IMG/VR virus record: IMGVR_UViG_3300035698_028218
Coordinates: 1-64,000 of that record
Source of the DNA: a virus
DNA length: 64,000 nt
Direction: 5' to 3' (one strand)
In this document: in pieces, positions 1-64,000 of the stretch
How the letters are laid out: each line of letters begins with the position of its first letter
Numbering within the stretch: position 1 is the first letter of the stretch
Notes under the pieces: generated by a model
What the model saw: only the letters and a program-made list of their open reading frames with translations
What the model was told of the DNA's origin: nothing
The model's database searches: none
Made by a program: the position numbers and the translations under genes

Positions 1-80
1 AGAGTTAATTATTGCAAATATATATTAAATATAATTAATATACAAATTACTTATTAGTAAATATTTTTTGTCGCTTACAT

Positions 81-107
81 CCCATCGACTAAAGATCGAT
101 GGGTTTT
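81..107. terminator. Perfect 8-bp stem-loop with short T run
   Basis: CCCATCGA (81-88) pairs perfectly with TCGATGGG (96-103) across a 7-nt loop, and TTTT follows on the plus strand. Read on the minus strand the hairpin lies just downstream of the promoter-like box at 119-127 and has no U run. It may therefore be a leader or small-RNA structure rather than a terminator. No gene is visible in bases 1-144. Confidence 0.45.
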
Positions 108-118
108 ACGCTCCTTTT

Positions 119-127
119 TATAAATAC
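119..127 (-). promoter_or_regulatory. Late-promoter-like box (GTATTTATA in coding orientation)
   Basis: The plus strand reads TATAAATAC, the same nonamer found before most structural genes of the window. It points left, away from the gene that ends at 145, so it would serve RNA or a gene beginning at or beyond the window edge. The stem-loop at 81-103 would lie in the first part of that transcript. Confidence 0.5.
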
Positions 128-144
128 TCAGTAATTGCATTTTT

Positions 145-756
145 TTACAATAAAATTACGGAATGTGGTTTTATATATGGATAATAGGGGAAATTATCTT
201 CTAATTGCTTTACTTTTATTGATGATCTATCTTTAATAATATTATTTTCCTTTTCATAAAGATTATTAATAAAGTCATCGTTAAAATTAAGTGATTTAGT
301 ATATACTATTTTATCAATACCAATGATTTCATTACCTGATAAAAAATATAGCTTATCTTCTCCATCGTATACTTTACTATAATCTTTAGGTATTACTTTT
401 TCAAGGTCTTCCTCTGTTTTAATATTATAAAAAAATGGGTCAATCATTTCATAACTGTAACTACCACAATAATATTTTATTACGTTTCTACTAAAGTTAA
501 AAATACCATCAATATGATCACTTTTCTTCTCATCAAAAGAGAATTCCCAATAAAATCTATTTTTTTTGATCTCTTTATTTAGTATAATTAACTCTCTTTT
601 TGGTTTAAATAGTTCATAAACACTAAACCACCCAATAAATAATGTAGGTAAGGTTTTATCTATGTTTTGTAAATCATCGTAATTTAAATAATTAATGTGA
701 CTTACTTTTTCATGATTAACTAATTCACTATTACTTACTACATTCCCTAATTTCAT
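145..756 (-). CDS. Conserved-looking phage protein of unknown function
   Basis: A 203-aa soluble protein with no signal peptide, membrane segment or motif that I can name. It begins MKLGNVV and is rich in Asn, Lys, Ile and Tyr, like its neighbours. Its start overlaps the stop of the upstream gene as ATGA, which indicates translational coupling. It is the last gene of the long minus-strand run that starts at 10172. It lies at the end of the glycan cassette, so a role in surface sugar modification is possible but rests only on position. Confidence 0.75.
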   Translation of the reverse strand: MKLGNVVSNSELVNHEKVSHINYLNYDDLQNIDKTLPTLFIGWFSVYELFKPKRELIILNKEIKKNRFYWEFSFDEKKSDHIDGIFNFSRNVIKYYCGSYSYEMIDPFFYNIKTEEDLEKVIPKDYSKVYDGEDKLYFLSGNEIIGIDKIVYTKSLNFNDDFINNLYEKENNIIKDRSSIKVKQLEDNFPYYPYIKPHSVILL

Positions 757-1358
757 ATTATACTATAATCTCTTTCACCTAACCAATCACCATACTTACT
801 TTGAATACTTCTAATACCTTCTATTGGTATCTTAGAGGTGAAACCACCTATGTTTCTATTAATTGAATTAAACTCATCAACAGCGTTCTTTACAAAAGAA
901 AAATCTAGATTTTTTCTATTGATCATTAAAAGAGTAATTAATTTATCCATCATTTCGGTAGTAATCCCTTCTTCATATTTAATTACTAGGTCTGGAGTAA
1001 ATTTAGCTCGAATATCATGTCTGTTTAATATAAATGAAGCAATCATTCTATAATCTCTATTCATGAAGGATGGATCATTATCTAACATTTCTGACACTAT
1101 ATCTCTCACATCTCTAATGTGCAGTATTTTAATTTGATAATTACTAGGTTCGTATATCACTGAGTTATCAATAATATACTCAAGGCTACTCCCTCTTACC
1201 TTTCTACCATCACTTTTATATTCTTTATATTTTTTATTTCCATAAAACGATATTTTTATTCTATGATGTTCCAATATTTTTATTAATAGTTTATTAAAAT
1301 CTTCTTCCCAACCAAATAACATTCCACCAATATATATGCGTCTTTCTTCTATTTCCAT
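753..1358 (-). CDS. Sulfotransferase-like protein
   Basis: 201 aa. The segment LHIRDVRDIVSEML resembles the 3'-phosphate-binding RDPRDV-type motif of PAPS-dependent sulfotransferases. A later VIKYEEGI resembles the V-R-YEDL segment of that family, and the C-terminal KYGDWLGE also fits. The expected N-terminal 5'-phosphosulfate loop (GxxRSGTT-like) is not evident; the N-terminus reads YIGGMLFGWEEDF instead. The family assignment is therefore tentative and activity uncertain. It overlaps both neighbours by a few bases inside the glycan operon. If correct, it would sulfate a carbohydrate or a surface protein made by the cassette. Confidence 0.5.
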   Translation of the reverse strand: MEIEERRIYIGGMLFGWEEDFNKLLIKILEHHRIKISFYGNKKYKEYKSDGRKVRGSSLEYIIDNSVIYEPSNYQIKILHIRDVRDIVSEMLDNDPSFMNRDYRMIASFILNRHDIRAKFTPDLVIKYEEGITTEMMDKLITLLMINRKNLDFSFVKNAVDEFNSINRNIGGFTSKIPIEGIRSIQSKYGDWLGERDYSII

Positions 1359-2371
1359 TATGTTATTTCTTTTAAAATATTAATAATCTTTTTAGATGAA
1401 TATCCATCACCAAAAGGACATGAATCATCAACAAAGTAATTAGAAATATTCTCTTCAAATACTTCAATCAGTTTCAATGGATTTTCCACCATAACTGTTG
1501 ATTGTCCAATAGCTTCTGGTCTTTCAGTATTATTTCTGCACGTTAAGCATTTTTTCATTAGAAAACTACATTCTTCTTGAATACCTCCAGAATCAGTAAT
1601 CACCAATTTAGCGGAGTTTATATATTTTATCAAATCATAGTGATTAATTGGGTCGATGTCAGATATATTTTTTGCAGTTAAAATACCTCTATGTTTCTGT
1701 ACATTAGGATTAGGATGAACAGGGAAAACAAATCTCAGATCAGGGTGTTTTAGTGCAATTTTATTTATTGCATCAAACCACCCATCCATTTTATTATGAT
1801 TTTCTCTTCTATGTAATGTCACTAATATAATATCATCATATATTGGGGTCTCATAAATGAATTCCCTTAGATTATCCAATGCAGTGTTACCAACAACAAA
1901 AATATCCCCACTAACCCCTTCATTAAGTAGATTGGTTTTTGATAATTCGGTTGGGCATAAGTGAATATCTGCTATTCTAGATACTAATTGTCTATTCATT
2001 TCTTCTGGAAATGGACTTGTTTTATCATATGTTCTTAGACCAGCCTCTAGATGTATTATCTTCTTACCATGATTAAATGCTGATAAAGCAATAGCTAATA
2101 CCGAGGTAGTATCTCCCTGTACTAATACATGTGTAATATCTGGATCATCAAATATGTCACCTTGTTTTAATATATTACCAATTACTGTATCTAATCTGTT
2201 ATTGTTGATCACATAATCCATTGTAAAATTATAATCAGCATCAGAAGGTGCAATATCTTTATGTTGACCAGTAAAAAGAACCTTTATTGGTAAATTTTCC
2301 TCTCTCATTTCAGCAATTAGTGGTTTCACTTTTAACCACTCTGGTCTAGTTCCGTATGTTATTAGTATCAT
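1358..2371 (-). CDS. wecB: UDP-N-acetylglucosamine 2-epimerase
   Basis: 337 aa, near the usual 360-380 aa of the non-hydrolysing epimerases that interconvert UDP-GlcNAc and UDP-ManNAc. The N-terminal ILITYGTRPEWLKVKPLI matches the family signature (xxxGTRPExIKxxPL). Further hallmarks are FTGQH, VQGDTTS, HLEAGLRT, FPEEMNRQL, LVTLHRREN, FPVHPNP and the UDP-binding ITDSGGIQEE. The next gene overlaps its stop by one base. It would supply ManNAc-type sugar nucleotide to the four glycosyltransferases upstream in the operon. All catalytic stretches look intact. Confidence 0.93.
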   Translation of the reverse strand: MILITYGTRPEWLKVKPLIAEMREENLPIKVLFTGQHKDIAPSDADYNFTMDYVINNNRLDTVIGNILKQGDIFDDPDITHVLVQGDTTSVLAIALSAFNHGKKIIHLEAGLRTYDKTSPFPEEMNRQLVSRIADIHLCPTELSKTNLLNEGVSGDIFVVGNTALDNLREFIYETPIYDDIILVTLHRRENHNKMDGWFDAINKIALKHPDLRFVFPVHPNPNVQKHRGILTAKNISDIDPINHYDLIKYINSAKLVITDSGGIQEECSFLMKKCLTCRNNTERPEAIGQSTVMVENPLKLIEVFEENISNYFVDDSCPFGDGYSSKKIINILKEIT

Positions 2372-2390
2372 ATGAGATTCTTATATTTTA

Positions 2391-3050
2391 TCATAATTGT
2401 TTGTATTCTTTAAAAACATCATTATCTTTTAAATCTTTATATCCACCAAACTCACCTAAATCAGGGACGACCATTGGATAGTTTTGCATTAACGATAATC
2501 CATGTGATGCTTCCTGTGGTGTCATATACATGTTCCACCCAAGAGATTTAACGTTATCATCCTTATATCCAACTTCAGACCTTCCTTCATATCTTGCTTT
2601 CTTAAGCCATTCAACTGCTTCTGGGTTATCAGTTAATATCATCCCACCTTTACCAATTGAAAGTGTTTTTTTAATATGAAATGAAAGACACATATAACTG
2701 TCTTTAATATACATACTTGATGATAATCTCTTTGCAGCATCATAAATTGGTAATGGTTCTAATTGATATACTCCACTCCATTCAAAATTCTTAAATACTG
2801 GTGTGAACCCTGCGTGAATTACCGACATTGGTACTGAAAGATATGTTCTATTCGGTAGAATTACCTCATTATTTAATTGTTGATCACAATGCTTCATCCA
2901 CATCAATGAAAGAAATAATGTATTAGTACAACTATCAACAGCAACTGCATATGGTGCACCTGTATATGCAGCCATTTCTTCTTCAAACATTTTTACAATT
3001 TTATATGGATTGTGCAATGTTTTTTTATTTTCAAATATTTTTTCTTCCAT
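2391..3050 (-). CDS. Short DegT/DnrJ/EryC1-type aminotransferase
   Basis: 219 aa resembling the N-terminal large domain of PLP-dependent sugar aminotransferases. Visible family features are VAVDSCTNTLFLSL (phosphate-binding stretch), NRTYLSVPMSVIHAGFTPVF, an Asp in PIYDAAKR, and SFHIKKTLSIGKGGMILTD, which contains the expected PLP lysine. Normal members are 370-400 aa; this one lacks most of the C-terminal small domain. No remnant follows, because the epimerase begins 19 nt later, so it is a compact form or a truncation. It lies next to the epimerase and a GNAT acetyltransferase, consistent with making an acetamido sugar. Confidence 0.82.
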   Translation of the reverse strand: MEEKIFENKKTLHNPYKIVKMFEEEMAAYTGAPYAVAVDSCTNTLFLSLMWMKHCDQQLNNEVILPNRTYLSVPMSVIHAGFTPVFKNFEWSGVYQLEPLPIYDAAKRLSSSMYIKDSYMCLSFHIKKTLSIGKGGMILTDNPEAVEWLKKARYEGRSEVGYKDDNVKSLGWNMYMTPQEASHGLSLMQNYPMVVPDLGEFGGYKDLKDNDVFKEYKQL

Positions 3051-3820
3051 TAATCTAAATTTATATCATCCATCCATCCATGCAAAGTTATAATAACATT
3101 ACTTGGTTTGAATCCAATTCTAGTAAAGGCTCTATTTACTGAGTCGTTATTTATTAAAACATTATGTTCTTCCCAATGAAACCCCATTTCAGAACCCCAC
3201 TCTAACCCAGCAATTGTAATGTCTTGAAATATACCCTTTCCTCTGTGTTTGGGGTCTACTGCACCCATACCACCCGCTGCATATATTTTACCTCCCTCAT
3301 CATATGTTTTAAATGAGAGATACCCTGCAACTTCACCATCTTTCTCTGCAACCAATATCTTATCTGCCACGTTTAGGTTTGTGCAAGTATTATATGCCCA
3401 ATCACCATATGCATCTAAACAATCATTTTTTTTTAATCTTTTGTTTGCAAAATAATGACCATAGTTATTAAAACATATTCTAGCCAATTTAACCATTCTT
3501 GATGTATCTTCTACTTTAAAATCTCTTATTATAAATGACCCATCTCTCTTTGGTAACTTAGTAATATTAAAGTCTTTGAGATTATAATAATATGTTTGTT
3601 GTGCATCTTTAATTCCAAACCCATAACTCTCTAGTTGGTTTATAATTTCAATATTATCGAATCCCATTCTTGCAATAACTAATTCATATTTATTGTCTAA
3701 TAAATATGAAATACCCTCATTAATCCCTTTGTTATTGAGGAATTCATTATTTATTTTACCAACCTTAATATTAAATCTTTTACTATCTATTCCACTATAT
3801 ATATCCATCACCAAATACAA
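3050..3820 (-). CDS. GNAT-family N-acetyltransferase
   Basis: 256 aa. The C-terminal half (about residues 95-250) has the GNAT fold pattern: a strand ending GEVAGYLSF, then AAGGMGAVDPKHRGKGIFQDI, which contains the acetyl-CoA pyrophosphate loop (Q/RxxGxG/A-like HRGKGI), and a late INNDSVNRAFTRIGFKPS typical of the family. The N-terminal part is less clear and may be a substrate-recognition region, as in WecD-like amino-sugar acetyltransferases. It shares one base with the aminotransferase gene downstream, so acetylation of the amino sugar made next door is the simplest proposal. Confidence 0.8.
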   Translation of the reverse strand: MYLVMDIYSGIDSKRFNIKVGKINNEFLNNKGINEGISYLLDNKYELVIARMGFDNIEIINQLESYGFGIKDAQQTYYYNLKDFNITKLPKRDGSFIIRDFKVEDTSRMVKLARICFNNYGHYFANKRLKKNDCLDAYGDWAYNTCTNLNVADKILVAEKDGEVAGYLSFKTYDEGGKIYAAGGMGAVDPKHRGKGIFQDITIAGLEWGSEMGFHWEEHNVLINNDSVNRAFTRIGFKPSNVIITLHGWMDDINLD

Positions 3821-4560
3821 GTTTTCTTTAATGATGCACCACCAGTTAAATACCCCCTATTGGTATCTACTCCAAGAGAGTTATTTAACATTGTTCCTAC
3901 ATCAATATAAGTATTTTCTTTTTCAGCTAAAAATAATTTATGTATTAAGACCTCACTCAATGAAGATGCTGAAAATAAAAATATATGATCTTTAATATTA
4001 TTATTTTCTATCCAATCAATAATTTGATCTGAAATATTGAAATTATTCACCATACAATTTTCTCCAACCCTAAAATCTTTAACCACCTCGAATGGTAGTT
4101 TAGATATATCCATAGTTTCATTACAAATATATACCACATTCTTAAATAGAGGGAGCATTTCATTCATAAATCTTGGGTAATTGGCATTTATTAATAAATT
4201 AGACCATGTTAAATGATCATCATCACCTCCACGAAAATCAACTTGCCACTTAAAATTTTCTTCTCCAACACAACACTTACAACTAAGACCCACAAAATAA
4301 TTCTTATGGTGATACTGAAATGAGTCTTTTAGTGCATCGAAAAAATACCTATGCTCTACTGGATCAACATCTTTTAAATTTACAGAATTGTAAATACCTA
4401 ATCCTCTAATACCATCTATCTCATACCAACTATCACCAATCTTAAGACTTTTATTCATTAGAAGGTGCATTTCACCATCAGAAAATCTTGTATATGCAAA
4501 ATTCTCACCATTTAATAGCTTATTTTTTAATAAATCAAAATGCTCTACAAAATCTTTCAT
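3808..4560 (-). CDS. GT-D-fold glycosyltransferase-like protein
   Basis: 250 aa. AYTRFSDGEMHLL (about residues 22-34) matches the RFGDGE signature of the GT-D (DUF1792-type) glycosyltransferases found in surface glycan loci. The C-terminal YIDVGTMLNNSLG fits the other conserved end of that family (a D-x-G stretch near the C-terminus). No membrane segment is seen, so it is probably cytosolic, acting on a lipid- or protein-linked acceptor. It overlaps the GNAT gene by 13 bp and lies 1 bp after a GT-A enzyme gene. The substrate cannot be read from sequence. Confidence 0.72.
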   Translation of the reverse strand: MKDFVEHFDLLKNKLLNGENFAYTRFSDGEMHLLMNKSLKIGDSWYEIDGIRGLGIYNSVNLKDVDPVEHRYFFDALKDSFQYHHKNYFVGLSCKCCVGEENFKWQVDFRGGDDDHLTWSNLLINANYPRFMNEMLPLFKNVVYICNETMDISKLPFEVVKDFRVGENCMVNNFNISDQIIDWIENNNIKDHIFLFSASSLSEVLIHKLFLAEKENTYIDVGTMLNNSLGVDTNRGYLTGGASLKKTCIW

Positions 4561-4561
4561 A

Positions 4562-5296
4562 TTATTTACTTAACTGAACAGTTTTCCAACCATTCTTTAT
4601 ACAATGTATAGTAGTTTCGTTTCTTAGGTCTAGGTGATTACTTATTTTCCAAGAACTATTTTCGTCCGACCCTACTCTCCAACCATAATCCACATCACAA
4701 GACCATAAATTTTTATTATCTACGGGGTGTGGAGGTACGAAGGTATTTATATTACCATATTTTTGAGCTAAATATGAAAACATAATATCCTCACCATTAT
4801 CCCAAGTGAATGGTTTTTCATAAAAAAGATATTTACTCCATTCTTGTTTAAAAAACCATGCGTGACCAACAAGATCAACCCTCTCAATACTACTTGAATT
4901 AGTGCCATTCCACCCTACTTTAGTGTGTGGTACATAACCATTACTATGCTGTAGAATACCGCTACCGCCATATATACCCTCTTGTTTTGACATTGAATCT
5001 AAACAATTTTTAAACCAATCTTTTTGAGGTAAAATATCGTCATCAAACATTGCGATATACTCTGTTCTACACAATAATGGTATAGTAAATCTACCAAAGA
5101 ATTTAGTGTTCCAATTACATTCGTATGTGTTTATTTTCTCATCTTCAGGTAAATATTGATCAATACCAGAGTTATTAAACCAAACATGAATATTTTCAGG
5201 TTTAATTCTAATACTTTGATTTAGTATTGCCTCAATTTGTTTTTCTAGTGTATCAGGTCTTTTATACACATTTAAAATTACACTTATATCACTCAT
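4562..5296 (-). CDS. GT-A (family 2-like) glycosyltransferase
   Basis: 244 aa. The N-terminus SDISVILNVYKRPDTLEKQI is the usual GT2 nucleotide-binding start. EYIAMFDDDILPQKDW (about residues 79-94) holds the metal-binding DxD motif. Later WDNGEDIMFSY supplies an ED pair at the usual place of the catalytic base. No membrane helix is present. It belongs to the glycan operon, packed within two bases of the neighbouring glycosyltransferases. Sugar specificity is unknown. Confidence 0.85.
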   Translation of the reverse strand: MSDISVILNVYKRPDTLEKQIEAILNQSIRIKPENIHVWFNNSGIDQYLPEDEKINTYECNWNTKFFGRFTIPLLCRTEYIAMFDDDILPQKDWFKNCLDSMSKQEGIYGGSGILQHSNGYVPHTKVGWNGTNSSSIERVDLVGHAWFFKQEWSKYLFYEKPFTWDNGEDIMFSYLAQKYGNINTFVPPHPVDNKNLWSCDVDYGWRVGSDENSSWKISNHLDLRNETTIHCIKNGWKTVQLSK

Positions 5297-5297
5297 T

Positions 5298-6200
5298 TTA
5301 ATCTATTCCAAGTACATCATAATATAGTTCTTCGATTAATTCAACAGAATTATCACTTCTATATTTTTCCACATCTTTTGGTACTTCTTGATAAGTTATG
5401 TCGAAAATAGTACCAGTATTATCAACCTCATAAATATATGCTGGTTTACCACAAAGCCAACCTTCTATTGTTGTTCTACCTCTAAAAATACCGATAGTAG
5501 TGTCACATTTTTTATAGTAATCTTCAACATTTTCTTTTATACCAAAATATGTTATATGACTATATTTTAATAAACTTGACATTACATTGAGTCTATCAAT
5601 TCCAATAATCCAAAACTCTTTACCTTCTCTTTCAGTTCTTTTTGCGGTATGATTGATCATATTGATTCTTAAATGATCAATAGTACCAACAAAAAGAACA
5701 ATTTCCTTTTCATTCTTTTTTTCTTTACTATAATTTGTGTTAAATCTTTCATGATCAAATGGATTGTCAATATGAATTATTTTATCTTCTTTAATACCAT
5801 ACGACATTATATAGTCTTTAATAGTATCTCTAATTGAAATATATTTTTTAATCTGTGGTGAAATAATTGGCACTTCAAAAACAGGAATAACCTCAGACCT
5901 AACATGCATTACGGCAGGTACATTGGGATAATTTCTTAAAATTATCTCACCTATTGGTTTGTGATTAATATGAAGGATATCAAATTTTTGTTTAGGTGCC
6001 TCACTTACATGAAAAACATTTACACCATATTCACTAATCATAGAAACCAACGGTTCCCCAACAATATTAGCTACAATAGTTACGTTATGCTCCCATTTAC
6101 TTAATTGCTTTGCCATTTCAAAATTAGAAATTTCTGAACCAGTAAAACTATTAAATGAATTACAACAAATTAATATATTAAAACCACTAAAATCTTCCAT
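5298..6200 (-). CDS. GT-B (family 4-like) glycosyltransferase
   Basis: 300 aa, shorter than the typical 350-400 aa. The N-terminal FTGSEISNFEMAKQLSKWEHNVTIVAN is the acceptor-side Rossmann start of GT4 enzymes (glycine-rich loop, then hydrophobic strand). IHIDNPFDHERFN and IVLFVGTIDHLR mark the domain boundary. The segment from GIFRGRTTIEGWLCGKPAYIYE is the donor-binding end with the family E-x7-E-like region. It starts one base inside the upstream glycosyltransferase gene. It probably adds one sugar in the same glycan. Confidence 0.83.
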   Translation of the reverse strand: MEDFSGFNILICCNSFNSFTGSEISNFEMAKQLSKWEHNVTIVANIVGEPLVSMISEYGVNVFHVSEAPKQKFDILHINHKPIGEIILRNYPNVPAVMHVRSEVIPVFEVPIISPQIKKYISIRDTIKDYIMSYGIKEDKIIHIDNPFDHERFNTNYSKEKKNEKEIVLFVGTIDHLRINMINHTAKRTEREGKEFWIIGIDRLNVMSSLLKYSHITYFGIKENVEDYYKKCDTTIGIFRGRTTIEGWLCGKPAYIYEVDNTGTIFDITYQEVPKDVEKYRSDNSVELIEELYYDVLGID

Positions 6201-6913
6201 TAATTCTCTAGTTTTAGGGGTAGGTCATCTTTAAAGTGATTAACAAACATTAATCTATTTAATTCCCACTCACCATTTACTTGACCTATGGATAGGTGAG
6301 TTACTCTAATATCAGTAACGACACCAATATTACAACCAGCAAGGTAATTACTAATACAAAACGGTATGTCGTAATAATGAAACATACCAAATCTTAAATC
6401 AAACTCTTCTTCAATATTAAACGGATCAACAGCCATAAATAAACCATCAATTGCCACAACTGGCTTAACTCCTCTAAATTCTTGTGAGTATGTACTAGTA
6501 TATTCCTCTAGACCGTTATCGTGATTAACAATACCATACATTCCCTTTGTTTTCATTTGGTTGGTCTCATCTAACCACCAAACACCGTTTTCTTCAATTG
6601 TATCTGTTCCTGCGATTCCAATTATCTGATAGTCATTATTTCTATCATTAAAATGCATCAATAATCTATTGCCCCAATTTTTTGTATTGAATAAAACATC
6701 GTTATGAACAAATACTGCGATTGTAGATTCCTTATCTTCAATTTCAGAAAGTGCTCTATTATAAAGTTCTGGGAGAGAATATTCTCTTTTATTTTCGTAC
6801 CTCTTTAATTTATACTTGTGGCTACCTATGGTTCTCTTTACTCTTTCTTCAAATAATGAGTCTTCCTCATGTGATAGATGTGTTGAATAAATAACAACAA
6901 TTTTCTTCTTCAT
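6200..6913 (-). CDS. StrF/GT2-like glycosyltransferase
   Basis: 237 aa. The pattern SLPELYNRALSEIE, then TIAVFVHNDVLFNTKNWG, matches the StrF-type glycosyltransferase domain (SLAxxYNxGxxxA and vFxHDDV). GIAGTDTI follows at the expected place, and VVAIDGLFMAVDP and FHYYDIPFCISNYLAG complete the fold. HND replaces the more usual HDD. It is the first gene of the glycan cassette and begins only 17 nt after the gp53-like tail gene. No promoter box is seen between, so it is probably transcribed with the tail genes. Confidence 0.8.
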   Translation of the reverse strand: MKKKIVVIYSTHLSHEEDSLFEERVKRTIGSHKYKLKRYENKREYSLPELYNRALSEIEDKESTIAVFVHNDVLFNTKNWGNRLLMHFNDRNNDYQIIGIAGTDTIEENGVWWLDETNQMKTKGMYGIVNHDNGLEEYTSTYSQEFRGVKPVVAIDGLFMAVDPFNIEEEFDLRFGMFHYYDIPFCISNYLAGCNIGVVTDIRVTHLSIGQVNGEWELNRLMFVNHFKDDLPLKLEN

Positions 6914-6930
6914 GAAGCAAATATATAAAA

Positions 6931-7239
6931 TTATTCTTTAATATATAAATCAATTTTATCATTAAACTCACTTCTAACTCTATCTATTGGGAACGGTATG
7001 CGAATTATATCACCAATCTCAATATCAAATTCACTAGTATACTTGGAATTACCAAGTAATATGAAAAAATCATACATTGGATTATTATAGTATTTATTGG
7101 CATACCTATCTAGTCTATCGTTAGGTTTCCATTCAATTGTTTTGTCTGATGGTGATGCACTAATTTTAGTAAAAGGTAAATCAATAATTTCATTATTATC
7201 GACTTTAAGTGCTTTATATCTATTAAAATTATTTTTCAT
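6931..7239 (-). CDS. 53: gp53-like baseplate wedge protein with LysM-like domain
   Basis: 102 aa. The segment EWKPNDRLDRYANKYYNNPMYDFFILLGNSKYTSEFDIEIGDIIRIPF has the LysM-like pattern of T4 gp53-type baseplate wedge proteins (DRLDxIAxxYYgdpxlwwvIaxaN, then a basic exit strand). The segment is split here only by family comparison; no domain search was possible. T4 gp53 is larger (about 196 aa), so this is a short version. It lies 2 nt after the giant tail protein gene, consistent with baseplate assembly. Start ATG at 7239 is the only good choice. Confidence 0.75.
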   Translation of the reverse strand: MKNNFNRYKALKVDNNEIIDLPFTKISASPSDKTIEWKPNDRLDRYANKYYNNPMYDFFILLGNSKYTSEFDIEIGDIIRIPFPIDRVRSEFNDKIDLYIKE

Positions 7240-7241
7240 AA

Positions 7242-10172
7242 TTATTCTTCATTATTTCTACCACCCAAAAAAGAGTTTTGAATTGTTCTAAATATCTTAG
7301 ATGCTATTTGTTTATTCTCCATTTCATTTGCAACACTTTCAGCAGAACCATTTCCCTTTTTAAATGTTGAATTACCATAGTAATTGAAAGATACTGCATT
7401 TTGTAGTGCATCGATAGGTTCTTTTAATGATTGACCACCAATTAACTTTAGTGACATAGTAACGTCTGCTGTCATAAATTGTAATCCCATGCCTTCTGGG
7501 TTCATATCCCAAGGAGCATCATCATAATTTAATTCCATATTCTCAATAATTGCTTTTGTATGGAACTGATCACCTAATCTAATTATAACTACTGGTTGTT
7601 TCCCAAAAACAGAATTTCTACTAGTAATAATATTTCCATTATCAGCAGTTTTTGTTATTGGCGTACCTTGTCTTGTACATTGATGTAAGAATGTTAGTCT
7701 TCTATGATAATCTTCAGGTGTTTGAGAATAAAAAACAGATTGGAAAACATTATTTTCTACAACTGATTGAAACCCTTCTGGATATAATTCATTAACTGTG
7801 TGTTCATTAAATGTAGATGAGATACCCTTCATTGAACTCTTACTTAGTAAATTTCTTTTCTTTGAAATTGAATTTAATTGACCTTCAAGGTCTTTAATTC
7901 TCGCTTTGTCTTCAACACTAATATTATCTATTCTTTGTGTTACATTCCCATTATTAAAAAATAAAATTTCAACAGTTCTTTCTTTTTTAACTATTTCATT
8001 GGCGATATTTTCAGATGACTCACCAAGAGAACCTGCGTCTTGAGAACCTCTTGGAAGAGTTCTTATTATATTACCATTTCTAAGCTTATTAATGAAATTA
8101 TCATTTGGATATGCAATTTCAAATTGATCTATAATATATTCCTTGACCGCCTGAATTCTTCTACTACTTAGTTCTTGATTATATTCTTCAGATATAGTTA
8201 TATCAGAATTATTAAACAATCTACTTGATCTACCAATTAATTCTATAGTCACTTGACCTCTCTTTTCCTCAGAAAATAGATCAACAACAATATCTTTGAT
8301 TCTACTATTAAAATCCTCATTTAATCCAAAGTCCCAACCTTGATCTATTACTGTTTGGTTTCCTTGACCATTCTCATATATCTCACCACCAATCTCAGTT
8401 GTAGTATCAACATAATTTTCTATGTAACCAGTAACACCAAAAACACCACTAACATAAGGTTGATCATTAGGGAAAAACACATTAATATCACTTGGTATTT
8501 CTAATTCAATTGGTTCTAATTCAATTGTATCACTAAGTATTTCTAATTCAGTTAGAATTTCGATTTCCTTAGCAATTAAATCAAAATCATCACCATAAAT
8601 AATTTCTTCATTTAATGAAGCAGTACTACCAAAATCAAAGAAATTTGCTATCTCTCTGTGTGATTTCATTTTTTTCACATGTGAAGGGTGATCAACTAAT
8701 AACTTAAAACTAAGCGTTGCTGATCTTTCGGTTGAATTATATGAATAGATTGGTTCACCTCTACCAATAAAATTGGTTGTGTCATGCTTTACTGATACTT
8801 GTTCAATTACTCTAACATCATAAGGTGCAAACCACATTACTCTACCATTGAAACCCTTTTCATGTTCTGGTAATCTACTAAAAATTTCGCTTTCTCTATC
8901 GAATGCTAAATTTTCCATTGAAAACATAACATTCAAATTAACACCAGTATCATTTGGGCTAGGTGCATACTTAGGTACAACATTATTATAAATTACTGAA
9001 TTGGGGTTTTGGTTATAAACCTTATTACCTTCAAACCTAATTGCCTTTGCAAAATTATTATATGGATCATCAATTGTGTGTTGTCTTACACCATCACCTT
9101 CCCTTAACATATTGGGAAATGCTGTATCTGGTACATAATACAAACCTGAACCCTGTTTACCTTCTATTGAACCATCAATCTCAGATTTAATTATTTTTTC
9201 ATTACCACCTAATCCATTTCTTTTAATTTTATGTAATCCTTGATGAAGCTTTAATAATCCAACTTTGGCATTTGAACCATTCTCTAAACCTACTCCCCAT
9301 CTTAAATCATCATTATTAAATCCAAATCTTGGGTTATTAACACCATCGCCATTTCTTAATACATCTTCAACTAAAGCAAGATTACGTGTTTTACCGTAGA
9401 TATTATTTTTACCATATGCATCTTCCAATTTTCCATACTCTTGAGTATTATTAGTTCCATAATGTAAAATAAGTGAGTTACGATAATCAATATTTATGTT
9501 TTCAATTTTTGAATTGATATCAGGAAAATATATTTGATTTGTTGGAAAGAAATCTCTATTTGATATATACCTATCAATACGTTTAAGATTTAATTTATCA
9601 CTTTGGAGATTACGTGTAAATGGTATATCAGTTCTCTTATAATAGTTACTATCCAATTGATTTACTAATATTCCTAATTGACCTTTACCAGTATTCTTTA
9701 ATAGATCAATATCATTATGAGTATATGTATTGACAATACGTGGTAATTTTCCAGTACTAAATGAGGTTAATTTTTCTACTAATAAACCAAATGTTGTTTG
9801 ATTTTCTCTTCTTGTTATTTCAAAATCAATCTTCTTAGTAAGAAAACCAGTATTGGGATCACCATCAACTAGGTTTTTAATGTTAAATGTAGGTACAAAC
9901 TCAGCTTTAGCCCTATTGGATACTGTCTTTTGTAGTTGATCACTTAATATTTGAACTCCTATTTGTTGTATTGGTGTTAATGGTGTTGTTAATCTACCTA
10001 ATACTGTATTTGTAAAGTCAAAACTTTCAACTGGTTTTATAATACCAGAAATACTATTGATTGCATCAACAAACTTTGGATTTTCAACATTGTACGGATC
10101 ATCAGGGGAATATAAATTCCTAGATAGTATCTGGTTTCTTAATTCTTTTGAATTATCTAAAAGTCTTGACAT
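7242..10172 (-). CDS. Giant tail/baseplate protein with internal OmpA-like domain
   Basis: 976 aa, no signal peptide. About residues 615-755 look like an OmpA C-terminal peptidoglycan-binding domain: VTIELIGRSSR, then YNQELSSRRIQAVKEYI, corresponding to the family's GHTDxxG and N-xxLSxxRAxxVxxYL, and a closing ERTVEILFF strand. The flanking regions hold beta-rich segments, such as SATLSFKLLVDHPSHV and the C-terminal MTADVTMSLKLIGGQSL, of the kind found in phage baseplate proteins. The gene heads an 11-gene minus-strand run and has a late-type promoter box 20 nt upstream. A structural role, possibly contacting the cell wall during injection, is inferred. Confidence 0.75.
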   Translation of the reverse strand: MSRLLDNSKELRNQILSRNLYSPDDPYNVENPKFVDAINSISGIIKPVESFDFTNTVLGRLTTPLTPIQQIGVQILSDQLQKTVSNRAKAEFVPTFNIKNLVDGDPNTGFLTKKIDFEITRRENQTTFGLLVEKLTSFSTGKLPRIVNTYTHNDIDLLKNTGKGQLGILVNQLDSNYYKRTDIPFTRNLQSDKLNLKRIDRYISNRDFFPTNQIYFPDINSKIENINIDYRNSLILHYGTNNTQEYGKLEDAYGKNNIYGKTRNLALVEDVLRNGDGVNNPRFGFNNDDLRWGVGLENGSNAKVGLLKLHQGLHKIKRNGLGGNEKIIKSEIDGSIEGKQGSGLYYVPDTAFPNMLREGDGVRQHTIDDPYNNFAKAIRFEGNKVYNQNPNSVIYNNVVPKYAPSPNDTGVNLNVMFSMENLAFDRESEIFSRLPEHEKGFNGRVMWFAPYDVRVIEQVSVKHDTTNFIGRGEPIYSYNSTERSATLSFKLLVDHPSHVKKMKSHREIANFFDFGSTASLNEEIIYGDDFDLIAKEIEILTELEILSDTIELEPIELEIPSDINVFFPNDQPYVSGVFGVTGYIENYVDTTTEIGGEIYENGQGNQTVIDQGWDFGLNEDFNSRIKDIVVDLFSEEKRGQVTIELIGRSSRLFNNSDITISEEYNQELSSRRIQAVKEYIIDQFEIAYPNDNFINKLRNGNIIRTLPRGSQDAGSLGESSENIANEIVKKERTVEILFFNNGNVTQRIDNISVEDKARIKDLEGQLNSISKKRNLLSKSSMKGISSTFNEHTVNELYPEGFQSVVENNVFQSVFYSQTPEDYHRRLTFLHQCTRQGTPITKTADNGNIITSRNSVFGKQPVVIIRLGDQFHTKAIIENMELNYDDAPWDMNPEGMGLQFMTADVTMSLKLIGGQSLKEPIDALQNAVSFNYYGNSTFKKGNGSAESVANEMENKQIASKIFRTIQNSFLGGRNNEE

Positions 10173-10192
10173 TTAGTTTTCTTATAAATACG

Positions 10193-10201
10193 ATTAGGTA
10201 T
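10193..10201 (-). promoter_or_regulatory. Late-promoter-like box for the tail-glycan operon
   Basis: GTATTTATA in coding orientation, 20 nt before the ATG at 10172. It is the only such box in front of the 10172-145 run. Confidence 0.7.
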
Positions 10202-10470
10202 TTTTTACATAAAAAAAAAATAGTTCTATCCCCTGACACAATTCATTGTAACTTATACTGATTAAGTTATTGATTCTTTTTTTCATAGAGAAAAAGAATT
10301 ATGCTTTTATGCTGTGGCTTAAAGTTCATTAATATTGTTTGAAATAACCTAGAATACGTAGTATTTTAGTGTTATAAGTATTACTGAAATGAATGTTATT
10401 GTGCTAACTGGTGAGTCTGCGAAGTTACAACAAAAAAACGATAGATGCAAGTATATAGAAAAAATAATTA
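10202..10470. other. Gene-poor stretch with an inverted repeat
   Basis: No convincing gene. ATTCTTTTT (10273-10281) pairs with AAAAAGAAT (10291-10299) around a 9-nt loop. On the plus strand a 29-codon frame runs from ATG 10389 to TAG 10476-10478, ending inside the 3' end of the tape-measure gene. It has no recognisable motif and is probably chance or a remnant. This is one of the longest gaps between genes in an otherwise tightly packed window. Confidence 0.5.
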
Positions 10471-12837
10471 CTAACTAGCTGCACTTATTTGATTTTTTTG
10501 ATCTGATTGTTGTATTTCCAAACGTCTAGCTAAATTAAGACCCTCACTAACCTTGTCACTATCTAGGTACATATCAACTTGTAAATTCATTGCAACTTCC
10601 TTATTTGAGAACTCAACTTTTAGTGGTTTAGATAAAATACCTGCTAGTGATGAGAATGAAGATGAATTAGTTTGTAGTCTAGAAATATCTTGTAATAATC
10701 CTCTTATTTCAGTTAAATTAGATGTGTCACTTTTTAGTAAAGTATTTAATGGTTCTAATCCTGCACCTAGTTTTTGTATACCATCTGCATGTTTTGCCAT
10801 TCCAGATATTGATTTATTCAATGTAATTGCACCTATTATACCCATTGGGTTACCCATCATTAATGATGCTGCACCAATTCCTGCCATACCAACTCCAATT
10901 CCATTTATATTTACATTATCTAATTTACTAAGACCCTCAGCCATTTTACCTATACCAGAAGCAGCAATACCAATTCCAGCACCAATCATAGTAACTGTAC
11001 CGCCTAACGCAAGCATACCCACTGCACCAGCTGTTGCTGCTGCACCAACAATTGGTAGTATTACCATTAAATTTCCTAATCCTAATCTAATTTCTTTTAG
11101 TGCTTTTAATTGTTTATCGTCAAGTCCTTTTAATGAATCGGAAATCATAGAAATACCTTTCCCTGCCATCATTATTCCTGCACCAGTACCAGCAGTAGCT
11201 AATCCAATTCCAGCACCGCCTTTTAGCATTCCACCTCCACCTTTTAACATACCAGCACCACCACTACCGCCCAGAGCCATGCTACCTAATTTAAATGCTC
11301 CTTTTAGAAGACCACCAGCACCAATTAGTGCAACTGCAACGGCACCTGCCATTTTCCATGATGTATTTAAATCGTCTACCCATTTAACACCTCTTTCAAC
11401 AACGGGTCTCATTTTTTCAAGAACTTTATTTACACCAGTTAATACTGGTAGTAATGTTGCTTTTAGTGATTGTATTGTATTTTGAAATGCATCTTCAAAG
11501 TTTTGTGCTGCTTTTGCTCTTTCTTCAAGTGATTTACTTTGTGATACTACCGCATCAAGTTGTGACTTAGTTAATGTGCCTATGTCTTTAGTAACACCAG
11601 CAATTGAGAACTTACCTGTTTTATTATTAAGCCTTGCCATACCCTCAACAGCTTCTTTTTGTTCCCTACTGAACCCACTATTAATCATTTCTGATCTCAT
11701 TTTCTGAATTAGAGTCATTTGCTTTGCTTGATTTACAAGCTGACCAGTATCCATACCCAATGCTTGACCAACTCTTTCAAGTCTATCAATATCAACTGCC
11801 GAAACAAATGTTTCAAAAGTACCATCCGCATTTTTCTTAAAGGTTGCAACACCTTTAGTCATCTCATTAATTTTTTGAGTGAACTTAGCTGGATCGTTAC
11901 GTGATAAGAAAAGTAATTCAAATGGATCACTTTTTGCAAACTCACCACCCATAACTTGTAATTGTGCTGCTAGGTCTACAGCACCTTCTAATGTTCTTGC
12001 TCTACCAGCAGAATCTATCATAGACCCCATATCGATCTTAAACTTCTCACTATATGCTGCCATTTTAGCAAAATCTTTGACACCATTTCTGAATGTCATT
12101 GTTTGTAGTCTATTAAAGTTAGCTGATATATTTTTGAATACCTTAGTCGCATTCACGCCCATTCTGTCGGTGGTATTTAATATTTGTTCTATGTTCGATG
12201 CAGAATTTTCTGCATTTAGTCCCATTAATTCAAACTGACCCGCAAGTTTAGCTGCGTTTTCTATACCTAATCCAGTCCCAGCACCAATTAATGCTATTGA
12301 TTTATATGATTCTGCTGAAAGTAATGCTGCTCTACCCGTCTCGTCTGCGTAAATTTTTGCTGCAACAGCTAATTCTCCAGTACTTATACCTAACTGTGCT
12401 GAAAATGATGCTGCTCCCTCGATTGATGATCTTACTATTTGAGATTTGGCTGCGGTAATACCAAATTCAAGGCTGATTGACTTAATCGCCTTATCTGATT
12501 GCATTAAATAATCTCTGGTTGATTTGGTTTTATTCCAAATTTTACCTAAAACATCAGATATATTTCTTTCGGTTTTAAGTTTTTTATCTAAATTTCTTAG
12601 TTCTTCTCTTTGGGTCTTTAATATATCTCTTTTTTTAATTAACTCACTCCCAGTAAGACTTAAACTTTCCTTCTCTGATTCAACAAGTATTTTTTGTAGT
12701 AACCCTCTTTTTTCTTCAATTAGGTATTGTTTTTTCCTAGTATTGAGAGATAATGACATCGCATCTAACTCTTTTTTATTAAGTTCTAGACTTTCTCGTA
12801 AATTTTTAATTCTATTTTCCGAATTATCTTCTGCCAT
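10471..12837 (-). CDS. Tail tape measure protein
   Basis: 788 aa. About residues 1-100 are heptad-rich (long Leu/Lys/Glu coiled coil). The middle is Ala-rich helical sequence. About residues 490-690 are extremely hydrophobic Gly/Ala stretches (GGAGMLKGGGGMLKGGAG and similar), as expected of a tape measure that threads the tube and enters the membrane. The C-terminus is polar. It directly follows the tail-assembly chaperone pair, the standard order in tailed phages. By the general rule of about 0.15 nm per residue it implies a tail near 120 nm. A late-type box lies 17 nt before the start. Confidence 0.88.
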   Translation of the reverse strand: MAEDNSENRIKNLRESLELNKKELDAMSLSLNTRKKQYLIEEKRGLLQKILVESEKESLSLTGSELIKKRDILKTQREELRNLDKKLKTERNISDVLGKIWNKTKSTRDYLMQSDKAIKSISLEFGITAAKSQIVRSSIEGAASFSAQLGISTGELAVAAKIYADETGRAALLSAESYKSIALIGAGTGLGIENAAKLAGQFELMGLNAENSASNIEQILNTTDRMGVNATKVFKNISANFNRLQTMTFRNGVKDFAKMAAYSEKFKIDMGSMIDSAGRARTLEGAVDLAAQLQVMGGEFAKSDPFELLFLSRNDPAKFTQKINEMTKGVATFKKNADGTFETFVSAVDIDRLERVGQALGMDTGQLVNQAKQMTLIQKMRSEMINSGFSREQKEAVEGMARLNNKTGKFSIAGVTKDIGTLTKSQLDAVVSQSKSLEERAKAAQNFEDAFQNTIQSLKATLLPVLTGVNKVLEKMRPVVERGVKWVDDLNTSWKMAGAVAVALIGAGGLLKGAFKLGSMALGGSGGAGMLKGGGGMLKGGAGIGLATAGTGAGIMMAGKGISMISDSLKGLDDKQLKALKEIRLGLGNLMVILPIVGAAATAGAVGMLALGGTVTMIGAGIGIAASGIGKMAEGLSKLDNVNINGIGVGMAGIGAASLMMGNPMGIIGAITLNKSISGMAKHADGIQKLGAGLEPLNTLLKSDTSNLTEIRGLLQDISRLQTNSSSFSSLAGILSKPLKVEFSNKEVAMNLQVDMYLDSDKVSEGLNLARRLEIQQSDQKNQISAAS

Positions 12838-12854
12838 TAGATGGAATATTTACA

Positions 12855-12863
12855 TATAAATAC
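12855..12863 (-). promoter_or_regulatory. Late-promoter-like box before the tape measure
   Basis: GTATTTATA in coding orientation, 17 nt before ATG 12837. It lies in the gap between the chaperone extension (stop at 12876) and the tape measure. Confidence 0.65.
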
Positions 12864-12875
12864 TATGATTGTTTT

Positions 12876-13034
12876 TTATGATCTCCCTCTACGTGCTTTA
12901 TCATACGCCTCTTCTTGTTCCTTCATTTCTTCTCTGAAAAGGGTTAAATAATATCTTCTATTATGTACTGGTATTTTTTTTATGTACTCTGCTGAAAAAT
13001 TAGCATGTTTAGTTAGAAGATAAATCTCCTGCAT
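12876..13034 (-). CDS. Tail assembly chaperone, downstream frame (probable frameshift extension)
   Basis: 52 codons from ATG 13034 to TAA 12876-12878: begins MQEIYLLTKHANFS, then a helical PVHNRRYYLTLFREEMKEQ, and ends basic. This pattern (short motif, then 'ERRYY' and a charged helix) is that of the second chaperone of tailed phages, the T part of lambda G/GT. The frame stays open upstream through the end of the gp26-like gene to the T9 run at 13071-13079. A -1 shift there gives an in-frame fusion (FFFPKSLLGEYKKIVMQE...) of about 360 aa. It can also be made alone from ATG 13034. It lies directly before the tape measure, as expected. Confidence 0.8.
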   Translation of the reverse strand: MQEIYLLTKHANFSAEYIKKIPVHNRRYYLTLFREEMKEQEEAYDKARRGRS

Positions 13035-13054
13035 CACAATTTTTTTGTACTCAC

Positions 13055-13957
13055 CTAAAAGAGACTTGGGAAAAAAAAATCCTCACCGACACTTAATTTT
13101 GACATAAATTTAAATCCATCTTTTGTTGAAAATTCATAACTCATATCAACATCTGGCATCACTTCCAGATATTTTCTCTTTATTACATTAACATCTCCTG
13201 CTCTCATTACATCAACAAACTTCCCGATATACTCTTTATCTGTTTTTCCATCGATTGATTGTATTCTTGCTTTTAATAAATCAGTACCAAACGTATCATA
13301 ATCCTTATTATATGTTTTCTTGATTTCAATAGCATTTTCAAAAATAAATTCTTCCTCACCAGAAGTTAATAATCTAAATTTTATTGTTTTACCTGACATT
13401 GGTAGGGTTTGTGAAAAAAGTCCATCACCATCAGGTAGTTCATCAACCTCCTTATATTTTAATTTTGTAAGGTCAACTACTGTTTCAAAACTATTTCCTG
13501 TTCTTGGGTCAGTAACAACTACATCGTAATTATTACCATATGAAGACATTCTAAGAAATAGTAGTATTGCATTTCTATCACCGCTAAGTAATTCATAAGG
13601 TCTAATATTTTTGTCTTTTAATTTTCGTTCAATTATAACGTCCATCATTTTGCCCTTCTCATTTAAAGATGGTGATGTTATTATATCCTCATCTTCAGAA
13701 GTTAAATAACCAACAGTAACTTCAGAAATATTATTCTTATAAAAAAGACCCTTAGATGGTAAATCAATAATCTCTGAAGACATAATCAAATCTGGATCAG
13801 TTTCAGATGTTGCCTGAGAATAATAATCCTTCTTAGGATTAATTGGGTTACTCTCTACTTTTGTGTTATTGATAACATTATTATCACCTTCTTTTTCTTC
13901 AGTACCTCTGATATTATCAAAGTTACTTAGTGCATCCTGTAAATTCTGTTCTGGCAT
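13055..13957 (-). CDS. 26: T4 gp26-like baseplate hub / tail chaperone protein
   Basis: 300 aa. After an acidic, disordered first 60 residues comes IDLPSKGLFYKNNISEVTVGYLTSEDEDIITSP, the hallmark of the T4 gp26 family (lPSkGxxY, then mtaxdEdxL). LLSGDRNAILLFLRMSSYG follows, also characteristic. In T4 this family is assigned to the baseplate hub; its position and the overlapping downstream frame also fit the first tail-assembly chaperone of other phages. The 0-frame ends at TAG 13055-13057, 13 nt after a T9C slippery run. A partial late-type box (TATAAATTT on plus, 13969-13977) and a better one at 14011-14019 lie upstream. Confidence 0.85.
   Translation of the reverse strand: MPEQNLQDALSNFDNIRGTEEKEGDNNVINNTKVESNPINPKKDYYSQATSETDPDLIMSSEIIDLPSKGLFYKNNISEVTVGYLTSEDEDIITSPSLNEKGKMMDVIIERKLKDKNIRPYELLSGDRNAILLFLRMSSYGNNYDVVVTDPRTGNSFETVVDLTKLKYKEVDELPDGDGLFSQTLPMSGKTIKFRLLTSGEEEFIFENAIEIKKTYNKDYDTFGTDLLKARIQSIDGKTDKEYIGKFVDVMRAGDVNVIKRKYLEVMPDVDMSYEFSTKDGFKFMSKLSVGEDFFFPSLF
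13070..13079 (-). other. Probable -1 ribosomal frameshift site (T9C)
   Basis: In the coding strand GAT TTT TTT TTC CCA contains the canonical heptamer T TTT TTC. Slipping one base back changes frame from the gp26-like protein into the 52-codon chaperone frame, which is open from here to 12876. The 0-frame stop follows four codons later. Confidence 0.8.
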
Positions 13958-14010
13958 ACTATAATCTGTATAAATTTTTATAATTAATTATAAACTCATA
14001 GAGTTGTAAT

Positions 14011-14019
14011 AATAAATAC
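14011..14019 (-). promoter_or_regulatory. Possible late-promoter-like box for the gp26-like gene
   Basis: GTATTTATT in coding orientation, 53 nt before ATG 13957. The spacing is longer than usual but equals that of the sheath gene. Confidence 0.4.
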
Positions 14020-14098
14020 ATGTTTTTTATAAAAAATACAATTTAATTCAAGATTAGTTAAATATGTACGTATAACAATATATAAATTTAAGAATTAT

Positions 14099-14863
14099 AT
14101 GACAAGAATAAGTAATAGAAAATCAATAAAAGGTGATATTCATTCAGAATATGATGAATATAGGGAAGGTGTAATACAAAGAGAAAAAAGCGATTTATCT
14201 AAAATTCTTAAAAGAGACTTAAAAATAAGAGCAAAAAACAATAGTCAAATTGACTTAATAAAAAGTGTTAAACACAATGATGTGACAATATGTGCTGGTA
14301 AAGCTGGAACAGGGAAAACCTTTGTTGTATTGGCAACTGCTTTGGAATTATTAAGAAAAAGACAAAGCCCATACACAAAAATTTATCTAGTGAAATCCGT
14401 CACAACATTAAAGGGTGAAGAAATTGGTTACTTAAAGGGTGGTTTAGACGAGAAGATCGAACCATTTATGATGAGCTATAAATTTAATTTAAATAAGTTA
14501 CTAGATAGTGTTGATGTTAGTGCATTATTATCTAGTAAAGTAATAGAGCCATTTCCATTGGCATTTGCAAGGGGTGTTAGTTTAGATAATTGCATTGTTA
14601 TTGTTGATGAAATGCAAAATGTTAGTTTAACAAACGCAAGAACTATTTTAACTAGAATGGGTGAAAATTGTAAGATGATATTAATGGGAGATACAAATCA
14701 GGTTGATATGAAAAACGCTGGTGATAGTTCATTAAATAGTCTTTTAAATATGTTTAGTAATTCAGAGGGTATTGGAGTTGTTGAAATGGACTCTAAATAT
14801 GTTAATGTTAGAAATCCATTAATTGATATTATTGAAAGGGGGTTTGATAACTATGGAAAATAA
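14099..14863 (+). CDS. phoH: PhoH-like ATPase
   Basis: 254 aa. The Walker A motif GKAGTGKT lies at residues 67-74 and the Walker B motif CIVIVDEMQN at about 170-179. MGDTNQVD (sensor region) and ARGVSLDNC are also typical of PhoH family proteins, which many phages carry. PhoH2-type proteins couple an RNA helicase to a ribonuclease; here only the PhoH ATPase domain is present, so the role (RNA handling or nucleotide stress) stays open. It is the first gene of a plus-strand run. The start is supported by alignment of the leader, with weak TAAATTTA 8 nt upstream. Confidence 0.9.
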   Translation: MTRISNRKSIKGDIHSEYDEYREGVIQREKSDLSKILKRDLKIRAKNNSQIDLIKSVKHNDVTICAGKAGTGKTFVVLATALELLRKRQSPYTKIYLVKSVTTLKGEEIGYLKGGLDEKIEPFMMSYKFNLNKLLDSVDVSALLSSKVIEPFPLAFARGVSLDNCIVIVDEMQNVSLTNARTILTRMGENCKMILMGDTNQVDMKNAGDSSLNSLLNMFSNSEGIGVVEMDSKYVNVRNPLIDIIERGFDNYGK

Positions 14864-15116
14864 AAAACTACTTGCTATTTACGTTGGTATTGCTGATACA
14901 GTAGGTGACAGTAATGATTTTTTAGAATCAGTTACAGAAACTCTTGGAAAAATTATAGACGAAAATAATTATACTACTATAATTATACCAAGGATTGACT
15001 CATCAACAATAAAGATTGAATGTATTGACCCTCAATATATCACTAAAGAAGAATTAATAAAAGAGAATGAAAAAGCTCTTCTTGATTTAACAAAAAAAAT
15101 AATAGAGCTAATATGA
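14853..15116 (+). CDS. Small protein of unknown function
   Basis: 87 aa from ATG 14853. I chose this start over an upstream in-frame TTG because AAAGGGGG (14835-14842), one of the few strong Shine-Dalgarno sequences here, lies 10 nt before it. The protein begins MENKKLLAIYVGIAD and is a mixed alpha/beta soluble protein, with the pattern IIIPRIDSSTIKIECIDP in the middle. It overlaps the end of phoH by 11 bp and the next gene by 4 bp (ATGA). I do not recognise the family. Confidence 0.75.
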   Translation: MENKKLLAIYVGIADTVGDSNDFLESVTETLGKIIDENNYTTIIIPRIDSSTIKIECIDPQYITKEELIKENEKALLDLTKKIIELI

Positions 15117-15535
15117 GTGAATTTAATGACGATAATTTTATGGATGATGAGGAGATGAGTAGTTTTCTAGAAAATCTATGGGAGAGATTAACCAAAGAGG
15201 GAAAAATGGATAGAATTGAGAATTTACAAGAGGAGTTATATGATCTAATTGGTCACCCTATTGAAATAAATATTCTATTAGATCAGTTTGTTGAGAAATA
15301 TAAGATGGATACTGGTTTAGTCCCAGCCAATGCATTTTTTAATGAAGAGATAATCGGTGACCCAATTACTGTTGGAGAATTGGTTGATAAACTTAGCATG
15401 GAAGAAGATAATAGAATAATAGCAATAGACCCAATATATCTTAAAGATGGATTAAATCTTATTGATGATATGCTACTTATCGACAGTGAAGACAGCTTAA
15501 TAATAGTACCAAAAAAAATTAAAGAAAATGAGTAA
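15113..15535 (+). CDS. Acidic protein of unknown function
   Basis: 140 aa, strongly acidic (Asp/Glu-rich start SEFNDDNFMDDEEMSS). It is predicted soluble, with helical first half and a strand-rich end (RIIAIDPIYL, SLIIVPKK). It is coupled to its neighbours by ATGA overlap upstream and 8 bp downstream. No motif identifies it. Its place between PhoH and the HAD-like gene suggests an early accessory role only by position. Confidence 0.7.
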   Translation: MSEFNDDNFMDDEEMSSFLENLWERLTKEGKMDRIENLQEELYDLIGHPIEINILLDQFVEKYKMDTGLVPANAFFNEEIIGDPITVGELVDKLSMEEDNRIIAIDPIYLKDGLNLIDDMLLIDSEDSLIIVPKKIKENE

Positions 15536-16274
15536 ACCTAGAATTGCAATAGATATAAATGAAGTACTTAGAGGTACTTTTCAGTCCTTTTTGAGACATT
15601 ATGAATCAGAATATGGACTTATTGATGATGATGAAATTGTTTATAGTTACGACTATTTCAAAGACTATGAATGGGCAGAAGAAGAACTAATTGAGGAAAT
15701 TCTAAGAGAAGACCTAGATGAAACTATTTCACCTAATGAATATGTAATTGATGAGGCGACAGGGAGAGCACCTGTAGATGCAATTGCATTTAGAAAAGAG
15801 GTAACTCTTTTATCACCAGAGGATGTTTTTAATGAATTTATGTACGTTGAATATGTATACCAAATTTTTGGAGGTGCCCCTGAAGCATATAGAAATCTAT
15901 CTGCTGATTTTCAGATTTTTCATAAAAAATATAGTGAAGATTACGATCTAATTTTAGTGTCTAAGGACAATCCAATTGTAGTACCCTCGACATTATTCTT
16001 TTTATCTAAGATTAAAACAAAGATTTCTACAATTAAGTTTGTAAAAAGTTCGGAGGAAATGTGGAACTCGTGTGATATTTTAATCACTACCGATCCAGAT
16101 ATTGTTAACTCTGAAGTACCAAAAGATAAATCACTAGTTAAATTTTCTAGACCCTATAATTCAGAATCTGAGGTTGATGGAGATTTCTTACAGCTTTGTG
16201 ATTTGGTCGATGAAGAGAATAAAAAAGAAAAAGTAAATAAATTTAAAAAAATATTAAAAAAATATGGAAAATAA
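15528..16274 (+). CDS. HAD-superfamily-like protein with altered catalytic motif
   Basis: 248 aa. RIAIDINEVLRGTF (residues 5-18) sits where HAD phosphatases carry DxDxT/V: D9 is kept, but the acid/base Asp is Asn (N11). LILVSKDNP fits motif II (Ser/Thr), a Lys in IKFVKSSEE fits motif III, and CDILITTDPDIV fits motif IV. A long acidic insert (about 35-95) lies where cap domains occur. With the Asp-to-Asn change it may be inactive or a binding protein. It lies directly before two glycosyltransferases and overlaps the first. Confidence 0.6.
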   Translation: MSKPRIAIDINEVLRGTFQSFLRHYESEYGLIDDDEIVYSYDYFKDYEWAEEELIEEILREDLDETISPNEYVIDEATGRAPVDAIAFRKEVTLLSPEDVFNEFMYVEYVYQIFGGAPEAYRNLSADFQIFHKKYSEDYDLILVSKDNPIVVPSTLFFLSKIKTKISTIKFVKSSEEMWNSCDILITTDPDIVNSEVPKDKSLVKFSRPYNSESEVDGDFLQLCDLVDEENKKEKVNKFKKILKKYGK

Positions 16275-17394
16275 TATGACACCCCTTAAAGAAAAGGAAT
16301 TGATTGTTTCATCTATCAAAGCTATTGATGAATCCAAATCAAAATTCATGTTCTATGTACCAACGGTACAAACCCCCAACACTTCTGTTTATGAAGTCTA
16401 TTTTCAAGCAAATGTATTAATGAAATTAGGTTATGATGTTACTATGTTAACCGATGGTCAATTTGTAAAACCAGATTATATAGAATCTGAATTACTTCAA
16501 GTACCTCACGTATCAAGTGATAAAAATAAACTAACAGTATCTAATTATGATGTTTTAGTTATTCCAGAGACATATAGTAATGTTCTTGAGATGACCAAAA
16601 ATCTGCCGTGTATTAGAGTTGGTTTATTGCAATCATTCGATTATATGCTTAATGCATTAACTGTTGGTATGGGATGGCAACAAATGGGAATAAAAAATAT
16701 ATTAACCACAAGTAATGAGGTTAAAAAACTGATGGTAGAGTATTACGGTGAAAACACATTTGATATTAAATCATATCAAGTTGGAATACCAGAATACTTT
16801 AAAAAACCAACAAAACCTAAACAACCAGTAATTGGAATCGTAGGGAGAAACTCAAATGAAATGAGCAAAGTAATTAAACTTTTTTATGCTAAAAATCCTC
16901 ATTTGAATTTTGTGACTTTTGATACTATCATGACAGAAACAAATCCACCTAAACATACGGATAGGGAGAATTTTGCAAAGAGAATTAGTAGCTTTTTTGC
17001 TGTTCTTTGGATTGATAGAATTTCTTCTTTTGGTACACTACCACTAGAAGCAATGAAGACGGGAACAATCCCTGTTGGTATAGTTCCAGACATTACACCA
17101 GATTATCTCATTGGTGAGGATGGTAAATCTATTAATTGTGGTGTTTGGGTCAATAATCTATATGACTTACCTATTATATTGGGTGATGTATTAGATGCGT
17201 TTTTAAATGACTCAATCCCAGATGAAACATATGAAAAAATGGAGGAGGTGTCTAGTATATACACTCAAGAAAATTCAAGTCAACAATTGACTGAATATTA
17301 TAAAGGTCTTCTATTAGAAAGAAGAGAATCACTTGTAAATAGATTAGAAGTAATTGAAGAATCATTAGGTAAAGAAGAATCTACCCAAGCATAA
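16264..17394 (+). CDS. GT-B-like glycosyltransferase
   Basis: 376 aa, a normal GT4 length. The N-terminal half has alternating strands and helices (KFMFYVPTV, YEVYFQANVLMKLGYDVTMLTDG, YDVLVIPETY). The donor side begins PVIGIVGRNSNEMSKVIKLF, and SSFGTLPLEAMKTGTIPVGI is the classic E-x7-E-type donor site region. The C-terminal 40 residues are a charged helix. It belongs to a pair of transferases in the PhoH-to-sigma run, far from the main glycan cassette. Its target could be virion protein, DNA base or cell surface; the sequence does not say. Confidence 0.8.
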   Translation: MENNMTPLKEKELIVSSIKAIDESKSKFMFYVPTVQTPNTSVYEVYFQANVLMKLGYDVTMLTDGQFVKPDYIESELLQVPHVSSDKNKLTVSNYDVLVIPETYSNVLEMTKNLPCIRVGLLQSFDYMLNALTVGMGWQQMGIKNILTTSNEVKKLMVEYYGENTFDIKSYQVGIPEYFKKPTKPKQPVIGIVGRNSNEMSKVIKLFYAKNPHLNFVTFDTIMTETNPPKHTDRENFAKRISSFFAVLWIDRISSFGTLPLEAMKTGTIPVGIVPDITPDYLIGEDGKSINCGVWVNNLYDLPIILGDVLDAFLNDSIPDETYEKMEEVSSIYTQENSSQQLTEYYKGLLLERRESLVNRLEVIEESLGKEESTQA

Positions 17395-17405
17395 AATATA
17401 TAAAA

Positions 17406-18218
17406 ATGAATTTAACAGTAATAGTACCCGTACATGAATTTGACGAATCAGTTAAACCACTATTCGACACAGCACTCACATCTTTAGATGTTCAAGGAAA
17501 AGAAGTGGATATTTTGGTGGTTGTACCTGAGTCAATTCAGGATAAAATGCAGAAGCATTTAAATGAAGATTATAAACACTCAAAACTAAAAATTAAAATA
17601 ATTAGTAATACTGGAGATACTGACTTTCAAAGCCAAATTAATTTAGGTGTTGAAAATACAGAAACAAAATATTTCTCTTTTTTGGAATTTGATGATGAGG
17701 TTGATAAAAAATATCTTCAAAGAATAGATGAATATGTAGAGTCTTATGATGATGTTGATATGTTCTTAACCACAGTAGTACAATTTGATGCAGAAACAAA
17801 TAAACCAGTTGGTACAACTAATTTGGATATATGGTCAAAATCGTTTGTTGGTGATAATGGTAGAATTGGGTTTCTTTCCGAAAATATACTTAAGGAATAT
17901 AGTGTGTTTAGTATTAACGGTGCAGCGATTAGTGTTGATCACTATAAAAAAATTGGAGGGCTTAAAAAGAATATTAAATTATCATTTGTATATGAATTCT
18001 TATTAAGATCAGCTCAAATGGGTAGTACAATTTTTGTTATACCAAAATATATCTATAAACATGTAAATGGTAGAGAAGGATCATTGTTTTCAACATATAA
18101 TGATGTGATGAGTATGGTAGAAAGAAAGTTTTGGTTTGACACAGCTAAAAGAGAATCACATTTTACTGACGATAGGACTGTTGAGTATGTCGAAACTAAA
18201 ATGGAAGTAACTGACTAA
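17406..18218 (+). CDS. GT-A (family 2-like) glycosyltransferase
   Basis: 270 aa. It starts MNLTVIVPVHEFDES, the GT2 nucleotide-binding strand. YFSFLEFDDEVDKKYLQRI (about residues 91-109) carries an acidic DDE in the DxD position. NGAAISVDHYKKIGGL and SFVYEFLLRSAQMG match the later part of the fold. There is no membrane segment. It follows the GT-B gene by 11 nt, so the two probably act in order on the same acceptor. Confidence 0.8.
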   Translation: MNLTVIVPVHEFDESVKPLFDTALTSLDVQGKEVDILVVVPESIQDKMQKHLNEDYKHSKLKIKIISNTGDTDFQSQINLGVENTETKYFSFLEFDDEVDKKYLQRIDEYVESYDDVDMFLTTVVQFDAETNKPVGTTNLDIWSKSFVGDNGRIGFLSENILKEYSVFSINGAAISVDHYKKIGGLKKNIKLSFVYEFLLRSAQMGSTIFVIPKYIYKHVNGREGSLFSTYNDVMSMVERKFWFDTAKRESHFTDDRTVEYVETKMEVTD

Positions 18219-18245
18219 TAACTAAAAGTATCTAGGCAATGAAAT

Positions 18246-19007
18246 ATGCAAACAAGAAAAAGAAGAAAAAAGCAACAATACTTTGGTGAATGTGAAGAAC
18301 AGGCAGTTGTTGACTATATAAACGGTAGTTCATCTGATAGGGATAGAATCTATAGGGAAATACTAGATGAGCCATTTAGAAAAATGGTTGAGTCTATCCT
18401 AAGAAGATATCCAATTTATATAGGTAACAATACAATGCAAGAAGTGGAGGTTAGTTGTTTGTCTCATTTAATACAAAAAATGGTTCAATTTAATCCAGAA
18501 AAGATTACAAAAAATGGTAAAAAAACTAAGGCGTTTAGCTACCTACAAACAATTGTAAGAAATTATTATAGAGATCATAATAAGGATTCATATAAGAATA
18601 GACTTAGAGATTTAAATTTTGAGGACTACTCTAGTGAAATTCTAAATAGAGATGAATATCTCTATAGAATCGATGATGATGATATTTCGGAAATTGACGA
18701 ACTAATTAAGATAGTATTGGTGGAGATTAATGGTGTACTTAATACACATAAAGATTTAAAGAAAAATGAAATAATTGTTGGTAATGCAATATTAGAGATA
18801 TTTGAAAATTGGGATACAATCTTCATGGAGGATACTTCTAATGGTAGGTATGATAAAAAAATCAGCAATAACTTTACTAAAAATAAAATATTATTGATGT
18901 TAAACGACATTACTGAATTGAATACTAAAGAAATAAGAACAAACATGAGGAAATTTAAAACCATTTATAATTTTGAAAAACATAGATTTTATAATCCTAA
19001 TGATTAG
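18246..19007 (+). CDS. 55: T4 gp55-like late transcription sigma factor
   Basis: 253 aa (T4 gp55 is 185 aa). The core FNPEKITKNGKKTKAFSYLQTIVRNYYRDHNK (described here in parts: FNPEK, then FSYLQTIVRNYYRDH at about residues 96-110) matches the sigma region 2 pattern of gp55 proteins (FDPEKSxNPFAYFTxIxxxAxxRRI). A very basic N-terminus (QTRKRRKKQQ) precedes it and a long acidic region follows. It should direct host RNA polymerase to late promoters. Its stop codon TAG is itself part of a late-type promoter box that starts the following gene. Confidence 0.8.
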   Translation: MQTRKRRKKQQYFGECEEQAVVDYINGSSSDRDRIYREILDEPFRKMVESILRRYPIYIGNNTMQEVEVSCLSHLIQKMVQFNPEKITKNGKKTKAFSYLQTIVRNYYRDHNKDSYKNRLRDLNFEDYSSEILNRDEYLYRIDDDDISEIDELIKIVLVEINGVLNTHKDLKKNEIIVGNAILEIFENWDTIFMEDTSNGRYDKKISNNFTKNKILLMLNDITELNTKEIRTNMRKFKTIYNFEKHRFYNPND

Positions 19008-19015
19008 TATTTATT
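19007..19015 (+). promoter_or_regulatory. Late-promoter-like box overlapping the sigma stop codon
   Basis: AGTATTTATT, 15 nt before ATG 19031. The TAG stop of the sigma gene (19005-19007) forms the left edge of the box. Confidence 0.7.
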
Positions 19016-19030
19016 AATAAAGAATTTATT

Positions 19031-19456
19031 ATGGCAGGGGGTAGACCACAAAAGAAAAAATTACAATTAAACAACGAGGAAACAGTTAATAAGATTCTTC
19101 AGGAAATTTATAATGAAAATCTAGAACTTAAAAGCTCAATTAGAAAACTCTATGTGAAGTGGGAAAGATATGTGATTAGTGAAACTGAAGTTGGGGCAAT
19201 TGGTAAAAATATATATGATATACTAAACCTACTACAAAGACATCACACAACAAAGTTGGATATCTTAAAATTCATGAGAGATTATAATCTAGATAGTAAT
19301 AAAATTACATTAGGATACGACAAACTTCAAGTAGAGAAAGATAATATTGAAGGTAAGTCCGAAGATGCTTCTCAGGGCAATGAAGTTATGAGTGCTGCTA
19401 GAAAATCTGAACTAAGAAAAATGGTTGAAGATGCAAATAAAAGAAAGAGTTTATAA
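19031..19456 (+). CDS. Unknown, charged helical protein
   Basis: 141 aa, with a basic N-terminus (AGGRPQKKKLQ), a helical middle (NKILQEIYNENLELKSSIRKLY, given in part) and a polar C-terminal helix (SAARKSELRKMVEDANKR). It has its own late-type promoter box, so it is probably expressed late and may be structural or an assembly factor. The size and highly helical make-up would also suit a small terminase, but no specific signature supports that. It follows the sigma gene by 23 nt. Confidence 0.7.
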   Translation: MAGGRPQKKKLQLNNEETVNKILQEIYNENLELKSSIRKLYVKWERYVISETEVGAIGKNIYDILNLLQRHHTTKLDILKFMRDYNLDSNKITLGYDKLQVEKDNIEGKSEDASQGNEVMSAARKSELRKMVEDANKRKSL

Positions 19457-19464
19457 ATTAGATA

Positions 19465-20748
19465 ATGGGTCTTGTTGATGATAAAAGAAATGTAATAAAT
19501 AATATTGCTGCATTAGACTCTCTTGGGTCTATTAATGACGGTATATTGTCTAGTAATTTATCATCAATAAACACAGAAAAAAATGTACCTAATTTCCTAA
19601 TTGACGTATTGACTGTAATTGTTGGTAGTGAATCCCTTAAAGGTTTATTAGGTGACTTCATTAATGGTGTTGCTGAAGATTTAGAACCAACAATAAAAAC
19701 TTCACTAAAAAAACAATTAACACAGTTTGATAGTGAGGAACAACTCCCATCTGATTTTGAAACGAATGGTTATGTAATACCTGTAAGTGATATTGATTTA
19801 AATGACATATTAAGAGAAGACCCAGCATCTAGTGTTGGTGAATTAATTTACTCGGATGTTAGTGATGGTTTCTTAAGAAAAATGAAGGAATCAATAACAT
19901 CGGAAAGTGAAATTATATATAAAAATATTACAATTACTTATAGTGAAGCATCGGACACACTAACCTTTAAACCACTTACATCTGGTCAAAGTAAATTTCA
20001 ATTTATTAATGATTTTATTGATGATATCGATATTATTGATGGTTCACTCATCGCAATTTTAATTGTTGATTTAATTTTTGGAACAATACAGTCTAATAGA
20101 AAAAAATCTAAAGAGAAACTCTTAATAGAAGAAAAAAATAGGAGACTAAAAAGGAAATTTTTATCCGATCAAGTTATTATGATAACTCAAGACGAGTTAA
20201 ACGAAATTAATGGGATTGTTGAAGATAAATTTAACGGTGTTTATAGTTATGATATTGGTTGTGGTGTATTGGAGTCTGAATTAAGTATTGAAGATTTAAA
20301 TACCCTTAAAAATAATATTTCTGGCGTTACAGATAATATTAATATTATAAATGAGTATGCAGATATTCTTAATAAATCACTATCAAACCATAATTTTGAG
20401 GATGATAGGAAAACAATTGAGGATAATTTTTTTAAGGGGTTAATTGAAAGATTTATCGAGGCTATTATTGACTCTATAACTGCAACACCCCAAGCAAGAA
20501 TTATCTATATTTTATCTGAATCAATCAAACAGGGAGAAGTAGTGATAAATAGTTTAGGAGATCAACTAAATAACAATATAAATCAATATAAATGCATAAA
20601 AAATGATGTAACATCAGAGATAAATGAGTTTATATTTGATTTAGTTAAGGGTGAGATAGAAAAATTGGTTATCCCATTAAGTAAAAAAATATTAACAGAA
20701 AAAATAAATCAGAACCAAAGTATAATTAAAAGTTTAGTAAGAATATAA
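19465..20748 (+). CDS. Unknown, probable baseplate-region protein
   Basis: 427 aa. One hydrophobic stretch, GSLIAILIVDLIFGTI (about residues 193-208), looks like a membrane-compatible helix. It is followed by a basic segment (NRKKSKEKLLIEEKNRRLKRK) and long helices. No family recognised. It is co-directional and tightly spaced with the gp5-like gene (stop and start share a base with the next gene), so a virion or baseplate role is inferred. The single membrane-like helix is unusual for a baseplate protein. Confidence 0.65.
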   Translation: MGLVDDKRNVINNIAALDSLGSINDGILSSNLSSINTEKNVPNFLIDVLTVIVGSESLKGLLGDFINGVAEDLEPTIKTSLKKQLTQFDSEEQLPSDFETNGYVIPVSDIDLNDILREDPASSVGELIYSDVSDGFLRKMKESITSESEIIYKNITITYSEASDTLTFKPLTSGQSKFQFINDFIDDIDIIDGSLIAILIVDLIFGTIQSNRKKSKEKLLIEEKNRRLKRKFLSDQVIMITQDELNEINGIVEDKFNGVYSYDIGCGVLESELSIEDLNTLKNNISGVTDNINIINEYADILNKSLSNHNFEDDRKTIEDNFFKGLIERFIEAIIDSITATPQARIIYILSESIKQGEVVINSLGDQLNNNINQYKCIKNDVTSEINEFIFDLVKGEIEKLVIPLSKKILTEKINQNQSIIKSLVRI

Positions 20749-21155
20749 TGTCAGTAGATTTTAATAATATTAATTCAGTTATTGAAGCACTTGATAAGGT
20801 TTTAAAATTAAAACCAATTGGGGGTAATTCATCTATTCCTGCACCAATAATTATACTTGGTGTACCAAGAAGAAGTGGAATATCACCAACTAAAGTTGCA
20901 AGTAAGATAATCGCTAGACAGAGTGAGGCTGGAATACCCGTAGGGGCATTACCTTCTGGTGCGATAAATCCAAATGAAATAATGATTAGGATTATGGTAG
21001 AGGAGATAGTTAAAAGTTTACAGGAAGATGCAATTATTGAGGTTGGTATACCAGCAGGAACTACATTAACGGCAAGTGGTGCCAGTCCAGCAGGACCTGT
21101 ATCGGTTGTCGGATCAACAATATCAATTACAAAGGGTTATGGAGTCATTAAATAA
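20748..21155 (+). CDS. Unknown small structural-region protein
   Basis: 135 aa. It is rich in Ile, Pro, Gly and Ala. The first half has SSIPAPIIILGVPRRSGISPTKVA; the last 35 residues are Gly/Ser/Thr/Ala-rich with alternating small and hydrophobic residues (GTTLTASGASPAGPVSVVGS), suggesting an extended beta tip. It lies between an unknown protein and the coiled-coil and gp5-like genes. A spike-tip or connector role is possible, but there is no PAAR motif that I can confirm. Confidence 0.65.
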   Translation: MSVDFNNINSVIEALDKVLKLKPIGGNSSIPAPIIILGVPRRSGISPTKVASKIIARQSEAGIPVGALPSGAINPNEIMIRIMVEEIVKSLQEDAIIEVGIPAGTTLTASGASPAGPVSVVGSTISITKGYGVIK

Positions 21156-21354
21156 TAAAACTGAAATTGAACTTAATAATCTTTTCAATAAACTTCGTGA
21201 CGAACACGAATCTAAAAAAGAAGAGATTGAGTCACTAACATATAAATTAGATGAGATAGTAAAATCAATTGAGGAGTCCGAAAAAGAATTAATATTAATT
21301 GAAAAGAATTATACCAATTTAGTTAAATTCATATATAATAGGAAAAATGTATAA
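21139..21354 (+). CDS. Short coiled-coil protein
   Basis: 71 aa from ATG 21139 (AAAGGG lies 5 nt before). The in-frame start at 21076 would overlap the previous gene by 80 bp and is less likely. The protein is almost one long helix (NNLFNKLRDEHESKK, then EEIESLTYKLDEIVKSI), with strong heptad spacing. It overlaps the gp5-like gene by 8 bp. The function is unknown; a small structural or chaperone role at the hub is possible. Confidence 0.65.
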   Translation: MESLNNKTEIELNNLFNKLRDEHESKKEEIESLTYKLDEIVKSIEESEKELILIEKNYTNLVKFIYNRKNV

Positions 21355-22228
21355 CGAAAAACATCTACTTAAGAACAATTCCATATATAATAAGTCTCAA
21401 AACAAGCAGGATGAGACTAGGAGAATGTATGATGCAGAAGTCATTAGTATTGACGATGTTTTAGATGGTGGTAGAATTAAAGTTAGAATTCCTGAATTAG
21501 ATAAGGATGCATCTAATGCCGATCTACCTTATTCATATCCACTACTACCTAAAATTTTTCATTTCTACCCTAAAATTGGTGAATGTGTAAGAGTATTAGT
21601 TGAAAATAAAGCGACTCCACAAACAGGTAGACTTTGGGTTGGGTCTGTATTCTCACAATTAAGTAAAATTAATTTTGAATCAAAATATACTGCATTATCC
21701 ACAACAGGTAAAGGTGTATCAACTCCAGATATTGCACCATCTACAATTACCGAAGCTAATGGTGTTTTCCCTAAATTAGACACTATTGCTATCTTAGGAA
21801 GAAATAATGCTGATCTTCAATTTAGAAATCAAGAGGTCGAACTAAGAGTTGGTCAACATGAAATTGATAACCCCCTAAAAAGGAATATAAAGAACACTGG
21901 ATCAATCTTAATGAGTTATCATGGTGATGACACCCCATACACCTCAACTATCATTAGATCGGATAAAATTGCCCTTATTAGTCATAATGGTAATCCAAAA
22001 ATTAAATCAACCGATTTAACAAATACAGATATTGATGATATATTCAATATATGTCATCCAACTGTTAGAGGTGATGTACTTGTAAAAATCATGGATGTTT
22101 TTAGACAGGCAATTATTGGTCATATACATGGTTATTCCAATATATCAGCAGATAAAAATGACATAATAAATGATCTTGAGAAATTAAATTTAGAGAGTCT
22201 ACTTCAAAAGAATATTGTAATAAATTAA
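21347..22228 (+). CDS. 5: gp5-like baseplate hub/spike protein with OB fold, no lysozyme
   Basis: 293 aa. About residues 27-110 fit the OB-fold of T4 gp5 and other spike proteins: DAEVISIDDVLDGGRIKVRIPEL, then PKIGECVRVLVENKATPQTGRLWVG. The rest has KIALISHNGNP and a C-terminal GHIHGYSN like the end of the gp5 N-terminal region, but there is no lysozyme domain and no beta-helix repeat. The muralytic activity may instead come from the transglycosylase gene at 49717. An alternative start is the second Met (MYDAEV, residue 27). Confidence 0.75.
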   Translation: MYNEKHLLKNNSIYNKSQNKQDETRRMYDAEVISIDDVLDGGRIKVRIPELDKDASNADLPYSYPLLPKIFHFYPKIGECVRVLVENKATPQTGRLWVGSVFSQLSKINFESKYTALSTTGKGVSTPDIAPSTITEANGVFPKLDTIAILGRNNADLQFRNQEVELRVGQHEIDNPLKRNIKNTGSILMSYHGDDTPYTSTIIRSDKIALISHNGNPKIKSTDLTNTDIDDIFNICHPTVRGDVLVKIMDVFRQAIIGHIHGYSNISADKNDIINDLEKLNLESLLQKNIVIN

Positions 22229-22235
22229 ATTACAT

Positions 22236-22243
22236 TATATTTG
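22236..22243 (+). promoter_or_regulatory. Bacteroidota-type promoter -7 box (TATATTTG)
   Basis: TATATTTG matches TAnnTTTG exactly and ends 6 nt before ATG 22250. ATTG lies 18 nt upstream (22214-22217) as a weak -33 element. Transcription would start at or next to the ATG, giving a leaderless mRNA. Confidence 0.55.
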
Positions 22244-22249
22244 CCCTAT

Positions 22250-23035
22250 ATGATATCACTACCAGTTAATGTTTTTGATGTATTCAATGACATCACATAC
22301 TTTGACGAACCACATAAGTATTATGATGATGAGGGAATCCCCTACATATCAACAACTACGTTAATACATGAGTATCTACCTGAGTTTGATGGTGAATTAC
22401 ATAGTGAAAATTATGCAATAAAGCATAACCTAACTCAAAATCAAGTAAAATATGCATGGGAATTCCTTAATTATTACGGAACAAGAAAAGGTAGTGCTGC
22501 TCATGATTATGCCGAAAATCTTCTTATTAATAAAGTTTTTAATCCATATGATGTAAATCAAATTATTGGTGATTATGGATATGATATAATTTCAGGAGGT
22601 TTTAAAAGATCAAAAAAAATTATAGATAAATTTTATTCTGACATAAAGGGTAAATTAATACCAGTTAGAACTGAATTAGTTGTATTCGATAGGGATTTTG
22701 GTATTGCAGGAATGCTTGACCTACTTGTTTTTAATGTAAAAACAGGAAAACTGGAAATATGGGACTATAAGACAAATAAGAATATAACAACTCGCAATGA
22801 TTTTGGTAGAACATTATCTGGTTGCTTATCACATATAGATGATTGTGATTTAGAAATTTACTCACTTCAGTTGTCTATTTATAAAAAAATAATTGAAAAA
22901 AACACTGGTTTGGAACTAGGTGATTCTTATTTAGTATGGGTTAACGAATCTAATGATTCATATAAAGTAATAAAAACAAACAATAGACAACTAGAAGTAA
23001 AACTAATGATTAATGACATAAAAAAAGCTACATAA
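22250..23035 (+). CDS. PD-(D/E)XK nuclease family protein
   Basis: 261 aa from ATG 22250; the upstream TTG at 22241 lies inside the promoter box and was rejected. The motif FGIAGMLDLLVFNVKTGKLEIWDYKTNK (about residues 151-178; D158, then D-Y-K) is the active site of RecB/Cas4-like nucleases (D...(D/E)xK). The family E is seen in RTELVVFDRD. N-terminal HKYYDDEGIPYISTTTLI is typical of the phage members. It ends at a hairpin shared with the convergent tail tube gene. It was probably expressed early for DNA processing. Confidence 0.82.
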   Translation: MISLPVNVFDVFNDITYFDEPHKYYDDEGIPYISTTTLIHEYLPEFDGELHSENYAIKHNLTQNQVKYAWEFLNYYGTRKGSAAHDYAENLLINKVFNPYDVNQIIGDYGYDIISGGFKRSKKIIDKFYSDIKGKLIPVRTELVVFDRDFGIAGMLDLLVFNVKTGKLEIWDYKTNKNITTRNDFGRTLSGCLSHIDDCDLEIYSLQLSIYKKIIEKNTGLELGDSYLVWVNESNDSYKVIKTNNRQLEVKLMINDIKKAT

Positions 23036-23052
23036 AGCAGCTTAGTTTTTTT
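23025..23052 (+). terminator. Weak terminator between convergent genes
   Basis: AAGCT (23025-23029) pairs with AGCTT (23039-23043) around a 9-nt loop, and seven T residues follow at 23046-23052. The 5-bp stem is short. Confidence 0.45.
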
Positions 23053-23539
23053 AGAAGTTATGTATACACCTCCAAGGTTGAACAGTTAGTTGTAGTTTTT
23101 TAACTTCTTTTGATGAGTAATCACTATTACCAAAATCAGCAGTTACAATTTGACACTGTTCTAATGTCCATTTATTTACAGTAATACCAGTTGGGTCAAG
23201 TTCTTTATAAATTAAGTTTTTCTTATATCCAATAGCATAACCCTGTCTACCTGATAAAGACTCAGCATGTAATCTAACCCACTCCATTAGTTGTGTAGTT
23301 GTTCTACTCCCGATAGTATCAATAAAAGTAATATCGATTGGCTCCCACTTAAAACCATTAGCTAAATAATTAGTTTCATTCATAAATGGAATTTCTGTTG
23401 AATTTATATTCATCGTAGGGGACTTAACAGATTGTACTTTCCAAACTTCAACAGCTAATTCTGATGGAAATTCAACAAAGAATCTATTTTCTACTAACGG
23501 CTCGTATTCAAATGGAATACTTCTAAGCATATTTGACAT
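23051..23539 (-). CDS. 19: Tail tube protein (T4 gp19 family)
   Basis: 162 aa, matching gp19 size (163 in T4). Family features include RFFVEFPSELAVEVWKVQSVKSP near the N-terminus, ITFIDTIGSRTTTQLMEWV in the middle, and a C-terminal SSKEVKKLQLTVQPWRC, the beta strand with conserved D/N and basic residues that interlocks tube hexamers. It stands beside the sheath gene, as in T4. A late-type box lies 35 nt upstream. Confidence 0.92.
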   Translation of the reverse strand: MSNMLRSIPFEYEPLVENRFFVEFPSELAVEVWKVQSVKSPTMNINSTEIPFMNETNYLANGFKWEPIDITFIDTIGSRTTTQLMEWVRLHAESLSGRQGYAIGYKKNLIYKELDPTGITVNKWTLEQCQIVTADFGNSDYSSKEVKKLQLTVQPWRCIHNF

Positions 23540-23574
23540 AGTGATCTATTTTTTGGTGTTCTTTTTTATTTATT

Positions 23575-23583
23575 ATAAATACT
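23575..23583 (-). promoter_or_regulatory. Late-promoter-like box for the tail tube gene
   Basis: GTATTTATA in coding orientation, 35 nt before ATG 23539, touching the stop codon of the upstream small gene. Confidence 0.65.
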
Positions 23584-23786
23584 TATGATCTTTTTTTTCT
23601 TCTTAGTTCGGATTTAGAAAGAACAGTTAAAACTTCTTCTTTCTTGATTACCTTCACTACTTTTTCTTCGATCATAGGAGTAGTTTCTTTTTCAGTAACT
23701 ACTGTTTCTACTACTAATTCTTTTTCTACTTTCTTAATGGTAGATTTTTTCTTACCCATTAATTTATCTGTTATACTTTTTGTCAT
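23583..23786 (-). CDS. Small Lys/Glu/Val-rich protein between sheath and tube
   Basis: 67 aa, low complexity: clusters of KKK, VEKELVVETVV and EEKVVKVIKKEE, ending LSKSELRRKKRS. No family recognised. Its orientation and close spacing (14 nt after the sheath gene) suggest it is real and co-transcribed with gp18. It may be disordered; a role in tail assembly is only positional. Confidence 0.6.
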   Translation of the reverse strand: MTKSITDKLMGKKKSTIKKVEKELVVETVVTEKETTPMIEEKVVKVIKKEEVLTVLSKSELRRKKRS

Positions 23787-23800
23787 ATCCCTGTTTTATT

Positions 23801-26530
23801 TTATATGTTCTGGAACGATGCACCAGAAGGTGAAATAGTAAATGAAATACCAATATTTTCAAGTGATTTGGTTGGTACTAATTCGATCTCACCAATTAAT
23901 TCGTTTCTATCTCTAGATTCTGGAGTTAACTCCATTTTAATATTAAATGTCTCTAAACCTCTTTCTCTTTTAATACTTTCAAGAATTGGATTAGCTTTAT
24001 CTAAGAACTGATCTACTGTTGTTTCATCAGCCTGTTCAAATAATAATCTAACTGCTATGTTTGAAATCAATACTTTAAGTCTTAGTAATAATCTTCTTAC
24101 ATTAATTTTATTTAATGCACTATCTGCTTCCTGTAGTGTTTTCTGCCCCATGATTGCTACACCTGTATCAGTGTATTCTACCATTGGGTTTATGTTACCA
24201 CTATAAAGTATATCTTTAGCACCTTGTGATAATTTATATTTTGCTTTACGTGAATCAGTTGCACCTCTTTGTAGACCCGCTGGAGCAAACCAAGGGAATG
24301 CAACGGTATCAGTAAATGCCATAGCCTTTACAACCTCACCAGTCGCAGGTAAATACATATTCATTGAAGTATCTGAATTATTTACTTGTATGTGAGGGAA
24401 ATAAGTAGTAGCATAATTACTATCGATTTCTGTTGTACCTAAAAGGTCAACAATATCCTCTGCTGCAATAACATCATCCCTCTTATTGAATGTACCAACA
24501 ACATTAATATCTGGCGAATCCACGATATATAATGTATCAGTTCTTTCATTTTCCATAATGTCAATAACCTCTTCAACTAATCCAAGATTATCAGACCAGT
24601 TTAGTGCTGGTGTAGCAAATAGGTTAATTGTTACTTCTTCTGGATTTGCAAATGTTCTAAATGCAGTAGACCACGCAACGTAATCTGTTTTAGTTTCACT
24701 TGGAGTAGATACACTATCATAAACATTACCTACCTTATAAAGGTCAGTATTTGTTCTAGAACCTCTATGTCCATTCCAACCATCAAATCCCCCTGAAGGA
24801 ACTAATGTAAACTTAGCCGAATTTCTTTCGCCATAAATTGAACCATCTGCAATGTCAGCAGAATCTCTTAATTCACCAGCACCAACCTCGAATTGACCTA
24901 TTGATGTCTCACCATCAAAATAAGTTCCAGTTGCACCAGAATCAAGGTGGAATCCTTTAGATTTAACTAACGAAGAAGCATCTTCCTGTCTTTTGTATGT
25001 AAAGAAATCACTAGCGATACCATCACCAACAAGTCCAGCACCGTCATATGCTCTTTCAGACACACCTAAGTATGTTCTATTTACTTTATCAGTAGAAGAG
25101 TATGATTGTTTAAAATGAATTTTTGGAGCAACACCACTATTAGCTGAGGTTGTAGCAGAAATCGCCCAGTTATTTTGAAGGTAACCCTCAAAACCTGCTG
25201 GATATGCATCTTGCGGTGCATTTTGATCTAGTTCAACCATTACATAGCTACTATTAAGTGAATAATCACCATTTGTTGTACCTATTCTCTTACCAATAAA
25301 ATTATTGGAAGACTCTACCATTGTACATCTCTGGAATGACTCCAATAATACAATGTTTTTATCTGTATCATTAAAATCCCTAATAACCACGTCAAACTCT
25401 TTTGTGATTGGATTAATATTTTGTAATGATATTTTTATCTCTTTGTTTGCAGAAGCACCATCAGATATCGATACTAATTTAAATAATCTAGATACATCAT
25501 TACCTCTTAATTCAGAAACAATATATGGAGTTTCTGGTGTTTGGTATTGTTGTGTATAATCAGTAAATATGTTTGAGTCAGCATCCACTAAATCATTCTG
25601 GATACCAAAAATATTTTCGTCAGCATCTAATTTCTTAATTAATTCTGGATAGATTTTATCTACATATAATTTTGTGTTTTTGTTTCTTGGAGAATCTCCT
25701 AAAACATTAACAATATAATCTCTTGAATTGGGATTCAATGAAACTGTATAGGTCTCACTTGAAGAATCAACCGAATTATTTGCAGTGATTACAAATGTAC
25801 CTAATGGATCACCAGTGTTGATGATTGTGTTATTTGATGAGATTGTAATACTATCCGCATTAAAACTTGTTGTAGATGGTAAATCAATATTATCAGTAAT
25901 TGTTGCTCTTGATCTTAAGACCATAACCACCATATCATCGTAAGCACTTAATGTAGCACCACTAATAACTTCAACCGTTTCATCGAGAGTACCAACACCG
26001 TCAAGTGGATTAATTGAAGTTACAGTAAAACTATATCTGTTCCCCACATAATTCACACCGTCAATTTCAAACCCACCAAATGTACTACCTGAAGCACCGT
26101 TTGATGATAATGTAACACCTCTATATACGAAGTTACTGAAGGTTTCACCAGTTGTAGTGGTTGAAGTAACACCAGTTGTGGTTAAATCAACACCACCTTT
26201 TGTTTTAACGCCCCATGCAGTACCTGCATCGTAGCCATCAAGACCCAATACTCTAGTTACATATAACTGATTTGATTCTTCTAAATATGTTTTTCCAACA
26301 TATGCTGTTTGATACCTGAATTCACCATTCTCATATTTTTCTGAAGTCATACCTCCAAATTTTAGATCGAAATCCGATTTATCGGATACTAATACTGGTT
26401 CGAAAGCAGGACCTTTAACTGTCTCACCAACAAGACCTAATGTAGTAATTGATGTAGACTCGGTAACGAAGGTTAAGTTTCTTTCTCTAAACTTAACACC
26501 GGGTGATGTGAAAATAAAATCGTTTGCCAT
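23801..26530 (-). CDS. 18: Contractile tail sheath protein (T4 gp18 family)
   Basis: 909 aa from ATG 26530 (MANDFIFTSPGVKFRERNL); the upstream in-frame TTG at 26566 was rejected because gp18 proteins start just before 'SPGV'. N-terminal FRERNLTF then TTLGLVGETVKGPAFEPVLV is the sheath hallmark. The C-terminal third (WFAPAGLQRG, RRLLLRLKVLISNIAVRLLFEQ, and a GEIELVPTKSLENIGISFTI end) is the conserved sheath core. It is longer than T4 gp18 (659 aa) because of large Thr/Ser/Asn-rich outer domains in the middle. It is followed by tail tube gp19. Confidence 0.95.
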   Translation of the reverse strand: MANDFIFTSPGVKFRERNLTFVTESTSITTLGLVGETVKGPAFEPVLVSDKSDFDLKFGGMTSEKYENGEFRYQTAYVGKTYLEESNQLYVTRVLGLDGYDAGTAWGVKTKGGVDLTTTGVTSTTTTGETFSNFVYRGVTLSSNGASGSTFGGFEIDGVNYVGNRYSFTVTSINPLDGVGTLDETVEVISGATLSAYDDMVVMVLRSRATITDNIDLPSTTSFNADSITISSNNTIINTGDPLGTFVITANNSVDSSSETYTVSLNPNSRDYIVNVLGDSPRNKNTKLYVDKIYPELIKKLDADENIFGIQNDLVDADSNIFTDYTQQYQTPETPYIVSELRGNDVSRLFKLVSISDGASANKEIKISLQNINPITKEFDVVIRDFNDTDKNIVLLESFQRCTMVESSNNFIGKRIGTTNGDYSLNSSYVMVELDQNAPQDAYPAGFEGYLQNNWAISATTSANSGVAPKIHFKQSYSSTDKVNRTYLGVSERAYDGAGLVGDGIASDFFTYKRQEDASSLVKSKGFHLDSGATGTYFDGETSIGQFEVGAGELRDSADIADGSIYGERNSAKFTLVPSGGFDGWNGHRGSRTNTDLYKVGNVYDSVSTPSETKTDYVAWSTAFRTFANPEEVTINLFATPALNWSDNLGLVEEVIDIMENERTDTLYIVDSPDINVVGTFNKRDDVIAAEDIVDLLGTTEIDSNYATTYFPHIQVNNSDTSMNMYLPATGEVVKAMAFTDTVAFPWFAPAGLQRGATDSRKAKYKLSQGAKDILYSGNINPMVEYTDTGVAIMGQKTLQEADSALNKINVRRLLLRLKVLISNIAVRLLFEQADETTVDQFLDKANPILESIKRERGLETFNIKMELTPESRDRNELIGEIELVPTKSLENIGISFTISPSGASFQNI

Positions 26531-26583
26531 TTTATAGTGTTTTTTTTTATTCTTTATTGAATCCAAAGTGGATTAGTATTTTT

Positions 26584-26592
26584 TATAAATAC
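26584..26592 (-). promoter_or_regulatory. Late-promoter-like box for the sheath gene
   Basis: GTATTTATA in coding orientation, 53 nt before ATG 26530. It forms a divergent pair with the box at 26628-26636. Confidence 0.65.
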
Positions 26593-26627
26593 TGATTTTT
26601 TACTCAAAATCAATTATTAAAGCAATA

Positions 26628-26636
26628 GTATTTATT
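26628..26636 (+). promoter_or_regulatory. Late-promoter-like box for the 26654 operon
   Basis: AGTATTTATT, 17 nt before ATG 26654. TATATTTG (26643-26650) also occurs 3 nt before the start but has no -33 partner. Confidence 0.65.
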
Positions 26637-26653
26637 AATGTATATATTTGGGT

Positions 26654-28675
26654 ATGAATAAGAGTAAAAGAATTAATGTGGATATTAATAGTGGTAATGA
26701 CCAGAACATTATCCTTAAGTTGGAACAAGATATCAATACATTGGATATCCTTTCATTAAATATAAACCAAAAAGACACTTACCAATTTTTTAATTCAGAC
26801 TATGGTGTGTTAGTGGGTAGAGTTCTTGCTAATGGTGGATTAGGTGTTGAGAACGTCAGAATTTCTATTTTTATACCAATATCTGAAGAGGATAAGAATA
26901 GGGGTGATATTACTGCATTATATCCATATACAAAACCTACTGATAAAGATTCAACAGGGAAAAGATATAATCTCTTACCAAGAGTTAGTAAGAAAAACGA
27001 TAATGGCATTTTTAAACCAAAACAACCATTCGGATCGATACCAATAAGAGAAGAAATCATTTCTAATGATACACTTTTAGAGGTGTATGAAAAATATTAT
27101 AAGTATACAACAATAACCAATAGTTCTGGTGATTATATGCTGTTCGGGGTTCCCGTAGGTATACAAACAGTCCATATGTCAGTAGACATAACCGACATCG
27201 GTGAATATTCAATGACACCCTCTACAATGGTTTCTTCTTTAGGATATTCCTCTAATCTTTTTAATGAAGAGGGTAATGCAATTAAAGAGTCTGATGATTT
27301 GGATGACCTACCTAATATCGAGACCCAAGAAGTATCTGTTGATGTTATTCCATATTGGGGTGACCTTGAAAATTATGAAATTGGAATTACAAGACAAGAT
27401 TTTAGAATAAGAGCACAAATTTTACCGTCATTTATTTTCTTCGGTACTTCTTTTAGTGATGGTGATAACCATATGTGGTCTCAAGATAAGGGTGGTGATG
27501 CTAAACAGTGGATGCTTTATAGAGCAAGGGATGCAGATGGTGTTGGTCAAAACTCATACTCAATTGCAAATAAAAGAGTTGGTGAATTATCTGAAAATAT
27601 ATACTATTACCCACCTTCAATTACCGATAATGAATTAAATAGTAATAATTTCGTACCTGAAAGAGATTCAATATTGATGAATAATTCACAATATAGTAAG
27701 TTCTTTAGAAATGGTGATTTTATATATGTTGTACCATGTAATAGAAAAAAAATAATAACAAGTGAGTTTGGTAACCCAATTGAGGTAGATTCGACTAATC
27801 CCAACGGTGTATTCACTGAATTTGCTGGATTTATGACATTCTCTATCGAGAATACTATTCTACCTATGAATTTTAGTGAAAGTTTAGGTAATAATTTAGA
27901 TATTGAACCCATACGTTATAAATATAAAATACCTCAATCTGCTGAGTTGGGTAGTCCATTTACTAGTGATGATTCTAATGGTGATACAATACTATGGAAA
28001 CAACAATTTGCTAGATTTCAGAGTAATAAAATTTATAGTTTAAGTAAGTTTCAGGGAACAGTTTTTAATAGTGAAAGTAATAGGGCAGATTTAAATGAGC
28101 TGTATTTTCTAAACAAGGATGAAAGAAATGACATTAATAGAGACGCAAATAATACGGTTGGGGTAATTGCCGTTAGTAATAATTATTTACCAAATAATAA
28201 TTCTGACTTCGATTTCCCATCTAATATTGATAACGGTGATCTATTTGGTGCCCAATGGATAAATTTCTGTCTACATTTTAATCAAGTAGGTGCAATAACA
28301 GGTGAAAGTAGAGACACAATTAATGATTTTCATACAAATACTCATTTTACTAGTAGTCCCAATAGTCGATTTTTCCTAGACCCTAATAGTCAAATTATTG
28401 GTGGTAATATCCCAAATACACAATTTTTCGCAAGGAATGATATTAATAAAATTGACATTATTGAAGTACCAATAGAGGATTTACTAAAAATCAGTGAAGA
28501 ACTAAAGAATAGAAAGGGGTTTACTAGTGAAGATATTTCGTTAAGTGGTACATATAAAAATGGTGGTACAATAAATGGTAATCCATCTAATGGTATTGAT
28601 CCTAATTTCTATTTCTTTAAGGGACTTGGAGATGCAGATTGTATTAATTATTTGTTTGATTTAGATATATTATAA
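26654..28675 (+). CDS. Large virion-region protein with carboxypeptidase-regulatory-like domain
   Basis: 673 aa from ATG 26654 (in-frame TTG at 26648 lies in a TATATTTG box). The segment GVLVGRVLANGGLGVENVRISIFIP (about residues 48-72), continued by TITNSSGDYMLFGVPVG (about 153-169), has the pattern of a carboxypeptidase-regulatory-like domain (G.V....G.pl..v.v, T..dG.Y.f..lp.G). The rest is Asn/Ser/Asp-rich beta protein without a recognised family. It is the first of three tightly linked genes between the sheath and gp15. A tail or baseplate surface role is inferred from that place. Confidence 0.7.
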   Translation: MNKSKRINVDINSGNDQNIILKLEQDINTLDILSLNINQKDTYQFFNSDYGVLVGRVLANGGLGVENVRISIFIPISEEDKNRGDITALYPYTKPTDKDSTGKRYNLLPRVSKKNDNGIFKPKQPFGSIPIREEIISNDTLLEVYEKYYKYTTITNSSGDYMLFGVPVGIQTVHMSVDITDIGEYSMTPSTMVSSLGYSSNLFNEEGNAIKESDDLDDLPNIETQEVSVDVIPYWGDLENYEIGITRQDFRIRAQILPSFIFFGTSFSDGDNHMWSQDKGGDAKQWMLYRARDADGVGQNSYSIANKRVGELSENIYYYPPSITDNELNSNNFVPERDSILMNNSQYSKFFRNGDFIYVVPCNRKKIITSEFGNPIEVDSTNPNGVFTEFAGFMTFSIENTILPMNFSESLGNNLDIEPIRYKYKIPQSAELGSPFTSDDSNGDTILWKQQFARFQSNKIYSLSKFQGTVFNSESNRADLNELYFLNKDERNDINRDANNTVGVIAVSNNYLPNNNSDFDFPSNIDNGDLFGAQWINFCLHFNQVGAITGESRDTINDFHTNTHFTSSPNSRFFLDPNSQIIGGNIPNTQFFARNDINKIDIIEVPIEDLLKISEELKNRKGFTSEDISLSGTYKNGGTINGNPSNGIDPNFYFFKGLGDADCINYLFDLDIL

Positions 28676-29781
28676 TGGATTTAAATATAAAAACAGTACT
28701 CGGTAGTAGTTTATCAGTAACATCTCAAATTAAGGATATTAATATTCCCTTAAATTTAAGTGGGTTTGAGGTGACAAAGGAAGGAGATAACGAACAAAAT
28801 CAAATATCCGCAACAGAGCTGGCAAACATAGAAAGACAATCGATTAGAAAACATAAAATATATGGAACAATAGACTATCTTTCACAATTAGATGGTATTA
28901 CTAAAGATTATACTTCATTGAGTGACTTCTTCAACACAAACGTAAGTAATACTAAAAAATTTATTGATGATTTTAATGTCTTACTATTAAAACCACATAA
29001 TGAATTCATTGAAATTAGTGGTAATACTTATATTAGACAATATGAAGTGTTAACCTCAATAGATACTATTGATATATTACGGTCTGGGTTTTCCAAAAAC
29101 TTATTTAACACACAAAACCTAAATTTCTTATTCAATGATACGTTTGATTTACTTGATAAATATGATGGATTAGAATATCCAATCACTGACTTGGTTTTGT
29201 ATTTCCATTATAGAAAAAATGGCTCGGAAACTCTTTCTGGAAAAACATATAACAATCTGAATGAGGAAATATTTATTGAATTAACTGATGTCCCAGAAAA
29301 GGGTGATATTATAAAGGGAGAAATTTTTACTCACAGTCCATCACAATATCTACAAACCAATAACAATAAGTTAGAACATATTATTGAGACACCATATGAT
29401 AGTGGCTCACTCAAGTGGACATACAACCCGTTTGTAAATATTAAACTTCTAGAATATTCAAACACATTAAATATTGTTAATATTAAAACAACAAATGTTG
29501 ATAAGGAACAATCAATTCCATTTAATGCAAATAGAATTGATGATACTTTTTACTGGAGAGATGTGTTGGATGTTGGGTACATTGACCCAATAACTAACTC
29601 AGGCGTTAACTACCCATTTACTAATGGTATTCATTATGTATTTATTAATATAGTGTTTAGTGTAAGACCATATTTTCAGGATGATAATACTTTTAATGTA
29701 TTTGAAAACGTTATATTAGAAACAAACACAATAAAAAGGTATCAACCAGATACACTAAACGGAATTGGTGGATTATGTTAA
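28675..29781 (+). CDS. Unknown virion-region protein
   Basis: 368 aa. Its start codon shares its first base with the stop of the previous gene. It is mostly beta-type, with many Asn/Ile/Thr residues. The first half has helical segments (SLSDFFNTNVSNTKKFIDDF). Later stretches are strand-rich with aromatic residues (IHYVFINIVFSVRPYFQ). There is no signal peptide, repeat or catalytic motif. It is probably a structural component made with its two neighbours. Confidence 0.65.
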   Translation: MDLNIKTVLGSSLSVTSQIKDINIPLNLSGFEVTKEGDNEQNQISATELANIERQSIRKHKIYGTIDYLSQLDGITKDYTSLSDFFNTNVSNTKKFIDDFNVLLLKPHNEFIEISGNTYIRQYEVLTSIDTIDILRSGFSKNLFNTQNLNFLFNDTFDLLDKYDGLEYPITDLVLYFHYRKNGSETLSGKTYNNLNEEIFIELTDVPEKGDIIKGEIFTHSPSQYLQTNNNKLEHIIETPYDSGSLKWTYNPFVNIKLLEYSNTLNIVNIKTTNVDKEQSIPFNANRIDDTFYWRDVLDVGYIDPITNSGVNYPFTNGIHYVFINIVFSVRPYFQDDNTFNVFENVILETNTIKRYQPDTLNGIGGLC

Positions 29782-30500
29782 ATAAATATAAATTTGGGGT
29801 CAATAAAGATTTAAATATTACACTTAATCTTTCAACTAATGTTAATTTAGAGGGTGATAATGGTAGATCATTATTGGAAAATGAAACTAATTCGTCAATT
29901 AATGAAGCTAGAAGTGGTGATAAAATTAGAATAAAGAAATTAAATAATACAACAGTAAGATTTAATTTTTATGATGGTGATGGTTTTATCCCCAACCTAA
30001 GTGGTGCTGGCTTCACTGATAGTGACCTAACTACTATTGGTGAAAATGTATTTAGTAGTTTTTTCTTTTTTAGGGTTTATGATACCCCTAATCTATCACA
30101 AGGTAATTTACTTCATACATCATATTTGAATGGTTATCAAATCTACACTCAATATAGAAGCTCGACTGTGATAAGTTTAAGTGGTGTCCAAGAATATAAT
30201 AATATCTACCTTCAAGAAAGATTAGTTGATACTAATATTGCGTATGTGAAATTTAATTATTATAACGCTAAAACAGGTATTATTCATAATTTTATTTCAG
30301 ATGAGACTAATGGTGAATTAGTTGAAATAAATATCATAAATAATGAGTATAATTTTGTTGATACAGTAGTAAATCTTACTGAAAATACTAATATATCATA
30401 TAATACTAATATTAATGATAATAATAAATCAAACACAATAGAAACACCTAACTACCCACCACAGAAAGGCTTCGATAATGGTGATTATGTATTAATTTAA
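29775..30500 (+). CDS. Unknown virion-region protein
   Basis: 241 aa, overlapping the previous gene by 7 bp. Alternating strands (TVRFNFYDGDGFIPNL, then SSFFFFRVYDTPNL) and the Asn/Thr-rich C-terminus suggest a beta-sandwich virion protein. Its last 4 bp overlap the convergent gp15 gene. No family recognised. Confidence 0.65.
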   Translation: MLNKYKFGVNKDLNITLNLSTNVNLEGDNGRSLLENETNSSINEARSGDKIRIKKLNNTTVRFNFYDGDGFIPNLSGAGFTDSDLTTIGENVFSSFFFFRVYDTPNLSQGNLLHTSYLNGYQIYTQYRSSTVISLSGVQEYNNIYLQERLVDTNIAYVKFNYYNAKTGIIHNFISDETNGELVEINIINNEYNFVDTVVNLTENTNISYNTNINDNNKSNTIETPNYPPQKGFDNGDYVLI

Positions 30501-31261
30501 ATGCCCGTACCTAATTTTGGTCTTCTTGTTGTTTTGGTTAATTCATAGTCTTCTTCATTAATAATAAAACCATGAATTGTAATATTAAATGAGGAGACAA
30601 ACATTTTATCTGCCTCACCTACTTCTTGTACAGTATCCTTTTCTTCGACAGACTCCATTGTTAATCTAACTGGATATTTTTGAATTTCTACATATTTTTG
30701 TTCCTCAGAAAACAATGTAAACATATTTTCATCATAAAAATTAACCATCTCCCTGTCTTTTGAGAATAGACTAATTTCATACGTTAAATCGACATTTACT
30801 GGTTGTGGGACTTTATATCTAAGGTTTATCCTTTCACCATCTTCTATAATTGGAACATCCATATATTTTCCCTTAAAAAAGGGTATTCTCGCCCTCTCTT
30901 CTCCCATTCTTGTACCCTTTTTCTTATCTATTCTTTTCACTGTAATAAACGGAGTTAGAATATTCTTGTCACCATCACTTATTTTCCATGTTTTTTCGAA
31001 TTCACCCCATCTTTCATTATCCATATAAATTGTTGGGATATCCTTACCATCCCAAGCAATCTTACCATCGCCACCGTTAACAAACTCAAAAACAGCATCA
31101 TCAAGCTCAAAAAACCCAACTGTTTTAGGTAGGTATTTTGTATTATCATTAGTCTGTTCCATTAGATCAGCAACTCTATCAAAGTCATAATCCCTGAATT
31201 TACCCGAATCAAGTATTTCTACTCTAGGTTGTAAATTTTTTTTTCTCTTAGGTAATGCCAT
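30497..31261 (-). CDS. 15: T4 gp15-like tail terminator/sheath stabiliser
   Basis: 254 aa (T4 gp15 is 272). The core PQPVNVDLTYEISLFSKDREMVNFYDENMFTLF (quoted in part; about residues 151-183) resembles the gp15 stretch in which a strand of 'eisvya...' is followed by a long helix. The acidic C-terminal region ending FIINEEDYELTK also fits. Two regular sheath and neck genes surround it in the wider order. It has its own late-type box only 10 nt before the ATG. The assignment rests on pattern and position, not on a strict motif. Confidence 0.65.
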   Translation of the reverse strand: MALPKRKKNLQPRVEILDSGKFRDYDFDRVADLMEQTNDNTKYLPKTVGFFELDDAVFEFVNGGDGKIAWDGKDIPTIYMDNERWGEFEKTWKISDGDKNILTPFITVKRIDKKKGTRMGEERARIPFFKGKYMDVPIIEDGERINLRYKVPQPVNVDLTYEISLFSKDREMVNFYDENMFTLFSEEQKYVEIQKYPVRLTMESVEEKDTVQEVGEADKMFVSSFNITIHGFIINEEDYELTKTTRRPKLGTGI

Positions 31262-31271
31262 GTTATTTTTT

Positions 31272-31280
31272 TATAAATAC
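31272..31280 (-). promoter_or_regulatory. Late-promoter-like box for gp15
   Basis: GTATTTATA in coding orientation, 10 nt before ATG 31261, back-to-back with the TATATTTG box at 31290. Confidence 0.65.
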
Positions 31281-31289
31281 TTATTTTAG

Positions 31290-31297
31290 TATATTTG
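31290..31297 (+). promoter_or_regulatory. Bacteroidota-type promoter -7 box (TATATTTG)
   Basis: TATATTTG matches TAnnTTTG and ends 5 nt before ATG 31303. TTTT (31267-31270) lies at the -33 position, 19 nt upstream. A leaderless mRNA is likely. Confidence 0.55.
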
Positions 31298-31302
31298 TAA
31301 TT

Positions 31303-32007
31303 ATGATAAAAGCAAATGAGTCTAAGGACGAAAATAGTAGGTGGTATGTCGAGTCTTCGAATATACTTATGATAGAGTATAATAAGATAACCTTAATTAT
31401 GGAAGTCTACTTTAAAAATGGTGGTGTATATGAGTATCAGAATGTTGATATGGATACTGTTTTGAGTTTTGTTAACTCCGATAGTCAAGGTAGATACCTG
31501 AATACGGTAATTAAAAAGGGTGATTTCCCATCAAAAAAACTATATACACTTAAAGATTTCGAAATTGAACAAATAATTGAGGATGGTAATAAGGATGGTG
31601 ATGATGAAGAAATAAGTGAAAATTCGTGGGGTAAAGAGTTGGAATTAACGGAATACCAGACCAAAGCAATTAGAACTAGAGCACCATTAGTTGATCAATA
31701 TAAATATATGGATACCCTTCATATGTTACTTGGATTAACAACTGAGATTGGTGAACTATCCGACCCATTTAAAAAACACTTAGCCTATGGAAAAGAGATT
31801 GATTGGGTTAATGTAAAGGAAGAATTAGCAGATATTATGTGGTATGTTGTTAATTTTTGTGATCTACATAATATTAATCTAAAAGAAGAAATGGGTATTA
31901 ATATTAAAAAACTAGAAGCTAGATTTCCAGAAAAGTTTTATACATCTAACGGTGCAATAAATCGTGATTTGGATACAGAAAGAAAGATTTTAGAAGGGGG
32001 AAAGTGA
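31303..32007 (+). CDS. KTSC domain - MazG-like pyrophosphohydrolase fusion
   Basis: 234 aa from ATG 31303 (an upstream ATG at 31255 would run through the promoter and the gp15 start). Residues 15-75 look like a KTSC domain: SSNILMIEYNKITLIMEVYF, then GGVYEYQNV and SQGRYLNTVIKKG. Residues about 125-215 are MazG-like: LHMLLGLTTEIGELSDPFKKHL followed by KEELADIMWYVVNF, giving the ExxE...ExxD metal site of all-alpha NTP pyrophosphohydrolases. MazG-like enzymes hydrolyse NTPs/dNTPs or lower alarmone levels. The gene opens a plus-strand run of nucleotide and metabolic genes. Confidence 0.8.
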   Translation: MIKANESKDENSRWYVESSNILMIEYNKITLIMEVYFKNGGVYEYQNVDMDTVLSFVNSDSQGRYLNTVIKKGDFPSKKLYTLKDFEIEQIIEDGNKDGDDEEISENSWGKELELTEYQTKAIRTRAPLVDQYKYMDTLHMLLGLTTEIGELSDPFKKHLAYGKEIDWVNVKEELADIMWYVVNFCDLHNINLKEEMGINIKKLEARFPEKFYTSNGAINRDLDTERKILEGGK

Positions 32008-32030
32008 ATTTATTCAAAATAAATAAATGA

Positions 32031-32276
32031 ATGACGATACTTTGGGTTCTTATTATAGTATTATTGGTTGTGATTATTGCTTTAGTTGTTGCTCTACTTC
32101 GAGTAATATCTAAAGCAACATATCTCTCAAAAAAAGATATTGATTTTGTGAGTTTTGCAATAAAGATGTATATTGCATATGCCGAAGAATTTAATATTGG
32201 TGCTGGTGATAAGCATGAATATTTAGTTGAGCAACTAGAAAGAATTAAGAAAGATAGTTTAGGAAAAGAAAAATAA
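32031..32276 (+). CDS. Small single-pass membrane protein
   Basis: 81 aa. Residues 2-25 are one hydrophobic helix (ILWVLIIVLLVVIIALVVALL) with a short N-terminus, followed by a charged cytoplasmic-like region (SKKDIDFVSFAIKMYIAYAEEF). It looks like a membrane anchor rather than a holin, which would usually have more than one helix or a basic tail. Its stop overlaps the next start (TAATG). Function unknown. Confidence 0.7.
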   Translation: MTILWVLIIVLLVVIIALVVALLRVISKATYLSKKDIDFVSFAIKMYIAYAEEFNIGAGDKHEYLVEQLERIKKDSLGKEK

Positions 32277-32797
32277 TGAAAAAAGAATTAGAATTAAGAA
32301 TGTATTTCTTAGTGCCATATAATATTAGTGAAATACAAAAAGGTATCCAATCAGGACATGCTGCGTTAGAATATGCTAGAAAATATGGTGGTGATGAAGA
32401 ATTTAAGAATTTTGTTGATGACTATAAAACATGGATAATACTTAATGGTGGGACAACTGGTTCTGCTAGGGATAGTAATAATGTGTGTCATGGTACATTA
32501 GATCAGTTTGGTGATTTCTTAAGTGATATTGATTATAAATTTGCTTCATTTAATGAACCAGACTTAAATGGAGCACTAAGTGCACTTAGTTTTATTTGTG
32601 ACGAAAGGGTTTTTAATAATGAAGACTATCCAGATTTTGAAACTTGGGTTAGAAATAATAATGGTCAATGGAATGGTATTGGTGCTGAATTAGTTTTAGT
32701 TGACCATAATAAATGGCTTAATGATTATATTGATTTTATTGGTGGTGCTAAAATTTATTCATTGAAATCCAGATTACGAAACTATAAACTTGCATAG
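32276..32797 (+). CDS. PTH2-like protein (peptidyl-tRNA hydrolase II fold, tentative)
   Basis: 173 aa. IQKGIQSGHAALEYARKYG resembles the helix of PTH2 proteins (KGKxAAQxxHAA). WIILNGGTT and FASFNEPDLNGALSALSFIC fit the two later conserved segments (T-x-D/EPDL...). PTH2 enzymes release peptides from peptidyl-tRNA, but related phage proteins have not been tested to my knowledge, so only the fold is suggested. The gene sits in the MazG-to-hydroxylase run and its stop falls 1 nt before the next ATG. Confidence 0.5.
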   Translation: MKKELELRMYFLVPYNISEIQKGIQSGHAALEYARKYGGDEEFKNFVDDYKTWIILNGGTTGSARDSNNVCHGTLDQFGDFLSDIDYKFASFNEPDLNGALSALSFICDERVFNNEDYPDFETWVRNNNGQWNGIGAELVLVDHNKWLNDYIDFIGGAKIYSLKSRLRNYKLA

Positions 32798-32798
32798 T

Positions 32799-33494
32799 AT
32801 GTTTATTGAGCAAGACTATGAATCCTATACTGAGGAAGATCACTACGTATGGAATAAACTCTATACTAGACAAACAGAAAACTTAGTATACAAAACAGTA
32901 CCAGAATTTTGGTCTGGTATTTCATTACTTGAAATTGATGAGAAAATACCGAATATTATAAATATTAATGAAAAGCTAAAAATTTTAAATGGTTGGGAAG
33001 TTATTGGGGTTAATGGTCTTATTGATGATGATGTTTTTTTTAAATTACTTGGTGAAAGGAAGTTCCCGATTACCACTTGGATTAGGAAAAAAAATCAGAT
33101 CGATTATATTGAAGAGCCTGATATGTTTCATGATCTTTTTGGTCATGTACCATTTCTTGCAAACTCAAAATATACTAGCTTTTTAATTGATCTTTCTAAG
33201 AAGGCAAAGCCAATTTTTGAGTCAAATGATAAAGAAGCACAATACAAAATGTCTAGATTGTATTGGTATACAATAGAATTTGGTTTATTGAAAGAATCGG
33301 ATGGTAATTTTAAGATTTATGGTTCTGGTATTATTTCATCATACAACGAAACAAACAGATCACTATCCAATGTATCAAAAAAAGTGAAGTACAATACAAA
33401 AAAATTATCTCTTCGTTTTGAAAAAGATAGTTTACAAGATTTTTATGTATATATTGAAGATAATTTACAAAAGTTAAATACAATAAAATATTAA
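32799..33494 (+). CDS. phhA: Phenylalanine-4-hydroxylase-like aromatic amino acid hydroxylase
   Basis: 231 aa from ATG 32799 (in-frame TTG at 32790 overlaps the previous gene). EEPDMFHDLFGHVPFL (residues 105-120) and LYWYTIEFGLLKE (154-166) match the signature of pterin-dependent aromatic amino acid hydroxylases. The three iron ligands H111, H116 and E160 are all present, and KIYGSGIISSYNE follows as in bacterial PhhA. These enzymes convert phenylalanine to tyrosine with tetrahydropterin and O2. The length is close to compact bacterial forms, which lack a regulatory domain. It appears intact and lies among phage genes, so it is an auxiliary metabolic gene. Confidence 0.88.
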   Translation: MFIEQDYESYTEEDHYVWNKLYTRQTENLVYKTVPEFWSGISLLEIDEKIPNIININEKLKILNGWEVIGVNGLIDDDVFFKLLGERKFPITTWIRKKNQIDYIEEPDMFHDLFGHVPFLANSKYTSFLIDLSKKAKPIFESNDKEAQYKMSRLYWYTIEFGLLKESDGNFKIYGSGIISSYNETNRSLSNVSKKVKYNTKKLSLRFEKDSLQDFYVYIEDNLQKLNTIKY

Positions 33495-33496
33495 TT

Positions 33497-33728
33497 ATGT
33501 TAGAAGAAATAGAAGAAAGTAACCCAGAAGAAAATTGGTTTTGATAATGCAATAATTGGTACATACGGTACTAAACTGGTATACTCTACTCAAAAGTGTA
33601 TTAATATCTTAATCGAAGTCGAAGGCATGGAATATACTGATGCCACTGAATATTTTTCATTCAATGTATCTGGAGCATATGTAGGTGAACAAACACCTAT
33701 TTTTGTGGAGGATAGATATTCCTACTAA
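33497..33728 (+). pseudogene. Small phage protein gene split by a +1 frame change
   Basis: From ATG 33497 the frame reads MLEEIEESNPEENWF and stops at TGA 33542-33544. If one A of the AAAA at 33531-33534 is dropped the reading becomes PEEIGFDNAIIG and stays open to TAA 33726-33728, giving 75-76 aa (VYSTQKCINILIEVEGMEYTDA, then EYFSFNVSGAYVGE). The joined sequence resembles a small protein seen in many tailed phages. The extra A could be a sequencing error, a true mutation, or a +1 recoding site. Function unknown. Confidence 0.65.
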
Positions 33729-33736
33729 AAAAATAA

Positions 33737-34282
33737 TTAAATATCCAGTTCATCAAGGAAGGGTATAATATCCTCCTTGACTGGTCTTGCTTTAATTATT
33801 CTAAAGAATGGTCTCATTGATGCAATTGTTTGTGAAGTAACATCGGTCACATTTTGTGGATCGAACACCTCATAGTATCTATCTTTCTGTCCAGACATAT
33901 TATATTTAACAATATCACCTTGATTAATATCAATATCCCTTTCTTCTAATTCTTTGAGGAAGAGCTTAACCGTTATATTGCCCGTATCGCTTCTCATAAG
34001 ACCGCTATCGCCATAACTTTCCGATACTGATGGTTCTACCTCAACCATAGCATTTAATGCAACAGGAGTCAAGAATTTGCGTTTACTTGAGGTCGTACCA
34101 TATAGTTTGTTTGACTTGGTATTGATTATGTCAATTCTATATAAATCAACGATTTGTTTAATATCATTTTCAATATAGTTTCTAGCAAATAGTATATCAG
34201 TTTCAAAACTTTTTTCAGTCATGAATAAACCAAATCTATCATCTTCCAGATCGTTGTGATTTTTTTGTTTTCTCTTTGCCAT
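33737..34282 (-). CDS. 14: T4 gp14-like neck protein
   Basis: 181 aa (T4 gp14 is 256). NKLYGTTSSKRKFLTPVALNAMVEVEPS (about residues 57-84) has the YGE..K.Y..P pattern of gp14. ELEERDIDINQGDIVKYNMSGQKDRYYEVF follows in the same order (quoted in parts). It follows the gp13-like gene by one base, as in T4 where 13 and 14 are adjacent. It should join head and tail. Confidence 0.72.
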   Translation of the reverse strand: MAKRKQKNHNDLEDDRFGLFMTEKSFETDILFARNYIENDIKQIVDLYRIDIINTKSNKLYGTTSSKRKFLTPVALNAMVEVEPSVSESYGDSGLMRSDTGNITVKLFLKELEERDIDINQGDIVKYNMSGQKDRYYEVFDPQNVTDVTSQTIASMRPFFRIIKARPVKEDIIPFLDELDI

Positions 34283-34283
34283 A

Positions 34284-35408
34284 TTACTTTAAGTGAATTG
34301 GTATTCTTGGTGGTTGAAAACTTCTTTCTGTATTAACATTTTGAGCAATTCTAGCCCTCTCGTCAGTTAAATTAACTAATGATAGTTTGTCTAGTGCCTC
34401 CTTAATATTATTTTCGGTAGTTTCTTTTAATTTTTCACCCTCATCTAATAGATGTCTATAATCCATTTGAAGTGCCTTGTCAGTCGAACCAAGTTCCCCA
34501 CTATAGAAACCTCTTATCCCGCCAATTGTAATTTTCATTCTAGATATTAGTAAATCCCTAATATGAACTCTAGCTACTGTATTTACATCCTCCCAATCTA
34601 AAATATCAACTGGAACATCTGAAGGTAGTTTAACAATATCCTTATTTTGACTTAAACAGTCATCTCTATTATCTTGGGTTTCATAATAAAAGTACCAAAC
34701 CTTAGTACCTGCGTATCTTTTACCCCACTGAGAAGATATTTCCTCTCTAGTACCCGGTATTGGATAAAGATAAAGTAATTTTGTGCCATTAGCACCCCCA
34801 GTAATTCTATATGAAAGAGTTGATTGAAGAATTTTTTCTTTCATTCTCCTATCTTGTGCACCCATTAATAGTGAATATGTTGGTTGTACGTACTGTGCTG
34901 GTCTACCTTGATATCCCCATCCCATTTGTCCTGCACTCCAATTACCTAATGCAAAGGGATCACCCATACCCTGATCAATTGAAGGTGGTGTAACCCAAAG
35001 AACTTCATTAACCTCTCTACCTGCTGGTATCTCGTAAACCTGTGTGGTTGGTTCTATTGTAACAAAGTCTCTTTGTAGTTGCCACTTAGTACCCTCTGGG
35101 GCATTAGCACCTAAGCCAACCTGTTTTGAATATGCAAACGTAAATGACCTCATAAAATCATTTGATTTTGTGGTAAAGGCATCAAATAAGTTTGTTGTAT
35201 CGAGGTCAACACCCTGAAGTCCAACCCATTGTTGTGATATTAACCAACTATTCATTATACTTGAATAATCTTCAATTGACATTTCAAAAAACGTATCCAT
35301 CATATCATTTATTTCACTCTCAATTCCAAGTGGTCTTATTGGATATCCTAAGTCGTGTTTTACATGTCTATATAATCTTTCTTTATCTTTTTTTGAAATT
35401 ACCGCCAT
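34284..35408 (-). CDS. 13: T4 gp13-like neck protein
   Basis: 374 aa from ATG 35408 (MAVISKKDKERLYRH); the longer frame begins with TTG at 35429 and is less likely. YRHVKHDLGYPIRPLGIESEINDMMDTFFE (residues 13-42, described in part) matches the gp13 start (LxxRLGxPVxxIexxxxQxxxxixxAl). FATKS-type DFMRSFTFAYSKQVG, a Pro/Gln-rich middle and LLISRMKITIGGIRGFYS near the end are consistent. It is larger than T4 gp13 (309 aa). A late-type box lies 22 nt upstream of the ATG. Confidence 0.72.
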   Translation of the reverse strand: MAVISKKDKERLYRHVKHDLGYPIRPLGIESEINDMMDTFFEMSIEDYSSIMNSWLISQQWVGLQGVDLDTTNLFDAFTTKSNDFMRSFTFAYSKQVGLGANAPEGTKWQLQRDFVTIEPTTQVYEIPAGREVNEVLWVTPPSIDQGMGDPFALGNWSAGQMGWGYQGRPAQYVQPTYSLLMGAQDRRMKEKILQSTLSYRITGGANGTKLLYLYPIPGTREEISSQWGKRYAGTKVWYFYYETQDNRDDCLSQNKDIVKLPSDVPVDILDWEDVNTVARVHIRDLLISRMKITIGGIRGFYSGELGSTDKALQMDYRHLLDEGEKLKETTENNIKEALDKLSLVNLTDERARIAQNVNTERSFQPPRIPIHLK

Positions 35409-35422
35409 TTTACTTACATTTG
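35392..35422 (+). promoter_or_regulatory. Bacteroidota-type promoter (TTTG-N19-TACATTTG)
   Basis: TTTG at 35392-35395 and TACATTTG at 35415-35422 match both consensus elements with an exact 19-nt spacer. It lies 31 nt before ATG 35454, which opens the exonuclease-helicase run, and overlaps the gp13 start on the other strand. Confidence 0.65.
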
Positions 35423-35430
35423 AATTCAAT

Positions 35431-35439
35431 TATAAATAC
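35431..35439 (-). promoter_or_regulatory. Late-promoter-like box for gp13/gp14
   Basis: GTATTTATA in coding orientation, 22 nt before ATG 35408. It lies within the leader of the opposing early gene. Confidence 0.65.
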
Positions 35440-35453
35440 TTAAAATATATTAT

Positions 35454-35951
35454 ATGATACATAAGGGGAATCTTGGGTATGAAATATCCTTTACTGAAGA
35501 CAAACAAGCAAAACTTAAAATAGATAATGAGTTAAGTAGTGAGGATAGATATTTTATATTTGAAATTACTCGATACTTCATGAGTGACTTCTTAGAAAGG
35601 GAAGGTGAAAGAATAAAGAATGGTACCACTAGTATGAATGAAGATGACATTAATAAAATGGCGATCTGTGAATCAGTATTAAATGGTATTGCACAGCAAA
35701 TTGGATCGTTGATTTATGATACTAGAAATATGGGTAATGAGCTTAGTGATTTACTAAATAATGAACCATTACCTGATTATGATTTTAGTGTAAATAGTAT
35801 TGATGACCTTAATAAGGTAAAATTCACTAGATTTCTAGTTAGTGATAGATGGTTCCTTAGAGAAGAAGGGCTTAAGGTATTAGTAAAGGAAAACAACACT
35901 GTATTTGAATTACAAGGTGGTGTTAGTAACGAAAATTGGACAGAAATATGA
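35454..35951 (+). CDS. Unknown protein opening the exonuclease-helicase run
   Basis: 165 aa, beginning MIHKGNLGYEISF. Mixed helix, no motif that I can name. A segment DRYFIFEITRYFMSDFLEREGERIKNG is helical, and the end carries FTRFLVSDRWFLREEGLKVLV. Its 3' end overlaps the exonuclease start as ATGA, implying coupled translation. It may be an accessory of the DNA-processing genes downstream. It has the best-formed TTTG/TAnnTTTG promoter in the window. Confidence 0.72.
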   Translation: MIHKGNLGYEISFTEDKQAKLKIDNELSSEDRYFIFEITRYFMSDFLEREGERIKNGTTSMNEDDINKMAICESVLNGIAQQIGSLIYDTRNMGNELSDLLNNEPLPDYDFSVNSIDDLNKVKFTRFLVSDRWFLREEGLKVLVKENNTVFELQGGVSNENWTEI

Positions 35952-36532
35952 TTTACTTATCAATAAATATTGAAACTACGGGTTTAAATGAGAGGAATAA
36001 TCAAATGTTGGAGTTTGGGGCTATAATTGAGGATAGTAATAAACTATTATCATTTGAAGATGCACCAAAATTTAGAGCAATATTACCTTACCAAGAATTG
36101 ACTGGTTCTCCATTTGCACTTAATATGAATAAAGAACTTATTGAAATTATTAGTAAGTATTATTCATTTGTGGATAAAACAAAACAATCTGAGTTCGCTA
36201 GAGAAAACAATATTATTCACCCAGAGAACCTACCTCTCGCATTTTTTAATTTCTTAGACGATAATGGTCTTTCTGATTTACAAATACCAGTAGCAGGTAA
36301 AAATTTTGAAGATTTTGATAAGAAATTTATTGACAAGATTTTTGTTGTGTATGAGACTTTTTATCATAGGAGATTTATTGATCCAACCACATCGTTTATT
36401 GATTTTAATAAAGATAAACATAGCCCATCTCTGTTAGAATGTAAAAAAAGAGCAGGATTAAGCTCAGTGGTATCACATACTGCCCTTGGAGATGCATGGG
36501 ATATGATTGAACTTTTAAGAAAAAAATACTAA
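35948..36532 (+). CDS. DEDD-family exonuclease-like protein with Exo I Asp replaced
   Basis: 194 aa from ATG 35948. YLSINIETTGLNERNNQMLEFGAI is the Exo I region of DnaQ/RNase T-like enzymes, but the first Asp of DxE is Asn (N7-I-E9). VAGKNFEDFDKKFI fits Exo II (N/F-D), and SHTALGDAWDMIELL fits Exo III of the DEDDh type (H...D). Without the first metal-ligand Asp the protein may be weak or inactive, or use Asn. It is translationally coupled to the previous gene and precedes a UvrD-like helicase. Confidence 0.72.
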   Translation: MIYLSINIETTGLNERNNQMLEFGAIIEDSNKLLSFEDAPKFRAILPYQELTGSPFALNMNKELIEIISKYYSFVDKTKQSEFARENNIIHPENLPLAFFNFLDDNGLSDLQIPVAGKNFEDFDKKFIDKIFVVYETFYHRRFIDPTTSFIDFNKDKHSPSLLECKKRAGLSSVVSHTALGDAWDMIELLRKKY

Positions 36533-36534
36533 TT

Positions 36535-38073
36535 ATGGTACATAAACCAACAGTAGAGCAACAAGATGTTTACGATGCAATACAATATACTGATGATAAT
36601 CTACTCATAAATGCGTTGGCGGGTAGTGGAAAAACGACCACAATAGTTAATGCATGTAAGTATATACCTGAAGATAAAAAAACAACATTTTTAGCTTTTA
36701 ATAAGCATATAAAAAATGAGCTTTCAGAAAAACTACCCGCCCACATTAGGAGTAGTACTACACATGGTGTGGGTCTTTCTGCAATTAAAAGAAAGTATGG
36801 AGATACAATTAAACTTGATGAATTTAAAGTACAGAATGCACTAAAAAAACTACTAAAATCAAGATCAGAAATCTGGAGACTTGAAGATGTTTATGAACTT
36901 GAAATAGACTTAACTGTATATAAGAGAGACCTAAAGAAAATGGTTGATCTGTGTAGATCAACGTTAACATTTAAAGATAAATATATTGGCTTTTTATATG
37001 AGAAGTATAATTTTAATAATAGATACAATCAAGAACTTTTTATAAAAAGAACAAAAAAAATACTGGAGATTGTAAGTGAAGACACAAAAACATTTGATTT
37101 CACTGACATGATTTATATACCAGCAACAAATAATAAGATTTTCTTATTTCCACAGGATTATGTTATTGTTGATGAGGTTCAAGACATCAATAGAGCACAA
37201 CAAGAAATGATAAGAAAAATGCTAAAAAAGGATAAGGCAGGCGAAATTATCGGCAGATTAATATCCGTAGGTGACCAACATCAAAATATTTATGGTTTTA
37301 CAGGTACTGGTGATCGATCATTCGATTGGTTTGTAAACTTTCCAAATACAAAGGTGTTCCCACTAACAACAACATTTAGGTGTTCGAAAAGTGTGGTTGC
37401 TCATGCAAATAAACTTGTACCAAATTTAAAGCCATTAGATAATGCACCAGAAGGTCAAGTAAGATTAGATGGTGATGTTTTTTCCGAGCCAGTTGATGGT
37501 GATTTTATTCTATGTAGGAAAACAGCACCTCTGATGAAGATATTCCTACACTTAATAATAAACGGCAAGAGAGCGACAATAAAGGGAAGTGATATTGGTA
37601 GAAATCTTATTGAAATGGTAGGTAATAAGGCAACGATTAGTGACGTTATTAGGGATACTCAAAACAAAATTAATGATGCACAGTTTTTATTACTACAAAG
37701 AGGAATATTAAATCCTGAAGATGATATGGGGTTTGTTACACTTTCTGATCAAGCATCTACTTTGATTTTCTTATCTAAAATTTGTAAAACCGTTGATCAA
37801 CTTAAAAATAGAATAGGTAAGATATTTAAAGACGATGTGGAAGGAATTGTATTAAGTACAATACATAAATCAAAGGGATTAGAAGCTGATAGGGTTTTTA
37901 TAATAAGACCAGATTTAATACCATTAAAGACACCAAAAGCATGGGAGGCACAACAAGAAAAAAATCTTGAGTATGTTGCAATAACTAGAGCTAAAAAAGA
38001 ATTAATTTATGATTATGAGTATAACGATGAGGAAATATCATTGGAAGATATTCAAAAACAAACATATATGTAA
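36535..38073 (+). CDS. UvrD/Rep-like superfamily 1A helicase
   Basis: 512 aa. The Walker A ALAGSGKTTT lies at residues 28-37; TFLAFNKHIKNEL (motif Ia) and SSTTHGVG follow. Walker B DYVIVDEVQDINRAQ lies near residue 210; SVGDQHQNIYGFTG is motif III; PLTTTFRCSKSV is motif IV; VLSTIHKSKGLEADRVFII is motif V; and YVAITRAKKELI is motif VI. All are intact, so active 3'-5' DNA unwinding is likely. T4 has Dda and UvsW in comparable roles, but this protein is of the UvrD type. It follows the exonuclease by 2 nt. Confidence 0.88.
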   Translation: MVHKPTVEQQDVYDAIQYTDDNLLINALAGSGKTTTIVNACKYIPEDKKTTFLAFNKHIKNELSEKLPAHIRSSTTHGVGLSAIKRKYGDTIKLDEFKVQNALKKLLKSRSEIWRLEDVYELEIDLTVYKRDLKKMVDLCRSTLTFKDKYIGFLYEKYNFNNRYNQELFIKRTKKILEIVSEDTKTFDFTDMIYIPATNNKIFLFPQDYVIVDEVQDINRAQQEMIRKMLKKDKAGEIIGRLISVGDQHQNIYGFTGTGDRSFDWFVNFPNTKVFPLTTTFRCSKSVVAHANKLVPNLKPLDNAPEGQVRLDGDVFSEPVDGDFILCRKTAPLMKIFLHLIINGKRATIKGSDIGRNLIEMVGNKATISDVIRDTQNKINDAQFLLLQRGILNPEDDMGFVTLSDQASTLIFLSKICKTVDQLKNRIGKIFKDDVEGIVLSTIHKSKGLEADRVFIIRPDLIPLKTPKAWEAQQEKNLEYVAITRAKKELIYDYEYNDEEISLEDIQKQTYM

Positions 38074-38513
38074 TGGATAATAAAACAAGACAAAACATAG
38101 TACTATATCTCGACCCTGTGGATGGTGTTGAGCGTAGAATTAGAATTTTAAAGAATTATAGAAAACTTTTTATCGATATAGCCTTATTCATTGAGGAAAG
38201 AATGGTTGAACATAAAAGACCTGACTGGACTTATTCCTATTGTGAATCAAATATTGTTCTCAAGAATATAAATCCTGATATTAATAAGAGTGACTTCGTT
38301 GTTGATTATGAAGGAATCACACCTAATAAAATTAATATTGTGAAGGTAGATGAATTCTCACTTATTGATATAGTGAGGGAATTTTATAAATCGTATGAGA
38401 AAGCTGTTGATATGGCTCGTGAGATGAATAAAGACGCTAAATTTATTGAAGAATTTAACGAAGAAATAACAGAAGAAATTGAGGAGTTATCTCAATCTGA
38501 ACTTGAACTTTAA
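38073..38513 (+). CDS. Acidic protein of unknown function
   Basis: 146 aa. The start shares its first base with the helicase stop. It is acidic and helical, with a C-terminal run of Glu (FNEEITEEIEELSQ). No family recognised. As the last gene of the helicase run it may act with it. The 3' end overlaps the convergent gene by 4 bp. Confidence 0.7.
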   Translation: MDNKTRQNIVLYLDPVDGVERRIRILKNYRKLFIDIALFIEERMVEHKRPDWTYSYCESNIVLKNINPDINKSDFVVDYEGITPNKINIVKVDEFSLIDIVREFYKSYEKAVDMAREMNKDAKFIEEFNEEITEEIEELSQSELEL

Positions 38514-38803
38514 TCATTACCAAAACCCCCTGCACTAGGTATAGAGTTTAAATTATTTAAATCACTAAATCTAGTTGATAGTACGGTTACCGTTGTATTT
38601 ACTGATGAAAGGTTAGAATTAAGATTATCAACATCTTCTTTAACTTCTACTACCTTTTCAATAATATTTTTTTCTGTATTTTCCATCTTAGGGACAATAA
38701 CAAGCTGATAAAATCCAATAAAAATACCTAGTATTGTTACTATTAAACTAAGAAACGATTTAATAGTAAATTCTATTTTTGTTTCTGGCGTTATTCTATT
38801 CAT
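38510..38803 (-). CDS. Small membrane-anchored protein with coiled coil (possible holin or anchor)
   Basis: 97 aa from ATG 38803. The start is set by AGGAGGAGGT (38808-38817), 4 nt before it, one of the strongest Shine-Dalgarno sequences in the window; the upstream ATG at 38827 would place this sequence inside the gene. One hydrophobic helix (FLSLIVTILGIFIGFYQLVIV) is followed by a heptad stretch (NIIEKVVEVKEDVDNLNSNL) and a Ser/Asn-rich tail. Such layouts occur in phage membrane anchors and some holin-like proteins; evidence is insufficient to choose. Confidence 0.6.
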   Translation of the reverse strand: MNRITPETKIEFTIKSFLSLIVTILGIFIGFYQLVIVPKMENTEKNIIEKVVEVKEDVDNLNSNLSSVNTTVTVLSTRFSDLNNLNSIPSAGGFGND

Positions 38804-39251
38804 TATTACCTCCTCCTCTTGGATCATAAACTGCGTTATCCCAACTTAATCTAAATCTAGGTGTATCATCATTTGACTTTAAATAGTAAAAATGTATAGG
38901 TCTATGTATTGCAGCATAGGTCATTCCCAGTGGATATGCATCTCTTGTGATTTCATTGTTATTAACAATTACTTTTAAACCATAAAACCAAGTGCTTGCA
39001 GCAATAGGACTATTTGATCCACTATTAACGCTTGATTGGCTAACTAAATAAAATTTATACTCCCATTTATGGTATTGATCTTTACTTGCAAAACTTCTAG
39101 TTACATACGCATTGAACTTAGTGTATGTAAGGGGATCACTAGTTAACTGTTGATTACTACCCCAGTTAATATACACTTCTTCTTGCTGACGTGCTGAAGA
39201 TGTGAATAGTAACAATACTAGTGTAAATAACAATATTCTAAACGCTTTCAT
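38796..39251 (-). CDS. Exported protein of unknown function
   Basis: 151 aa with a clear signal peptide: MKAFR, a hydrophobic core ILLFTLVLLLFTSS, then a likely cleavage after SAR. The mature part is polar, Tyr/Ser/Asn-rich and probably beta-structured (HKWEYKFYLVSQSS). It is co-transcribed with the membrane protein gene that overlaps its end. A phage product exported to the periplasm or outer surface during infection is plausible, but function is unknown. Confidence 0.7.
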   Translation of the reverse strand: MKAFRILLFTLVLLLFTSSARQQEEVYINWGSNQQLTSDPLTYTKFNAYVTRSFASKDQYHKWEYKFYLVSQSSVNSGSNSPIAASTWFYGLKVIVNNNEITRDAYPLGMTYAAIHRPIHFYYLKSNDDTPRFRLSWDNAVYDPRGGGNNE

Positions 39252-39254
39252 ATT

Positions 39255-39263
39255 AATAAATAC
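39255..39263 (-). promoter_or_regulatory. Possible late-promoter-like box
   Basis: GTATTTATT in coding orientation, but only 3 nt from ATG 39251, closer than any other example. May be chance. Confidence 0.4.
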
Positions 39264-39269
39264 TTTTTT

Positions 39270-40769
39270 TTATTCATAATAAAAAAAATAATTTCCTTTA
39301 TTTTTTGACTTACCTGAACACCTTCTGGATATCGTTGATTGACTTTCAGCTAGGAATTTAGAGGCTTCAGACGTACTGTCGTATATTGCAATACACTCTC
39401 CTTGGGGTGTTTTAACTAAAACCCTTTTACATATTGCTCTTTTTTGTTCATCAGATAATCCCATCTCCAGTTTAGTTTTTGAAATCTTATTTTTGGTTAT
39501 CTCTGATCTATTTTTACCTTCCCAATATTTTGGTGACACCTTACTTAAATGTTCTTTTTCTTCTTCTGTTTTTAATCTACCATATTTTTTTGCTTCCTCA
39601 GACCCCTTCTTTGATATTCTATTGCTAATCCAAGTTTCAGATTGTTTAGTGCCTTGTAATCTATTTGATAGTGCTAGTCTTTGTGTTATTGATGGGCTTG
39701 AATTTTTACCACCAACTTCTAGGTTATAACCCAACTCTCTATTTGTGGAGTCATAAGTTTCTATATATTCAATCTCTTTCTTATTTAGATCATAAATATT
39801 TGGTGCATTATCAATTATTTCAAATATAAAATTGTTAAAACCATATTTATTAAATGCACTTTGTAGGTATTTATTATTAAGAACACCTCTTTTTGCCGAA
39901 CTTTTATATTCATAAATTCTTTTATTGAGGGGTCTAGAAGTTTGACCAATATAAACCTTAGAATTAATCTTATTTTTAATTCTATAAATAAAACCGTAGA
40001 TGGGTTTTTGATTCTCTCCAATTAATAATTCATATTTTATTTTACCACAATCCCAAATTTTTATGAGTTTTGAAATGAATTCAGAATATTGCTCATTAGA
40101 TAAATTTTTTGTCTTTTTATATTTTGTGCCATAAGTAATTCTATGATTAGTTTTATTTAGTTCTGGGTTATACCACTTAAAATCAGGTGGTAGTGTATTA
40201 ATTCTCTTAAAATTATTTTTCTCATATATGTTACTATCTGACACATATTTTAAATCAGCAAAACTAATTACTGAGGTTGGTTTATATAATTCTATAAAAT
40301 TTTTGAGGATTTTAGAAAAAATTCCAGTAATAATTTTACCTGATTTTATTGAAAATCTAGATAATTCATATTGATTTTTTTTAAGTGAGCCATTTACACC
40401 TCTTTTTTCATTAAAGTTCATAACCCCAATAAGCTCATCGTTATAATAAGCACCAAATCTTATGTTTGACTTATCTGAACCTTGGATGTGATTTTCATTT
40501 AAGAAAATATTTACCTCATCATTAGATGCATATTTTATTATACATTTTCTTGCATATATAATTTCTTGATTACTAAATTTGAGTTTATTTAGTTTATCTT
40601 TTATTAGTTTTTTAGATGACTTAACATCAAAGTAATTATATATTATTACTGACTCAAATTTACTTGAGTAAACTAGTTTTATTTTCTTTAAGTCTGATTT
40701 TTCTAAATTTATTGTTTCTTTGTAGTTTAAAAAAAGAACAATTGTATTATTAAATTTAAATTCCTTCAT
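39270..40769 (-). CDS. GIY-YIG homing endonuclease with DNA-binding repeats
   Basis: 499 aa. About residues 60-235 carry a module often joined to phage homing nucleases (CIIKYASNDEVNIFLNENHIQGSD, then GAYYNDELIGVMNFNEKRG, quoted in parts). Residues about 255-345 are a GIY-YIG nuclease (GFIYRIKNKINSKVYIGQTSR, then Glu in EIEYIETYDS). The C-terminus (about 455-495) is NUMOD-type: IAIYDSTSEASKFLAESQS, then SRRCSGKSKNKGNYFFYY. Its first codons overlap the end of the upstream gene. It lies next to the capsid gene and is probably a freestanding mobile endonuclease. Confidence 0.85.
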   Translation of the reverse strand: MKEFKFNNTIVLFLNYKETINLEKSDLKKIKLVYSSKFESVIIYNYFDVKSSKKLIKDKLNKLKFSNQEIIYARKCIIKYASNDEVNIFLNENHIQGSDKSNIRFGAYYNDELIGVMNFNEKRGVNGSLKKNQYELSRFSIKSGKIITGIFSKILKNFIELYKPTSVISFADLKYVSDSNIYEKNNFKRINTLPPDFKWYNPELNKTNHRITYGTKYKKTKNLSNEQYSEFISKLIKIWDCGKIKYELLIGENQKPIYGFIYRIKNKINSKVYIGQTSRPLNKRIYEYKSSAKRGVLNNKYLQSAFNKYGFNNFIFEIIDNAPNIYDLNKKEIEYIETYDSTNRELGYNLEVGGKNSSPSITQRLALSNRLQGTKQSETWISNRISKKGSEEAKKYGRLKTEEEKEHLSKVSPKYWEGKNRSEITKNKISKTKLEMGLSDEQKRAICKRVLVKTPQGECIAIYDSTSEASKFLAESQSTISRRCSGKSKNKGNYFFYYE

Positions 40770-41124
40770 TATAAATTCTATTTAGTAAAATTTTTGTTCT
40801 CTTTGATGGTTCTTTAGTTAAGAAACTCCTACATCTACCTTCATTATAATCTAAAGAAAAATTAAACTGATTTTTGGTGATATCAATTATTTCACCTGTC
40901 TTAAATTTTAAGACCCAATGAGTAATACCATTTACTTTTAGCGTCATTGCTTTTGTATTGTGTTTATCCTCATCATTAAGAATATGAAATAGTGTTTCTG
41001 TTGCAATATAGCAGTGCCCCCATAGTGGATTAGAATTACCTCTGTATTCTTTTTTTAATAGATCAGAAGATAGATTATCTAAAATTGATTTTATTTCATA
41101 GTTATATTTCTGTTTATACTTCAT
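40756..41124 (-). CDS. Conserved phage protein with Cys/His pair (possible papain-like fold)
   Basis: 122 aa. NPLWGHCYIATETLFHIL (about residues 32-49) has a Cys after His-Gly at the start of a helix. HWVLKFKTGEIIDITKNQFNF follows with a His and an Asp, the order expected of a papain-like Cys-His-Asp site. RCRSFLTKEPSKRTKILL then matches a pattern seen in many tailed phages. Catalysis is inferred from residue order only. The endonuclease gene begins 14 bp before its end. Confidence 0.6.
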   Translation of the reverse strand: MKYKQKYNYEIKSILDNLSSDLLKKEYRGNSNPLWGHCYIATETLFHILNDEDKHNTKAMTLKVNGITHWVLKFKTGEIIDITKNQFNFSLDYNEGRCRSFLTKEPSKRTKILLNRIYNEGI

Positions 41125-41151
41125 ATGTATTTATTCAAAACGAAAATAAAT

Positions 41152-41179
41152 AAAAAGGGTTTATAAAACAACCCTTTTT
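41152..41179 (-). terminator. Rho-independent terminator after the capsid gene
   Basis: AAAAAGGGTT (41152-41161) pairs perfectly with AACCCTTTTT (41170-41179) around an 8-nt loop. On the minus strand, T-rich sequence follows the stem. It lies 21 nt after the capsid stop. Confidence 0.85.
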
Positions 41180-41200
41180 ATTTTTAAATATTACTTAACC

Positions 41201-42850
41201 TTATGTTAAGTCACCAATACCGAACGTTTGAAGTCCTTGAACTAGAATTTTACCGTAGTATCTGTTAAGAATCATCTTCTTAGCATATCTAGTCATAATA
41301 CCTCTGATTGGTTTGAAATCGAATGGATTATACATTACAGGAGTTAACTGCATTGGCACGTATGGTGCGTAAATATATCCGGATTCTAGGATTGAAGAAC
41401 CTTTATGACCAATCAACATAGTGTTAGCTGGAGCATAAGGGTCTCTGAAAACTTGGTATCTGTTAGACAGTACACCTATTTTCTCAATACCCATGTTATA
41501 TTGATCTTGCTCTGGAGAAGCATTAGATACGTGGAAGTATTCTAAGTCATCAAGTACAGCAGAAATCTCTGGAGAAACAACTACCCAAGATGCACCACCT
41601 CTAAGCACCGCTTTGTGGATTTGTGCAGAAATTTGGTTAATCTTAGTCATCAACACTTGGTTGTAATCTTTTTGAGTACCGTAGTACTGTGCAGATTGCT
41701 TTCTAAGACCGTTATAATCCCACTTCAATGTCCATGCAGCTCCTCTTCTAAGGTCTCTCAAGATTTCTCTATCGATCTCAGCAGCCATTTGCTCTGAAAG
41801 AAGTGCAGTTAATTCAGCTTCAGCATCAATGTTGTGGAATGCACTAACATCTTGAGCTAATTCTGGAGTCCATTGTGATCTCATTTTTCTTGTTTCAACA
41901 GAAACAGTTACTTCATCAAGACCGAAGGTTACTTCAGCCATTTCTGAATCTTCTTCCAAATCATCATACACTCTGTATGTTGCAGTGAAAGTAGGTGCAG
42001 TTGCAGCACTAAGACCAACATATGCATCACCAGTTGAATAAGTTGTGTCAATAACAACTAATAATTCACCACTTGCATTTACCATTGCTTGACCATACTT
42101 TTGAACTTTTACGTTAAAAGGAACAGACTCACCAATAGCGATATTATCCTCTGCATATGCAGTTGGAGCTACAAGAGCTACGTCAGATGTAATTTTCATA
42201 GATGCTAAGAAAGACTCAGTATCCATAGGAACTCCTTGAGGTCCTACAAGCTCACCTGTATTAGTCGTTGAGAAACCATTGATAGTTAAAACAGCAGATG
42301 CATCACCAGCAGTCCAGCCACTTGAAACCAATGCAGTTGTAGTTTCAGCAAATCTACCTTTAGAAATATCAAATAAGCTATTTCCTTCTTCACCATACTC
42401 ACTTGAGTAGAATGCATCATAAAGTGATCTTTCTTCAAATGAAGTACTTGACCCAGCAGTTGCTGCGTTAGAGTATGCTCCATCAGGAGATGTGTGACCA
42501 GTATTATTAACTCTTACAGAAATCTTAGGATTAATGTAGTATAATTTACCGATTGGCAAGTTTAATGCTTGTACAGATACAAGATCGTTAGCCAAAAGTT
42601 TAGCGAATACCCTTCTAATTACAGGGAATGCTACAGTCTCAAATTGACCAGACGAAGCTGAATCAGTAGACTCATTAATCATTGTTGAAAGCTGATTCTC
42701 AAATAATTGAGCACAGTTTTCTTTGATGTGTCCATCAAGACCTTCTAAAAGTCCGATGCTTTCCCATCTATTTGTGATAACTTCTCTTTGTTCTCTTAAT
42801 TGCTTAAGACCAATGTTACCAATACTATTGTTTTCAGTTAAAAAACCCAT
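41201..42850 (-). CDS. 23: Major capsid protein (T4 gp23 family)
   Basis: 549 aa (T4 gp23 is 521). The N-terminus has a long helical delta-like region (NIGLKQLREQREVITNRWE). FPVIRRVFAKLLANDLVSVQALNLPIGKLYYIN is the classical start of the mature gp23 fold, here about residues 75-107. The C-terminal RGIMTRYAKKMILNRYYGKILVQGL is the strongest conserved block (about residues 517-541). Cleavage by gp21 at an I/L-x-E site is likely; FETVAFP is one candidate. A strong terminator follows. Confidence 0.97.
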   Translation of the reverse strand: MGFLTENNSIGNIGLKQLREQREVITNRWESIGLLEGLDGHIKENCAQLFENQLSTMINESTDSASSGQFETVAFPVIRRVFAKLLANDLVSVQALNLPIGKLYYINPKISVRVNNTGHTSPDGAYSNAATAGSSTSFEERSLYDAFYSSEYGEEGNSLFDISKGRFAETTTALVSSGWTAGDASAVLTINGFSTTNTGELVGPQGVPMDTESFLASMKITSDVALVAPTAYAEDNIAIGESVPFNVKVQKYGQAMVNASGELLVVIDTTYSTGDAYVGLSAATAPTFTATYRVYDDLEEDSEMAEVTFGLDEVTVSVETRKMRSQWTPELAQDVSAFHNIDAEAELTALLSEQMAAEIDREILRDLRRGAAWTLKWDYNGLRKQSAQYYGTQKDYNQVLMTKINQISAQIHKAVLRGGASWVVVSPEISAVLDDLEYFHVSNASPEQDQYNMGIEKIGVLSNRYQVFRDPYAPANTMLIGHKGSSILESGYIYAPYVPMQLTPVMYNPFDFKPIRGIMTRYAKKMILNRYYGKILVQGLQTFGIGDLT

Positions 42851-42884
42851 TGTTATATTTTTTTAAAATTATTATTTATTATTA

Positions 42885-44522
42885 TTATTTTTTATTCACA
42901 TAGTCCATGACCTTTTTGATCTTGTCTATATGACTGTTAGAATACGCTGTTTTTTCTTGCGCCTCACCCAACAAATCTTTTGAAGCTTTACCACCAACAG
43001 ATTCAGATAATACCTCTTCGATACTTACTGCATCCTTAGTTTTTGCTTCATTCATCACACTTATGAATGCTCTATGCTTGTCTTCAGATTCTTGAATTGT
43101 TTTTACATTTCTAAATTCTTCGGTTAGTTTATCAATCTCCTCTTTGCTCAACTTAGATTCTTTAATTAGAATATCATTTGAATAGGCAAGGCTACTATTG
43201 AACACTGCCATTTCTTGAAGTTGTTTTCTATACTTACCAAGAACTTCGTTATACTTACCGTTCTTTTCTGTTGACTCGTTAAGATTTTTTCTTAAGTCAT
43301 TTAATTTTTTAGTTACTTTTTTGGTTTCTTGAATTTGATTCTTCAATTTGGTTTGTGATTCATTAGACCATTGTGGTCTATTTCTTGATGTTGTAGCATT
43401 TTCTCTATCTTCATTTCCATGACGACCAGCATTCACTTTTCCGTCAGAAAAAGAAACACCATGCTTTTCATCAACCATTTCGTCTTCTTCTCTTTCACCT
43501 TCACCAGTTCCTTCCGTAACCTCCAGTTCTCCCTCTAAATTAGATTCTCCAATTCCTGTACCACCGATATTAGCTGTTGTACCCGCTGAATCTGATGCTG
43601 CCGATGCTAATCTCTCAATCGCAGTTGCAGCCTCTGGATGCTTACTCTTCAAATATTTCATGAATTCGTTAGCAGCCATACCAGCAGGAACTATTAGTGT
43701 TGCAAGTGCAGCAGCAATTTCTGGGCTTACACTTTCTGACAACGACTCTGCCATATCAGGAACTTCACTATTAATCTCATTACCAATACCATTCATTCCA
43801 TGTTTTTTTGCTTTAGGATCATTCATTGCATTCGCAACTTCAGCCTCAGCATTTGCAACTTCAGTTTCAGTATCGAAATCCTCAGTTAATTCGTCTTTTG
43901 AACATACAGATTCAAACATTTCTTGAACTCTACCTTCACCAAAGGTTTCTTTATAACCTTCACCGAAAGCCTCAACCATTTTATGGTTAAACTCATTAAA
44001 TTTCTCATCTTTCTGTGCAGACGCTTGGATTTCTTGGACTTTTTGTGTCATTGTTTCGTACATTTTTTGTATTTCATCTAAGGGATTTGATGATTCTTGT
44101 TCGGCTTCATCTGAGATAGCAGTTTCATCTTTTTGTGAAAGTTCTTTTTGTACATCATCAAAATTGATTGTTTTGAATTCGTCAACGAAATTTGCATCGT
44201 CATACGCTTCCTCAATTTCTTCTGCTGATGCATTCTCAAGATCAATCACTTCATTCGATTCTTTGATATCTTTTTTTACCTCATCTTTAGATTTGTCAGA
44301 TTTGTCAATCACTTCTTGTGATTCTTTTGTTTCACCTTCATTAACAGGTTCTTTAACTGACTCTTTTTTTATTTTTTGAATTTCTTCTTCAATTAGATTA
44401 TTAAATGAATTCATATTCGACTCATTCATTTTTTTAGCAACGCTTTTTTCAGCTAATGAAAGAATACTTTCAATATCCGTTACTGCATTCTTTAGACTAT
44501 CCTTGTTCTCGTTACTAGGCAT
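42885..44522 (-). CDS. 22: Prohead core/scaffold protein (T4 gp22 position)
   Basis: 545 aa, twice the length of T4 gp22 (269). It is extremely acidic and disordered in the middle (long Glu/Asp runs such as EVTEGTGEGEREEDEMVDEK) with helical ends. The C-terminal third (LKNQIQETKKVTKKLNDLRKNL, then MAVFNSSLAYSNDILIKESKLSKEEIDKL) resembles the coiled core region of gp22. Its place directly between protease gp21 and capsid gp23 matches T4. It should be removed or degraded by gp21 in head maturation. Confidence 0.82.
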   Translation of the reverse strand: MPSNENKDSLKNAVTDIESILSLAEKSVAKKMNESNMNSFNNLIEEEIQKIKKESVKEPVNEGETKESQEVIDKSDKSKDEVKKDIKESNEVIDLENASAEEIEEAYDDANFVDEFKTINFDDVQKELSQKDETAISDEAEQESSNPLDEIQKMYETMTQKVQEIQASAQKDEKFNEFNHKMVEAFGEGYKETFGEGRVQEMFESVCSKDELTEDFDTETEVANAEAEVANAMNDPKAKKHGMNGIGNEINSEVPDMAESLSESVSPEIAAALATLIVPAGMAANEFMKYLKSKHPEAATAIERLASAASDSAGTTANIGGTGIGESNLEGELEVTEGTGEGEREEDEMVDEKHGVSFSDGKVNAGRHGNEDRENATTSRNRPQWSNESQTKLKNQIQETKKVTKKLNDLRKNLNESTEKNGKYNEVLGKYRKQLQEMAVFNSSLAYSNDILIKESKLSKEEIDKLTEEFRNVKTIQESEDKHRAFISVMNEAKTKDAVSIEEVLSESVGGKASKDLLGEAQEKTAYSNSHIDKIKKVMDYVNKK

Positions 44523-44538
44523 TTTTTTCTTCTTTAAC

Positions 44539-44547
44539 TATAAATAC
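44539..44547 (-). promoter_or_regulatory. Late-promoter-like box for scaffold and capsid
   Basis: GTATTTATA in coding orientation, 16 nt before ATG 44522. No box precedes the capsid gene, which probably shares this transcript. Confidence 0.7.
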
Positions 44548-44620
44548 ATTATTAAATCAAAAAAGTACATTTTTTTATAATTCCTATAGTGGTTTTTTTT
44601 AGAAAAATCAAATTAAATTA

Positions 44621-45322
44621 TTAATTTAATAGAAATCTATCTAATGCACTTAGTATTTTTGTATCTTCTTTTATTAATTTATTCTTATTTATTGTTGCTT
44701 CTCCCATTTGTAATTCGTTTTTCTCTGGGAATAAGTAAGCACCTGTTGTTGAAGGGGAAGAAACTAAATCGAAACAAATAAGCTCGAAATCTTCTTGTAC
44801 TTCATTTTGACCATTAACCTCTTTAAGAGAACCAACTCCTCTTGAAGAAATACCTAATCTATATCCTCTTCTTAAATATTCAGCTATTTTATCACCGACC
44901 ATGCAAACAATTCCTTGTTTCATATATGCTGGTGAAGTAATGATTTCTAATTGTCCATAAAGTACATGTTGATTTTCACCTTGTCCCCACCACATTTTTT
45001 TTATTCCATGTGATATGTTATCCAAAGAAACCACACTTGAATCAGGGTGATCTGCTTCGTTCATTGCAGAGTTAGTGTTAATTTGTTCTTGGTATCTCTC
45101 TACTTCTCTAATAAGTATATCCTTTGGATAAACCCTTCCATTCTTATTTTTCACTCCCCACTTCTGAAGAATACAATTAATAAGTAGTGGTTGATCTGGA
45201 TTTATTTTAAATGACTCGTTAATTACTTTTTCATTATTTAGAGAAGACCCATCAATATAGCCAGCATCTCTCTCAATGAGTAATCCAAAACCAGTTTCAT
45301 TTACACCAAGTACTTTAGACAT
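44621..45322 (-). CDS. 21: Prohead protease (T4 gp21 family)
   Basis: 233 aa (T4 gp21 is 212). NEADHPDSSVV (residues 88-98) carries the catalytic His92 in the NHPxS pattern, and LGISSRGVGSL (156-166) carries the Ser (S159/S160) typical of gp21 and herpes-like proteases. YPKDILIREVERYQ precedes, as in the family. It lies upstream of scaffold and capsid, as in T4. It should cleave scaffold and capsid proteins during head maturation. Confidence 0.93.
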   Translation of the reverse strand: MSKVLGVNETGFGLLIERDAGYIDGSSLNNEKVINESFKINPDQPLLINCILQKWGVKNKNGRVYPKDILIREVERYQEQINTNSAMNEADHPDSSVVSLDNISHGIKKMWWGQGENQHVLYGQLEIITSPAYMKQGIVCMVGDKIAEYLRRGYRLGISSRGVGSLKEVNGQNEVQEDFELICFDLVSSPSTTGAYLFPEKNELQMGEATINKNKLIKEDTKILSALDRFLLN

Positions 45323-45340
45323 AATTTCTTTACTATTTCT

Positions 45341-45349
45341 AATAAATAC
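45341..45349 (-). promoter_or_regulatory. Late-promoter-like box for the protease
   Basis: GTATTTATT in coding orientation, 18 nt before ATG 45322. Divergent partner at 45397. Confidence 0.65.
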
Positions 45350-45396
45350 TCGTAACTTTATATAAATTAACAGTAAAGTAGGAAAATACTATAACT

Positions 45397-45405
45397 GTAT
45401 TTATT
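45397..45405 (+). promoter_or_regulatory. Late-promoter-like box for the hub-like giant gene
   Basis: TGTATTTATT, 13 nt before ATG 45419. Divergent partner of 45341-45349. Confidence 0.65.
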
Positions 45406-45418
45406 AGAAATAGAATAT

Positions 45419-48400
45419 ATGGCAACTAAAAGCAATGTCAATTTAATTGACCCTAATGAAGTTATAGGTATTTTACCTGTGGAGGATAATGGTATTGGGT
45501 CGTATGAAGATTTGACCATTTTTGCTGAATTAAAGGCAATTAGGAAAAGTAGATCAATATTAATTGATGATGGCGTTGCGTTAAAAACTCAAAGTAGTTT
45601 TAATAATGACTCAGTTAAAATAAACCTAATGGGGTTTGATCAGTCTGAGGAAAATAACTATCAACATACAACAAAATGGTCGGAAAACTATAATATAAAT
45701 CCAACTGAAACTAAATATGAGGGTTTTGGGATTACAAACATTAAGGTATTAATAAACTCATCATATGTGCCTACGGTGACAATAGATTTTGAGGATGTTA
45801 GGGGTTTGGTTTTATTTAATGAGGGCAAGGATTCACCATATAGTATTTTATTTGACTTTCCACCTCCAATTTTTGAGTTAACATTAAAGGGTTTCTATGG
45901 TAAGGCAATTAAGTATGATCTACACTTAACTAAAATTGACACTAATTTTAATGGTGATAAATCAACTTTTACCGTTAGTGCTAAGTTTATTGTTAGAACA
46001 TTTGCTCCTTTAAGTGATGTATTATTTAAATATAGCCTAATTAGTAGTTTAATGGAATTAGATGAAAGGGGAGAGGTATCTTCAATAAGTTCTGATCCTA
46101 CTGGTGTGCCTAAGAATACCTATGAGTACATAAAAAAACTAGAAACACTATATGAAGGTATTAATGATCTAGCAAAAGCAGGAGATATAAATAAAAAATT
46201 AGAGGAGAATAGAACTCTTCTAGAAAGACTTCAAGAAATAAGGGGGTCAGTAAATAAATTTTGGCTTCATGCTAATGACTCTAGTAGAGATGAAAGTAAT
46301 TCAAAAATAATTATATATAGTTCTGTTGTTGGTACTGTTGTTGAGCCAAGCGATACGTATGAAATAATTGGAAATACTGGAAAATTTGAAGCGTTAATTA
46401 ATAACGAAGGGACATCGAACGTTAATCTAGTAACAAACAATAAAATTTATATAGGTTTTAAAAATAGTGATGACAATAGTTTTAATGAAAGACTATTAGA
46501 AAGTATTAGAGAAAAACTCAACATACTCTCTTTTGGTATTATAGAATATACAATACCAGAGAATTTTATAACTATTGGTGGTGGATTAAATTCTAAATTA
46601 CCTGAAAAATATTTTGTTTTAGATATTACTGATTTCTATATAAGAATACTGAAGGAACTGAATAGTGTATCAGATCGAATTAAAAAATCGAATGAGGATT
46701 TCACTGATGAGGTTAATAGTATTGCAAGAAAAGAGCTTGGTGATGAAGGTTACCCAACAATAGGTAATGTTTTTAGATTTCTTTGTAATGACGTTGATTC
46801 ATTTTACAATAAACTAAGAGACGTTGGTATTAGAGCAGAAAGACATCATAATGAATATTTCAATACCATCTCTTCAGATTCATCAATTAAAGAAAAGAAT
46901 AAACAAAAGATAGTTACGGCATTTCCACTTTATGTTGTTGAAGAGAATATAATTGATATCAATCAATGTGCAACAAAAAGACAAGAAAAAAGAATACCTG
47001 AGAAATTAAGTAATAACCTATCTGAACCTTTTCCAGAGGTAGAATTTGTGAATGAATTTATTAGTAAATTTGTTGATTACACTGCAATAGATAATATATC
47101 TAATCTAAAGAAACAAACTGACGATCAGGGTAATAATAAATGGATACCACTAAATCCAATGGATTCTAAATTAAATGAATTAAATGGGTTAAACTATGAG
47201 TCTCCATATATATTAGATAACACAAAAAACAACCCTAGTGATATTATTGATCGTATGTTGGAGAGATTTTATGTGTTTACACAATATTCCTATTCCAATG
47301 CTTTTGATGGTGAAATTGAGCGTAATATTTTAGAATTTGGAGGTAAATCAGACGCAGCCAATTTAATAAACTCATTAGACGATAGTGAGTTAATTGGTTT
47401 AACGTCCCAATCGATTAATAAAACGTCAAATTTATTTAAAACTGATGTTGATGAATTTTATAAATTCCTGAAAAGGGAAGAAGAAAATGGAAATATTAAT
47501 AATTATTCTTCATTACCTTCAGGTGATACTACAAAAAAATATACTACATTGGGTGGTACGGATCAAAAGTTTTTTAGAGACCCATCTAATGACGGATATA
47601 ATCGAGGGTTTACTTCTGTATCTAGAAATGATATTGAGGTTAAGGTTGAAAATGGTAATACAATAGTTGATGAGTTTCAAGAATCATTAGCACCGTCTCT
47701 TTTCCAGAAATTTGTTAAATTCATTGGTCTTACAACTAATAATCTGGTTGTTGATGAATTTTCCAAAGAAAATATACCATTATTTTTAGATAGTGAGGAT
47801 GAGTATGATTCAAAGTTCACCACTAATCTTTTGGATAATGAAAGTATTCTAGATAAATGGGTAGATGTATTGTCTTTACATTCCACTTATCTTATTGATG
47901 TTTTGGGAGATAAAACAGAAGAGAATGTATTCTTTTTATTGTCTAGTTTTGGTATTGCGAACGGTATCCAAAAGGATAAATATAGACAGTATTTCTTAAT
48001 ACCATCGATACTTGAGGTACCTAATTTTTTAATTCCTTATATGGGTGGCTATATTAAATACCATACAGATAATGTTTTTAAAGAAAGTTATAATGAGTTA
48101 TTTATTGATAATACAGTATTATTTGAGGATAATATAATTATAACTGAAATTGAGGATGATAGTGAAGAAAATATTAATAAGGTATTGAATTTATCTAAAA
48201 ATGATAGGGATTTCTTCTTAGATGCTTTTGATGAAACATTTAATAGTGAAGATTATGAAGTTTTTTTGGTTAATCTTTTAGTACTTTTAACTACAATTAG
48301 GGATAACTCACTAAGTGAAGGCGAAATTAGAGACGAGCTAAAAAATAATGAATTATTATTAGGGTATCTTATTGGTAAACCAAATAATAATTATTTATTG

Positions 48401-49717
48401 TCTAATTCTGATTCATTACTATCGGGAAAAGCAAACTACCCAGATTACCAAACATTAGACGAGATAATTGATAATGATAAAAAGGAATATGCTGATATAT
48501 ATTTCGAATCATTTTTTACTTACTTTAGCGAAAATATTAAAAACAGAAGAGATGAAATAACTGAGGAAAAGGAAAGAATAAAATCTAGAGTTAATGATAG
48601 TGATATAAAGACAGAATTATATTACTCGTTTAAAAATATTTACGATAAATGGATTGCTGGTGAAGGGTCAGTGGCAAGAGGATTCCCTACAAATCAAAAC
48701 GGAAGTACATTATTCGATTCATTTGTATTTGTGGATAGGGCATTTAATGATATCGGTGGTGTAAATAGTGTTGTTGGTGATAAAACCCAAAGAGGGTGTG
48801 TTATTTCAGTGGATCAATTGGTGGATGCTTCCAAGGACTTTAATATAAATATGTTTTCATTAATGTCACAAATTTTATCTGTAAATAATTTTGAGTTCTT
48901 CCCATTAAGTACTTTCCTTAGTTTTAAGGAGGGGGATTGGGAAGATTCCTTTAGAACCTTTACTAGTCTAGAACAAACAGCACAGCAATCATTTGTGTGT
49001 ATGTATATTGGTGGTACCTCTAGTGTCTTAGATAATGGTAACGATGAGTTTGGTGAAGATGGTATTGTTAGCTTAACAGAAGACCTACCATCAGATTTTA
49101 GTAATGGTTGTATAGACAGTACACCACAACCATTAAATCCTAATTACGGTGATGGTAAATACGGTCAAGTGAGAGCATTTAGAATTAGATTCGGGAGTCA
49201 GGCACAGTCGGTATTCACTGATATTAAATTTGCATCTAGAGAGTATACAGAAACTAATGAGTCTTTACAAATCTTATCTAGGATTGCACAAGACGAAAGT
49301 AAATCAACACCAGTACCTAAAGGTCAAAATCTGTTTTCTGTATACGAAAATAGAGCGTATTCATCCACAGTAACAATGATGGGTAATATGATGATACAAC
49401 CAACACAATATTTTCAAATAGAGAATATTCCATTATTTAATGGTGCATATATAATTACAAAAGTGACACATGATTTTAGTCCAAATACTGCAAAAACTAG
49501 TTTTGAAGGTACTAAGATTGTTAGATATCCAGTTCCATTTGTTTATGATTTTGCGACCTCTATGCGATTAAAAGGAAGTACAATACTTTCTGCTGGTGAG
49601 GGTTTATCTAATGGTGGTACAATCACAATAAATCCAGATAAGAATGGGAATACTGATTTAGGTAATATTGGTGGTGCTGTTTTTGTTGGAATGAATGAAT
49701 TAAAAATAATACGATAA
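45419..49717 (+). CDS. Giant baseplate-hub-like protein
   Basis: 1432 aa, the longest gene here. The N-terminal 200 residues are beta-rich (VTIDFEDVRGLVLFNEG, ELTLKGFYGKAIKYDLHLTKI). The C-terminus (about residues 1300-1385: STVTMMGNMMIQPTQYFQIE, then GAYIITKVTHDFSPNTAKTSFEGTKI, in parts) has the pattern of hub proteins of the gp27/gpD class. The middle is long, Asn/Asp/Ser-rich and unrecognised. It is followed by a lytic transglycosylase whose start overlaps its stop, as hub and lysin adjoin in other phages. It is read opposite to the head genes on both sides. Confidence 0.75.
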   Translation: MATKSNVNLIDPNEVIGILPVEDNGIGSYEDLTIFAELKAIRKSRSILIDDGVALKTQSSFNNDSVKINLMGFDQSEENNYQHTTKWSENYNINPTETKYEGFGITNIKVLINSSYVPTVTIDFEDVRGLVLFNEGKDSPYSILFDFPPPIFELTLKGFYGKAIKYDLHLTKIDTNFNGDKSTFTVSAKFIVRTFAPLSDVLFKYSLISSLMELDERGEVSSISSDPTGVPKNTYEYIKKLETLYEGINDLAKAGDINKKLEENRTLLERLQEIRGSVNKFWLHANDSSRDESNSKIIIYSSVVGTVVEPSDTYEIIGNTGKFEALINNEGTSNVNLVTNNKIYIGFKNSDDNSFNERLLESIREKLNILSFGIIEYTIPENFITIGGGLNSKLPEKYFVLDITDFYIRILKELNSVSDRIKKSNEDFTDEVNSIARKELGDEGYPTIGNVFRFLCNDVDSFYNKLRDVGIRAERHHNEYFNTISSDSSIKEKNKQKIVTAFPLYVVEENIIDINQCATKRQEKRIPEKLSNNLSEPFPEVEFVNEFISKFVDYTAIDNISNLKKQTDDQGNNKWIPLNPMDSKLNELNGLNYESPYILDNTKNNPSDIIDRMLERFYVFTQYSYSNAFDGEIERNILEFGGKSDAANLINSLDDSELIGLTSQSINKTSNLFKTDVDEFYKFLKREEENGNINNYSSLPSGDTTKKYTTLGGTDQKFFRDPSNDGYNRGFTSVSRNDIEVKVENGNTIVDEFQESLAPSLFQKFVKFIGLTTNNLVVDEFSKENIPLFLDSEDEYDSKFTTNLLDNESILDKWVDVLSLHSTYLIDVLGDKTEENVFFLLSSFGIANGIQKDKYRQYFLIPSILEVPNFLIPYMGGYIKYHTDNVFKESYNELFIDNTVLFEDNIIITEIEDDSEENINKVLNLSKNDRDFFLDAFDETFNSEDYEVFLVNLLVLLTTIRDNSLSEGEIRDELKNNELLLGYLIGKPNNNYLLSNSDSLLSGKANYPDYQTLDEIIDNDKKEYADIYFESFFTYFSENIKNRRDEITEEKERIKSRVNDSDIKTELYYSFKNIYDKWIAGEGSVARGFPTNQNGSTLFDSFVFVDRAFNDIGGVNSVVGDKTQRGCVISVDQLVDASKDFNINMFSLMSQILSVNNFEFFPLSTFLSFKEGDWEDSFRTFTSLEQTAQQSFVCMYIGGTSSVLDNGNDEFGEDGIVSLTEDLPSDFSNGCIDSTPQPLNPNYGDGKYGQVRAFRIRFGSQAQSVFTDIKFASREYTETNESLQILSRIAQDESKSTPVPKGQNLFSVYENRAYSSTVTMMGNMMIQPTQYFQIENIPLFNGAYIITKVTHDFSPNTAKTSFEGTKIVRYPVPFVYDFATSMRLKGSTILSAGEGLSNGGTITINPDKNGNTDLGNIGGAVFVGMNELKIIR

Positions 49718-50544
49718 TGGGTGCATTGAAGGGTGATTTAACAATAAAGGGAATAGATTTCATTGAGTCTACTTGCAATAATGATGCGAACATATTATCA
49801 GGTAAAAGAGATACCCCATTTGGGTATCTCGGTGAGGATATTACTTATACATCAATAATTAATTATAATGGTTTGGAGATTACAACACCACAACAATATT
49901 CAAAACTATTAATAGAATCATTTAATAAGTACGGTAGGGAATATGGTTTGGATTCTAATATACTTGCAGCTCAAGCATATCAAGAGAGTTCATTTAGACC
50001 TTGGAATTACTCTAGTGGAAATGCTATGGGTGTATCTCAATTTATTCCTATATCTGCATATGATGTTCTAATTAATAATCCCGCAACGAAAAAAGATTTT
50101 TCATCAGAAGAGTTAGGTAAATTATTAAATGGATTAGTAGACCCAATATATAAAAATAAAAGATATTGGAAACTCCCTCTTGGTAATTCTCAAACAGAAG
50201 ATCAGCAAGTGAGAAATAATGTAAATCAAGTGTTTGAAAACTTAAGAAATAATCCTGATTTATGTATTAAAATGCAAGCATCATACATGAGATTTATTTC
50301 ATTAAATAATAATGGTTTGGCTTCAAGTACATTGATGGCATATAATAGAGGTGGCTACTATAGAAGTAAGACATATGGTGGAATGATAAATAATGTTATT
50401 AATGGTAAAACTAAGATTGAAGAGGGTGCAAATTATGTTGAAAGAATCTTTAGAAATCTAGGTAATTCATTTGGTTACGAAGATATGATCGATTTCAATA
50501 TAATTGACATAACAAAAAATTCAAAACCCTTATTTTTAGAATAA
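49717..50544 (+). CDS. SLT-like lytic transglycosylase (virion lysin candidate)
   Basis: 275 aa. LDSNILAAQAYQESSFRPW (about residues 87-105) has the catalytic Glu of soluble lytic transglycosylases (ES-S/F). NAMGVSQFIPISAYDV is the following GxxQxmp-like block, and MAYNRGGYYRS the later aromatic block (AYNxG). It lacks a signal peptide, so it probably acts as part of the virion, opening the cell wall during injection. The start shares a base with the hub-like stop. It might replace the lysozyme domain missing from the gp5-like protein. Confidence 0.83.
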   Translation: MGALKGDLTIKGIDFIESTCNNDANILSGKRDTPFGYLGEDITYTSIINYNGLEITTPQQYSKLLIESFNKYGREYGLDSNILAAQAYQESSFRPWNYSSGNAMGVSQFIPISAYDVLINNPATKKDFSSEELGKLLNGLVDPIYKNKRYWKLPLGNSQTEDQQVRNNVNQVFENLRNNPDLCIKMQASYMRFISLNNNGLASSTLMAYNRGGYYRSKTYGGMINNVINGKTKIEEGANYVERIFRNLGNSFGYEDMIDFNIIDITKNSKPLFLE

Positions 50545-51273
50545 GGATTCGTATAGTCTATATATCTCAATCATATTGTCCTCCGAATATTCGAGTGAAT
50601 TTGTTTTATTAAGCGTCTCCTGAATCTTTGACTTCATTGCTGGTGTTTCTTCAGTGTAGTCATTAAGCATTCCAACAACCTCGTTCTTACAGCTTTCAAA
50701 TAGCTCTACTTTTCTTTCTTGGTTAGAATAAATAAGAATGTTCATTATTTTTCTCTCATTCTCATTAAGATTTGAATACTTGTTATTAAAAATTTTGATC
50801 GATTCATCGAGTAAGTCGGTAAAATCTATATTAGTATTTAATGAAGATTCTTCTATAGCTTCTTCTGGTCTAAGTAAGTTTTCGAGTATTATATTATAAC
50901 AACTAGTTATTTTCTTTGGATTAGGTATAGTACTTATTTCTTCTCTAATTAACATATCGACTGCATCATATAAAGCTTCAGTATCCTTGTTTATTTCTTT
51001 ATCAGTGTTGAACCTACTAATCTTCTTATTCTCACTTAAGTAATCAGACTCATTAAAGTCTATGATTCTTCTATTGTCATCAATAAATTTAATTGCAAGT
51101 GCTTCGTTAGTGAATTTTTCGTTCTCTAGGTTGCTATAAATAGAAAATTCTTTTTGTAAAGTTTTTGACTCTTTTATGACGTTAATATAATCCAAAACAT
51201 CTTTTTGTGTTTCAGTTTTAGCTAACTTTGTTGCCATCCTGTTATTTATTTTACCAAAATTTAAAATTTCCAT
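50536..51273 (-). CDS. Unknown head-region protein at the gp67/gp68 position
   Basis: 245 aa, almost entirely helical and polar (FTNEALAIKFIDDNRRIIDF, KYSNLNENERKIMNILIYSNQERK). It lies between portal gp20 and, across the inverted hub module, protease gp21, the place of the small core proteins 67 and 68 in T4. Internal ATG at 51237 (MATKLAK) is an alternative start. Its end overlaps the convergent transglycosylase gene by 9 bp. A scaffold-core role is positional inference. Confidence 0.65.
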   Translation of the reverse strand: MEILNFGKINNRMATKLAKTETQKDVLDYINVIKESKTLQKEFSIYSNLENEKFTNEALAIKFIDDNRRIIDFNESDYLSENKKISRFNTDKEINKDTEALYDAVDMLIREEISTIPNPKKITSCYNIILENLLRPEEAIEESSLNTNIDFTDLLDESIKIFNNKYSNLNENERKIMNILIYSNQERKVELFESCKNEVVGMLNDYTEETPAMKSKIQETLNKTNSLEYSEDNMIEIYRLYESLF

Positions 51274-51288
51274 CCTATATAACTTTTA

Positions 51289-51297
51289 TATAAATAC
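51289..51297 (-). promoter_or_regulatory. Late-promoter-like box
   Basis: GTATTTATA in coding orientation, 15 nt before ATG 51273 and just after the portal stop. Confidence 0.65.
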
Positions 51298-51300
51298 TCA

Positions 51301-53262
51301 CTAATTATCTATTTCAGGACTATCTAAATTTAATTCATCAATATTAACATTTTCGATATCGTCAACCCATTTTTTCATAGGTACTTCCTTAAAATTAGAT
51401 TTAATTTTATCATCCTCATCAATAAGATTATCGATCTCTTCTACCATCTTATTTACAACACTATTATCAATATTCATTTTTTCAACACTAGTGTTTTTCT
51501 TTTCAGCCTCCATGAGGCTAATTCTTTCTGCCTCAAGTTGTTTATTCTGTCCCGTCTTTGAGACTGATATTATCTCATTTAAATATGAGTCAATAGATAT
51601 TTTCACTTGACGTTTCTTACCTTCTCCTTGTACTGGTGGTAAATCATTAGGGGTGTCGAAATCACCATCACCACCTGCTCCTGTTGGACTTGGGTTTGAT
51701 TCAAAATCACCTTCTCCTTGTTCACGATCCTCATCACTTGGTGCTTCACCTGTTCCATACTTGTCTTCAATCACACTGAATAATCCTGTGTCCTTAACTA
51801 TGAATGGTGCATCTTGTAATTGTTGTGCCAAAGCCCTTTCCATATATTGTACCTTAAGGTCATTAACAATTTCCTGATCAGACATACGGAATATTTTCTT
51901 TTTTGCTAACGTATGTGACATACCAGCAATCCCATTTTCACTTCTAGTTAGATCGTTATAGATTTGTCCTTTGGTACTTAAAATTTCATTTTCTAAAATT
52001 TCATTCTGTCTAGATGGGTTATTTAAAGAAATATCGAAATCTTTCATATCTTCTTTCTTAAACCCACATAAGAATAAATGAATTATGGCAATCTTCTTAA
52101 GTTCTTGAACCATAGCAACCTGAACCCTATTCACCATTTTGGTGAATCTAATATCCATTTGTGCCATGTTTTTACCTTCACCAGCAGAACCTTGAAAACT
52201 AAGAAATTGCTTAGGAACACCTAAACCAGTGTATAAATTATCTCTTAGATATTCAATATCTTGTATTTGATCTAGGTTAGAAGCACCTTGTAATGTATCA
52301 ATACCTGTTTGAGTATTTCCGTTTCTAACTGGTAAAAAAATATCTTCGTCATTACCTAAAATATTAAATTTATAATCGATATTTCCATTCTCTGGAAATA
52401 CGTTTGCAGTTCTTTTAAAGTTGTTTGCAACTTGAGCAATATATGGTTCGATATCATCATCATCCATATTACCTACATCAATCTTAAAGACTCTTTTTTC
52501 TCCAGCCCTTAAAATTCTATATGTAAGCATAGCATCTTCTGCCATAATTAGCTGCCTAAATACTCTTCTAAGTTTATTAAGAATAGATGATCCGTATGGT
52601 AAATATTTATCGTCACCTAAAACCCTGAAATGTGCAATTTCAAATATATTAAATTCATTTTTACCGTCTCTTTCTGTGAATTTAACGGTTAATTTACCAT
52701 TAGTGATTGTTTCTTTTCTTTCAACATCATAGTTGGTAAGTTGTTTCGCATGAACTATTCCCTTTGTCTTCTCACCTAATAAATAAACAAAGTTATCACC
52801 ATATTTTATTGTATTTCTAGTCCATAGAGGTAAAGTAACATTTACATTAAGTTTATCGTAAAATAGACTTTCTAGTTGATCTTTAATTCTATCTTTATCA
52901 CTATATATGTTTAACATTTTACCAGTCTCTCCAATGGTAGTTGCTTCTTCAGCAATTAGATCGAGTGCTCTACCGATTATTGGGTAATACTCCATACCCT
53001 CGTAATCAAGATATGCTGGTAGTCTCTGTGCTTCAAATTGCATTGATTTTTGATACGCCTTATCTGTGGTATCAAAAAATTTCTTCTGATTTTTTTGTGC
53101 TTGCTGAAGTTCTCTGCTTTTTCTTAGAATATCTTCAGGCTTATTACCTCTAATTACAATCTTCTTATTTTGCTGATCTTCACCAGATGGCATACCAGAC
53201 TCTTCAAACTGTAGGTATTGTGTTATTTTTTCTAAAATCGTACTATTTGTTCTGTCTGCCAT
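51301..53262 (-). CDS. 20: Portal protein (T4 gp20 family)
   Basis: 653 aa (T4 gp20 is 524). RALDLIAEEATTIGETGKML and WTRNTIKYGDNFVYLL in the first third, ILRAGEKRVFKIDVGNMDD and YLRDNLYTGLGVPKQFLSF in the middle match gp20. FTKMVNRVQVAMVQELKKIAIIHL is the wing/stem helix region. The C-terminal 150 residues are an acidic, Gly-rich extension not present in T4. It lies next to the large terminase gene, as in T4 relatives. It forms the head vertex channel for DNA. Confidence 0.94.
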   Translation of the reverse strand: MADRTNSTILEKITQYLQFEESGMPSGEDQQNKKIVIRGNKPEDILRKSRELQQAQKNQKKFFDTTDKAYQKSMQFEAQRLPAYLDYEGMEYYPIIGRALDLIAEEATTIGETGKMLNIYSDKDRIKDQLESLFYDKLNVNVTLPLWTRNTIKYGDNFVYLLGEKTKGIVHAKQLTNYDVERKETITNGKLTVKFTERDGKNEFNIFEIAHFRVLGDDKYLPYGSSILNKLRRVFRQLIMAEDAMLTYRILRAGEKRVFKIDVGNMDDDDIEPYIAQVANNFKRTANVFPENGNIDYKFNILGNDEDIFLPVRNGNTQTGIDTLQGASNLDQIQDIEYLRDNLYTGLGVPKQFLSFQGSAGEGKNMAQMDIRFTKMVNRVQVAMVQELKKIAIIHLFLCGFKKEDMKDFDISLNNPSRQNEILENEILSTKGQIYNDLTRSENGIAGMSHTLAKKKIFRMSDQEIVNDLKVQYMERALAQQLQDAPFIVKDTGLFSVIEDKYGTGEAPSDEDREQGEGDFESNPSPTGAGGDGDFDTPNDLPPVQGEGKKRQVKISIDSYLNEIISVSKTGQNKQLEAERISLMEAEKKNTSVEKMNIDNSVVNKMVEEIDNLIDEDDKIKSNFKEVPMKKWVDDIENVNIDELNLDSPEIDN

Positions 53263-53285
53263 TTTTATATAAAATTATACTTTTT

Positions 53286-53294
53286 TATAAATAC
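53286..53294 (-). promoter_or_regulatory. Late-promoter-like box for the portal gene
   Basis: GTATTTATA in coding orientation, 23 nt before ATG 53262. Confidence 0.65.
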
Positions 53295-53327
53295 TATTAA
53301 TATCTATTAAAATCATTAATAAATACT

Positions 53328-55391
53328 TTATCTCTTCTTCTTTTCCAATCCTTTGAATAACCATCCATGACCACCATATGGATTTTGTCTTGAACTTGAA
53401 AAATCTGGTGACCTAGTATTTGAATTATCTCTTATGTGTTGTTGAACTTTGTCAATAGTATTAGTATACTTAGCCATAGCCTCAAGTATTTTTTTTGTTT
53501 TATTATTATCTGCTTTAAGGTCTACCATGTCAAAATTAACAACATAACAAGCAATTGCACATCCCATTAATGAATCATCATGAAATGATCTTTTGTGATC
53601 TGCAACTCTACTTCCACTTACGGTAACAAATGTATCCATCTCATCTGATGTTCTTTTTGACCTAATTGTAACATCTTTCATTCTAACACTTCTTTCAAAC
53701 TCATGTAATATCGACCCCCTGTTAGAACCAATCATAAAACCGGGTATTAAGTCCACTTTTTTATATGAACCGTCTGGATTTTGCTTATTAATTGTTTTTA
53801 CATAAGACCCTAATACATTAGTTGTTGGTTTGTGTGTTATTTCCGAGTAGTGTACATTATCATGACCCATTTCCAATAGTTTATCTACTGTCTGTGTACC
53901 ATGACCACCAGTTACATCAACAATAACATAACCATCGTTATAGTGCCCCGCATAGTGCTGTGCAATATCTCCCAATTGTTGTGGATTTAATTTACCATAG
54001 TATTCCGCAACCTGTTCTAATTTATGGGAGTTAACCATTTTCTTTTTATTCCTACCGTTTTTCCTGATCATCTTCTCAGCGACAACCTTCCTAATTTTAA
54101 AAACGTTAAGTGTGGAATAGTCCTCACCATGACCAGAAGATGCGTCTAGTGAAATAATATACTCCTCACCATCGATAGGGTCTTCCCATATCCACATATT
54201 CTTATCGAGCCATTCTTCACGAATAGGTTTTTGATGTTCTTCGTCTTTAATTCTTTTAAGGTGCTCTTCAGATATGAAGTTATCACCTGACCCTAGAAAC
54301 GAACATAGAAGCTCCTGAGCGAGTTTCTTTGGGTTGTCTTGATAATCTATTAACTGAAGGGCAAACCAACTTGAGGTAGGCTTAAAATCATCCTCAATGA
54401 ATTGTTTTCTTTTTTTAATTGTAAAGTCCTCATCTTTGATACTAATCTCATTATCAAGACCCTTATTTTTTACCCATTTAAGATCATGATCTCCAGTTTC
54501 TTTGTTTCTTGTATATCTAGGGTCATTATACCACCAAAGTTCAATTGCATTAAAATTACTTTGCTTTTTTGAATCACTTGCCTCATTAAAGTTCTTATAG
54601 TAAACTGGGTCAAGACCATTTGGTGTACTAACGAAAATAACGCTACCCCCTGTTTGTAGTGTTGGTTTTGCTGATGTCCAAAACTGTAAACTTTTATCAC
54701 ACCACGCAACCTCGTCCCAAAAAACAAGTGTTGGGGTAAGACCCCTCATACCGTTTGCGTTTGCAGCAAATGCACCTATCTTACAACCATTATCATAAAT
54801 TTTTAATTTATTGGTGTCTTTTACTGTTGGAAATATTTTTATATAATGAGGACAATCAGCAATAAAGTTTGCAATGTCTTTTAATAGTTCTTCCTCTGCT
54901 GTTGTTACTTTATCTGCAACCACACCAACCTCTCTATTTTCATTAAACATGAGATACCATGCAATATATGCACAGGTACTTGTTGATACTCCTGCCTGTC
55001 TATATTTGTTTGTTATGTTCCATCTATTATCTCTATAACTATTAATTAATTCCTCTTGAAATGGGAATAATTCAAACGGAACAATCTCACCAGAATATCC
55101 AGCAGTTTGGTCAAAAATAGTAAAATATGTTTTAATGCAATATATTGGATCAATGGAACATCTTAAGAATTCATGATCTTGTTCATCGGGTGTTAATTGG
55201 TCAGGTGTTTTAAGTTCACCAGTTGAAGTATGTATTATTGGTACATAATGAGGGGTTTCTTCTCTTAGTTTTTTGGCATATAGCCTTCTTTCCCTTTTTA
55301 ATTGTTCAATTTCATCATTAACTGGGAATAGTGGCTTGTGATCAACACCACCACTGGTTTCATTATTTAAAGTTTCATGTACTTTAGACAT
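53328..55391 (-). CDS. 17: Large terminase subunit (T4 gp17 family)
   Basis: 687 aa (T4 gp17 is 610). The ATPase has a deviant Walker A, NKYRQAGVSTSTC (residues 128-140), in which the P-loop Lys is replaced by Val, with a Lys at 129, as in many RQxGxST terminases. Walker B TLVFWDEVAW (221-230; D226-E227) is normal. The nuclease has Asp in ISLDASSG (about 415), VIVDVTGG (about 485) and SFHDDSLMG (about 620). It should cut and pump DNA through gp20. A late-type box lies 10 nt upstream. Confidence 0.95.
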   Translation of the reverse strand: MSKVHETLNNETSGGVDHKPLFPVNDEIEQLKRERRLYAKKLREETPHYVPIIHTSTGELKTPDQLTPDEQDHEFLRCSIDPIYCIKTYFTIFDQTAGYSGEIVPFELFPFQEELINSYRDNRWNITNKYRQAGVSTSTCAYIAWYLMFNENREVGVVADKVTTAEEELLKDIANFIADCPHYIKIFPTVKDTNKLKIYDNGCKIGAFAANANGMRGLTPTLVFWDEVAWCDKSLQFWTSAKPTLQTGGSVIFVSTPNGLDPVYYKNFNEASDSKKQSNFNAIELWWYNDPRYTRNKETGDHDLKWVKNKGLDNEISIKDEDFTIKKRKQFIEDDFKPTSSWFALQLIDYQDNPKKLAQELLCSFLGSGDNFISEEHLKRIKDEEHQKPIREEWLDKNMWIWEDPIDGEEYIISLDASSGHGEDYSTLNVFKIRKVVAEKMIRKNGRNKKKMVNSHKLEQVAEYYGKLNPQQLGDIAQHYAGHYNDGYVIVDVTGGHGTQTVDKLLEMGHDNVHYSEITHKPTTNVLGSYVKTINKQNPDGSYKKVDLIPGFMIGSNRGSILHEFERSVRMKDVTIRSKRTSDEMDTFVTVSGSRVADHKRSFHDDSLMGCAIACYVVNFDMVDLKADNNKTKKILEAMAKYTNTIDKVQQHIRDNSNTRSPDFSSSRQNPYGGHGWLFKGLEKKKR

Positions 55392-55401
55392 ACTTTTTTA
55401 G

Positions 55402-55410
55402 TATAAATAC
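55402..55410 (-). promoter_or_regulatory. Late-promoter-like box for the terminase
   Basis: GTATTTATA in coding orientation, 10 nt before ATG 55391, overlapping the stop of the upstream gene. Confidence 0.65.
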
Positions 55411-55883
55411 TAGGATTTGATTTCTCCATTATAAATTAGGTTTTCACCATCCAAAACAAAGTCTCTTTCACCTAAAATTTCTAACACTTGAGTTTTTGAC
55501 ATTGCATAATGAAAAACAAGTATTGGTAGATCATTCCATAAAACAGCATTATCGTCTAAATTATTATCATCATCCTCACCATTATAGTCTTCATAAGCAA
55601 TTGCATGTATAGAGAAAAACCCATGTTCGTATGGTCTATCGTCAGATTCATGTAAACAAATTAAATTAAACTTTTTGGTTTTAAGTTTCACCATGTCATT
55701 AACATACTCAAGTGGTATTAAAGTATCGATAAAATTTGATGCTGGTAATTCTCCCCAGTCATAATTATCTGTTTCAATATCATATGGTGCTTTACTGAAA
55801 AGGAATTCATAAATCCCTTCTTTTTTTGCATTATAACCAACTTTTAATATAAAAATTAATTTTAATTCATCATTTTTTGTCAT
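55410..55883 (-). CDS. Unknown protein upstream of the terminase
   Basis: 157 aa. It has a conserved-looking pattern of aromatic residues and prolines (KEGIYEFLFSKAPYDIETDNYDWGELPA), an acidic middle (YNGEDDDNNLDD) and a strand-rich start. No catalytic motif. It does not look like a helical small terminase. A terminator lies between it and the gene upstream, so it begins its own transcript, with a variant box (GTATTTATA-like) 18 nt upstream. Confidence 0.68.
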   Translation of the reverse strand: MTKNDELKLIFILKVGYNAKKEGIYEFLFSKAPYDIETDNYDWGELPASNFIDTLIPLEYVNDMVKLKTKKFNLICLHESDDRPYEHGFFSIHAIAYEDYNGEDDDNNLDDNAVLWNDLPILVFHYAMSKTQVLEILGERDFVLDGENLIYNGEIKS

Positions 55884-55901
55884 AACCTATTATTATTATT
55901 T

Positions 55902-55910
55902 TATAAATAT
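55902..55910 (-). promoter_or_regulatory. Late-promoter-like box (variant ATATTTATA)
   Basis: The plus strand reads TATAAATAT, one base off the common box, 18 nt before ATG 55883. Confidence 0.55.
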
Positions 55911-55913
55911 AAC

Positions 55914-55933
55914 AAAAAATCCCCTTACGGGGA
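55914..55933 (-). terminator. Rho-independent terminator after the acidic protein gene
   Basis: TCCCC (55920-55924) pairs with GGGGA (55929-55933) around a 4-nt loop, and on the minus strand six T residues follow. It is placed just after the stop at 55939. Confidence 0.88.
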
Positions 55934-55938
55934 CTCTT

Positions 55939-58416
55939 TTATTTGGAAAAGTTTTTGAGATGTTGATCAATCAACTTATCAATTAGTTGGGAGGTTTGTG
56001 ATTCATTTAGTGAATTCTTACCTTCGACCCTTTCTTGTAGTTTTTTTCTAACGTATCTCCTTAATTGATCTTCTTTAGATTCAGTTACTGTCATATTAAC
56101 AGTATCGTTTGCTAGATCAATATTTATACTCTTTGATTTCGGTGGTGTACCAACCCCCATAATAGTACCCGCTGGTGCCATTGCACTAGGAGCCTCTTCA
56201 TGATGCTCAGGCATATCTGAATTTGATACCTCATCATCATCATCTTCACCTAAAGGTTCACCCGTTAAGTCATTACTCTGAACTGCACCATAGTCAAACA
56301 AACTACCTTCTTCCACCTTTGGTAATTGATCAACATAATCCGCATGTCCATATTCAGCTAATTCAGCAGCAACTTCTGGTGTTACATAAATCGCAACTCT
56401 TTCAAAGTCACCGTCATTTTCACCTTCATTATAGTCGTTAGCAAAAGAACTAATAAGGTTTGCTGCTTCCATTGAAGAAGCACCACCCATGCCTTCGTAT
56501 CCTTTATCTTGAATAAATGAATCAAATCCACCTTCGTCAGAAACTTCACCACCACCTAGTGCATCAATTTGTGCATCGATATTAGTTTCTTCTTCATCAG
56601 AAAGTCCACTATCATCAGTTGATTCCTCAACTTCTCCTGTTTCAGGAGCACCGTTAGCGTCAGTAATTTTATCTGCAATCTCTTCTTTATCAATTGTCTC
56701 CATTTGAGCAAGCTCATCTTCAACAGATGCAGTTATACTATTAATCATTGCCTTTACATCCTCTGCTGGCATATTCATATTTCTAGCGATTTCAGCAGCT
56801 TTACCAATGTATTTATCTAGTTCTTGTTTTTCAAGTGAGTTATCACCATTTTCTTCACCAGCTTCAACTTCAGGTTCAGAGGCATCAACAGTATTAATAT
56901 CAATATCATCTAAATCACCATTTTCTTCACCAGCTTCAACTTCAGGTTCAGAGGCATCTAGATCATCAAGAGAATCAATAGCAGCTTCAATTTCATCGCC
57001 ACCATCACCATCCATTGACGCTTCATCTTCGTCTTCAAGTCCCTCATTCACTGATAGTGACTTAGGTTGCTTAAGTTCTGCTGGCATTGAATCAGTAGCG
57101 TTAGCTTTTTCTGCATTTTTCTTTGCATTACTATCGTTTACTGGTGCATCAGCAGATTCCTTTTTATCTTTTTTGTTTGGCATGATATCACCATCAACAA
57201 TTTCAGAATCTTTAGTTGTCAAATCTTCTGCCTCTGCAACTACATCTACTTTAGATGGTTCTTTTTTTAGTGCCTCGCCCGATTCTTCTTTATATCCCTT
57301 TTCTGGTTGTGTTTTATCTGAATAATCAGAATCTGCCGTTTCAGATTTAGTTTCATTATCAACTCTATCTCCATCGGTATGATCAGAATCAGCAGTTATA
57401 ATATCACTACCGCTATCTGTTGCTTTTTTATCGAAAGGTGTTCCTTTATCAACATCTTCACTAACTACATCATCCTTAGTTTTAGCACTATTTACAGATA
57501 ATGATTCAGGTTGCTTAAGTTCTGCTGGCATTGAATCAGTAGCGTTAGCTTTTTCTGCCTCAGATTTCGCATTCTCATCATTAACAGGTGCCTGAGCTGT
57601 TTCGTGTTTTTCGTTTTCTTTATTAACAAGTGAATCAGAAATAGTAATTTCAGAATCAGCAGTTGATAAATCTTCTGCTTCATTAACCTTTGCCTCAGTT
57701 GGAATAGAATCCTTAGCCTGAGCTTTATCCGCTTCAGATTTCGCATTCTTATCATTTACTGGTGACTGAGACTCTTCCTTACCTTTTTTGGTATTAACAT
57801 CATCAGAATCTTTTCTTTCAGAATCAGCAGTTATAATTTCCTCACTTTCAGAAACAAGACCCAATGCTTTTTGTATTGAGTTTTTTGCGGTTTCGTTTAA
57901 TACTCTATCATCATCTTTAGCTTTAAAAGACTCCTGAATATTTTTTTCTAACCTTTTTTTAAATGCCTCGTTAGTACTAGTCATTACCTGTTTTCTACCT
58001 TCTAGAATTCTATTAGTGATTACATTATTAGAAGTTACTGTGGTTTCAGGCTTAGTGTCACTAGATTCTTTTTTAGTCTCAAGAGAGAAAGATTCGTCAA
58101 TAGTGCTTTTAAACATATTTCTTCTCTTCTGAGCATCATGTAGTGTGGTATATTTATATAAATTTTTGTTCTCAAGCCCATTAATAAACGCAAAATCACT
58201 TTCGTTTAATATATTATCTTGTGAGGTACTAACTTTTATGAAGTAATCGTGATTTTCTTTAACAATACCATATGCTGTTCCACTATTGCTTCTTACATAA
58301 TCTATAAGAGTGGTATTAATTATTGATTTGTTTTCGTTTACGTGGTCTTTTGTGCCGTATTTAGCTAATTCTCTGACTCTTGCGTAAAAATTATTGTTAG
58401 AAGTATCTTTCTTCAT
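55939..58416 (-). CDS. Long acidic, repetitive, disordered protein
   Basis: 825 aa, dominated by Asp, Glu, Ser, Ala and Lys. The folded-looking N-terminus (residues 1-110; LIDYVRSNSGTAYGIVKEN, YKYTTLHDAQKRRNMFKS) is followed by a low-complexity middle with three copies of a unit starting PVND(K/E/S)NAK and ending in DS(I/M)P(T/A)E, and two copies of DASEPEVEAGEENGD. A helical C-terminus (SKEDQLRRYVRKKLQERVEGK) closes it. It is encoded in the head and packaging region with a late-type box 38 nt upstream. A structural or scaffold-like role is inferred; no family recognised. Confidence 0.72.
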   Translation of the reverse strand: MKKDTSNNNFYARVRELAKYGTKDHVNENKSIINTTLIDYVRSNSGTAYGIVKENHDYFIKVSTSQDNILNESDFAFINGLENKNLYKYTTLHDAQKRRNMFKSTIDESFSLETKKESSDTKPETTVTSNNVITNRILEGRKQVMTSTNEAFKKRLEKNIQESFKAKDDDRVLNETAKNSIQKALGLVSESEEIITADSERKDSDDVNTKKGKEESQSPVNDKNAKSEADKAQAKDSIPTEAKVNEAEDLSTADSEITISDSLVNKENEKHETAQAPVNDENAKSEAEKANATDSMPAELKQPESLSVNSAKTKDDVVSEDVDKGTPFDKKATDSGSDIITADSDHTDGDRVDNETKSETADSDYSDKTQPEKGYKEESGEALKKEPSKVDVVAEAEDLTTKDSEIVDGDIMPNKKDKKESADAPVNDSNAKKNAEKANATDSMPAELKQPKSLSVNEGLEDEDEASMDGDGGDEIEAAIDSLDDLDASEPEVEAGEENGDLDDIDINTVDASEPEVEAGEENGDNSLEKQELDKYIGKAAEIARNMNMPAEDVKAMINSITASVEDELAQMETIDKEEIADKITDANGAPETGEVEESTDDSGLSDEEETNIDAQIDALGGGEVSDEGGFDSFIQDKGYEGMGGASSMEAANLISSFANDYNEGENDGDFERVAIYVTPEVAAELAEYGHADYVDQLPKVEEGSLFDYGAVQSNDLTGEPLGEDDDDEVSNSDMPEHHEEAPSAMAPAGTIMGVGTPPKSKSINIDLANDTVNMTVTESKEDQLRRYVRKKLQERVEGKNSLNESQTSQLIDKLIDQHLKNFSK
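56842..56958. repeat. 45-bp direct repeat, two copies 72 bp apart
   Basis: The 45 bp at 56842-56886 recurs identically at 56914-56958. It encodes the DASEPEVEAGEENGD unit of the acidic protein. Identity at DNA level suggests recent duplication. Confidence 0.85.
57064..57558. repeat. 51-bp direct repeat within the acidic protein gene
   Basis: The 51 bp at 57064-57114 recurs identically at 57508-57558, 444 bp apart. They encode the KANATDSMPAELKQP unit. A third, diverged copy lies near 57700-57760. Confidence 0.85.
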
Positions 58417-58454
58417 CTTTTTAAAAGTTAATCTTTAGTGTAATTACATTTTTT

Positions 58455-58463
58455 TATAAATAC
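58455..58463 (-). promoter_or_regulatory. Late-promoter-like box for the acidic protein gene
   Basis: GTATTTATA in coding orientation, 38 nt before ATG 58416. Confidence 0.6.
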
Positions 58464-58491
58464 TTAATTTAAGTAGAAAAGTAAGTTTTTA

Positions 58492-58725
58492 TTATCTGGG
58501 TGAATATATTTCTTTTATTTTTGTAAAAATCTTATCATCCAATAATCCCCGTTTCCTATATTTAAGTAATGTATCTGTAACTGCATCGTTTAATTGTTTA
58601 CCCTCATGAAGAAATTTTATTTTTTTATCCATCTCTTCACATATGGATTTTATTATTCCATTCCTTTTTTTCTTGGTTTCAACAAGTGCATCTATTTGCT
58701 CCTTAGTTACTATATATGTTTTCAT
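58492..58725 (-). CDS. Small helical protein of unknown function
   Basis: 77 aa, basic and helical (VETKKKRNGIIKSICEEMDKK). It overlaps the nucleotidyltransferase stop by 4 bp (ATGA), so translation is coupled. No motif recognised. Confidence 0.65.
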   Translation of the reverse strand: MKTYIVTKEQIDALVETKKKRNGIIKSICEEMDKKIKFLHEGKQLNDAVTDTLLKYRKRGLLDDKIFTKIKEIYSPR

Positions 58726-60014
58726 TTTCCAAAATAAGCTTTAACTCCGCTATCGATCCATTCTTTAGCTTGATTTATTATTTCATCAGCGATCCCAGCA
58801 TCCTTAAGATCGTTAGAGGTATAGTCAGCAGCTAGTAACGCAACAACCATCCCTAATCCGACAGTACCCTTTTTTAGTTTATCCTTTAAACCACCCTCAG
58901 ATAGATTTTCCAGTGTTAAATCTTGAGTTAGATTATTTTTCTTTATTTCCGAAATCTTTTCAAGATAACCACTTCTTCTAAGTAATTTAAATACAAGGTT
59001 TTCAACAGAGTATTCACCTTCTGATTGTAGACCAGATTTTCTGTATTCACCCAATCTATCCATTAACTTATCTGCCTCAAGATTTGCAACTTCTGGGTCT
59101 TGTATATTTAGAAGCTCGTCAATTTCATTCATGTAGTCAGATGCCTTTAATTGTATTGAAGGCATATCCAAATTAATCATTGTTTTCTGTGGTTTACTTG
59201 ACCACTCATTATTAAAAATAGAATAAATACCTGTAGATGAATGATCTTCAGAGGTATCCTGAGCATATAATTCAACAGGCAATCCCTTAACTCTAACTTC
59301 TTCTATTTTTTGGTTCCAGTTTCTTTTTTTCTCTCTAAAATAATCAGAAACAAATTCTCTATCACTTGAAATTTGACCAAAATCAAATAAAATATGAATA
59401 TCTAAATCACTGTGTTCTGACCAATTGAAATTAGCTATTGATCCAGTTAAAATAATATCTTTATATTCTACATCTTCTAGATTAGAATATTTAATAAACT
59501 CAAGAACGTTCTTTAAAAGAAATTTTCTAACTTCTTCGTGCATATGTTGTTCTTCATCCCAAATCAATGGGTTAAGCTCATCCTTCATAGGTAAGCTAGT
59601 TACATCAATACTTTCAGGTTCAATAACCTCACCTAAAAGCTCGGAAACTGACTTATCTGACCAAAATTTACTAGACCAGTATCTTGGTTTTTTAGTTTCA
59701 TCATCTTTAGTTTCTATGTTTTTTTCACTAATATTAGTTACTGAAGGTTTGTTAAAATCAACATCCTTACCGTCATATTCAGATTCATTAAGTGAGGTGT
59801 TCTTCGGAATAATTATTATATTATGTTTTGACTTACATGTTAAGTTTTGGGTCTTAGTTTCATTTATAAATAAACCCATTGCTTTGTCAATCTCACTTCT
59901 AAAGTTTTTATGAAACTTCTCATCTAACTTTAAAATAAAGCTATTGTTATCTTCAGTTAGACTAAAGTTTTTTGTATATGACTCAGCAATTGCTTTAATT
60001 TTATTAATGTTCAT
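58722..60014 (-). CDS. Nucleotidyltransferase-fold protein
   Basis: 430 aa. ILTGSIANFNWSEHSDLDIHILFDF (about residues 185-209; GS...SDLDIH) is the metal- and nucleotide-binding signature of the DNA polymerase beta superfamily (GSxxxGxxxxxSDxD). The N-terminus is Lys/Asn-rich and the C-terminus has a hydrophobic segment (LGMVVALLAADY). Phage members of this group are known next to virion genes, with unknown acceptors. It may modify a tRNA, protein or nucleotide. The 3-nt gap to the upstream gene indicates one operon. Confidence 0.75.
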   Translation of the reverse strand: MNINKIKAIAESYTKNFSLTEDNNSFILKLDEKFHKNFRSEIDKAMGLFINETKTQNLTCKSKHNIIIIPKNTSLNESEYDGKDVDFNKPSVTNISEKNIETKDDETKKPRYWSSKFWSDKSVSELLGEVIEPESIDVTSLPMKDELNPLIWDEEQHMHEEVRKFLLKNVLEFIKYSNLEDVEYKDIILTGSIANFNWSEHSDLDIHILFDFGQISSDREFVSDYFREKKRNWNQKIEEVRVKGLPVELYAQDTSEDHSSTGIYSIFNNEWSSKPQKTMINLDMPSIQLKASDYMNEIDELLNIQDPEVANLEADKLMDRLGEYRKSGLQSEGEYSVENLVFKLLRRSGYLEKISEIKKNNLTQDLTLENLSEGGLKDKLKKGTVGLGMVVALLAADYTSNDLKDAGIADEIINQAKEWIDSGVKAYFGK

Positions 60015-60017
60015 GAC

Positions 60018-60269
60018 TTAAAACGGTAAATATTTTTTTTGTACTGCATTAAATATATCTTGTTTTACATATCTAAATTCATCTTCACCATATTCAATAA
60101 TTTTAACTGGATCGGAAATTTCAATGAAATAACCATACTTCTCCACTAATGAAGCTAAATCATTAATAAAATTATTTGCTGTACCATCACCAACTTCGTT
60201 TATATTTTGTTCTGGTGCACCACCAATACTTGACATTCTCTCAAATAATAATTGTTTATCGCTTCGCAT
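60018..60269 (-). CDS. Small protein of unknown function
   Basis: 83 aa, starting MRSDKQLLFERMSSIGG; ends with a strand-helix region (YFIEISDPVKIIEYGEDEFR). Many phage structural precursors begin with a similar 'LFERM' helix, so a virion-associated role is possible. It opens the operon with the nucleotidyltransferase and has a late-type box 13 nt upstream. Confidence 0.65.
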   Translation of the reverse strand: MRSDKQLLFERMSSIGGAPEQNINEVGDGTANNFINDLASLVEKYGYFIEISDPVKIIEYGEDEFRYVKQDIFNAVQKKYLPF

Positions 60270-60282
60270 ATATATAGTTTTT

Positions 60283-60291
60283 TATAAATAC
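60283..60291 (-). promoter_or_regulatory. Late-promoter-like box for the nucleotidyltransferase operon
   Basis: GTATTTATA in coding orientation, 13 nt before ATG 60269. Divergent partner at 60305. Confidence 0.65.
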
Positions 60292-60304
60292 TCCTAATTA
60301 TTAA

Positions 60305-60313
60305 GTATTTATC
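60305..60313 (+). promoter_or_regulatory. Late-promoter-like box for the LamG-like gene
   Basis: AGTATTTATC, 13 nt before ATG 60327. Divergent partner of 60283-60291. Confidence 0.65.
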
Positions 60314-60326
60314 TAAAACGAATTAA

Positions 60327-62165
60327 ATGTCTAATAAGATTACAAAAAGTTTAACAACAGAGGGACTTGTTTCTAGTATAGATATATCAAATATCAGTTC
60401 ATGGGATTTAAATAGTGGTTTAAGTGTTGTGAGTTTAAATCAATGGGATTTAGCAATAAGTAAAACACAAACCATTAATGATTTTGGATTAACTGCTATT
60501 GATAATGGTAGAACAGATAATCCATATAATAAACTAATATTAAATGAAGGTGATAAATCTCTTTCATTATTTAGAATTGGTGAATATACCCCTAATGGTG
60601 TTGATTATAGTAATTATGCAATGTCTGGAGTAACTGACCAAACAATAGGTAATTATTTTACTTTAGACGGTGGTTATTTACAGGGATTCTTTAAGTTAGA
60701 TGGATATAGCTATGAGGTATTACCGTCTAGGTATGGTTCTGGGGTAACTCTTGAGACATTAATATATCTAGATCAAGACACAAAAGGAATATTGTTTTTT
60801 CTGGGTACAAGATCAGAAGATAAATATAATTCTTTTTATGAGGGTGAAGTAAATAGGATCAGCACTGAAGTTGAAACTACGGTACCCAATGGTGTTCTCG
60901 GTCAAACACACACCAAAGTAGAGACAGTCATTACGTATAGTGGGGTTACAACCAGTGAAGGTAACTACCTCAACTCAATTAAGTATGTTGACCAACAGAA
61001 AAAAGCAATTAGAAATTTAGATGAACCAACTGAAAGTGTAGAAATTTTCGAAGAAAAAAATTCAATTAACGATAATGCTGTTGCTATTGGTATTGATGTT
61101 CAAAAAAGACTTTTTTATAGATATGTTAATGAGAATGGTATAACTAGAGAACTAACAACAACTAAAATACTCACCACTACTGGATGGACAACGGTTACAT
61201 TCACATACACACCAAACGTATTATTAGAAGAGGATGATCCCAAATGTAGTGAGAGGAGAATTGGCACAATATCATTCTATATAAATGGGAGATTGTTTGA
61301 AAGTATTGATAATATTAATGAATTCTATTTTACTGCTATATCAAATACTAGGGATAAACAAATAGGTGTGCCGTATAATATTTCATGGGGTGGTGGTAGT
61401 GAAGGTCTAAAGAACTCATACCATTTCGATGGTCAGGTAACTGATCTCTATACTGGTAATACACAACAAAATATTGACGATAATTTTACTGTTTTAAGTG
61501 GTGAAACAACACCATCAAATAACTTAACTTTATTGAATGATAACATAACGTTTAGTGAAAATGTGATTGAGGTGGTACCTACCTCTGGTACATCATTTAG
61601 CGACAACTACTTTATTAGACTAAATGAATTTATTGACGTAAAACCAAACAAAGACTATGTTTTTTCCGTATCTATATTTGATTCGGGTATATTCTCATCT
61701 AGTTTATCTGAAATAAAATTAGTTTTATTGGGCAGTGACGGTAAGTTAGTTAAAACACAAACAATATATTCACCACTCCCAAATATGAGTGATGATAGTG
61801 TTGAATATAAAAGGGGTTTAAATGAATGGCATATTCTATCCAGTAAAATTCTTTTAGAAGAAAATGATACCACTGGGGTATTTCAATTAGCGTTAGAATT
61901 AACAACGATTACTGATCTTAACTTAGATAAACAAATTTATTTACGTAACTTTGAGTTCTTAACACAAGATTTACTAGTGAAAGACCCAGATAAAAGTAAC
62001 TTAACCATTGAGAATGGGTTTGCTGATTCATTTAATGGTTCACTACAAAAATTAAGAATATATAATAGGGCATTAAATAGTGGTGAAATACTAGATAATA
62101 CACTATTTGAGTCTACAACAAAACCGATAAATATTAACAAAGGTGGTAGGCTTATTTATAGGTAA
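60327..62165 (+). CDS. LamG/concanavalin-like tail or decoration protein
   Basis: 612 aa, beta-rich. The C-terminal SFNGSLQKLRIYNRALNSGEILDN (about residues 573-596, in parts) is the closing signature of LamG-like lectin domains (G.i.elriynraLs..ei). GVTLETLIYLDQDTKGILFFLG and GTISFYINGRLFESI earlier fit the same jelly-roll. It probably binds carbohydrate on the host surface or decorates the virion. The late-type box 13 nt upstream fits a structural protein. Confidence 0.72.
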   Translation: MSNKITKSLTTEGLVSSIDISNISSWDLNSGLSVVSLNQWDLAISKTQTINDFGLTAIDNGRTDNPYNKLILNEGDKSLSLFRIGEYTPNGVDYSNYAMSGVTDQTIGNYFTLDGGYLQGFFKLDGYSYEVLPSRYGSGVTLETLIYLDQDTKGILFFLGTRSEDKYNSFYEGEVNRISTEVETTVPNGVLGQTHTKVETVITYSGVTTSEGNYLNSIKYVDQQKKAIRNLDEPTESVEIFEEKNSINDNAVAIGIDVQKRLFYRYVNENGITRELTTTKILTTTGWTTVTFTYTPNVLLEEDDPKCSERRIGTISFYINGRLFESIDNINEFYFTAISNTRDKQIGVPYNISWGGGSEGLKNSYHFDGQVTDLYTGNTQQNIDDNFTVLSGETTPSNNLTLLNDNITFSENVIEVVPTSGTSFSDNYFIRLNEFIDVKPNKDYVFSVSIFDSGIFSSSLSEIKLVLLGSDGKLVKTQTIYSPLPNMSDDSVEYKRGLNEWHILSSKILLEENDTTGVFQLALELTTITDLNLDKQIYLRNFEFLTQDLLVKDPDKSNLTIENGFADSFNGSLQKLRIYNRALNSGEILDNTLFESTTKPININKGGRLIYR

Positions 62166-62338
62166 TGAGTTATAATGATAGAGATTCACATAGGATTATT
62201 TCAAAAAAGAAAATTCTATGCACATCGAAAAAAAAAATCGATAAATTAATAAATTATTTATCTGAGGAACATGGTCTGTCGTATGACGATTCTAGATTCA
62301 CTCTTATTGAAATTCTAAAAGACATTGAGTGTGATTAA
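62165..62338 (+). CDS. Small basic protein of unknown function
   Basis: 57 aa from ATG 62165, which overlaps the previous stop (TAATG). The first half is basic (RIISKKKILCTSKKKIDKLI), the second acidic (YDDSRFTLIEILKDIECD). The tight overlap on both sides supports expression. No family recognised. Confidence 0.6.
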   Translation: MSYNDRDSHRIISKKKILCTSKKKIDKLINYLSEEHGLSYDDSRFTLIEILKDIECD

Positions 62339-62537
62339 AGACATAATCGAGGGTTGGGCTAAACAAATTGCTGAGGGCTTGATGACTGAGGAGGAAAGGG
62401 AACTAGCACAAAGTAGAATAGAAACCTGTATTGAATGTGAACACTTCACCCCTGTAAAATCATGTACTCAATGTGGTTGTTATATGCCAGCAAAAACTAA
62501 AGTAGTTAATGCAAATTGTCCACTAAAAAAATGGTAA
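62325..62537 (+). CDS. Small Cys-rich zinc-ribbon-like protein
   Basis: About 70 aa. No ATG is available near the start: TTG 62325 or GTG 62331 are the candidates, both inside the previous gene. RIETCIECEHFTPVKSCTQCGCYMPAKTKVVNANCPLKKW (described in parts) has two CxxC pairs and a final Cys, like a zinc ribbon family common in tailed phages. Function unknown; it may bind nucleic acid or protein. Confidence 0.7.
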   Translation: MSVIKDIIEGWAKQIAEGLMTEEERELAQSRIETCIECEHFTPVKSCTQCGCYMPAKTKVVNANCPLKKW

Positions 62538-62540
62538 ATC

Positions 62541-62705
62541 ATGTTAAAAACAATAGCTCAGACTTGTACAAGTAAAGAATGTAAAGAATACTTTAAGGAC
62601 TATATTTCTAAATCATCAGAAGCAATAGTAACACCTCAAAAACTAAATGAGAAAACGGGTAAATATTTTTGTATTTATTGTGGGGAGTCACCCAATAAAA
62701 GATAG
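62541..62705 (+). CDS. Small zinc-finger-like protein
   Basis: 54 aa from ATG 62541, 3 nt after the previous stop. It has C-x4-C near the N-terminus (CTSKEC) and C-x2-C near the C-terminus (CIYCGE), a spacing that could bind one zinc. It is basic and has no other motif. With its neighbour it makes a pair of tiny Cys-based proteins. Confidence 0.6.
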   Translation: MLKTIAQTCTSKECKEYFKDYISKSSEAIVTPQKLNEKTGKYFCIYCGESPNKR

Positions 62706-62707
62706 AT

Positions 62708-63178
62708 ATGAAAGGAATATTCAAAATACTCGCAATTTTAGGGTTATTAATGATCACCTCATGTGTGAAACACGAACCTAATGAACTAGCACTATTTAAA
62801 TTAAACAATCTGTATTTCTTAAAAACGGAGATAAACAATAAAAAAGCATTTTTATTGATTGATACTGGTGCATCAATAACAATACTTGATATTAATCAAT
62901 CTGAAAAATATGGATTTTCTGTTGGGAATAGAATTGGTAATGGTATGACCACTGGTATTAATGGCTCAAGATCGATGTACAGAATTTCAAACTACAGGAT
63001 TAGTGCTCAAGACAATGAATTTCAAATGCAAGTTGCGGGTATTGATATTAATGAAATTGTGAGTAAGTTTAAAAAACTAGGAATTGGTGTTGTTGGTGTT
63101 CTAGGTTCTGACTTTTTCCACGATACGAACGCAAATATATCATACAAGAAGGGTACTATTGAATTACACCCAGAATAG
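62708..63178 (+). CDS. Retropepsin-like aspartic protease, lipoprotein
   Basis: 156 aa. The N-terminus MKGIFKILAILGLLMITSC is a lipoprotein signal with lipobox ITSC19, so the mature protein should be anchored to a membrane. FLLIDTGASITIL (residues 48-60) has the catalytic DTGA, D52. VVGVLGSDFF (128-137) is the hydrophobic-Gly partner strand (flap/core Psi loop). Such single-domain proteases work as dimers. A second, similar gene follows 86 bp later, sharing (L/I)DINQS(E/K). Substrate unknown. Confidence 0.8.
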   Translation: MKGIFKILAILGLLMITSCVKHEPNELALFKLNNLYFLKTEINNKKAFLLIDTGASITILDINQSEKYGFSVGNRIGNGMTTGINGSRSMYRISNYRISAQDNEFQMQVAGIDINEIVSKFKKLGIGVVGVLGSDFFHDTNANISYKKGTIELHPE

Positions 63179-63264
63179 CGCAACCGATTGTGTAAAAAAT
63201 TGTCACAGAAGTTAACTTTATCAATACTATTTACGTATTTCGTTATATAAACAATTATATAATA

Positions 63265-63732
63265 ATGAAGTTATTGAGAATCATTTTTTTTACATTAGTA
63301 ATAATACTAACTACATCAATTAGTGAACCCATTAATAAAAATTCACATGAATTTAAATTATATGAAAAAAAGGGTCTCTATTTTGTAAGACTAACACTTA
63401 ATGGTTATATCGGTAATTTTTTATTAGACACAGGTGCGACCATATCTATTATTGATATTAATCAGTCTAAGAATTATAAATTTAAATATCATACTACTAA
63501 TTCTGAATTATCTGGGATTGGTGGTAGTTTAATTAAATATAGAATTACAAATACAATGGTTAGTGATAGGGATTATATATTAAACATTAAATTTAGTGGC
63601 ATTGATTTAAAACCAGTAATTAGTGATCTTAGAAAAAGAAATATGCACGTTATTGGAATTATTGGTGGGGATTATCTAACTCACTGTTCTGCGGTGATAA
63701 ACTATAAAGAAAAAACATTAACAATTTATTAG
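63265..63732 (+). CDS. Retropepsin-like aspartic protease, exported paralogue
   Basis: 155 aa. A signal peptide (MKLLRIIFFTLVIILTTSIS) without a lipobox Cys is followed by FLLDTGATISIIDINQS, with catalytic D55. VIGIIGGDYL near residue 132 is the matching second strand. It is clearly a paralogue of the gene before it, but probably secreted freely to the periplasm rather than lipidated. The 86-bp gap upstream holds no confident promoter box. Substrate unknown. Confidence 0.78.
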   Translation: MKLLRIIFFTLVIILTTSISEPINKNSHEFKLYEKKGLYFVRLTLNGYIGNFLLDTGATISIIDINQSKNYKFKYHTTNSELSGIGGSLIKYRITNTMVSDRDYILNIKFSGIDLKPVISDLRKRNMHVIGIIGGDYLTHCSAVINYKEKTLTIY

Positions 63733-63775
63733 TTTAATCAAAACTTTTTCGATATTAATTCGTATTAATTGGTAT

Positions 63776-64000
63776 ATGAAAATATATTCAAATTTTAGAG
63801 ACTATTATGATAGTGCATCTGCATTCGGTATTGATGAAACTATCCATTACAAAAGAAAGAAGCAAGAAATTAACATCGATAGAAATCAATATAGGTCATT
63901 CCCATCTCTTAATAAGTATGATGTTATTGGTTTTTGTGGTGAAATTTACCCGTTCTTAAACCCTCGGTCATTAAAAATTCCCAATAAAAAAGAAAATACA
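63776..64000 (+). CDS. Conserved phage protein, cut by the window end
   Basis: 75 codons from ATG 63776 remain open at the window edge. The start MKIYSNFRDYYDSASAFGID is a pattern I associate with a phage protein of unknown function, often with two Cys or aromatic motifs (VIGFCGEIYPF). Function unknown. Confidence 0.65.
   Translation, partial: MKIYSNFRDYYDSASAFGIDETIHYKRKKQEINIDRNQYRSFPSLNKYDVIGFCGEIYPFLNPRSLKIPNKKENT

Follow-up and report, generated by a model that had tools for sequence, protein, structure and literature searches.

What would a block of sugar genes do behind the tail genes of a large phage, and to what would its product be attached? This question is raised by one end of a 64,000-nucleotide stretch of viral DNA (the whole stretch analysed, hereafter called the window), where 11 co-oriented ORFs on the minus strand (145-10172) begin with a large tail gene and continue as a block of sugar genes. 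The tight packing of 11 minus-strand genes described in the original prediction is borne out, with intergenic gaps from g1 to g11 of -4, -1, 19, -1, -13, 1, 1, -1, 17 and 2 nt (maximum 19). For positions 1-14000 no DNA-level similarity to phage records was found, and no Rfam match was found. The relevant features are as follows.

10184..10191, minus strand: GTATTTAT, element resembling a late promoter, 12 nt ahead of the tail gene g11; proposed transcript start
7242..10172, minus strand: g11, tail protein of 976 aa that contains a weak OmpA-like segment
6931..7239, minus strand: g10, gp53-like baseplate wedge subunit (phrog_7145, E=2.6e-6), left bracket of the island, kept in relatives
6200..6913, minus strand: g9, StrF-type glycosyltransferase (PF13712), first gene of the island
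5298..6200, minus strand: g8, GT-B-like glycosyltransferase (PF13439, E=2.6e-5)
4562..5296, minus strand: g7, GT-A (GT2) glycosyltransferase (PF00535), invariant DDD
3808..4560, minus strand: g6, GT-D (DUF1792-like) glycosyltransferase by fold and motif, invariant D-G-E
3050..3820, minus strand: g5, GNAT acetyltransferase (PF00583, E=1.8e-7)
2391..3050, minus strand: g4, short DegT-type PLP protein (PF01041), 219 aa, Lys and Asp retained
1358..2371, minus strand: g3, predicted non-hydrolysing UDP-GlcNAc 2-epimerase, WecB (TIGR00236; PF02350)
753..1358, minus strand: g2, 201 aa, no family over cut-off (best relative E=0.013)
145..756, minus strand: g1, 203-aa tail-operon gene, neighbour of the island on its right side, occurring without a cassette in L028 and L039
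120..127, minus strand: next GTATTTAT element, just past g1, start of the following unit
45419..49717, plus strand: giant baseplate wedge protein, 1432 aa, relocated (blastp to L028, L039 and L038)

Nine of these genes had been read as a sugar pathway, and seven are supported by our analysis: the StrF-type, GT-B-like, GT2 and GT-D glycosyltransferases, WecB, the GNAT protein and the short DegT protein. Both the epimerase and the acetyltransferase hold up. The former scores 265.4 bits with the TIGR00236 equivalog (cut-off 210.15) and 45 with the model for the hydrolysing enzyme NeuC (cut-off 236), and at the family level it is a probable WecB that converts UDP-GlcNAc to UDP-ManNAc. The aminotransferase is confirmed in a short form (88.3 bits with PF01041 against a cut-off of 19.8). 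Compared with full-length DegT proteins of about 360-390 aa, g4 lacks the C-terminal domain and the stretch between the two matched parts, and this form is common to most bacterial homologues as well as to the 24 that we aligned, which were picked at 195-250 aa. K128 and D104, which we take to be the PLP lysine and the aspartate of DegT/DnrJ/EryC1/StrS aminotransferases, are invariant in all 24.

Among the four transferase types that had been proposed, StrF, GT-A and GT-D stand, whereas the GT-B assignment of g8 falls just under the family cut-off. The StrF-type protein reaches 67.8 bits against a cut-off of 27, as a family shared by 8/8 aligned homologues, although no PDB sequence profile matched it; in relatives, the GT-B part is fused with StrF in a single protein of 536-554 aa. 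The DDD residues of g7 are invariant among its homologues. For g6, the fold resembles that of the DUF1792/GT-D glycosyltransferases (PDB 4phr, 4pfx, 5v4a), with a Foldseek E=4.3e-7 to 4phr and, by fold comparison, Z 14.9 and rmsd 3.4 over 199 aligned residues at about 14% identity, the next group lying at Z of about 10. Its D28-G29-E30, invariant in 46/46 sequences, is presumably the D-x-E catalytic signature of GT-D. In contrast, sequence searches with g6 gave no Pfam family at E<=0.1, DUF1792 included, and no PDB sequence profile.

The two remaining genes lose their place in the pathway. The sulfotransferase reading of g2 is not supported: searches of Pfam, PHROGs and NCBIfam gave no sulfotransferase family at E<=0.1. 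Sulfotransferases are present in some other cassettes of relatives. We regard g1 as a neighbour belonging to the tail operon rather than as a sugar gene because L028 and L039 carry it where any cassette is absent. Its predicted fold has no PDB match at E<=0.001 and reaches a best Z of 5.6 on a second structural comparison, and one phage protein was matched in a viral structure library. Rows likening g1 to the exonuclease of DNA polymerases were weak and not significant.

The genes around the island belong to the tail. The OmpA domain previously ascribed to g11 survives as a weak profile match (family profile to PDB 6u83, E=0.002), but Pfam has no match at E<=0.01. As a single-protein query, gp53 found no relative in viral contigs. 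The island occupies the slot from gp53 to g1, and in relatives without a cassette a giant baseplate wedge gene stands there, directly after gp53. The wedge protein of the window (blastp E=5e-45 to L028, 4e-48 to L039 and 6e-34 to L038) is instead encoded at 45419-49717, to which the gene has moved. Tail-operon genes lie on both flanks of the island in relatives, and the tail operon continues past g1, with a small gene downstream in 30 of the 33 rows, some contigs being represented more than once. The exceptions are L017 and L122, both of which end within 180 nt, and L034; in L093, a longer copy of L034, the small gene lies 1201 nt on. The cassette lies behind baseplate genes, as had been described, but in relatives it is set between tail genes rather than simply behind them, and the right bracket in the window is lost at the contig edge.

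Transcription of this region is best judged from GTATTTAT, which has 29 copies in the window. Of these, 21 stand no more than 60 nt upstream of an ORF on their own strand, whereas permuted octamers do so with a mean of 0.46 and a maximum of 5. At this end, the minus strand carries only two copies, one at 10191, which precedes the tail gene by 12 nt, and one at 127, past g1. The claim that the only promoter-like box precedes the tail gene is therefore right in that this phage-specific element is found there and, on this strand, nowhere between the genes, but a second copy lies past g1 and the sigma-70 scan is uninformative (96 sites against 104 expected, which is chance level, as was the terminator scan). 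Relatives, tested with 100 permuted octamers, have an element of this type within 60 nt either side of the called tail-gene start in 18/20 testable cases (16/20 if strictly upstream; permuted mean 0.18) and directly past g1 in 22/23 (permuted mean 0.23). Inside their cassettes, the 19 copies are at chance level (permuted mean 24.2), although an inner promoter may exist in some relatives, since 6 of the 19 sit near ORF starts (permuted mean 1.9, maximum 9). A TATATTTG box, which we take to be the Bacteroidota -7 motif, lies a few nt before the StrF gene in the window, with no -33 box at the spacing scanned. The full Bacteroidota-type promoter (TTG, 17-23 nt, TANNTTTG) has no copy between cassette genes and a single intergenic minus-strand copy, at 45. 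With elements at both edges in relatives, chance level inside and tail genes on the flanks, late co-expression of the sugar genes with tail proteins, as originally proposed, is a prediction well supported at the sequence level.

How firmly is the cassette tied to this place? We compared 18 complete cassettes of related uncultured phages, taken as loci found with a GT-A profile that reach g1, with repeats of the same contig removed and loci cut off before g1 excluded. StrF, GT-A, GT-D, WecB and g1 keep the same order while other enzymes are swapped; StrF, GT-D and WecB occur in 18/18, and GT-A and g1 are present by selection, because the profile and the required reach to g1 defined the loci. 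The cassettes hold 10-19 genes, with 262/263 genes on one strand and 225/245 gaps of at most 20 nt; the StrF gene of L124 is on the opposite strand and that of L093 was labelled via its GT-B half. A Pfam tally of non-core genes covered 150/156 of those of at least 100 aa, a subset of the 263, with 25 of 57 families listed. Of the two closest pairs, one has 11 of 14-17 cassette genes in common and the other 11 of 16-17. The core enzymes and their order persist even though tail-protein identity across the window and the 18 relatives is as low as about 30-38%.

When loci were found by the tail protein instead of by a sugar gene (5 repeats dropped), StrF lay within 3.5 kb after gp53 in 23/24 testable close relatives. 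This close group comprises 23 loci with StrF, 1 with the wedge and 2 without room, and the distant group 36 with the wedge, 13 with neither, 2 without room and 0 with StrF; 6 tail-anchored loci lack gp53. The tail position is not universal, because other marine contigs carry a related cluster of GT-A, WecB, GT-D and DegT beside PhoH, without detected tail genes adjoining. Profile scans yielded at least 596 relatives of the tail protein among the 600 stretches listed and 204 of the GT-A protein, yet tblastn with GT-A, GT-D, g1 and the tail protein found none in 50,697 phage records, which indicates a common group that, judging by these phage records, is uncultured. A search for GT-A in bacterial genomes gave 75 stretches that fit a pattern and 0 relatives.

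The target of the sugars can be approached through the steps that are missing. None of the 263 cassette genes encodes a multi-pass protein (at least 4 hydrophobic segments), whereas the polymerase and flippase of the E. coli K-12 O16 locus, used as a control, have 6 and 9 such segments. The WecA/MraY-type (PF00953), PglC-type (PF02397) and Wzx (PF01943) families are likewise found in 0/14 related records. Even with no flippase encoded beside them, soluble transferases could also act on the lipid A-core of the host, at the inner membrane.

The strongest competitor is a late change of the host envelope, for example by sugars on lipid A-core or a capsule precursor, which would hide receptors, block superinfection or stop released virions from adhering to debris. 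The cassette encodes the same enzyme classes as surface polysaccharide loci, relatives of the short DegT and GT-D proteins are found in bacterial genome bins too, in some cases adjoining multi-pass proteins (L176, L174), and late timing would suit release. Nevertheless, we judge this explanation unlikely given the lack of multi-pass proteins and of lipid-carrier transferase or Wzx families, though a host could supply these, and given the baseplate-operon position in nearly all testable close relatives. Glycosylation of phage DNA seems more doubtful still. It retains some probability because a thymidylate-synthase family protein, a possible maker of a modified pyrimidine, is present in 9/14 related records, and phages are known to glycosylate their DNA (PMC12619734). 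However, searches with the four transferases gave no phage DNA-glucosyltransferase family (Pfam, PHROGs, E<=0.1), the cassette shares a late unit with tail genes, and the synthase is absent from 5/14 records, which are possibly incomplete. Finally, a mobile cargo of mixed sugar genes with no one fixed target, kept because insertion is tolerated at this slot, would fit the strong turnover and the clusters at another place in other contigs, but the conserved core and order despite diverged tail proteins and the invariant catalytic residues make it improbable.

We instead infer that the virion, rather than DNA or the envelope, is the target, a reading that gains from the lack of multi-pass proteins and of lipid-carrier and flippase families. 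Our preferred explanation, to which we assign a probability of about 0.58, is that this uncultured large tailed phage carries a glycosylation island in its late baseplate operon and uses it to glycosylate the virion, probably its tail or baseplate, in the cytoplasm late in infection. Motif and gene order suggest a single late transcript that would start before the 976-aa tail gene and pass through gp53 and the sugar genes to g1. WecB would supply UDP-ManNAc, the GNAT and DegT proteins would probably serve to make an amino sugar or to cap one, and the four soluble transferases (StrF with GT-B, GT-A and GT-D) may assemble a short glycan in the cytoplasm. The acceptor would be a virion protein encoded on this transcript, with a tail or baseplate component the likeliest candidate. 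With the core enzymes kept and the rest swapped among relatives, each phage would wear its own sugar coat.

Several known systems offer partial parallels. Bacterial O-antigen and capsule loci have fixed flanking genes and an exchanged inner set of sugar enzymes, and the cassette resembles them in this respect, but unlike in such loci no flippase, polymerase or lipid-carrier enzyme was found here. The cluster of Flavobacterium phage immuto (NC_055915) is similar in having a short DegT protein (40% identical) beside transferases and no hydrophobic segment in 13 genes; it differs in not adjoining tail genes in the NC_055915 annotation and in having no GT-A or GT-D homologue by tblastn. Mycobacteriophages are reportedly glycosylated by phage-encoded transferases. 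Their glycans are on capsid and tail-tube proteins (Freeman et al. 2023, as cited in PMC12619734). In contrast, the locus described here has seven recognised sugar genes, sugar-making enzymes among them, in the baseplate operon of a much larger phage. Moraphages, which are uncultured large phages of mostly Bacteroidota type, have four putative transferase orthogroups among their shared genes as well as variable islands, and the available text of PMC12619734 describes neither a baseplate-operon placement of transferases nor a cassette. Within the library searched, no paper describing a sugar cassette in the baseplate operon of large phages was found by title or abstract opening.

The cassette is a variant of already known phage-encoded glycosylation. 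A bolder proposal, which we consider possible but hold at somewhat less than even odds, is that the fixed slot, bounded by gp53 to the left and g1 to the right with late promoters at both edges, would be a phage version of the serotype loci of bacteria. A group of large phages would thereby swap glycan genes and differ in tail coats that govern adsorption, shielding or virion stability. Many phage sugar-transferase genes lack a known target, and in this case the tail emerges as one that can be tested, given where the cassette lies, the promoter-like elements at its edges and the lack of membrane steps. Provided that virions do carry sugars, coats on the tail that differ between phages would add another level to the interplay between phages and their hosts.

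The eleven minus-strand genes at the left end of the window run from 10172 to 145 with intergene gaps of -13 to 19 nt, much as the original prediction described them. In reading order they are as follows.

Minus strand, first gene: 976-aa tail protein
6931-7239, minus strand: gp53-like baseplate wedge subunit
Minus strand, directly after the gp53-like gene: StrF-type transferase
Minus strand, next: GT-B-like transferase
Minus strand, next: GT2 transferase
3808-4560, minus strand: GT-D-fold protein, without a family match by sequence
Minus strand, next: GNAT acetyltransferase
2391-3050, minus strand: short DegT-type protein
Minus strand, next: WecB epimerase, scoring over its equivalog cut-off
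Minus strand, next to last: gene of no assigned family
145-756, minus strand, last: gene of no assigned family (g1)

No Pfam family was detected in the 976-aa tail protein at E<=0.01, and its profile (seven homologues) matched OmpA-type domains weakly. The model of the 3808-4560 protein (mean pLDDT 95.7) shows the DUF1792-type GT-D fold (E 4.3e-7; Z 14.9 across 199 residues), and its D-G-E does not vary in 46 aligned sequences. Because the GT-B-like and StrF proteins form a single fused protein of 536-554 aa in many relatives, the two window genes look like a split pair. The DegT-type protein has only 219 aa, with Lys and Asp unchanged in 24 aligned sequences; a form of ~200 aa, lacking the middle stretch and C-terminal domain, occurs in phages and bacterial bins including Prochlorococcus (L174-L201). 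An extra GT2-type transferase on the plus strand (17406-18218) is not part of the cassette.

Relatives of the 976-aa protein lie on uncultured phage contigs (up to 371 kb among the matches listed), and loci found through this protein alone were used to count what follows gp53. Of 24 testable close relatives, 23 have StrF no more than 3.5 kb past gp53. At the same slot in the distant group, a giant wedge gene is present in 36 loci and StrF in 0, with 13 having neither and 2 having no room. Among loci without the cassette, gp53 is followed by the giant wedge, g1 and a small gene (L028), by the same genes with one additional ORF before g1 (L039), or by the giant wedge and small gene (L038, L068, L081). 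These gene orders indicate that g1 is part of the tail operon. Since the wedge otherwise occupies this slot and in the window sits at 45419-49717, the sugar island fills the space between gp53 and g1; in L007, the StrF fusion alone does so.

The source record has 71,744 bases, of which the window covers 1-64000; the window is AT-rich and contains no tRNA. Because the contig stops 144 nt past g1, the right bracket of the island is absent from the window, and we infer its placement from relatives. Both contig ends resemble parts of an IS200/IS605-type element, with a hairpin just past g1 (window 1-144) and a TnpB-like gene with an apparent TnpA gene fragment (record 70242-71744, equal to 10243-11745 of L013). 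The contig break may fall within an element that is repeated or inserted.

Generic promoter scans of the window performed at chance level. The octamer GTATTTAT occurs 29 times in the window. In 21 cases a same-strand ORF begins no more than 60 nt downstream, against a mean of 0.46 and a maximum of 5 for permuted octamers, so that the octamer behaves like a late-promoter element in this phage. Its minus-strand copies at this end of the window stand 12 nt ahead of the tail gene and just past the last gene, with none between. Among 23 related loci, it recurs where the tail gene begins in 18 of the 20 that could be tested (permuted mean 0.18) and past g1 in 22 of 23 (permuted mean 0.23). Copies within the relatives' cassettes are at chance level (19 versus 24.2 permuted), and the 6 near ORF starts (permuted mean 1.9, max 9) count against an edge-only pattern.

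Eighteen complete cassettes of 10-19 genes each keep the order of StrF, GT-A, GT-D, WecB and g1 constant; StrF, GT-D and WecB are each present in 18/18, and GT-A and g1 are present through selection. Variable genes, among the matches listed, include transferases, methyltransferases, dehydratases, kinases and a few sulfotransferases, and the two closest cassette pairs each have 11 genes in common, out of 14-17 in one pair and 16-17 in the other. Other marine contigs (L141, L150 and similar) carry a related cluster of GT-A, WecB, GT-D, GNAT and short DegT genes near an apparent PhoH gene, with no tail genes detected near it; therefore, this set of enzymes is not always found at the tail location. 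A phage-type cluster is also present in L175, L178 and L179, from bins labelled Proteobacteria, Alphaproteobacteria or Thaumarchaeota, which may be misbinned phage DNA.

Four putative transferase orthogroups are among the genes common to the uncultured moraphages, whose hosts are predicted to be mostly Bacteroidota (PMC12619734). That paper weighs DNA, serotype and virion as transferase targets; the sections consulted do not give the operon position of these genes. It also cites work on mycobacteriophage virion glycosylation. Among the papers listed in our literature search, none describes, by title or abstract start, an island of sugar genes within a baseplate operon.

None of 263 cassette genes has at least four hydrophobic segments, a measure by which the control K-12 O16 locus yields 6 for its polymerase and 9 for its flippase. 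Likewise, lipid-carrier transfer and flipping families were found in 0 of 14 related records, and the same searches were positive in 12, 9 and 13 of 14 control genomes. Together, these results argue against an O-antigen-type product and speak for a cytoplasmic acceptor. DNA is a possible target, and 9 of the 14 related records encode a thymidylate-synthase family protein; host lipid A-core is another possible target. Virion proteins, being encoded in the same unit as the cassette, would be the nearest candidate acceptor.

Follow-up and report, generated by a model that had tools for sequence, protein, structure and literature searches.

The question raised by this locus was whether a gp26-like gene that stops shortly after a run of nine T residues is also read, by a programmed -1 frameshift on that run, into a second frame, so that one gene would give two tail assembly chaperones. 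The window (the whole stretch of DNA that was analyzed, 64,000 nt) comprised positions 1 to 64,000 of IMG/VR record IMGVR_UViG_3300035698_028218. In T4, gp26 and gp51 are described as hub assembly chaperones (2010 T4 review, PMC3004832). At this locus a T4-like myovirus very probably encodes its tail assembly chaperones as a short form and a -1 frameshifted long form, for which we infer the slip itself, the slip rate and the chaperone function.

Layout of the locus

The features of the locus, with the basis of each assignment in brackets, were as follows.

13055 to 13957, minus strand: gp26-like 0-frame gene (TAC-N, G-like short form), 300 aa (PF12322, phrog_150, AlphaFold model).
13070 to 13080, minus strand: candidate slip site A-TTTTTTTTT-C, a T9 run with tandem registers U UUU UUU and U UUU UUC (sequence; clade conservation).
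13055 to 13057, minus strand: TAG, the 0-frame stop that terminates the short form (sequence).
12876 to 13079, minus strand: predicted -1 frame extension of the long form TAC-NC (T-like or gp51 C-terminal domain), 64 residues after the slip plus a stop codon (phrog_634; synonymous change in relatives).
10471 to 12837, minus strand: putative tape measure protein gene, 788 aa, downstream (position and length; synteny).

The minus-strand 3' end of the gp26-like gene was read as GTC GGT GAG GAT TTT TTT TTC CCA AGT CTC TTT TAG, which places A-T9-CCC at the slip site and the 0-frame stop four codons past TTC, as the first-pass annotation had described. Its further statement of an open -1 frame between the T9 run and 12876 was confirmed, and the translation of this frame was FFFPKSLLGEYKKIVMQEIYLLTKHANFSAEYIKKIPVHNRRYYLTLFREEMKEQEEAYDKARRGRS* (64 residues and a stop after TTC). 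At the base composition of the window, the chance of a 65-codon open run was about 0.4%, and no -1 frame open as long was found at any position of three neighbouring tail genes. The T9 run by itself was not rare, because six A or T runs of at least 9 were present in the window; its significance comes from being kept at precisely this position throughout the clade, in 39/39 non-identical sequences (described below). The A/T runs, of 9 – 10 bases, were located at 3426, 10211, 13071 (the slip run), 26540, 31236 and 62228. No stem-loop or other RNA stimulator was detected downstream of the window slip site (structure z +0.4 and +0.8). Nor did the window's clade show a conserved Shine-Dalgarno-like element upstream of the site.

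The gene at 10471-12837 started 38 bases past the extension stop. Its product gave no family match with Pfam-type or phrog profiles; the gene in this position was syntenic in the relatives L186-L188, and the gene at the equivalent position in Flavobacterium phage immuto is annotated as tape measure. The order of a chaperone pair followed by a tape measure gene, to which attention had been drawn earlier, was found here with the tape measure assigned by position and length only. Just past the tail genes, a row of three glycosyltransferase-like genes (PF13712, PF00535 and, below threshold, PF13439) was observed on the minus strand at 4562-6913 of the window.

Proteins encoded in the two frames

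The 0-frame protein was assigned to the T4 gp26 type, as had been proposed, because it matched PF12322 (T4_baseplate) at 42.4 bits, above the curated cut-off of 24.5 (E 8.7e-11); it also matched phrog_150 (baseplate hub; E 6e-9) and ended in a motif of the F-x-x-P or F-x-P type that is common to most of the gp26-like family. A search for solved structures matching the window protein by sequence returned none. The AlphaFold model (pLDDT 82) had the HK97 tail assembly chaperone 2ob9 as its top PDB match, at a weak score (Foldseek E 0.88, prob 0.44), and YqbN (3klu) as the second-ranked match. A second aligner superposed residues 49-140 of the model on 2ob9 (Z 5.5, rmsd 3.4, 85 aligned). The predicted model is weakly consistent with a chaperone fold.

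The extension was compared with the family of T4 gp51 (phrog_634). The window extension gave a weak match (E 0.03) and that of the relative L186 a somewhat better one (E 0.004), and the values for KVP40, P-SSM2 and T4 gp51 were 9e-22, 2e-29 and 1e-23, respectively. The extensions of the window clade, taken together, were matched to the cyanophage profile with E 4e-4 (probability only 37%). When the profile of the window extension was set directly against that of the T4 gp51 tails, the score was weak or not usable, the latter profile holding just two gp51 tails. These comparisons tentatively support assignment of the -1 extension to the T4 gp51 C-terminal family, with homology that is weak for the window's own extension and strong for other clades. 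Variation was then measured as minor-allele fraction in 38 sequences over 57 gapless codons, and the means for codon positions 1, 2 and 3 of the extension were 0.17, 0.08 and 0.30. Position 3 was the most variable, and the pattern is therefore that expected of a translated frame; judged from this alignment, the -1 frame is under protein-level constraint in the window clade. The earlier suggestion that this frame encodes a second tail chaperone is supported by this coding constraint and, more weakly, by the phrog_634 matches of the window and L186.

Conservation of the slip site in the window's clade

The presumed tape measure protein, used as query, recovered relatives at 46-47%, and the gp26-like proteins of these relatives were 48-50% identical to that of the window. 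A three-protein gp26-like alignment used as query then yielded 80 loci. The clade set was defined as 39 non-identical sequences, namely the window and 38 IMG/VR loci from many metagenomes; because a few of these were near-identical to one another, they do not amount to 39 independent events. The window gp26 alone as query had returned one locus only (at 35%), and an alignment of seven diverse gp26 proteins held no stretch conserved enough to serve as a search query.

The extension lay in the -1 frame in 39/39 non-identical clade sequences. The run was T9 in 31 of the 39 and T8 in the other 8, and the codons at the site were GAT TTT TTT TTC (31), GAC TTT TTT TTC (3), GAT TTT TTT TCC (4) or GAT TTT TTT TCT (1); every variant retained a perfect tandem slip register (U UUU UUU or U UUU UUC). 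The window, L186 and L188 shared GATTTTTTTTTCCCAAGTCT as an invariant block with diverging flanks. The alignment of relatives that the first-pass annotation had proposed thus gave a kept slip run between diverging flanks in this clade, and no relative without the run or with the two frames separated was present among the 39 sequences. Four relatives (L262, L269, L271 and L272) fell outside the simple pattern at the gp26 end. In L262 the longest open frame beyond the stop was -1 and was not chaperone-like, and in the group of L269, L271 and L272 the gp26 end was without the motif.

Slip sites in other T4-like phages

In cyanophage-type loci the site consisted of xxT TTT TTC followed by one codon and the stop, and the extension was in the -1 frame in 79/79 (77 non-identical). 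The second Phe codon was always TTC, although TTC made up 26% of the upstream Phe codons. The upstream Glu-Gly pair in these 79 loci was encoded by GAGGGN in 62, GAAGGG in 17 and GAAGGH in 0. GAA is the commoner Glu codon and GGG represents just 5% of Gly codons, so that, against codon usage, AGGG is held by codon choice. This AGGG was located about nine bases before the TTTTTTC heptamer in the cyanophage-type loci L106-L185. In P-SSM2, the small separate gene annotated as gp51 (L098, 3708-3881) fell inside the -1 extension of gp26.

A T TTT TTC site was also found in KVP40, 121Q, RaK2, Paride, Vibrio phage 2.275, Atu_ph07, IC12 and phiAS5. XacN1 and RAS14 carried T TTT TTT, and RL38J1 carried T TTT TTG. 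Cygsa01 had no slip run and had an overlapping TAATG instead.

In Flavobacterium immuto-type loci the extension was in the +1 (or -2) frame in all 79 loci reaching past the gp26 stop, and in 3 of the 79 it ran off the contig end. A later script covered 77 loci, with the cut-off loci L020, L033 and L083 excluded, and start codons were counted on 74 distinct loci. The motif was TTTTTTTGGCCTGA in 58/77 and TTTCTTTGGCCTGA in 14/77. In the immuto-type loci L010-L089, the gp26-like gene was observed to end in TTTYTTTGGCCTGA, with a long extension in the +1 or -2 frame. The extension was likewise +1 or -2 in RM378, Mel-JY01, SP-15, LIS04, GXN1 and LR756508. The two directions are indistinguishable from sequence because tRNA on YUU can re-pair about equally forwards and backwards; in immuto the two predicted products differ by a single residue. 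The GXN1 record (L005; PQ819873, Streptococcus phage vB_SagM-GXN1) is T4-like and 176 kb long; it came from pond water and is assigned to Streptococcus agalactiae, and the gp26 it encodes was closest to those of the Bacillus SP-15 and Listeria LIS04 phages.

Proposed mechanism and alternative explanations

The proposal of a programmed -1 shift that joins gp26 to a second chaperone part is supported, at the level of sequence, by conservation of the run, coding-type variation and the phrog_634 family. Normal translation would yield TAC-N, the gp26-like short form. On the T9 run, a minority of ribosomes would move back one base, with the P- and A-site tRNA-Phe re-pairing on U UUU UUU or U UUU UUC; these ribosomes would bypass the stop and produce the long form TAC-NC, with a domain of the T4 gp51 C-terminal type at its end. 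If lambda gpG/gpGT is taken as a guide, the product of the adjacent tape measure gene may be coated by the short form, and tube subunits may be brought in by the rare long form.

The frames could alternatively be fused in part of the mRNA by transcriptional slippage, in which RNA polymerase adds one U at the T9 run and the ribosome does not slip. Polymerase slippage can occur on runs as long as nine T residues, and most clade members (31/39) carry T9. Against this, 8/39 clade members have T8 only, the homologous cyanophage and KVP40 sites are T6 (T TTT TTC), which is short for polymerase slippage, and the cyanophage sites keep an upstream AGGG, a type of element that promotes -1 shifting by ribosomes. 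We consider transcriptional slippage unlikely.

It is also very unlikely that the downstream domain is made as a separate protein from its own GTG or ATG (13037 or 13034), unfused to gp26, where a fusion would have the junction FFFPKSLLGEYK. In 39/39 clade members the extension frame contained an ATG, GTG or TTG no more than 20 codons from the 0-frame stop, P-SSM2 has its small gene annotated separately as gp51, and Cygsa01 combines the missing slip run with an overlapping TAATG, all of which would suit separate genes. However, an SD-like 4-mer near the in-frame start was found in only 5/39 clade members and was missing from 34/39, and conservation of the slip run would have no reason. Only 5/74 distinct immuto-type loci had an ATG within the first 20 codons past the slip, and in T4, Stupor and Aeromonas phage 31 the domain is fused in frame within gp51.

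Homopolymers of nine are error-prone, but the splitting of one in-frame fusion gene by an assembly or sequencing error was ruled out for practical purposes by the recurrence of the T9/T8 site and -1 relation in another 38 non-identical loci of IMG/VR, drawn from many metagenomes, and by the 0-frame retaining the F-x-x-P or F-x-P type of end typical of most of the family.

The two-gene arrangement of T4

Two PF12322 genes per record were found in T4 and in Acinetobacter phage Stupor, and one was found in 18/20 other records, in a profile search that missed the gp26-like gene of immuto and Mel-JY01 (tblastn had detected both). T4 gp26 consists of the PF12322 domain alone, and gp51 consists of a PF12322 domain and about 48 further residues; T4 gp51 matched phrog_634, as did the KVP40 and P-SSM2 extensions. 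Aeromonas phage 31 also carries a gp26/gp51 pair. On a simple reading of these sequences, a frameshifted gene may have been replaced by two genes.

For the family as a whole, it seems fairly probable that a homologous T4-type chaperone gene kept its gp51-like extension while access to it changed repeatedly: by -1 slip on T runs (window clade, cyanophages, KVP40, jumbo phages), by +1 or -2 slip on TTTYTTTGGCC (immuto clade, RM378), by a separate coupled gene (Cygsa01), or by duplication into gp26 and an in-frame gp51 (T4, Acinetobacter and Aeromonas T4-like phages). Most T4-like groups sampled are thereby indicated to use frameshifting, and the two-gene layout of T4 looks like the exception. 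A divergent uncultured T4-like lineage would be placed in the G/GT-type chaperone scheme. Annotation could be corrected in some public genomes, for example those of P-SSM2, immuto and RM378, where the extension is annotated as a separate small gene or only partly. A gene family in which the slip direction switches would form a natural series for testing control of the short:long ratio.

Comparison with known systems

Conservation of the G-T shift is widespread among long-tailed phages, with T4 as the exception, and phages may use -1, -2 or +1 shifts (2016 recoding review, PMC5009743). Vladimirov, Gautam and Davidson (Virology 2022) are credited with the T4-like chaperone genes by two citing papers (PMC10274946, PMC12846349), through which that work is described here. 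According to PMC10274946, they reported one short and one fused chaperone gene in some T4-like phages, and according to PMC12846349, they reported poly-T -1 signals in T4-like TAC-N genes; the genes concerned are presumably gp26 and gp51. Because the T4-like genes, the pairing of a short with a long form and the poly-T signal are all credited to the 2022 study by the citing papers, the concept was already known. The proposal that gp26 and the G/GT chaperones form one system is thus supported by the present locus, its general point having been published in 2022 as reported by these papers. A change of slip direction in the T4-type family and a kept AGGG element were not found in open-licence literature, which is weak evidence of novelty.

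By family, the window resembles the T4-like chaperones of the 2022 study, as these are described by the citing papers, in combining PF12322 with a putative phrog_634 C-terminal domain. It differs from T4 in that its clade has a T9/T8 run, whereas T4 dispenses with the shift and has two genes. The HK97 tail assembly chaperone (2ob9) was the best PDB match of the predicted fold, but the match spans just about one third of the window protein and its score is weak. The Vandenendeviridae/Andersonviridae TAC, with its GTTTTT site (PMC12846349), is similar in having a poly-T -1 shift at the TAC-N end before the tape measure gene; these are other phage families, likened here by description and not by sequence. 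The slip site differs from that of lambda gpG/gpGT (Xu, Hendrix, Duda 2004, 2013, 2014; reviewed in PMC5009743), to which the window is likened by layout and not by sequence: a short gene with a slip near its 3' end, a longer minor product (predicted in the window), and a position just before the tape measure gene.

Follow-up and report, generated by a model that had tools for sequence, protein, structure and literature searches.

Phenylalanine hydroxylase (PAH) is an iron- and pterin-dependent enzyme that converts phenylalanine to tyrosine, and an open reading frame for such a protein in viral DNA raises the question of whether a phage carries a working copy and, if so, what the enzyme does during infection. 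We addressed this for a window of 64,000 nucleotides (positions 1 to 64,000 of IMG/VR virus record IMGVR_UViG_3300035698_028218, which has 71,744 bases in full), for which a preliminary description had proposed a PAH gene in a phage early-type run.

An intact PAH gene

The gene lies where it had been proposed. It runs uninterrupted on the plus strand from an ATG at 32799 to a stop at 33494 (32799..33494) and encodes 231 amino acids; an in-frame TTG at 32790 is an alternative start that would add 3 residues. The product matches the Pfam family Biopterin_H (PF00351) with an E value of 6.3e-33 and 114.6 bits (cut-off, 22.7). In a phmmer search of the PDB, the first match was Chromobacterium violaceum PAH (E = 1e-49; 40% identity over the 214 positions of the phmmer alignment), followed by the Colwellia and Legionella PAHs and then by animal hydroxylases. 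The iron ligands named in the preliminary description, H111 (codon 33129-33131), H116 (33144-33146), and E160 (33276-33278), are intact and occupy the positions of H138, H143, and E184 in the C. violaceum enzyme, so that the 2-His-1-carboxylate iron site is present. The combination of iron ligands and family match is far beyond chance, and membership in the biopterin-dependent aromatic amino acid hydroxylases (PF00351) is practically certain.

The residues around the iron are also conserved. F80, R96, P107, D112, Y155, W156, G177, S180, and E184 of the window enzyme are identical in C. violaceum PAH, and across 40 aligned PAH homologues from phages and bacteria, the three ligands are invariant together with F80, R96, P107, D108, Y155, W156, G177, S180, S181, and E184. 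F80 is the pterin-side (stacking) phenylalanine, and in this family the GL[IL] segment and the tyrosine before the iron-helix tryptophan also belong to the pterin pocket, where G73, L74, F80, and Y155 are the same as C. violaceum G100, L101, F107, and Y179. R96, W156, and S180 are substrate residues. In C. violaceum PAH, the exchange L101Y/W180F leads to higher activity on tryptophan (PMC4029321). The window enzyme has the phenylalanine-type letters at both positions, with L74 and W156 matching L101 and W180. Near the active site, it differs from C. violaceum PAH in having T93 for W120 and I104 for L131, and a short insertion lies ahead of the E160 helix.

An AlphaFold2 model built from the 40-row alignment had a mean pLDDT of 96.1 and a pTM of 0.91. 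When the model was compared with the PDB using Foldseek, places 1 to 19 were all bacterial PAH chains (TM, 0.84 to 0.91 by query length), headed by C. violaceum entries (TM up to 0.91; rmsd, 1.5 to 1.7) and followed by tyrosine and tryptophan hydroxylases. The predicted fold is that of the bacterial PAH catalytic domain, and with the pterin-site residues in place, the superposition on bacterial PhhA that the preliminary description had suggested as a check came out in favor of its assignment. Like bacterial PhhA (C. violaceum 1LTU/3TK2, Colwellia 2V27, and Legionella 4BPT), the phage enzyme would have the whole catalytic fold, the 2-His-1-Glu iron site, and the pterin- and phenylalanine-site residues in a single domain with no regulatory domain. 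Unlike bacterial PhhA, it has a shorter C terminus (231 residues versus 267 to 302 in the solved constructs), besides the insertion and the 40% identity given above. Judged from its sequence, the window enzyme is very likely to be a functional phenylalanine 4-hydroxylase.

The gene belongs to a jumbo phage lineage

The contig encodes a gp23-type major capsid protein (PF07068; E = 2.5e-73), a head protease, a portal protein, a large terminase, a tail sheath, and a T4-type baseplate protein, and it is a fragment of an uncultivated, T4-like jumbo phage. Among named isolates, the nearest capsids are those of Flavobacterium phages (32%). Close to the major capsid gene, positions 39270-40769 encode a protein with two different homing-endonuclease-like parts. 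Elsewhere in the window, positions 1358-6913 hold sugar genes (UDP-GlcNAc 2-epimerase, DegT aminotransferase, and glycosyltransferases), which may serve glycans of the virion or of the host surface.

We scanned the 2.9 million contigs of IMG/VR three times for PAH and recovered an identical small set each time. The viral-metagenome search called for in the preliminary description thus yielded four further phages with PAH at the same locus, represented by contigs of 39 to 326 kb from other metagenomes (L002, L003, L004/L006, and L005, where L004 and L006 are two assemblies of one phage). Their enzymes are 48 to 53% identical to the window enzyme (P0001). Gene order at these loci is largely that of the window: a 254-amino-acid (254-aa) gene, a KTSC protein, a small membrane protein, PAH, a 181-aa gene, a 381-aa gene, a UvrD-like helicase, and the capsid gene. 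Since four independent phage contigs share this order, the window contig is not chimeric at the PAH locus, a possibility that the preliminary description had raised against itself.

The same synteny bears on the wider suspicion that a bacterial PAH has been joined to phage DNA by contamination or chimera, or that the gene is decaying cargo. A frameshifted gene does lie directly downstream of the window PAH, and a separate contig classed as viral in IMG/VR (L009; 5,244 bases) carries a PAH that groups with sphingomonads and is, by this resemblance, probably bacterial DNA. Conserved synteny nevertheless rules out a chimera or contamination in the window: phage core genes lie on either side of the locus in all four independent contigs, the PAHs form a phage-only clade (see below), and the window gene has the GC content of the phage (27%) and a GC3 (21%) like that of its neighbors. 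Decay is countered by the intact window reading frame and by purifying selection in one pair of relatives. For the closest pair of PAHs (L002/L003), dN is 0.143 and dS is 1.117, a ratio of about 0.13 that is approximate because dS is high; in the same pair, the 381-aa gene has a ratio of about 0.05 and a dUTPase-like gene one of about 0.21. The PAHs of this pair are under purifying selection, and we regard contamination, chimera, and decay together as exceedingly improbable.

PAH occupies a variable slot

On the left flank of the locus lies a conserved lineage gene of 254 aa (minus strand, 30497..31261; 43 to 45% identical in L002-L006). It is followed on the plus strand by a nucleotide pyrophosphohydrolase-like protein of 250 aa (31255..32007; PF13619, E = 2e-15; PF03819, E = 3.5e-7; phrog_229, E = 5e-33), which is the MazG-like neighbor of the preliminary description and in which the MazG part sits behind a KTSC domain in one fused protein. 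Next comes a small protein of 81 aa (plus strand, 32031..32276) whose hydrophobic N-terminal stretch looked to us, on inspection by eye, like a membrane segment. In L002-L006, the gene immediately ahead of PAH encodes a homologue of this protein, which is also found in most PAH-less relatives and therefore marks the left edge of a variable slot. The right edge is the conserved 181-aa gene (minus strand, 33737..34282), with 43 to 48% identical homologues at the same place in L002-L006, beyond which lies the conserved 381-aa gene (minus strand, 34284..35429; 61 to 67% identical in L002-L006). Among relatives, the slot bounded by the 81-aa and 181-aa genes varies in length between 15 and about 3,100 bases.

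In the window, the slot holds a gene for a 173-aa protein (plus strand, 32276..32797) with a stop that overlaps the PAH start region, then PAH itself, and then a frameshifted copy of a slot gene of about 100 aa (plus strand, 33497..33733; tblastn in frame 3 of 33537-33716, 38 to 60% identity, with the start in another frame). The last gene fills the slot in 14 PAH-less contigs, and its frameshift in the window may be real decay or an assembly error. In L006, positions 7569-8753, near the PAH gene, encode an HNH-nuclease-like segment fused ahead of a segment matching a PHROG named cysteine dioxygenase.

The 173-aa protein had been described as similar to peptidyl-tRNA hydrolase 2 (PTH2), and its predicted fold supports this. 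It matches phrog_3668, "hydrolase" (E = 1e-19), and with its AlphaFold model (pLDDT, 83), the best 12 PDB matches in Foldseek were all of the PTH2 type (PTH2/Bit1; probability, 0.99 to 1.00); however, the E values were weak (0.002 to 0.02; TM, 0.37 to 0.43 by query length), and a Pfam search gave no match. From the model, a PTH2 fold is likely but not certain. The gene for the PTH2-like protein sits just upstream of PAH in the window and just downstream of it in L004/L006 and L005. It is present in the slot of three of the five PAH-bearing phages versus 1 of the 32 PAH-less phages with a visible slot (P = 0.005 by Fisher's test, uncorrected for relatedness). The pairing of the two genes is suggestive only, because the PTH2-like protein also occurs in other phages without PAH.

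The early-type run of the preliminary description holds only locally: KTSC-MazG, the small membrane protein, the PTH2-like protein, and PAH form a brief metabolic stretch, flanked by tail genes on one side and head genes on the other, in a variable slot.

Distribution and origin

To place PAH within the wider lineage, we used the neighboring 381-aa protein: an alignment query recovered 73 viral contigs, whereas the window protein alone recovered none. Near the 381-aa gene in these contigs, PAH was found only where it was already known. When 43 whole records were searched with a profile, PAH turned up in 8, namely the five of the window's clade and three others (L007, L008, and L010), and in none of the remaining 35, including eight records of about 299 to 372 kb. 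PAH is thus patchy in, and dispensable to, the phage lineage.

Maximum-likelihood analysis of 89 sequences grouped the five phage enzymes in a single clade (100/100) inside the Bacteroidota PAHs, in answer to the phylogenetic comparison with Bacteroidota homologues that the preliminary description had suggested. Among the cellular sequences, which are the best 80 by similarity and not a balanced sample, the closest relatives are Bacteroidota PAHs (Pontibacter, Marivirga, Algoriphagus, and others; identity up to 46%). The immediate grouping with Pontibacter (94/83) is below the starred support level, and we hold a sister relationship only loosely. Unlike the Bacteroidota PAHs, the phage clade has a long stem branch (1.54 changes per column), and its enzymes have features in common that the Bacteroidota set lacks, such as FY-x-YI instead of YF-x-I near the C terminus. 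The sequence comparisons indicate that the window PAH is of cellular origin. A quick tree of the 381-aa protein did not unite the PAH-bearing phages in one clade, which makes loss or exchange of PAH within the lineage likely, with the caveat that support in this tree is weak.

The long stem could also reflect a shift of the phage enzyme to another substrate, such as tryptophan, a modified amino acid, a peptide, or a non-amino-acid aromatic compound, and the insertion ahead of the E160 helix and the T93 and I104 replacements would fit such a change. The compared substrate-site residues are nevertheless kept, including the W156/L74 pair that favors phenylalanine over tryptophan, and we consider a shift improbable.

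A second group of viral hydroxylases

The enzymes of L007 (1816-2613), L008 (9887-10708), and L010 (9842-10678), from viral contigs unrelated to those of the five-phage clade, are of the animal type, 26 to 32% identical to P0001 and 44 to 62% identical among themselves. By sequence, the PDB entries closest to L008 are animal-type hydroxylases. With the catalytic domains of animal-type phenylalanine, tyrosine, and tryptophan hydroxylases, this group shares with the window enzyme the superfamily and the iron site, at about 24 to 32% identity. In the maximum-likelihood tree, the three form a clade apart from the five-phage clade, pointing to a separate capture. L007 is a phage contig, as it has two tail-sheath-like genes and a tail tube gene (together with an ABC-transporter-like gene); L008 and L010 count as viral only through their classification in IMG/VR.

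Possible roles during infection

We propose that an ancestor of this jumbo phage lineage took a stand-alone, bacterial-type PAH from a Bacteroidota bacterium and that the gene was then kept in the lineage under purifying selection. During infection, the phage PAH would use Fe(II), a host-made reduced pterin (tetrahydropterin), and O2 to convert L-phenylalanine to L-tyrosine, giving more tyrosine for phage protein synthesis when the host route to tyrosine is limiting. Catalytic activity, phenylalanine as the substrate, cofactor supply by the host, and the tyrosine-supply role are all inferred. As a whole, this account of a Bacteroidota-derived, working PAH that supplies tyrosine in infection is our best explanation and one we consider reasonably probable; that tyrosine supply in particular is the selected role would be close to an even call, leaning slightly against.

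The cofactor presumably comes from the host, as no phage gene for making or recycling pterin was found. GTP cyclohydrolase I (FolE), pterin-4a-carbinolamine dehydratase (PCD), PTPS, and dihydrofolate reductase (DHFR) were all absent from the PAH-bearing contigs, an absence that is not final because these records are partly fragments. This leaves phage-made pterin or folate for PAH without support. Likewise, none of the clade's PAH-bearing records, again partly fragments, gave a match to PF01329, so that the phage, unlike bacteria with phhAB, has no recognizable pterin recycling partner (PhhB/PCD), which may come from the host. A link between PAH and ThyA/ThyX folate chemistry was also rejected, as there was no pattern: a ThyA-like gene occurs in L005 and a ThyX-like gene in L002, and there was no match in the sequence covered for L003, L004, and the window. 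At L099:14598-16202, a ThyA-like gene seems to contain roughly 200 extra residues inserted in frame, perhaps a mobile element.

We preferred the tyrosine-supply reading because the tRNA arrays of the lineage and the PTH2-like neighbor point to translation. The large arrays suggest a heavy investment in translation, and a probable PTH2-fold protein would fit translation upkeep. The numbers of tRNA matches were 38 in G001, 24 in G002, and 49 in G005 (the last with Phe and Tyr tRNAs) and 36 to 55 in five PAH-less relatives. As the arrays also occur in PAH-less relatives, they do not explain PAH, and we rejected them as the reason for its presence. Among the records L164 (contig positions 60001-71744) and L193-L198, those with any tRNA matches had 11 to 55 each, and the larger contigs covered most amino acids. 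In the phage of L002, ARAGORN predicted a tRNA with the amber-reading anticodon CUA (L197:8501-8573), a possible suppressor tRNA.

A tyrosine-rich phage proteome as the reason for PAH received no support from tyrosine usage: the Tyr and Phe percentages and the Tyr/Phe ratio did not differ between 5 PAH-bearing phages and PAH-less relatives (P = 0.43 to 0.88 by the Mann-Whitney test; P = 0.14 to 0.82 after GC correction). No aminoacyl-tRNA synthetase of the Tyr/Trp type was found in the PAH-bearing phages. That tyrosine usage does not track PAH would also suit an active enzyme that serves tyrosine-derived or redox chemistry, through host tyrosine catabolism (homogentisate, fumarate, or pyomelanin), a phenylalanine drain, or consumption of O2 or reduced pterin. 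Bacterial PAHs do feed catabolism and pyomelanin (PMC3458870). The downstream enzyme of tyrosine, HPPD, was not found in the PAH-bearing phages, however, and such a route would have to be host encoded; we judge this role unlikely, though it deserves weight. Because the stem branch is long and tyrosine usage shows no tie to PAH, there is some room, too, for an enzyme that acts on infection chemistry rather than providing tyrosine for proteins, by way of a phage- or host-specific substrate, a drain on phenylalanine or reduced pterin, or a blunted oxygen- or pterin-dependent host response. We see this as a somewhat fainter prospect than the preceding one. Of these readings, tyrosine supply remains the one we favor.

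Relation to known phage genes

Like phage auxiliary metabolic genes, the PAH is host derived, patchy, and located in a variable slot; unlike the known ones, it was not found among the annotated phages searched. INPHARED, PHROGs, and BFVD held no phage PAH (for BFVD, a collection of predicted viral structures, Foldseek with the window-enzyme model gave no match with an E value below 1). A tblastn search of 50,697 phage records returned no relative of P0001 or of the L007 enzyme, and the open-licence PMC literature searched held no paper on a phage PAH. These results agree with the preliminary description, which knew of no characterized phage enzyme of this type, and the absence applies to the collections and literature searched only. 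The window gene is an intact PAH of a phage lineage, an ordinary member of its family in a location that is unreported as far as we could search.

With this gene, an O2- and pterin-dependent amino acid hydroxylase joins the enzymes carried by phages, apparently for the first time. The phage enzymes are compact PAHs that would be useful in enzymology. The two groups suggest that bacterial viruses have captured the hydroxylase fold at least twice, once in a Bacteroidota-type and once in an animal-type form, and the finding raises the question of whether a phage that itself supplies tRNAs by the dozen also controls the amino acid pools behind them.
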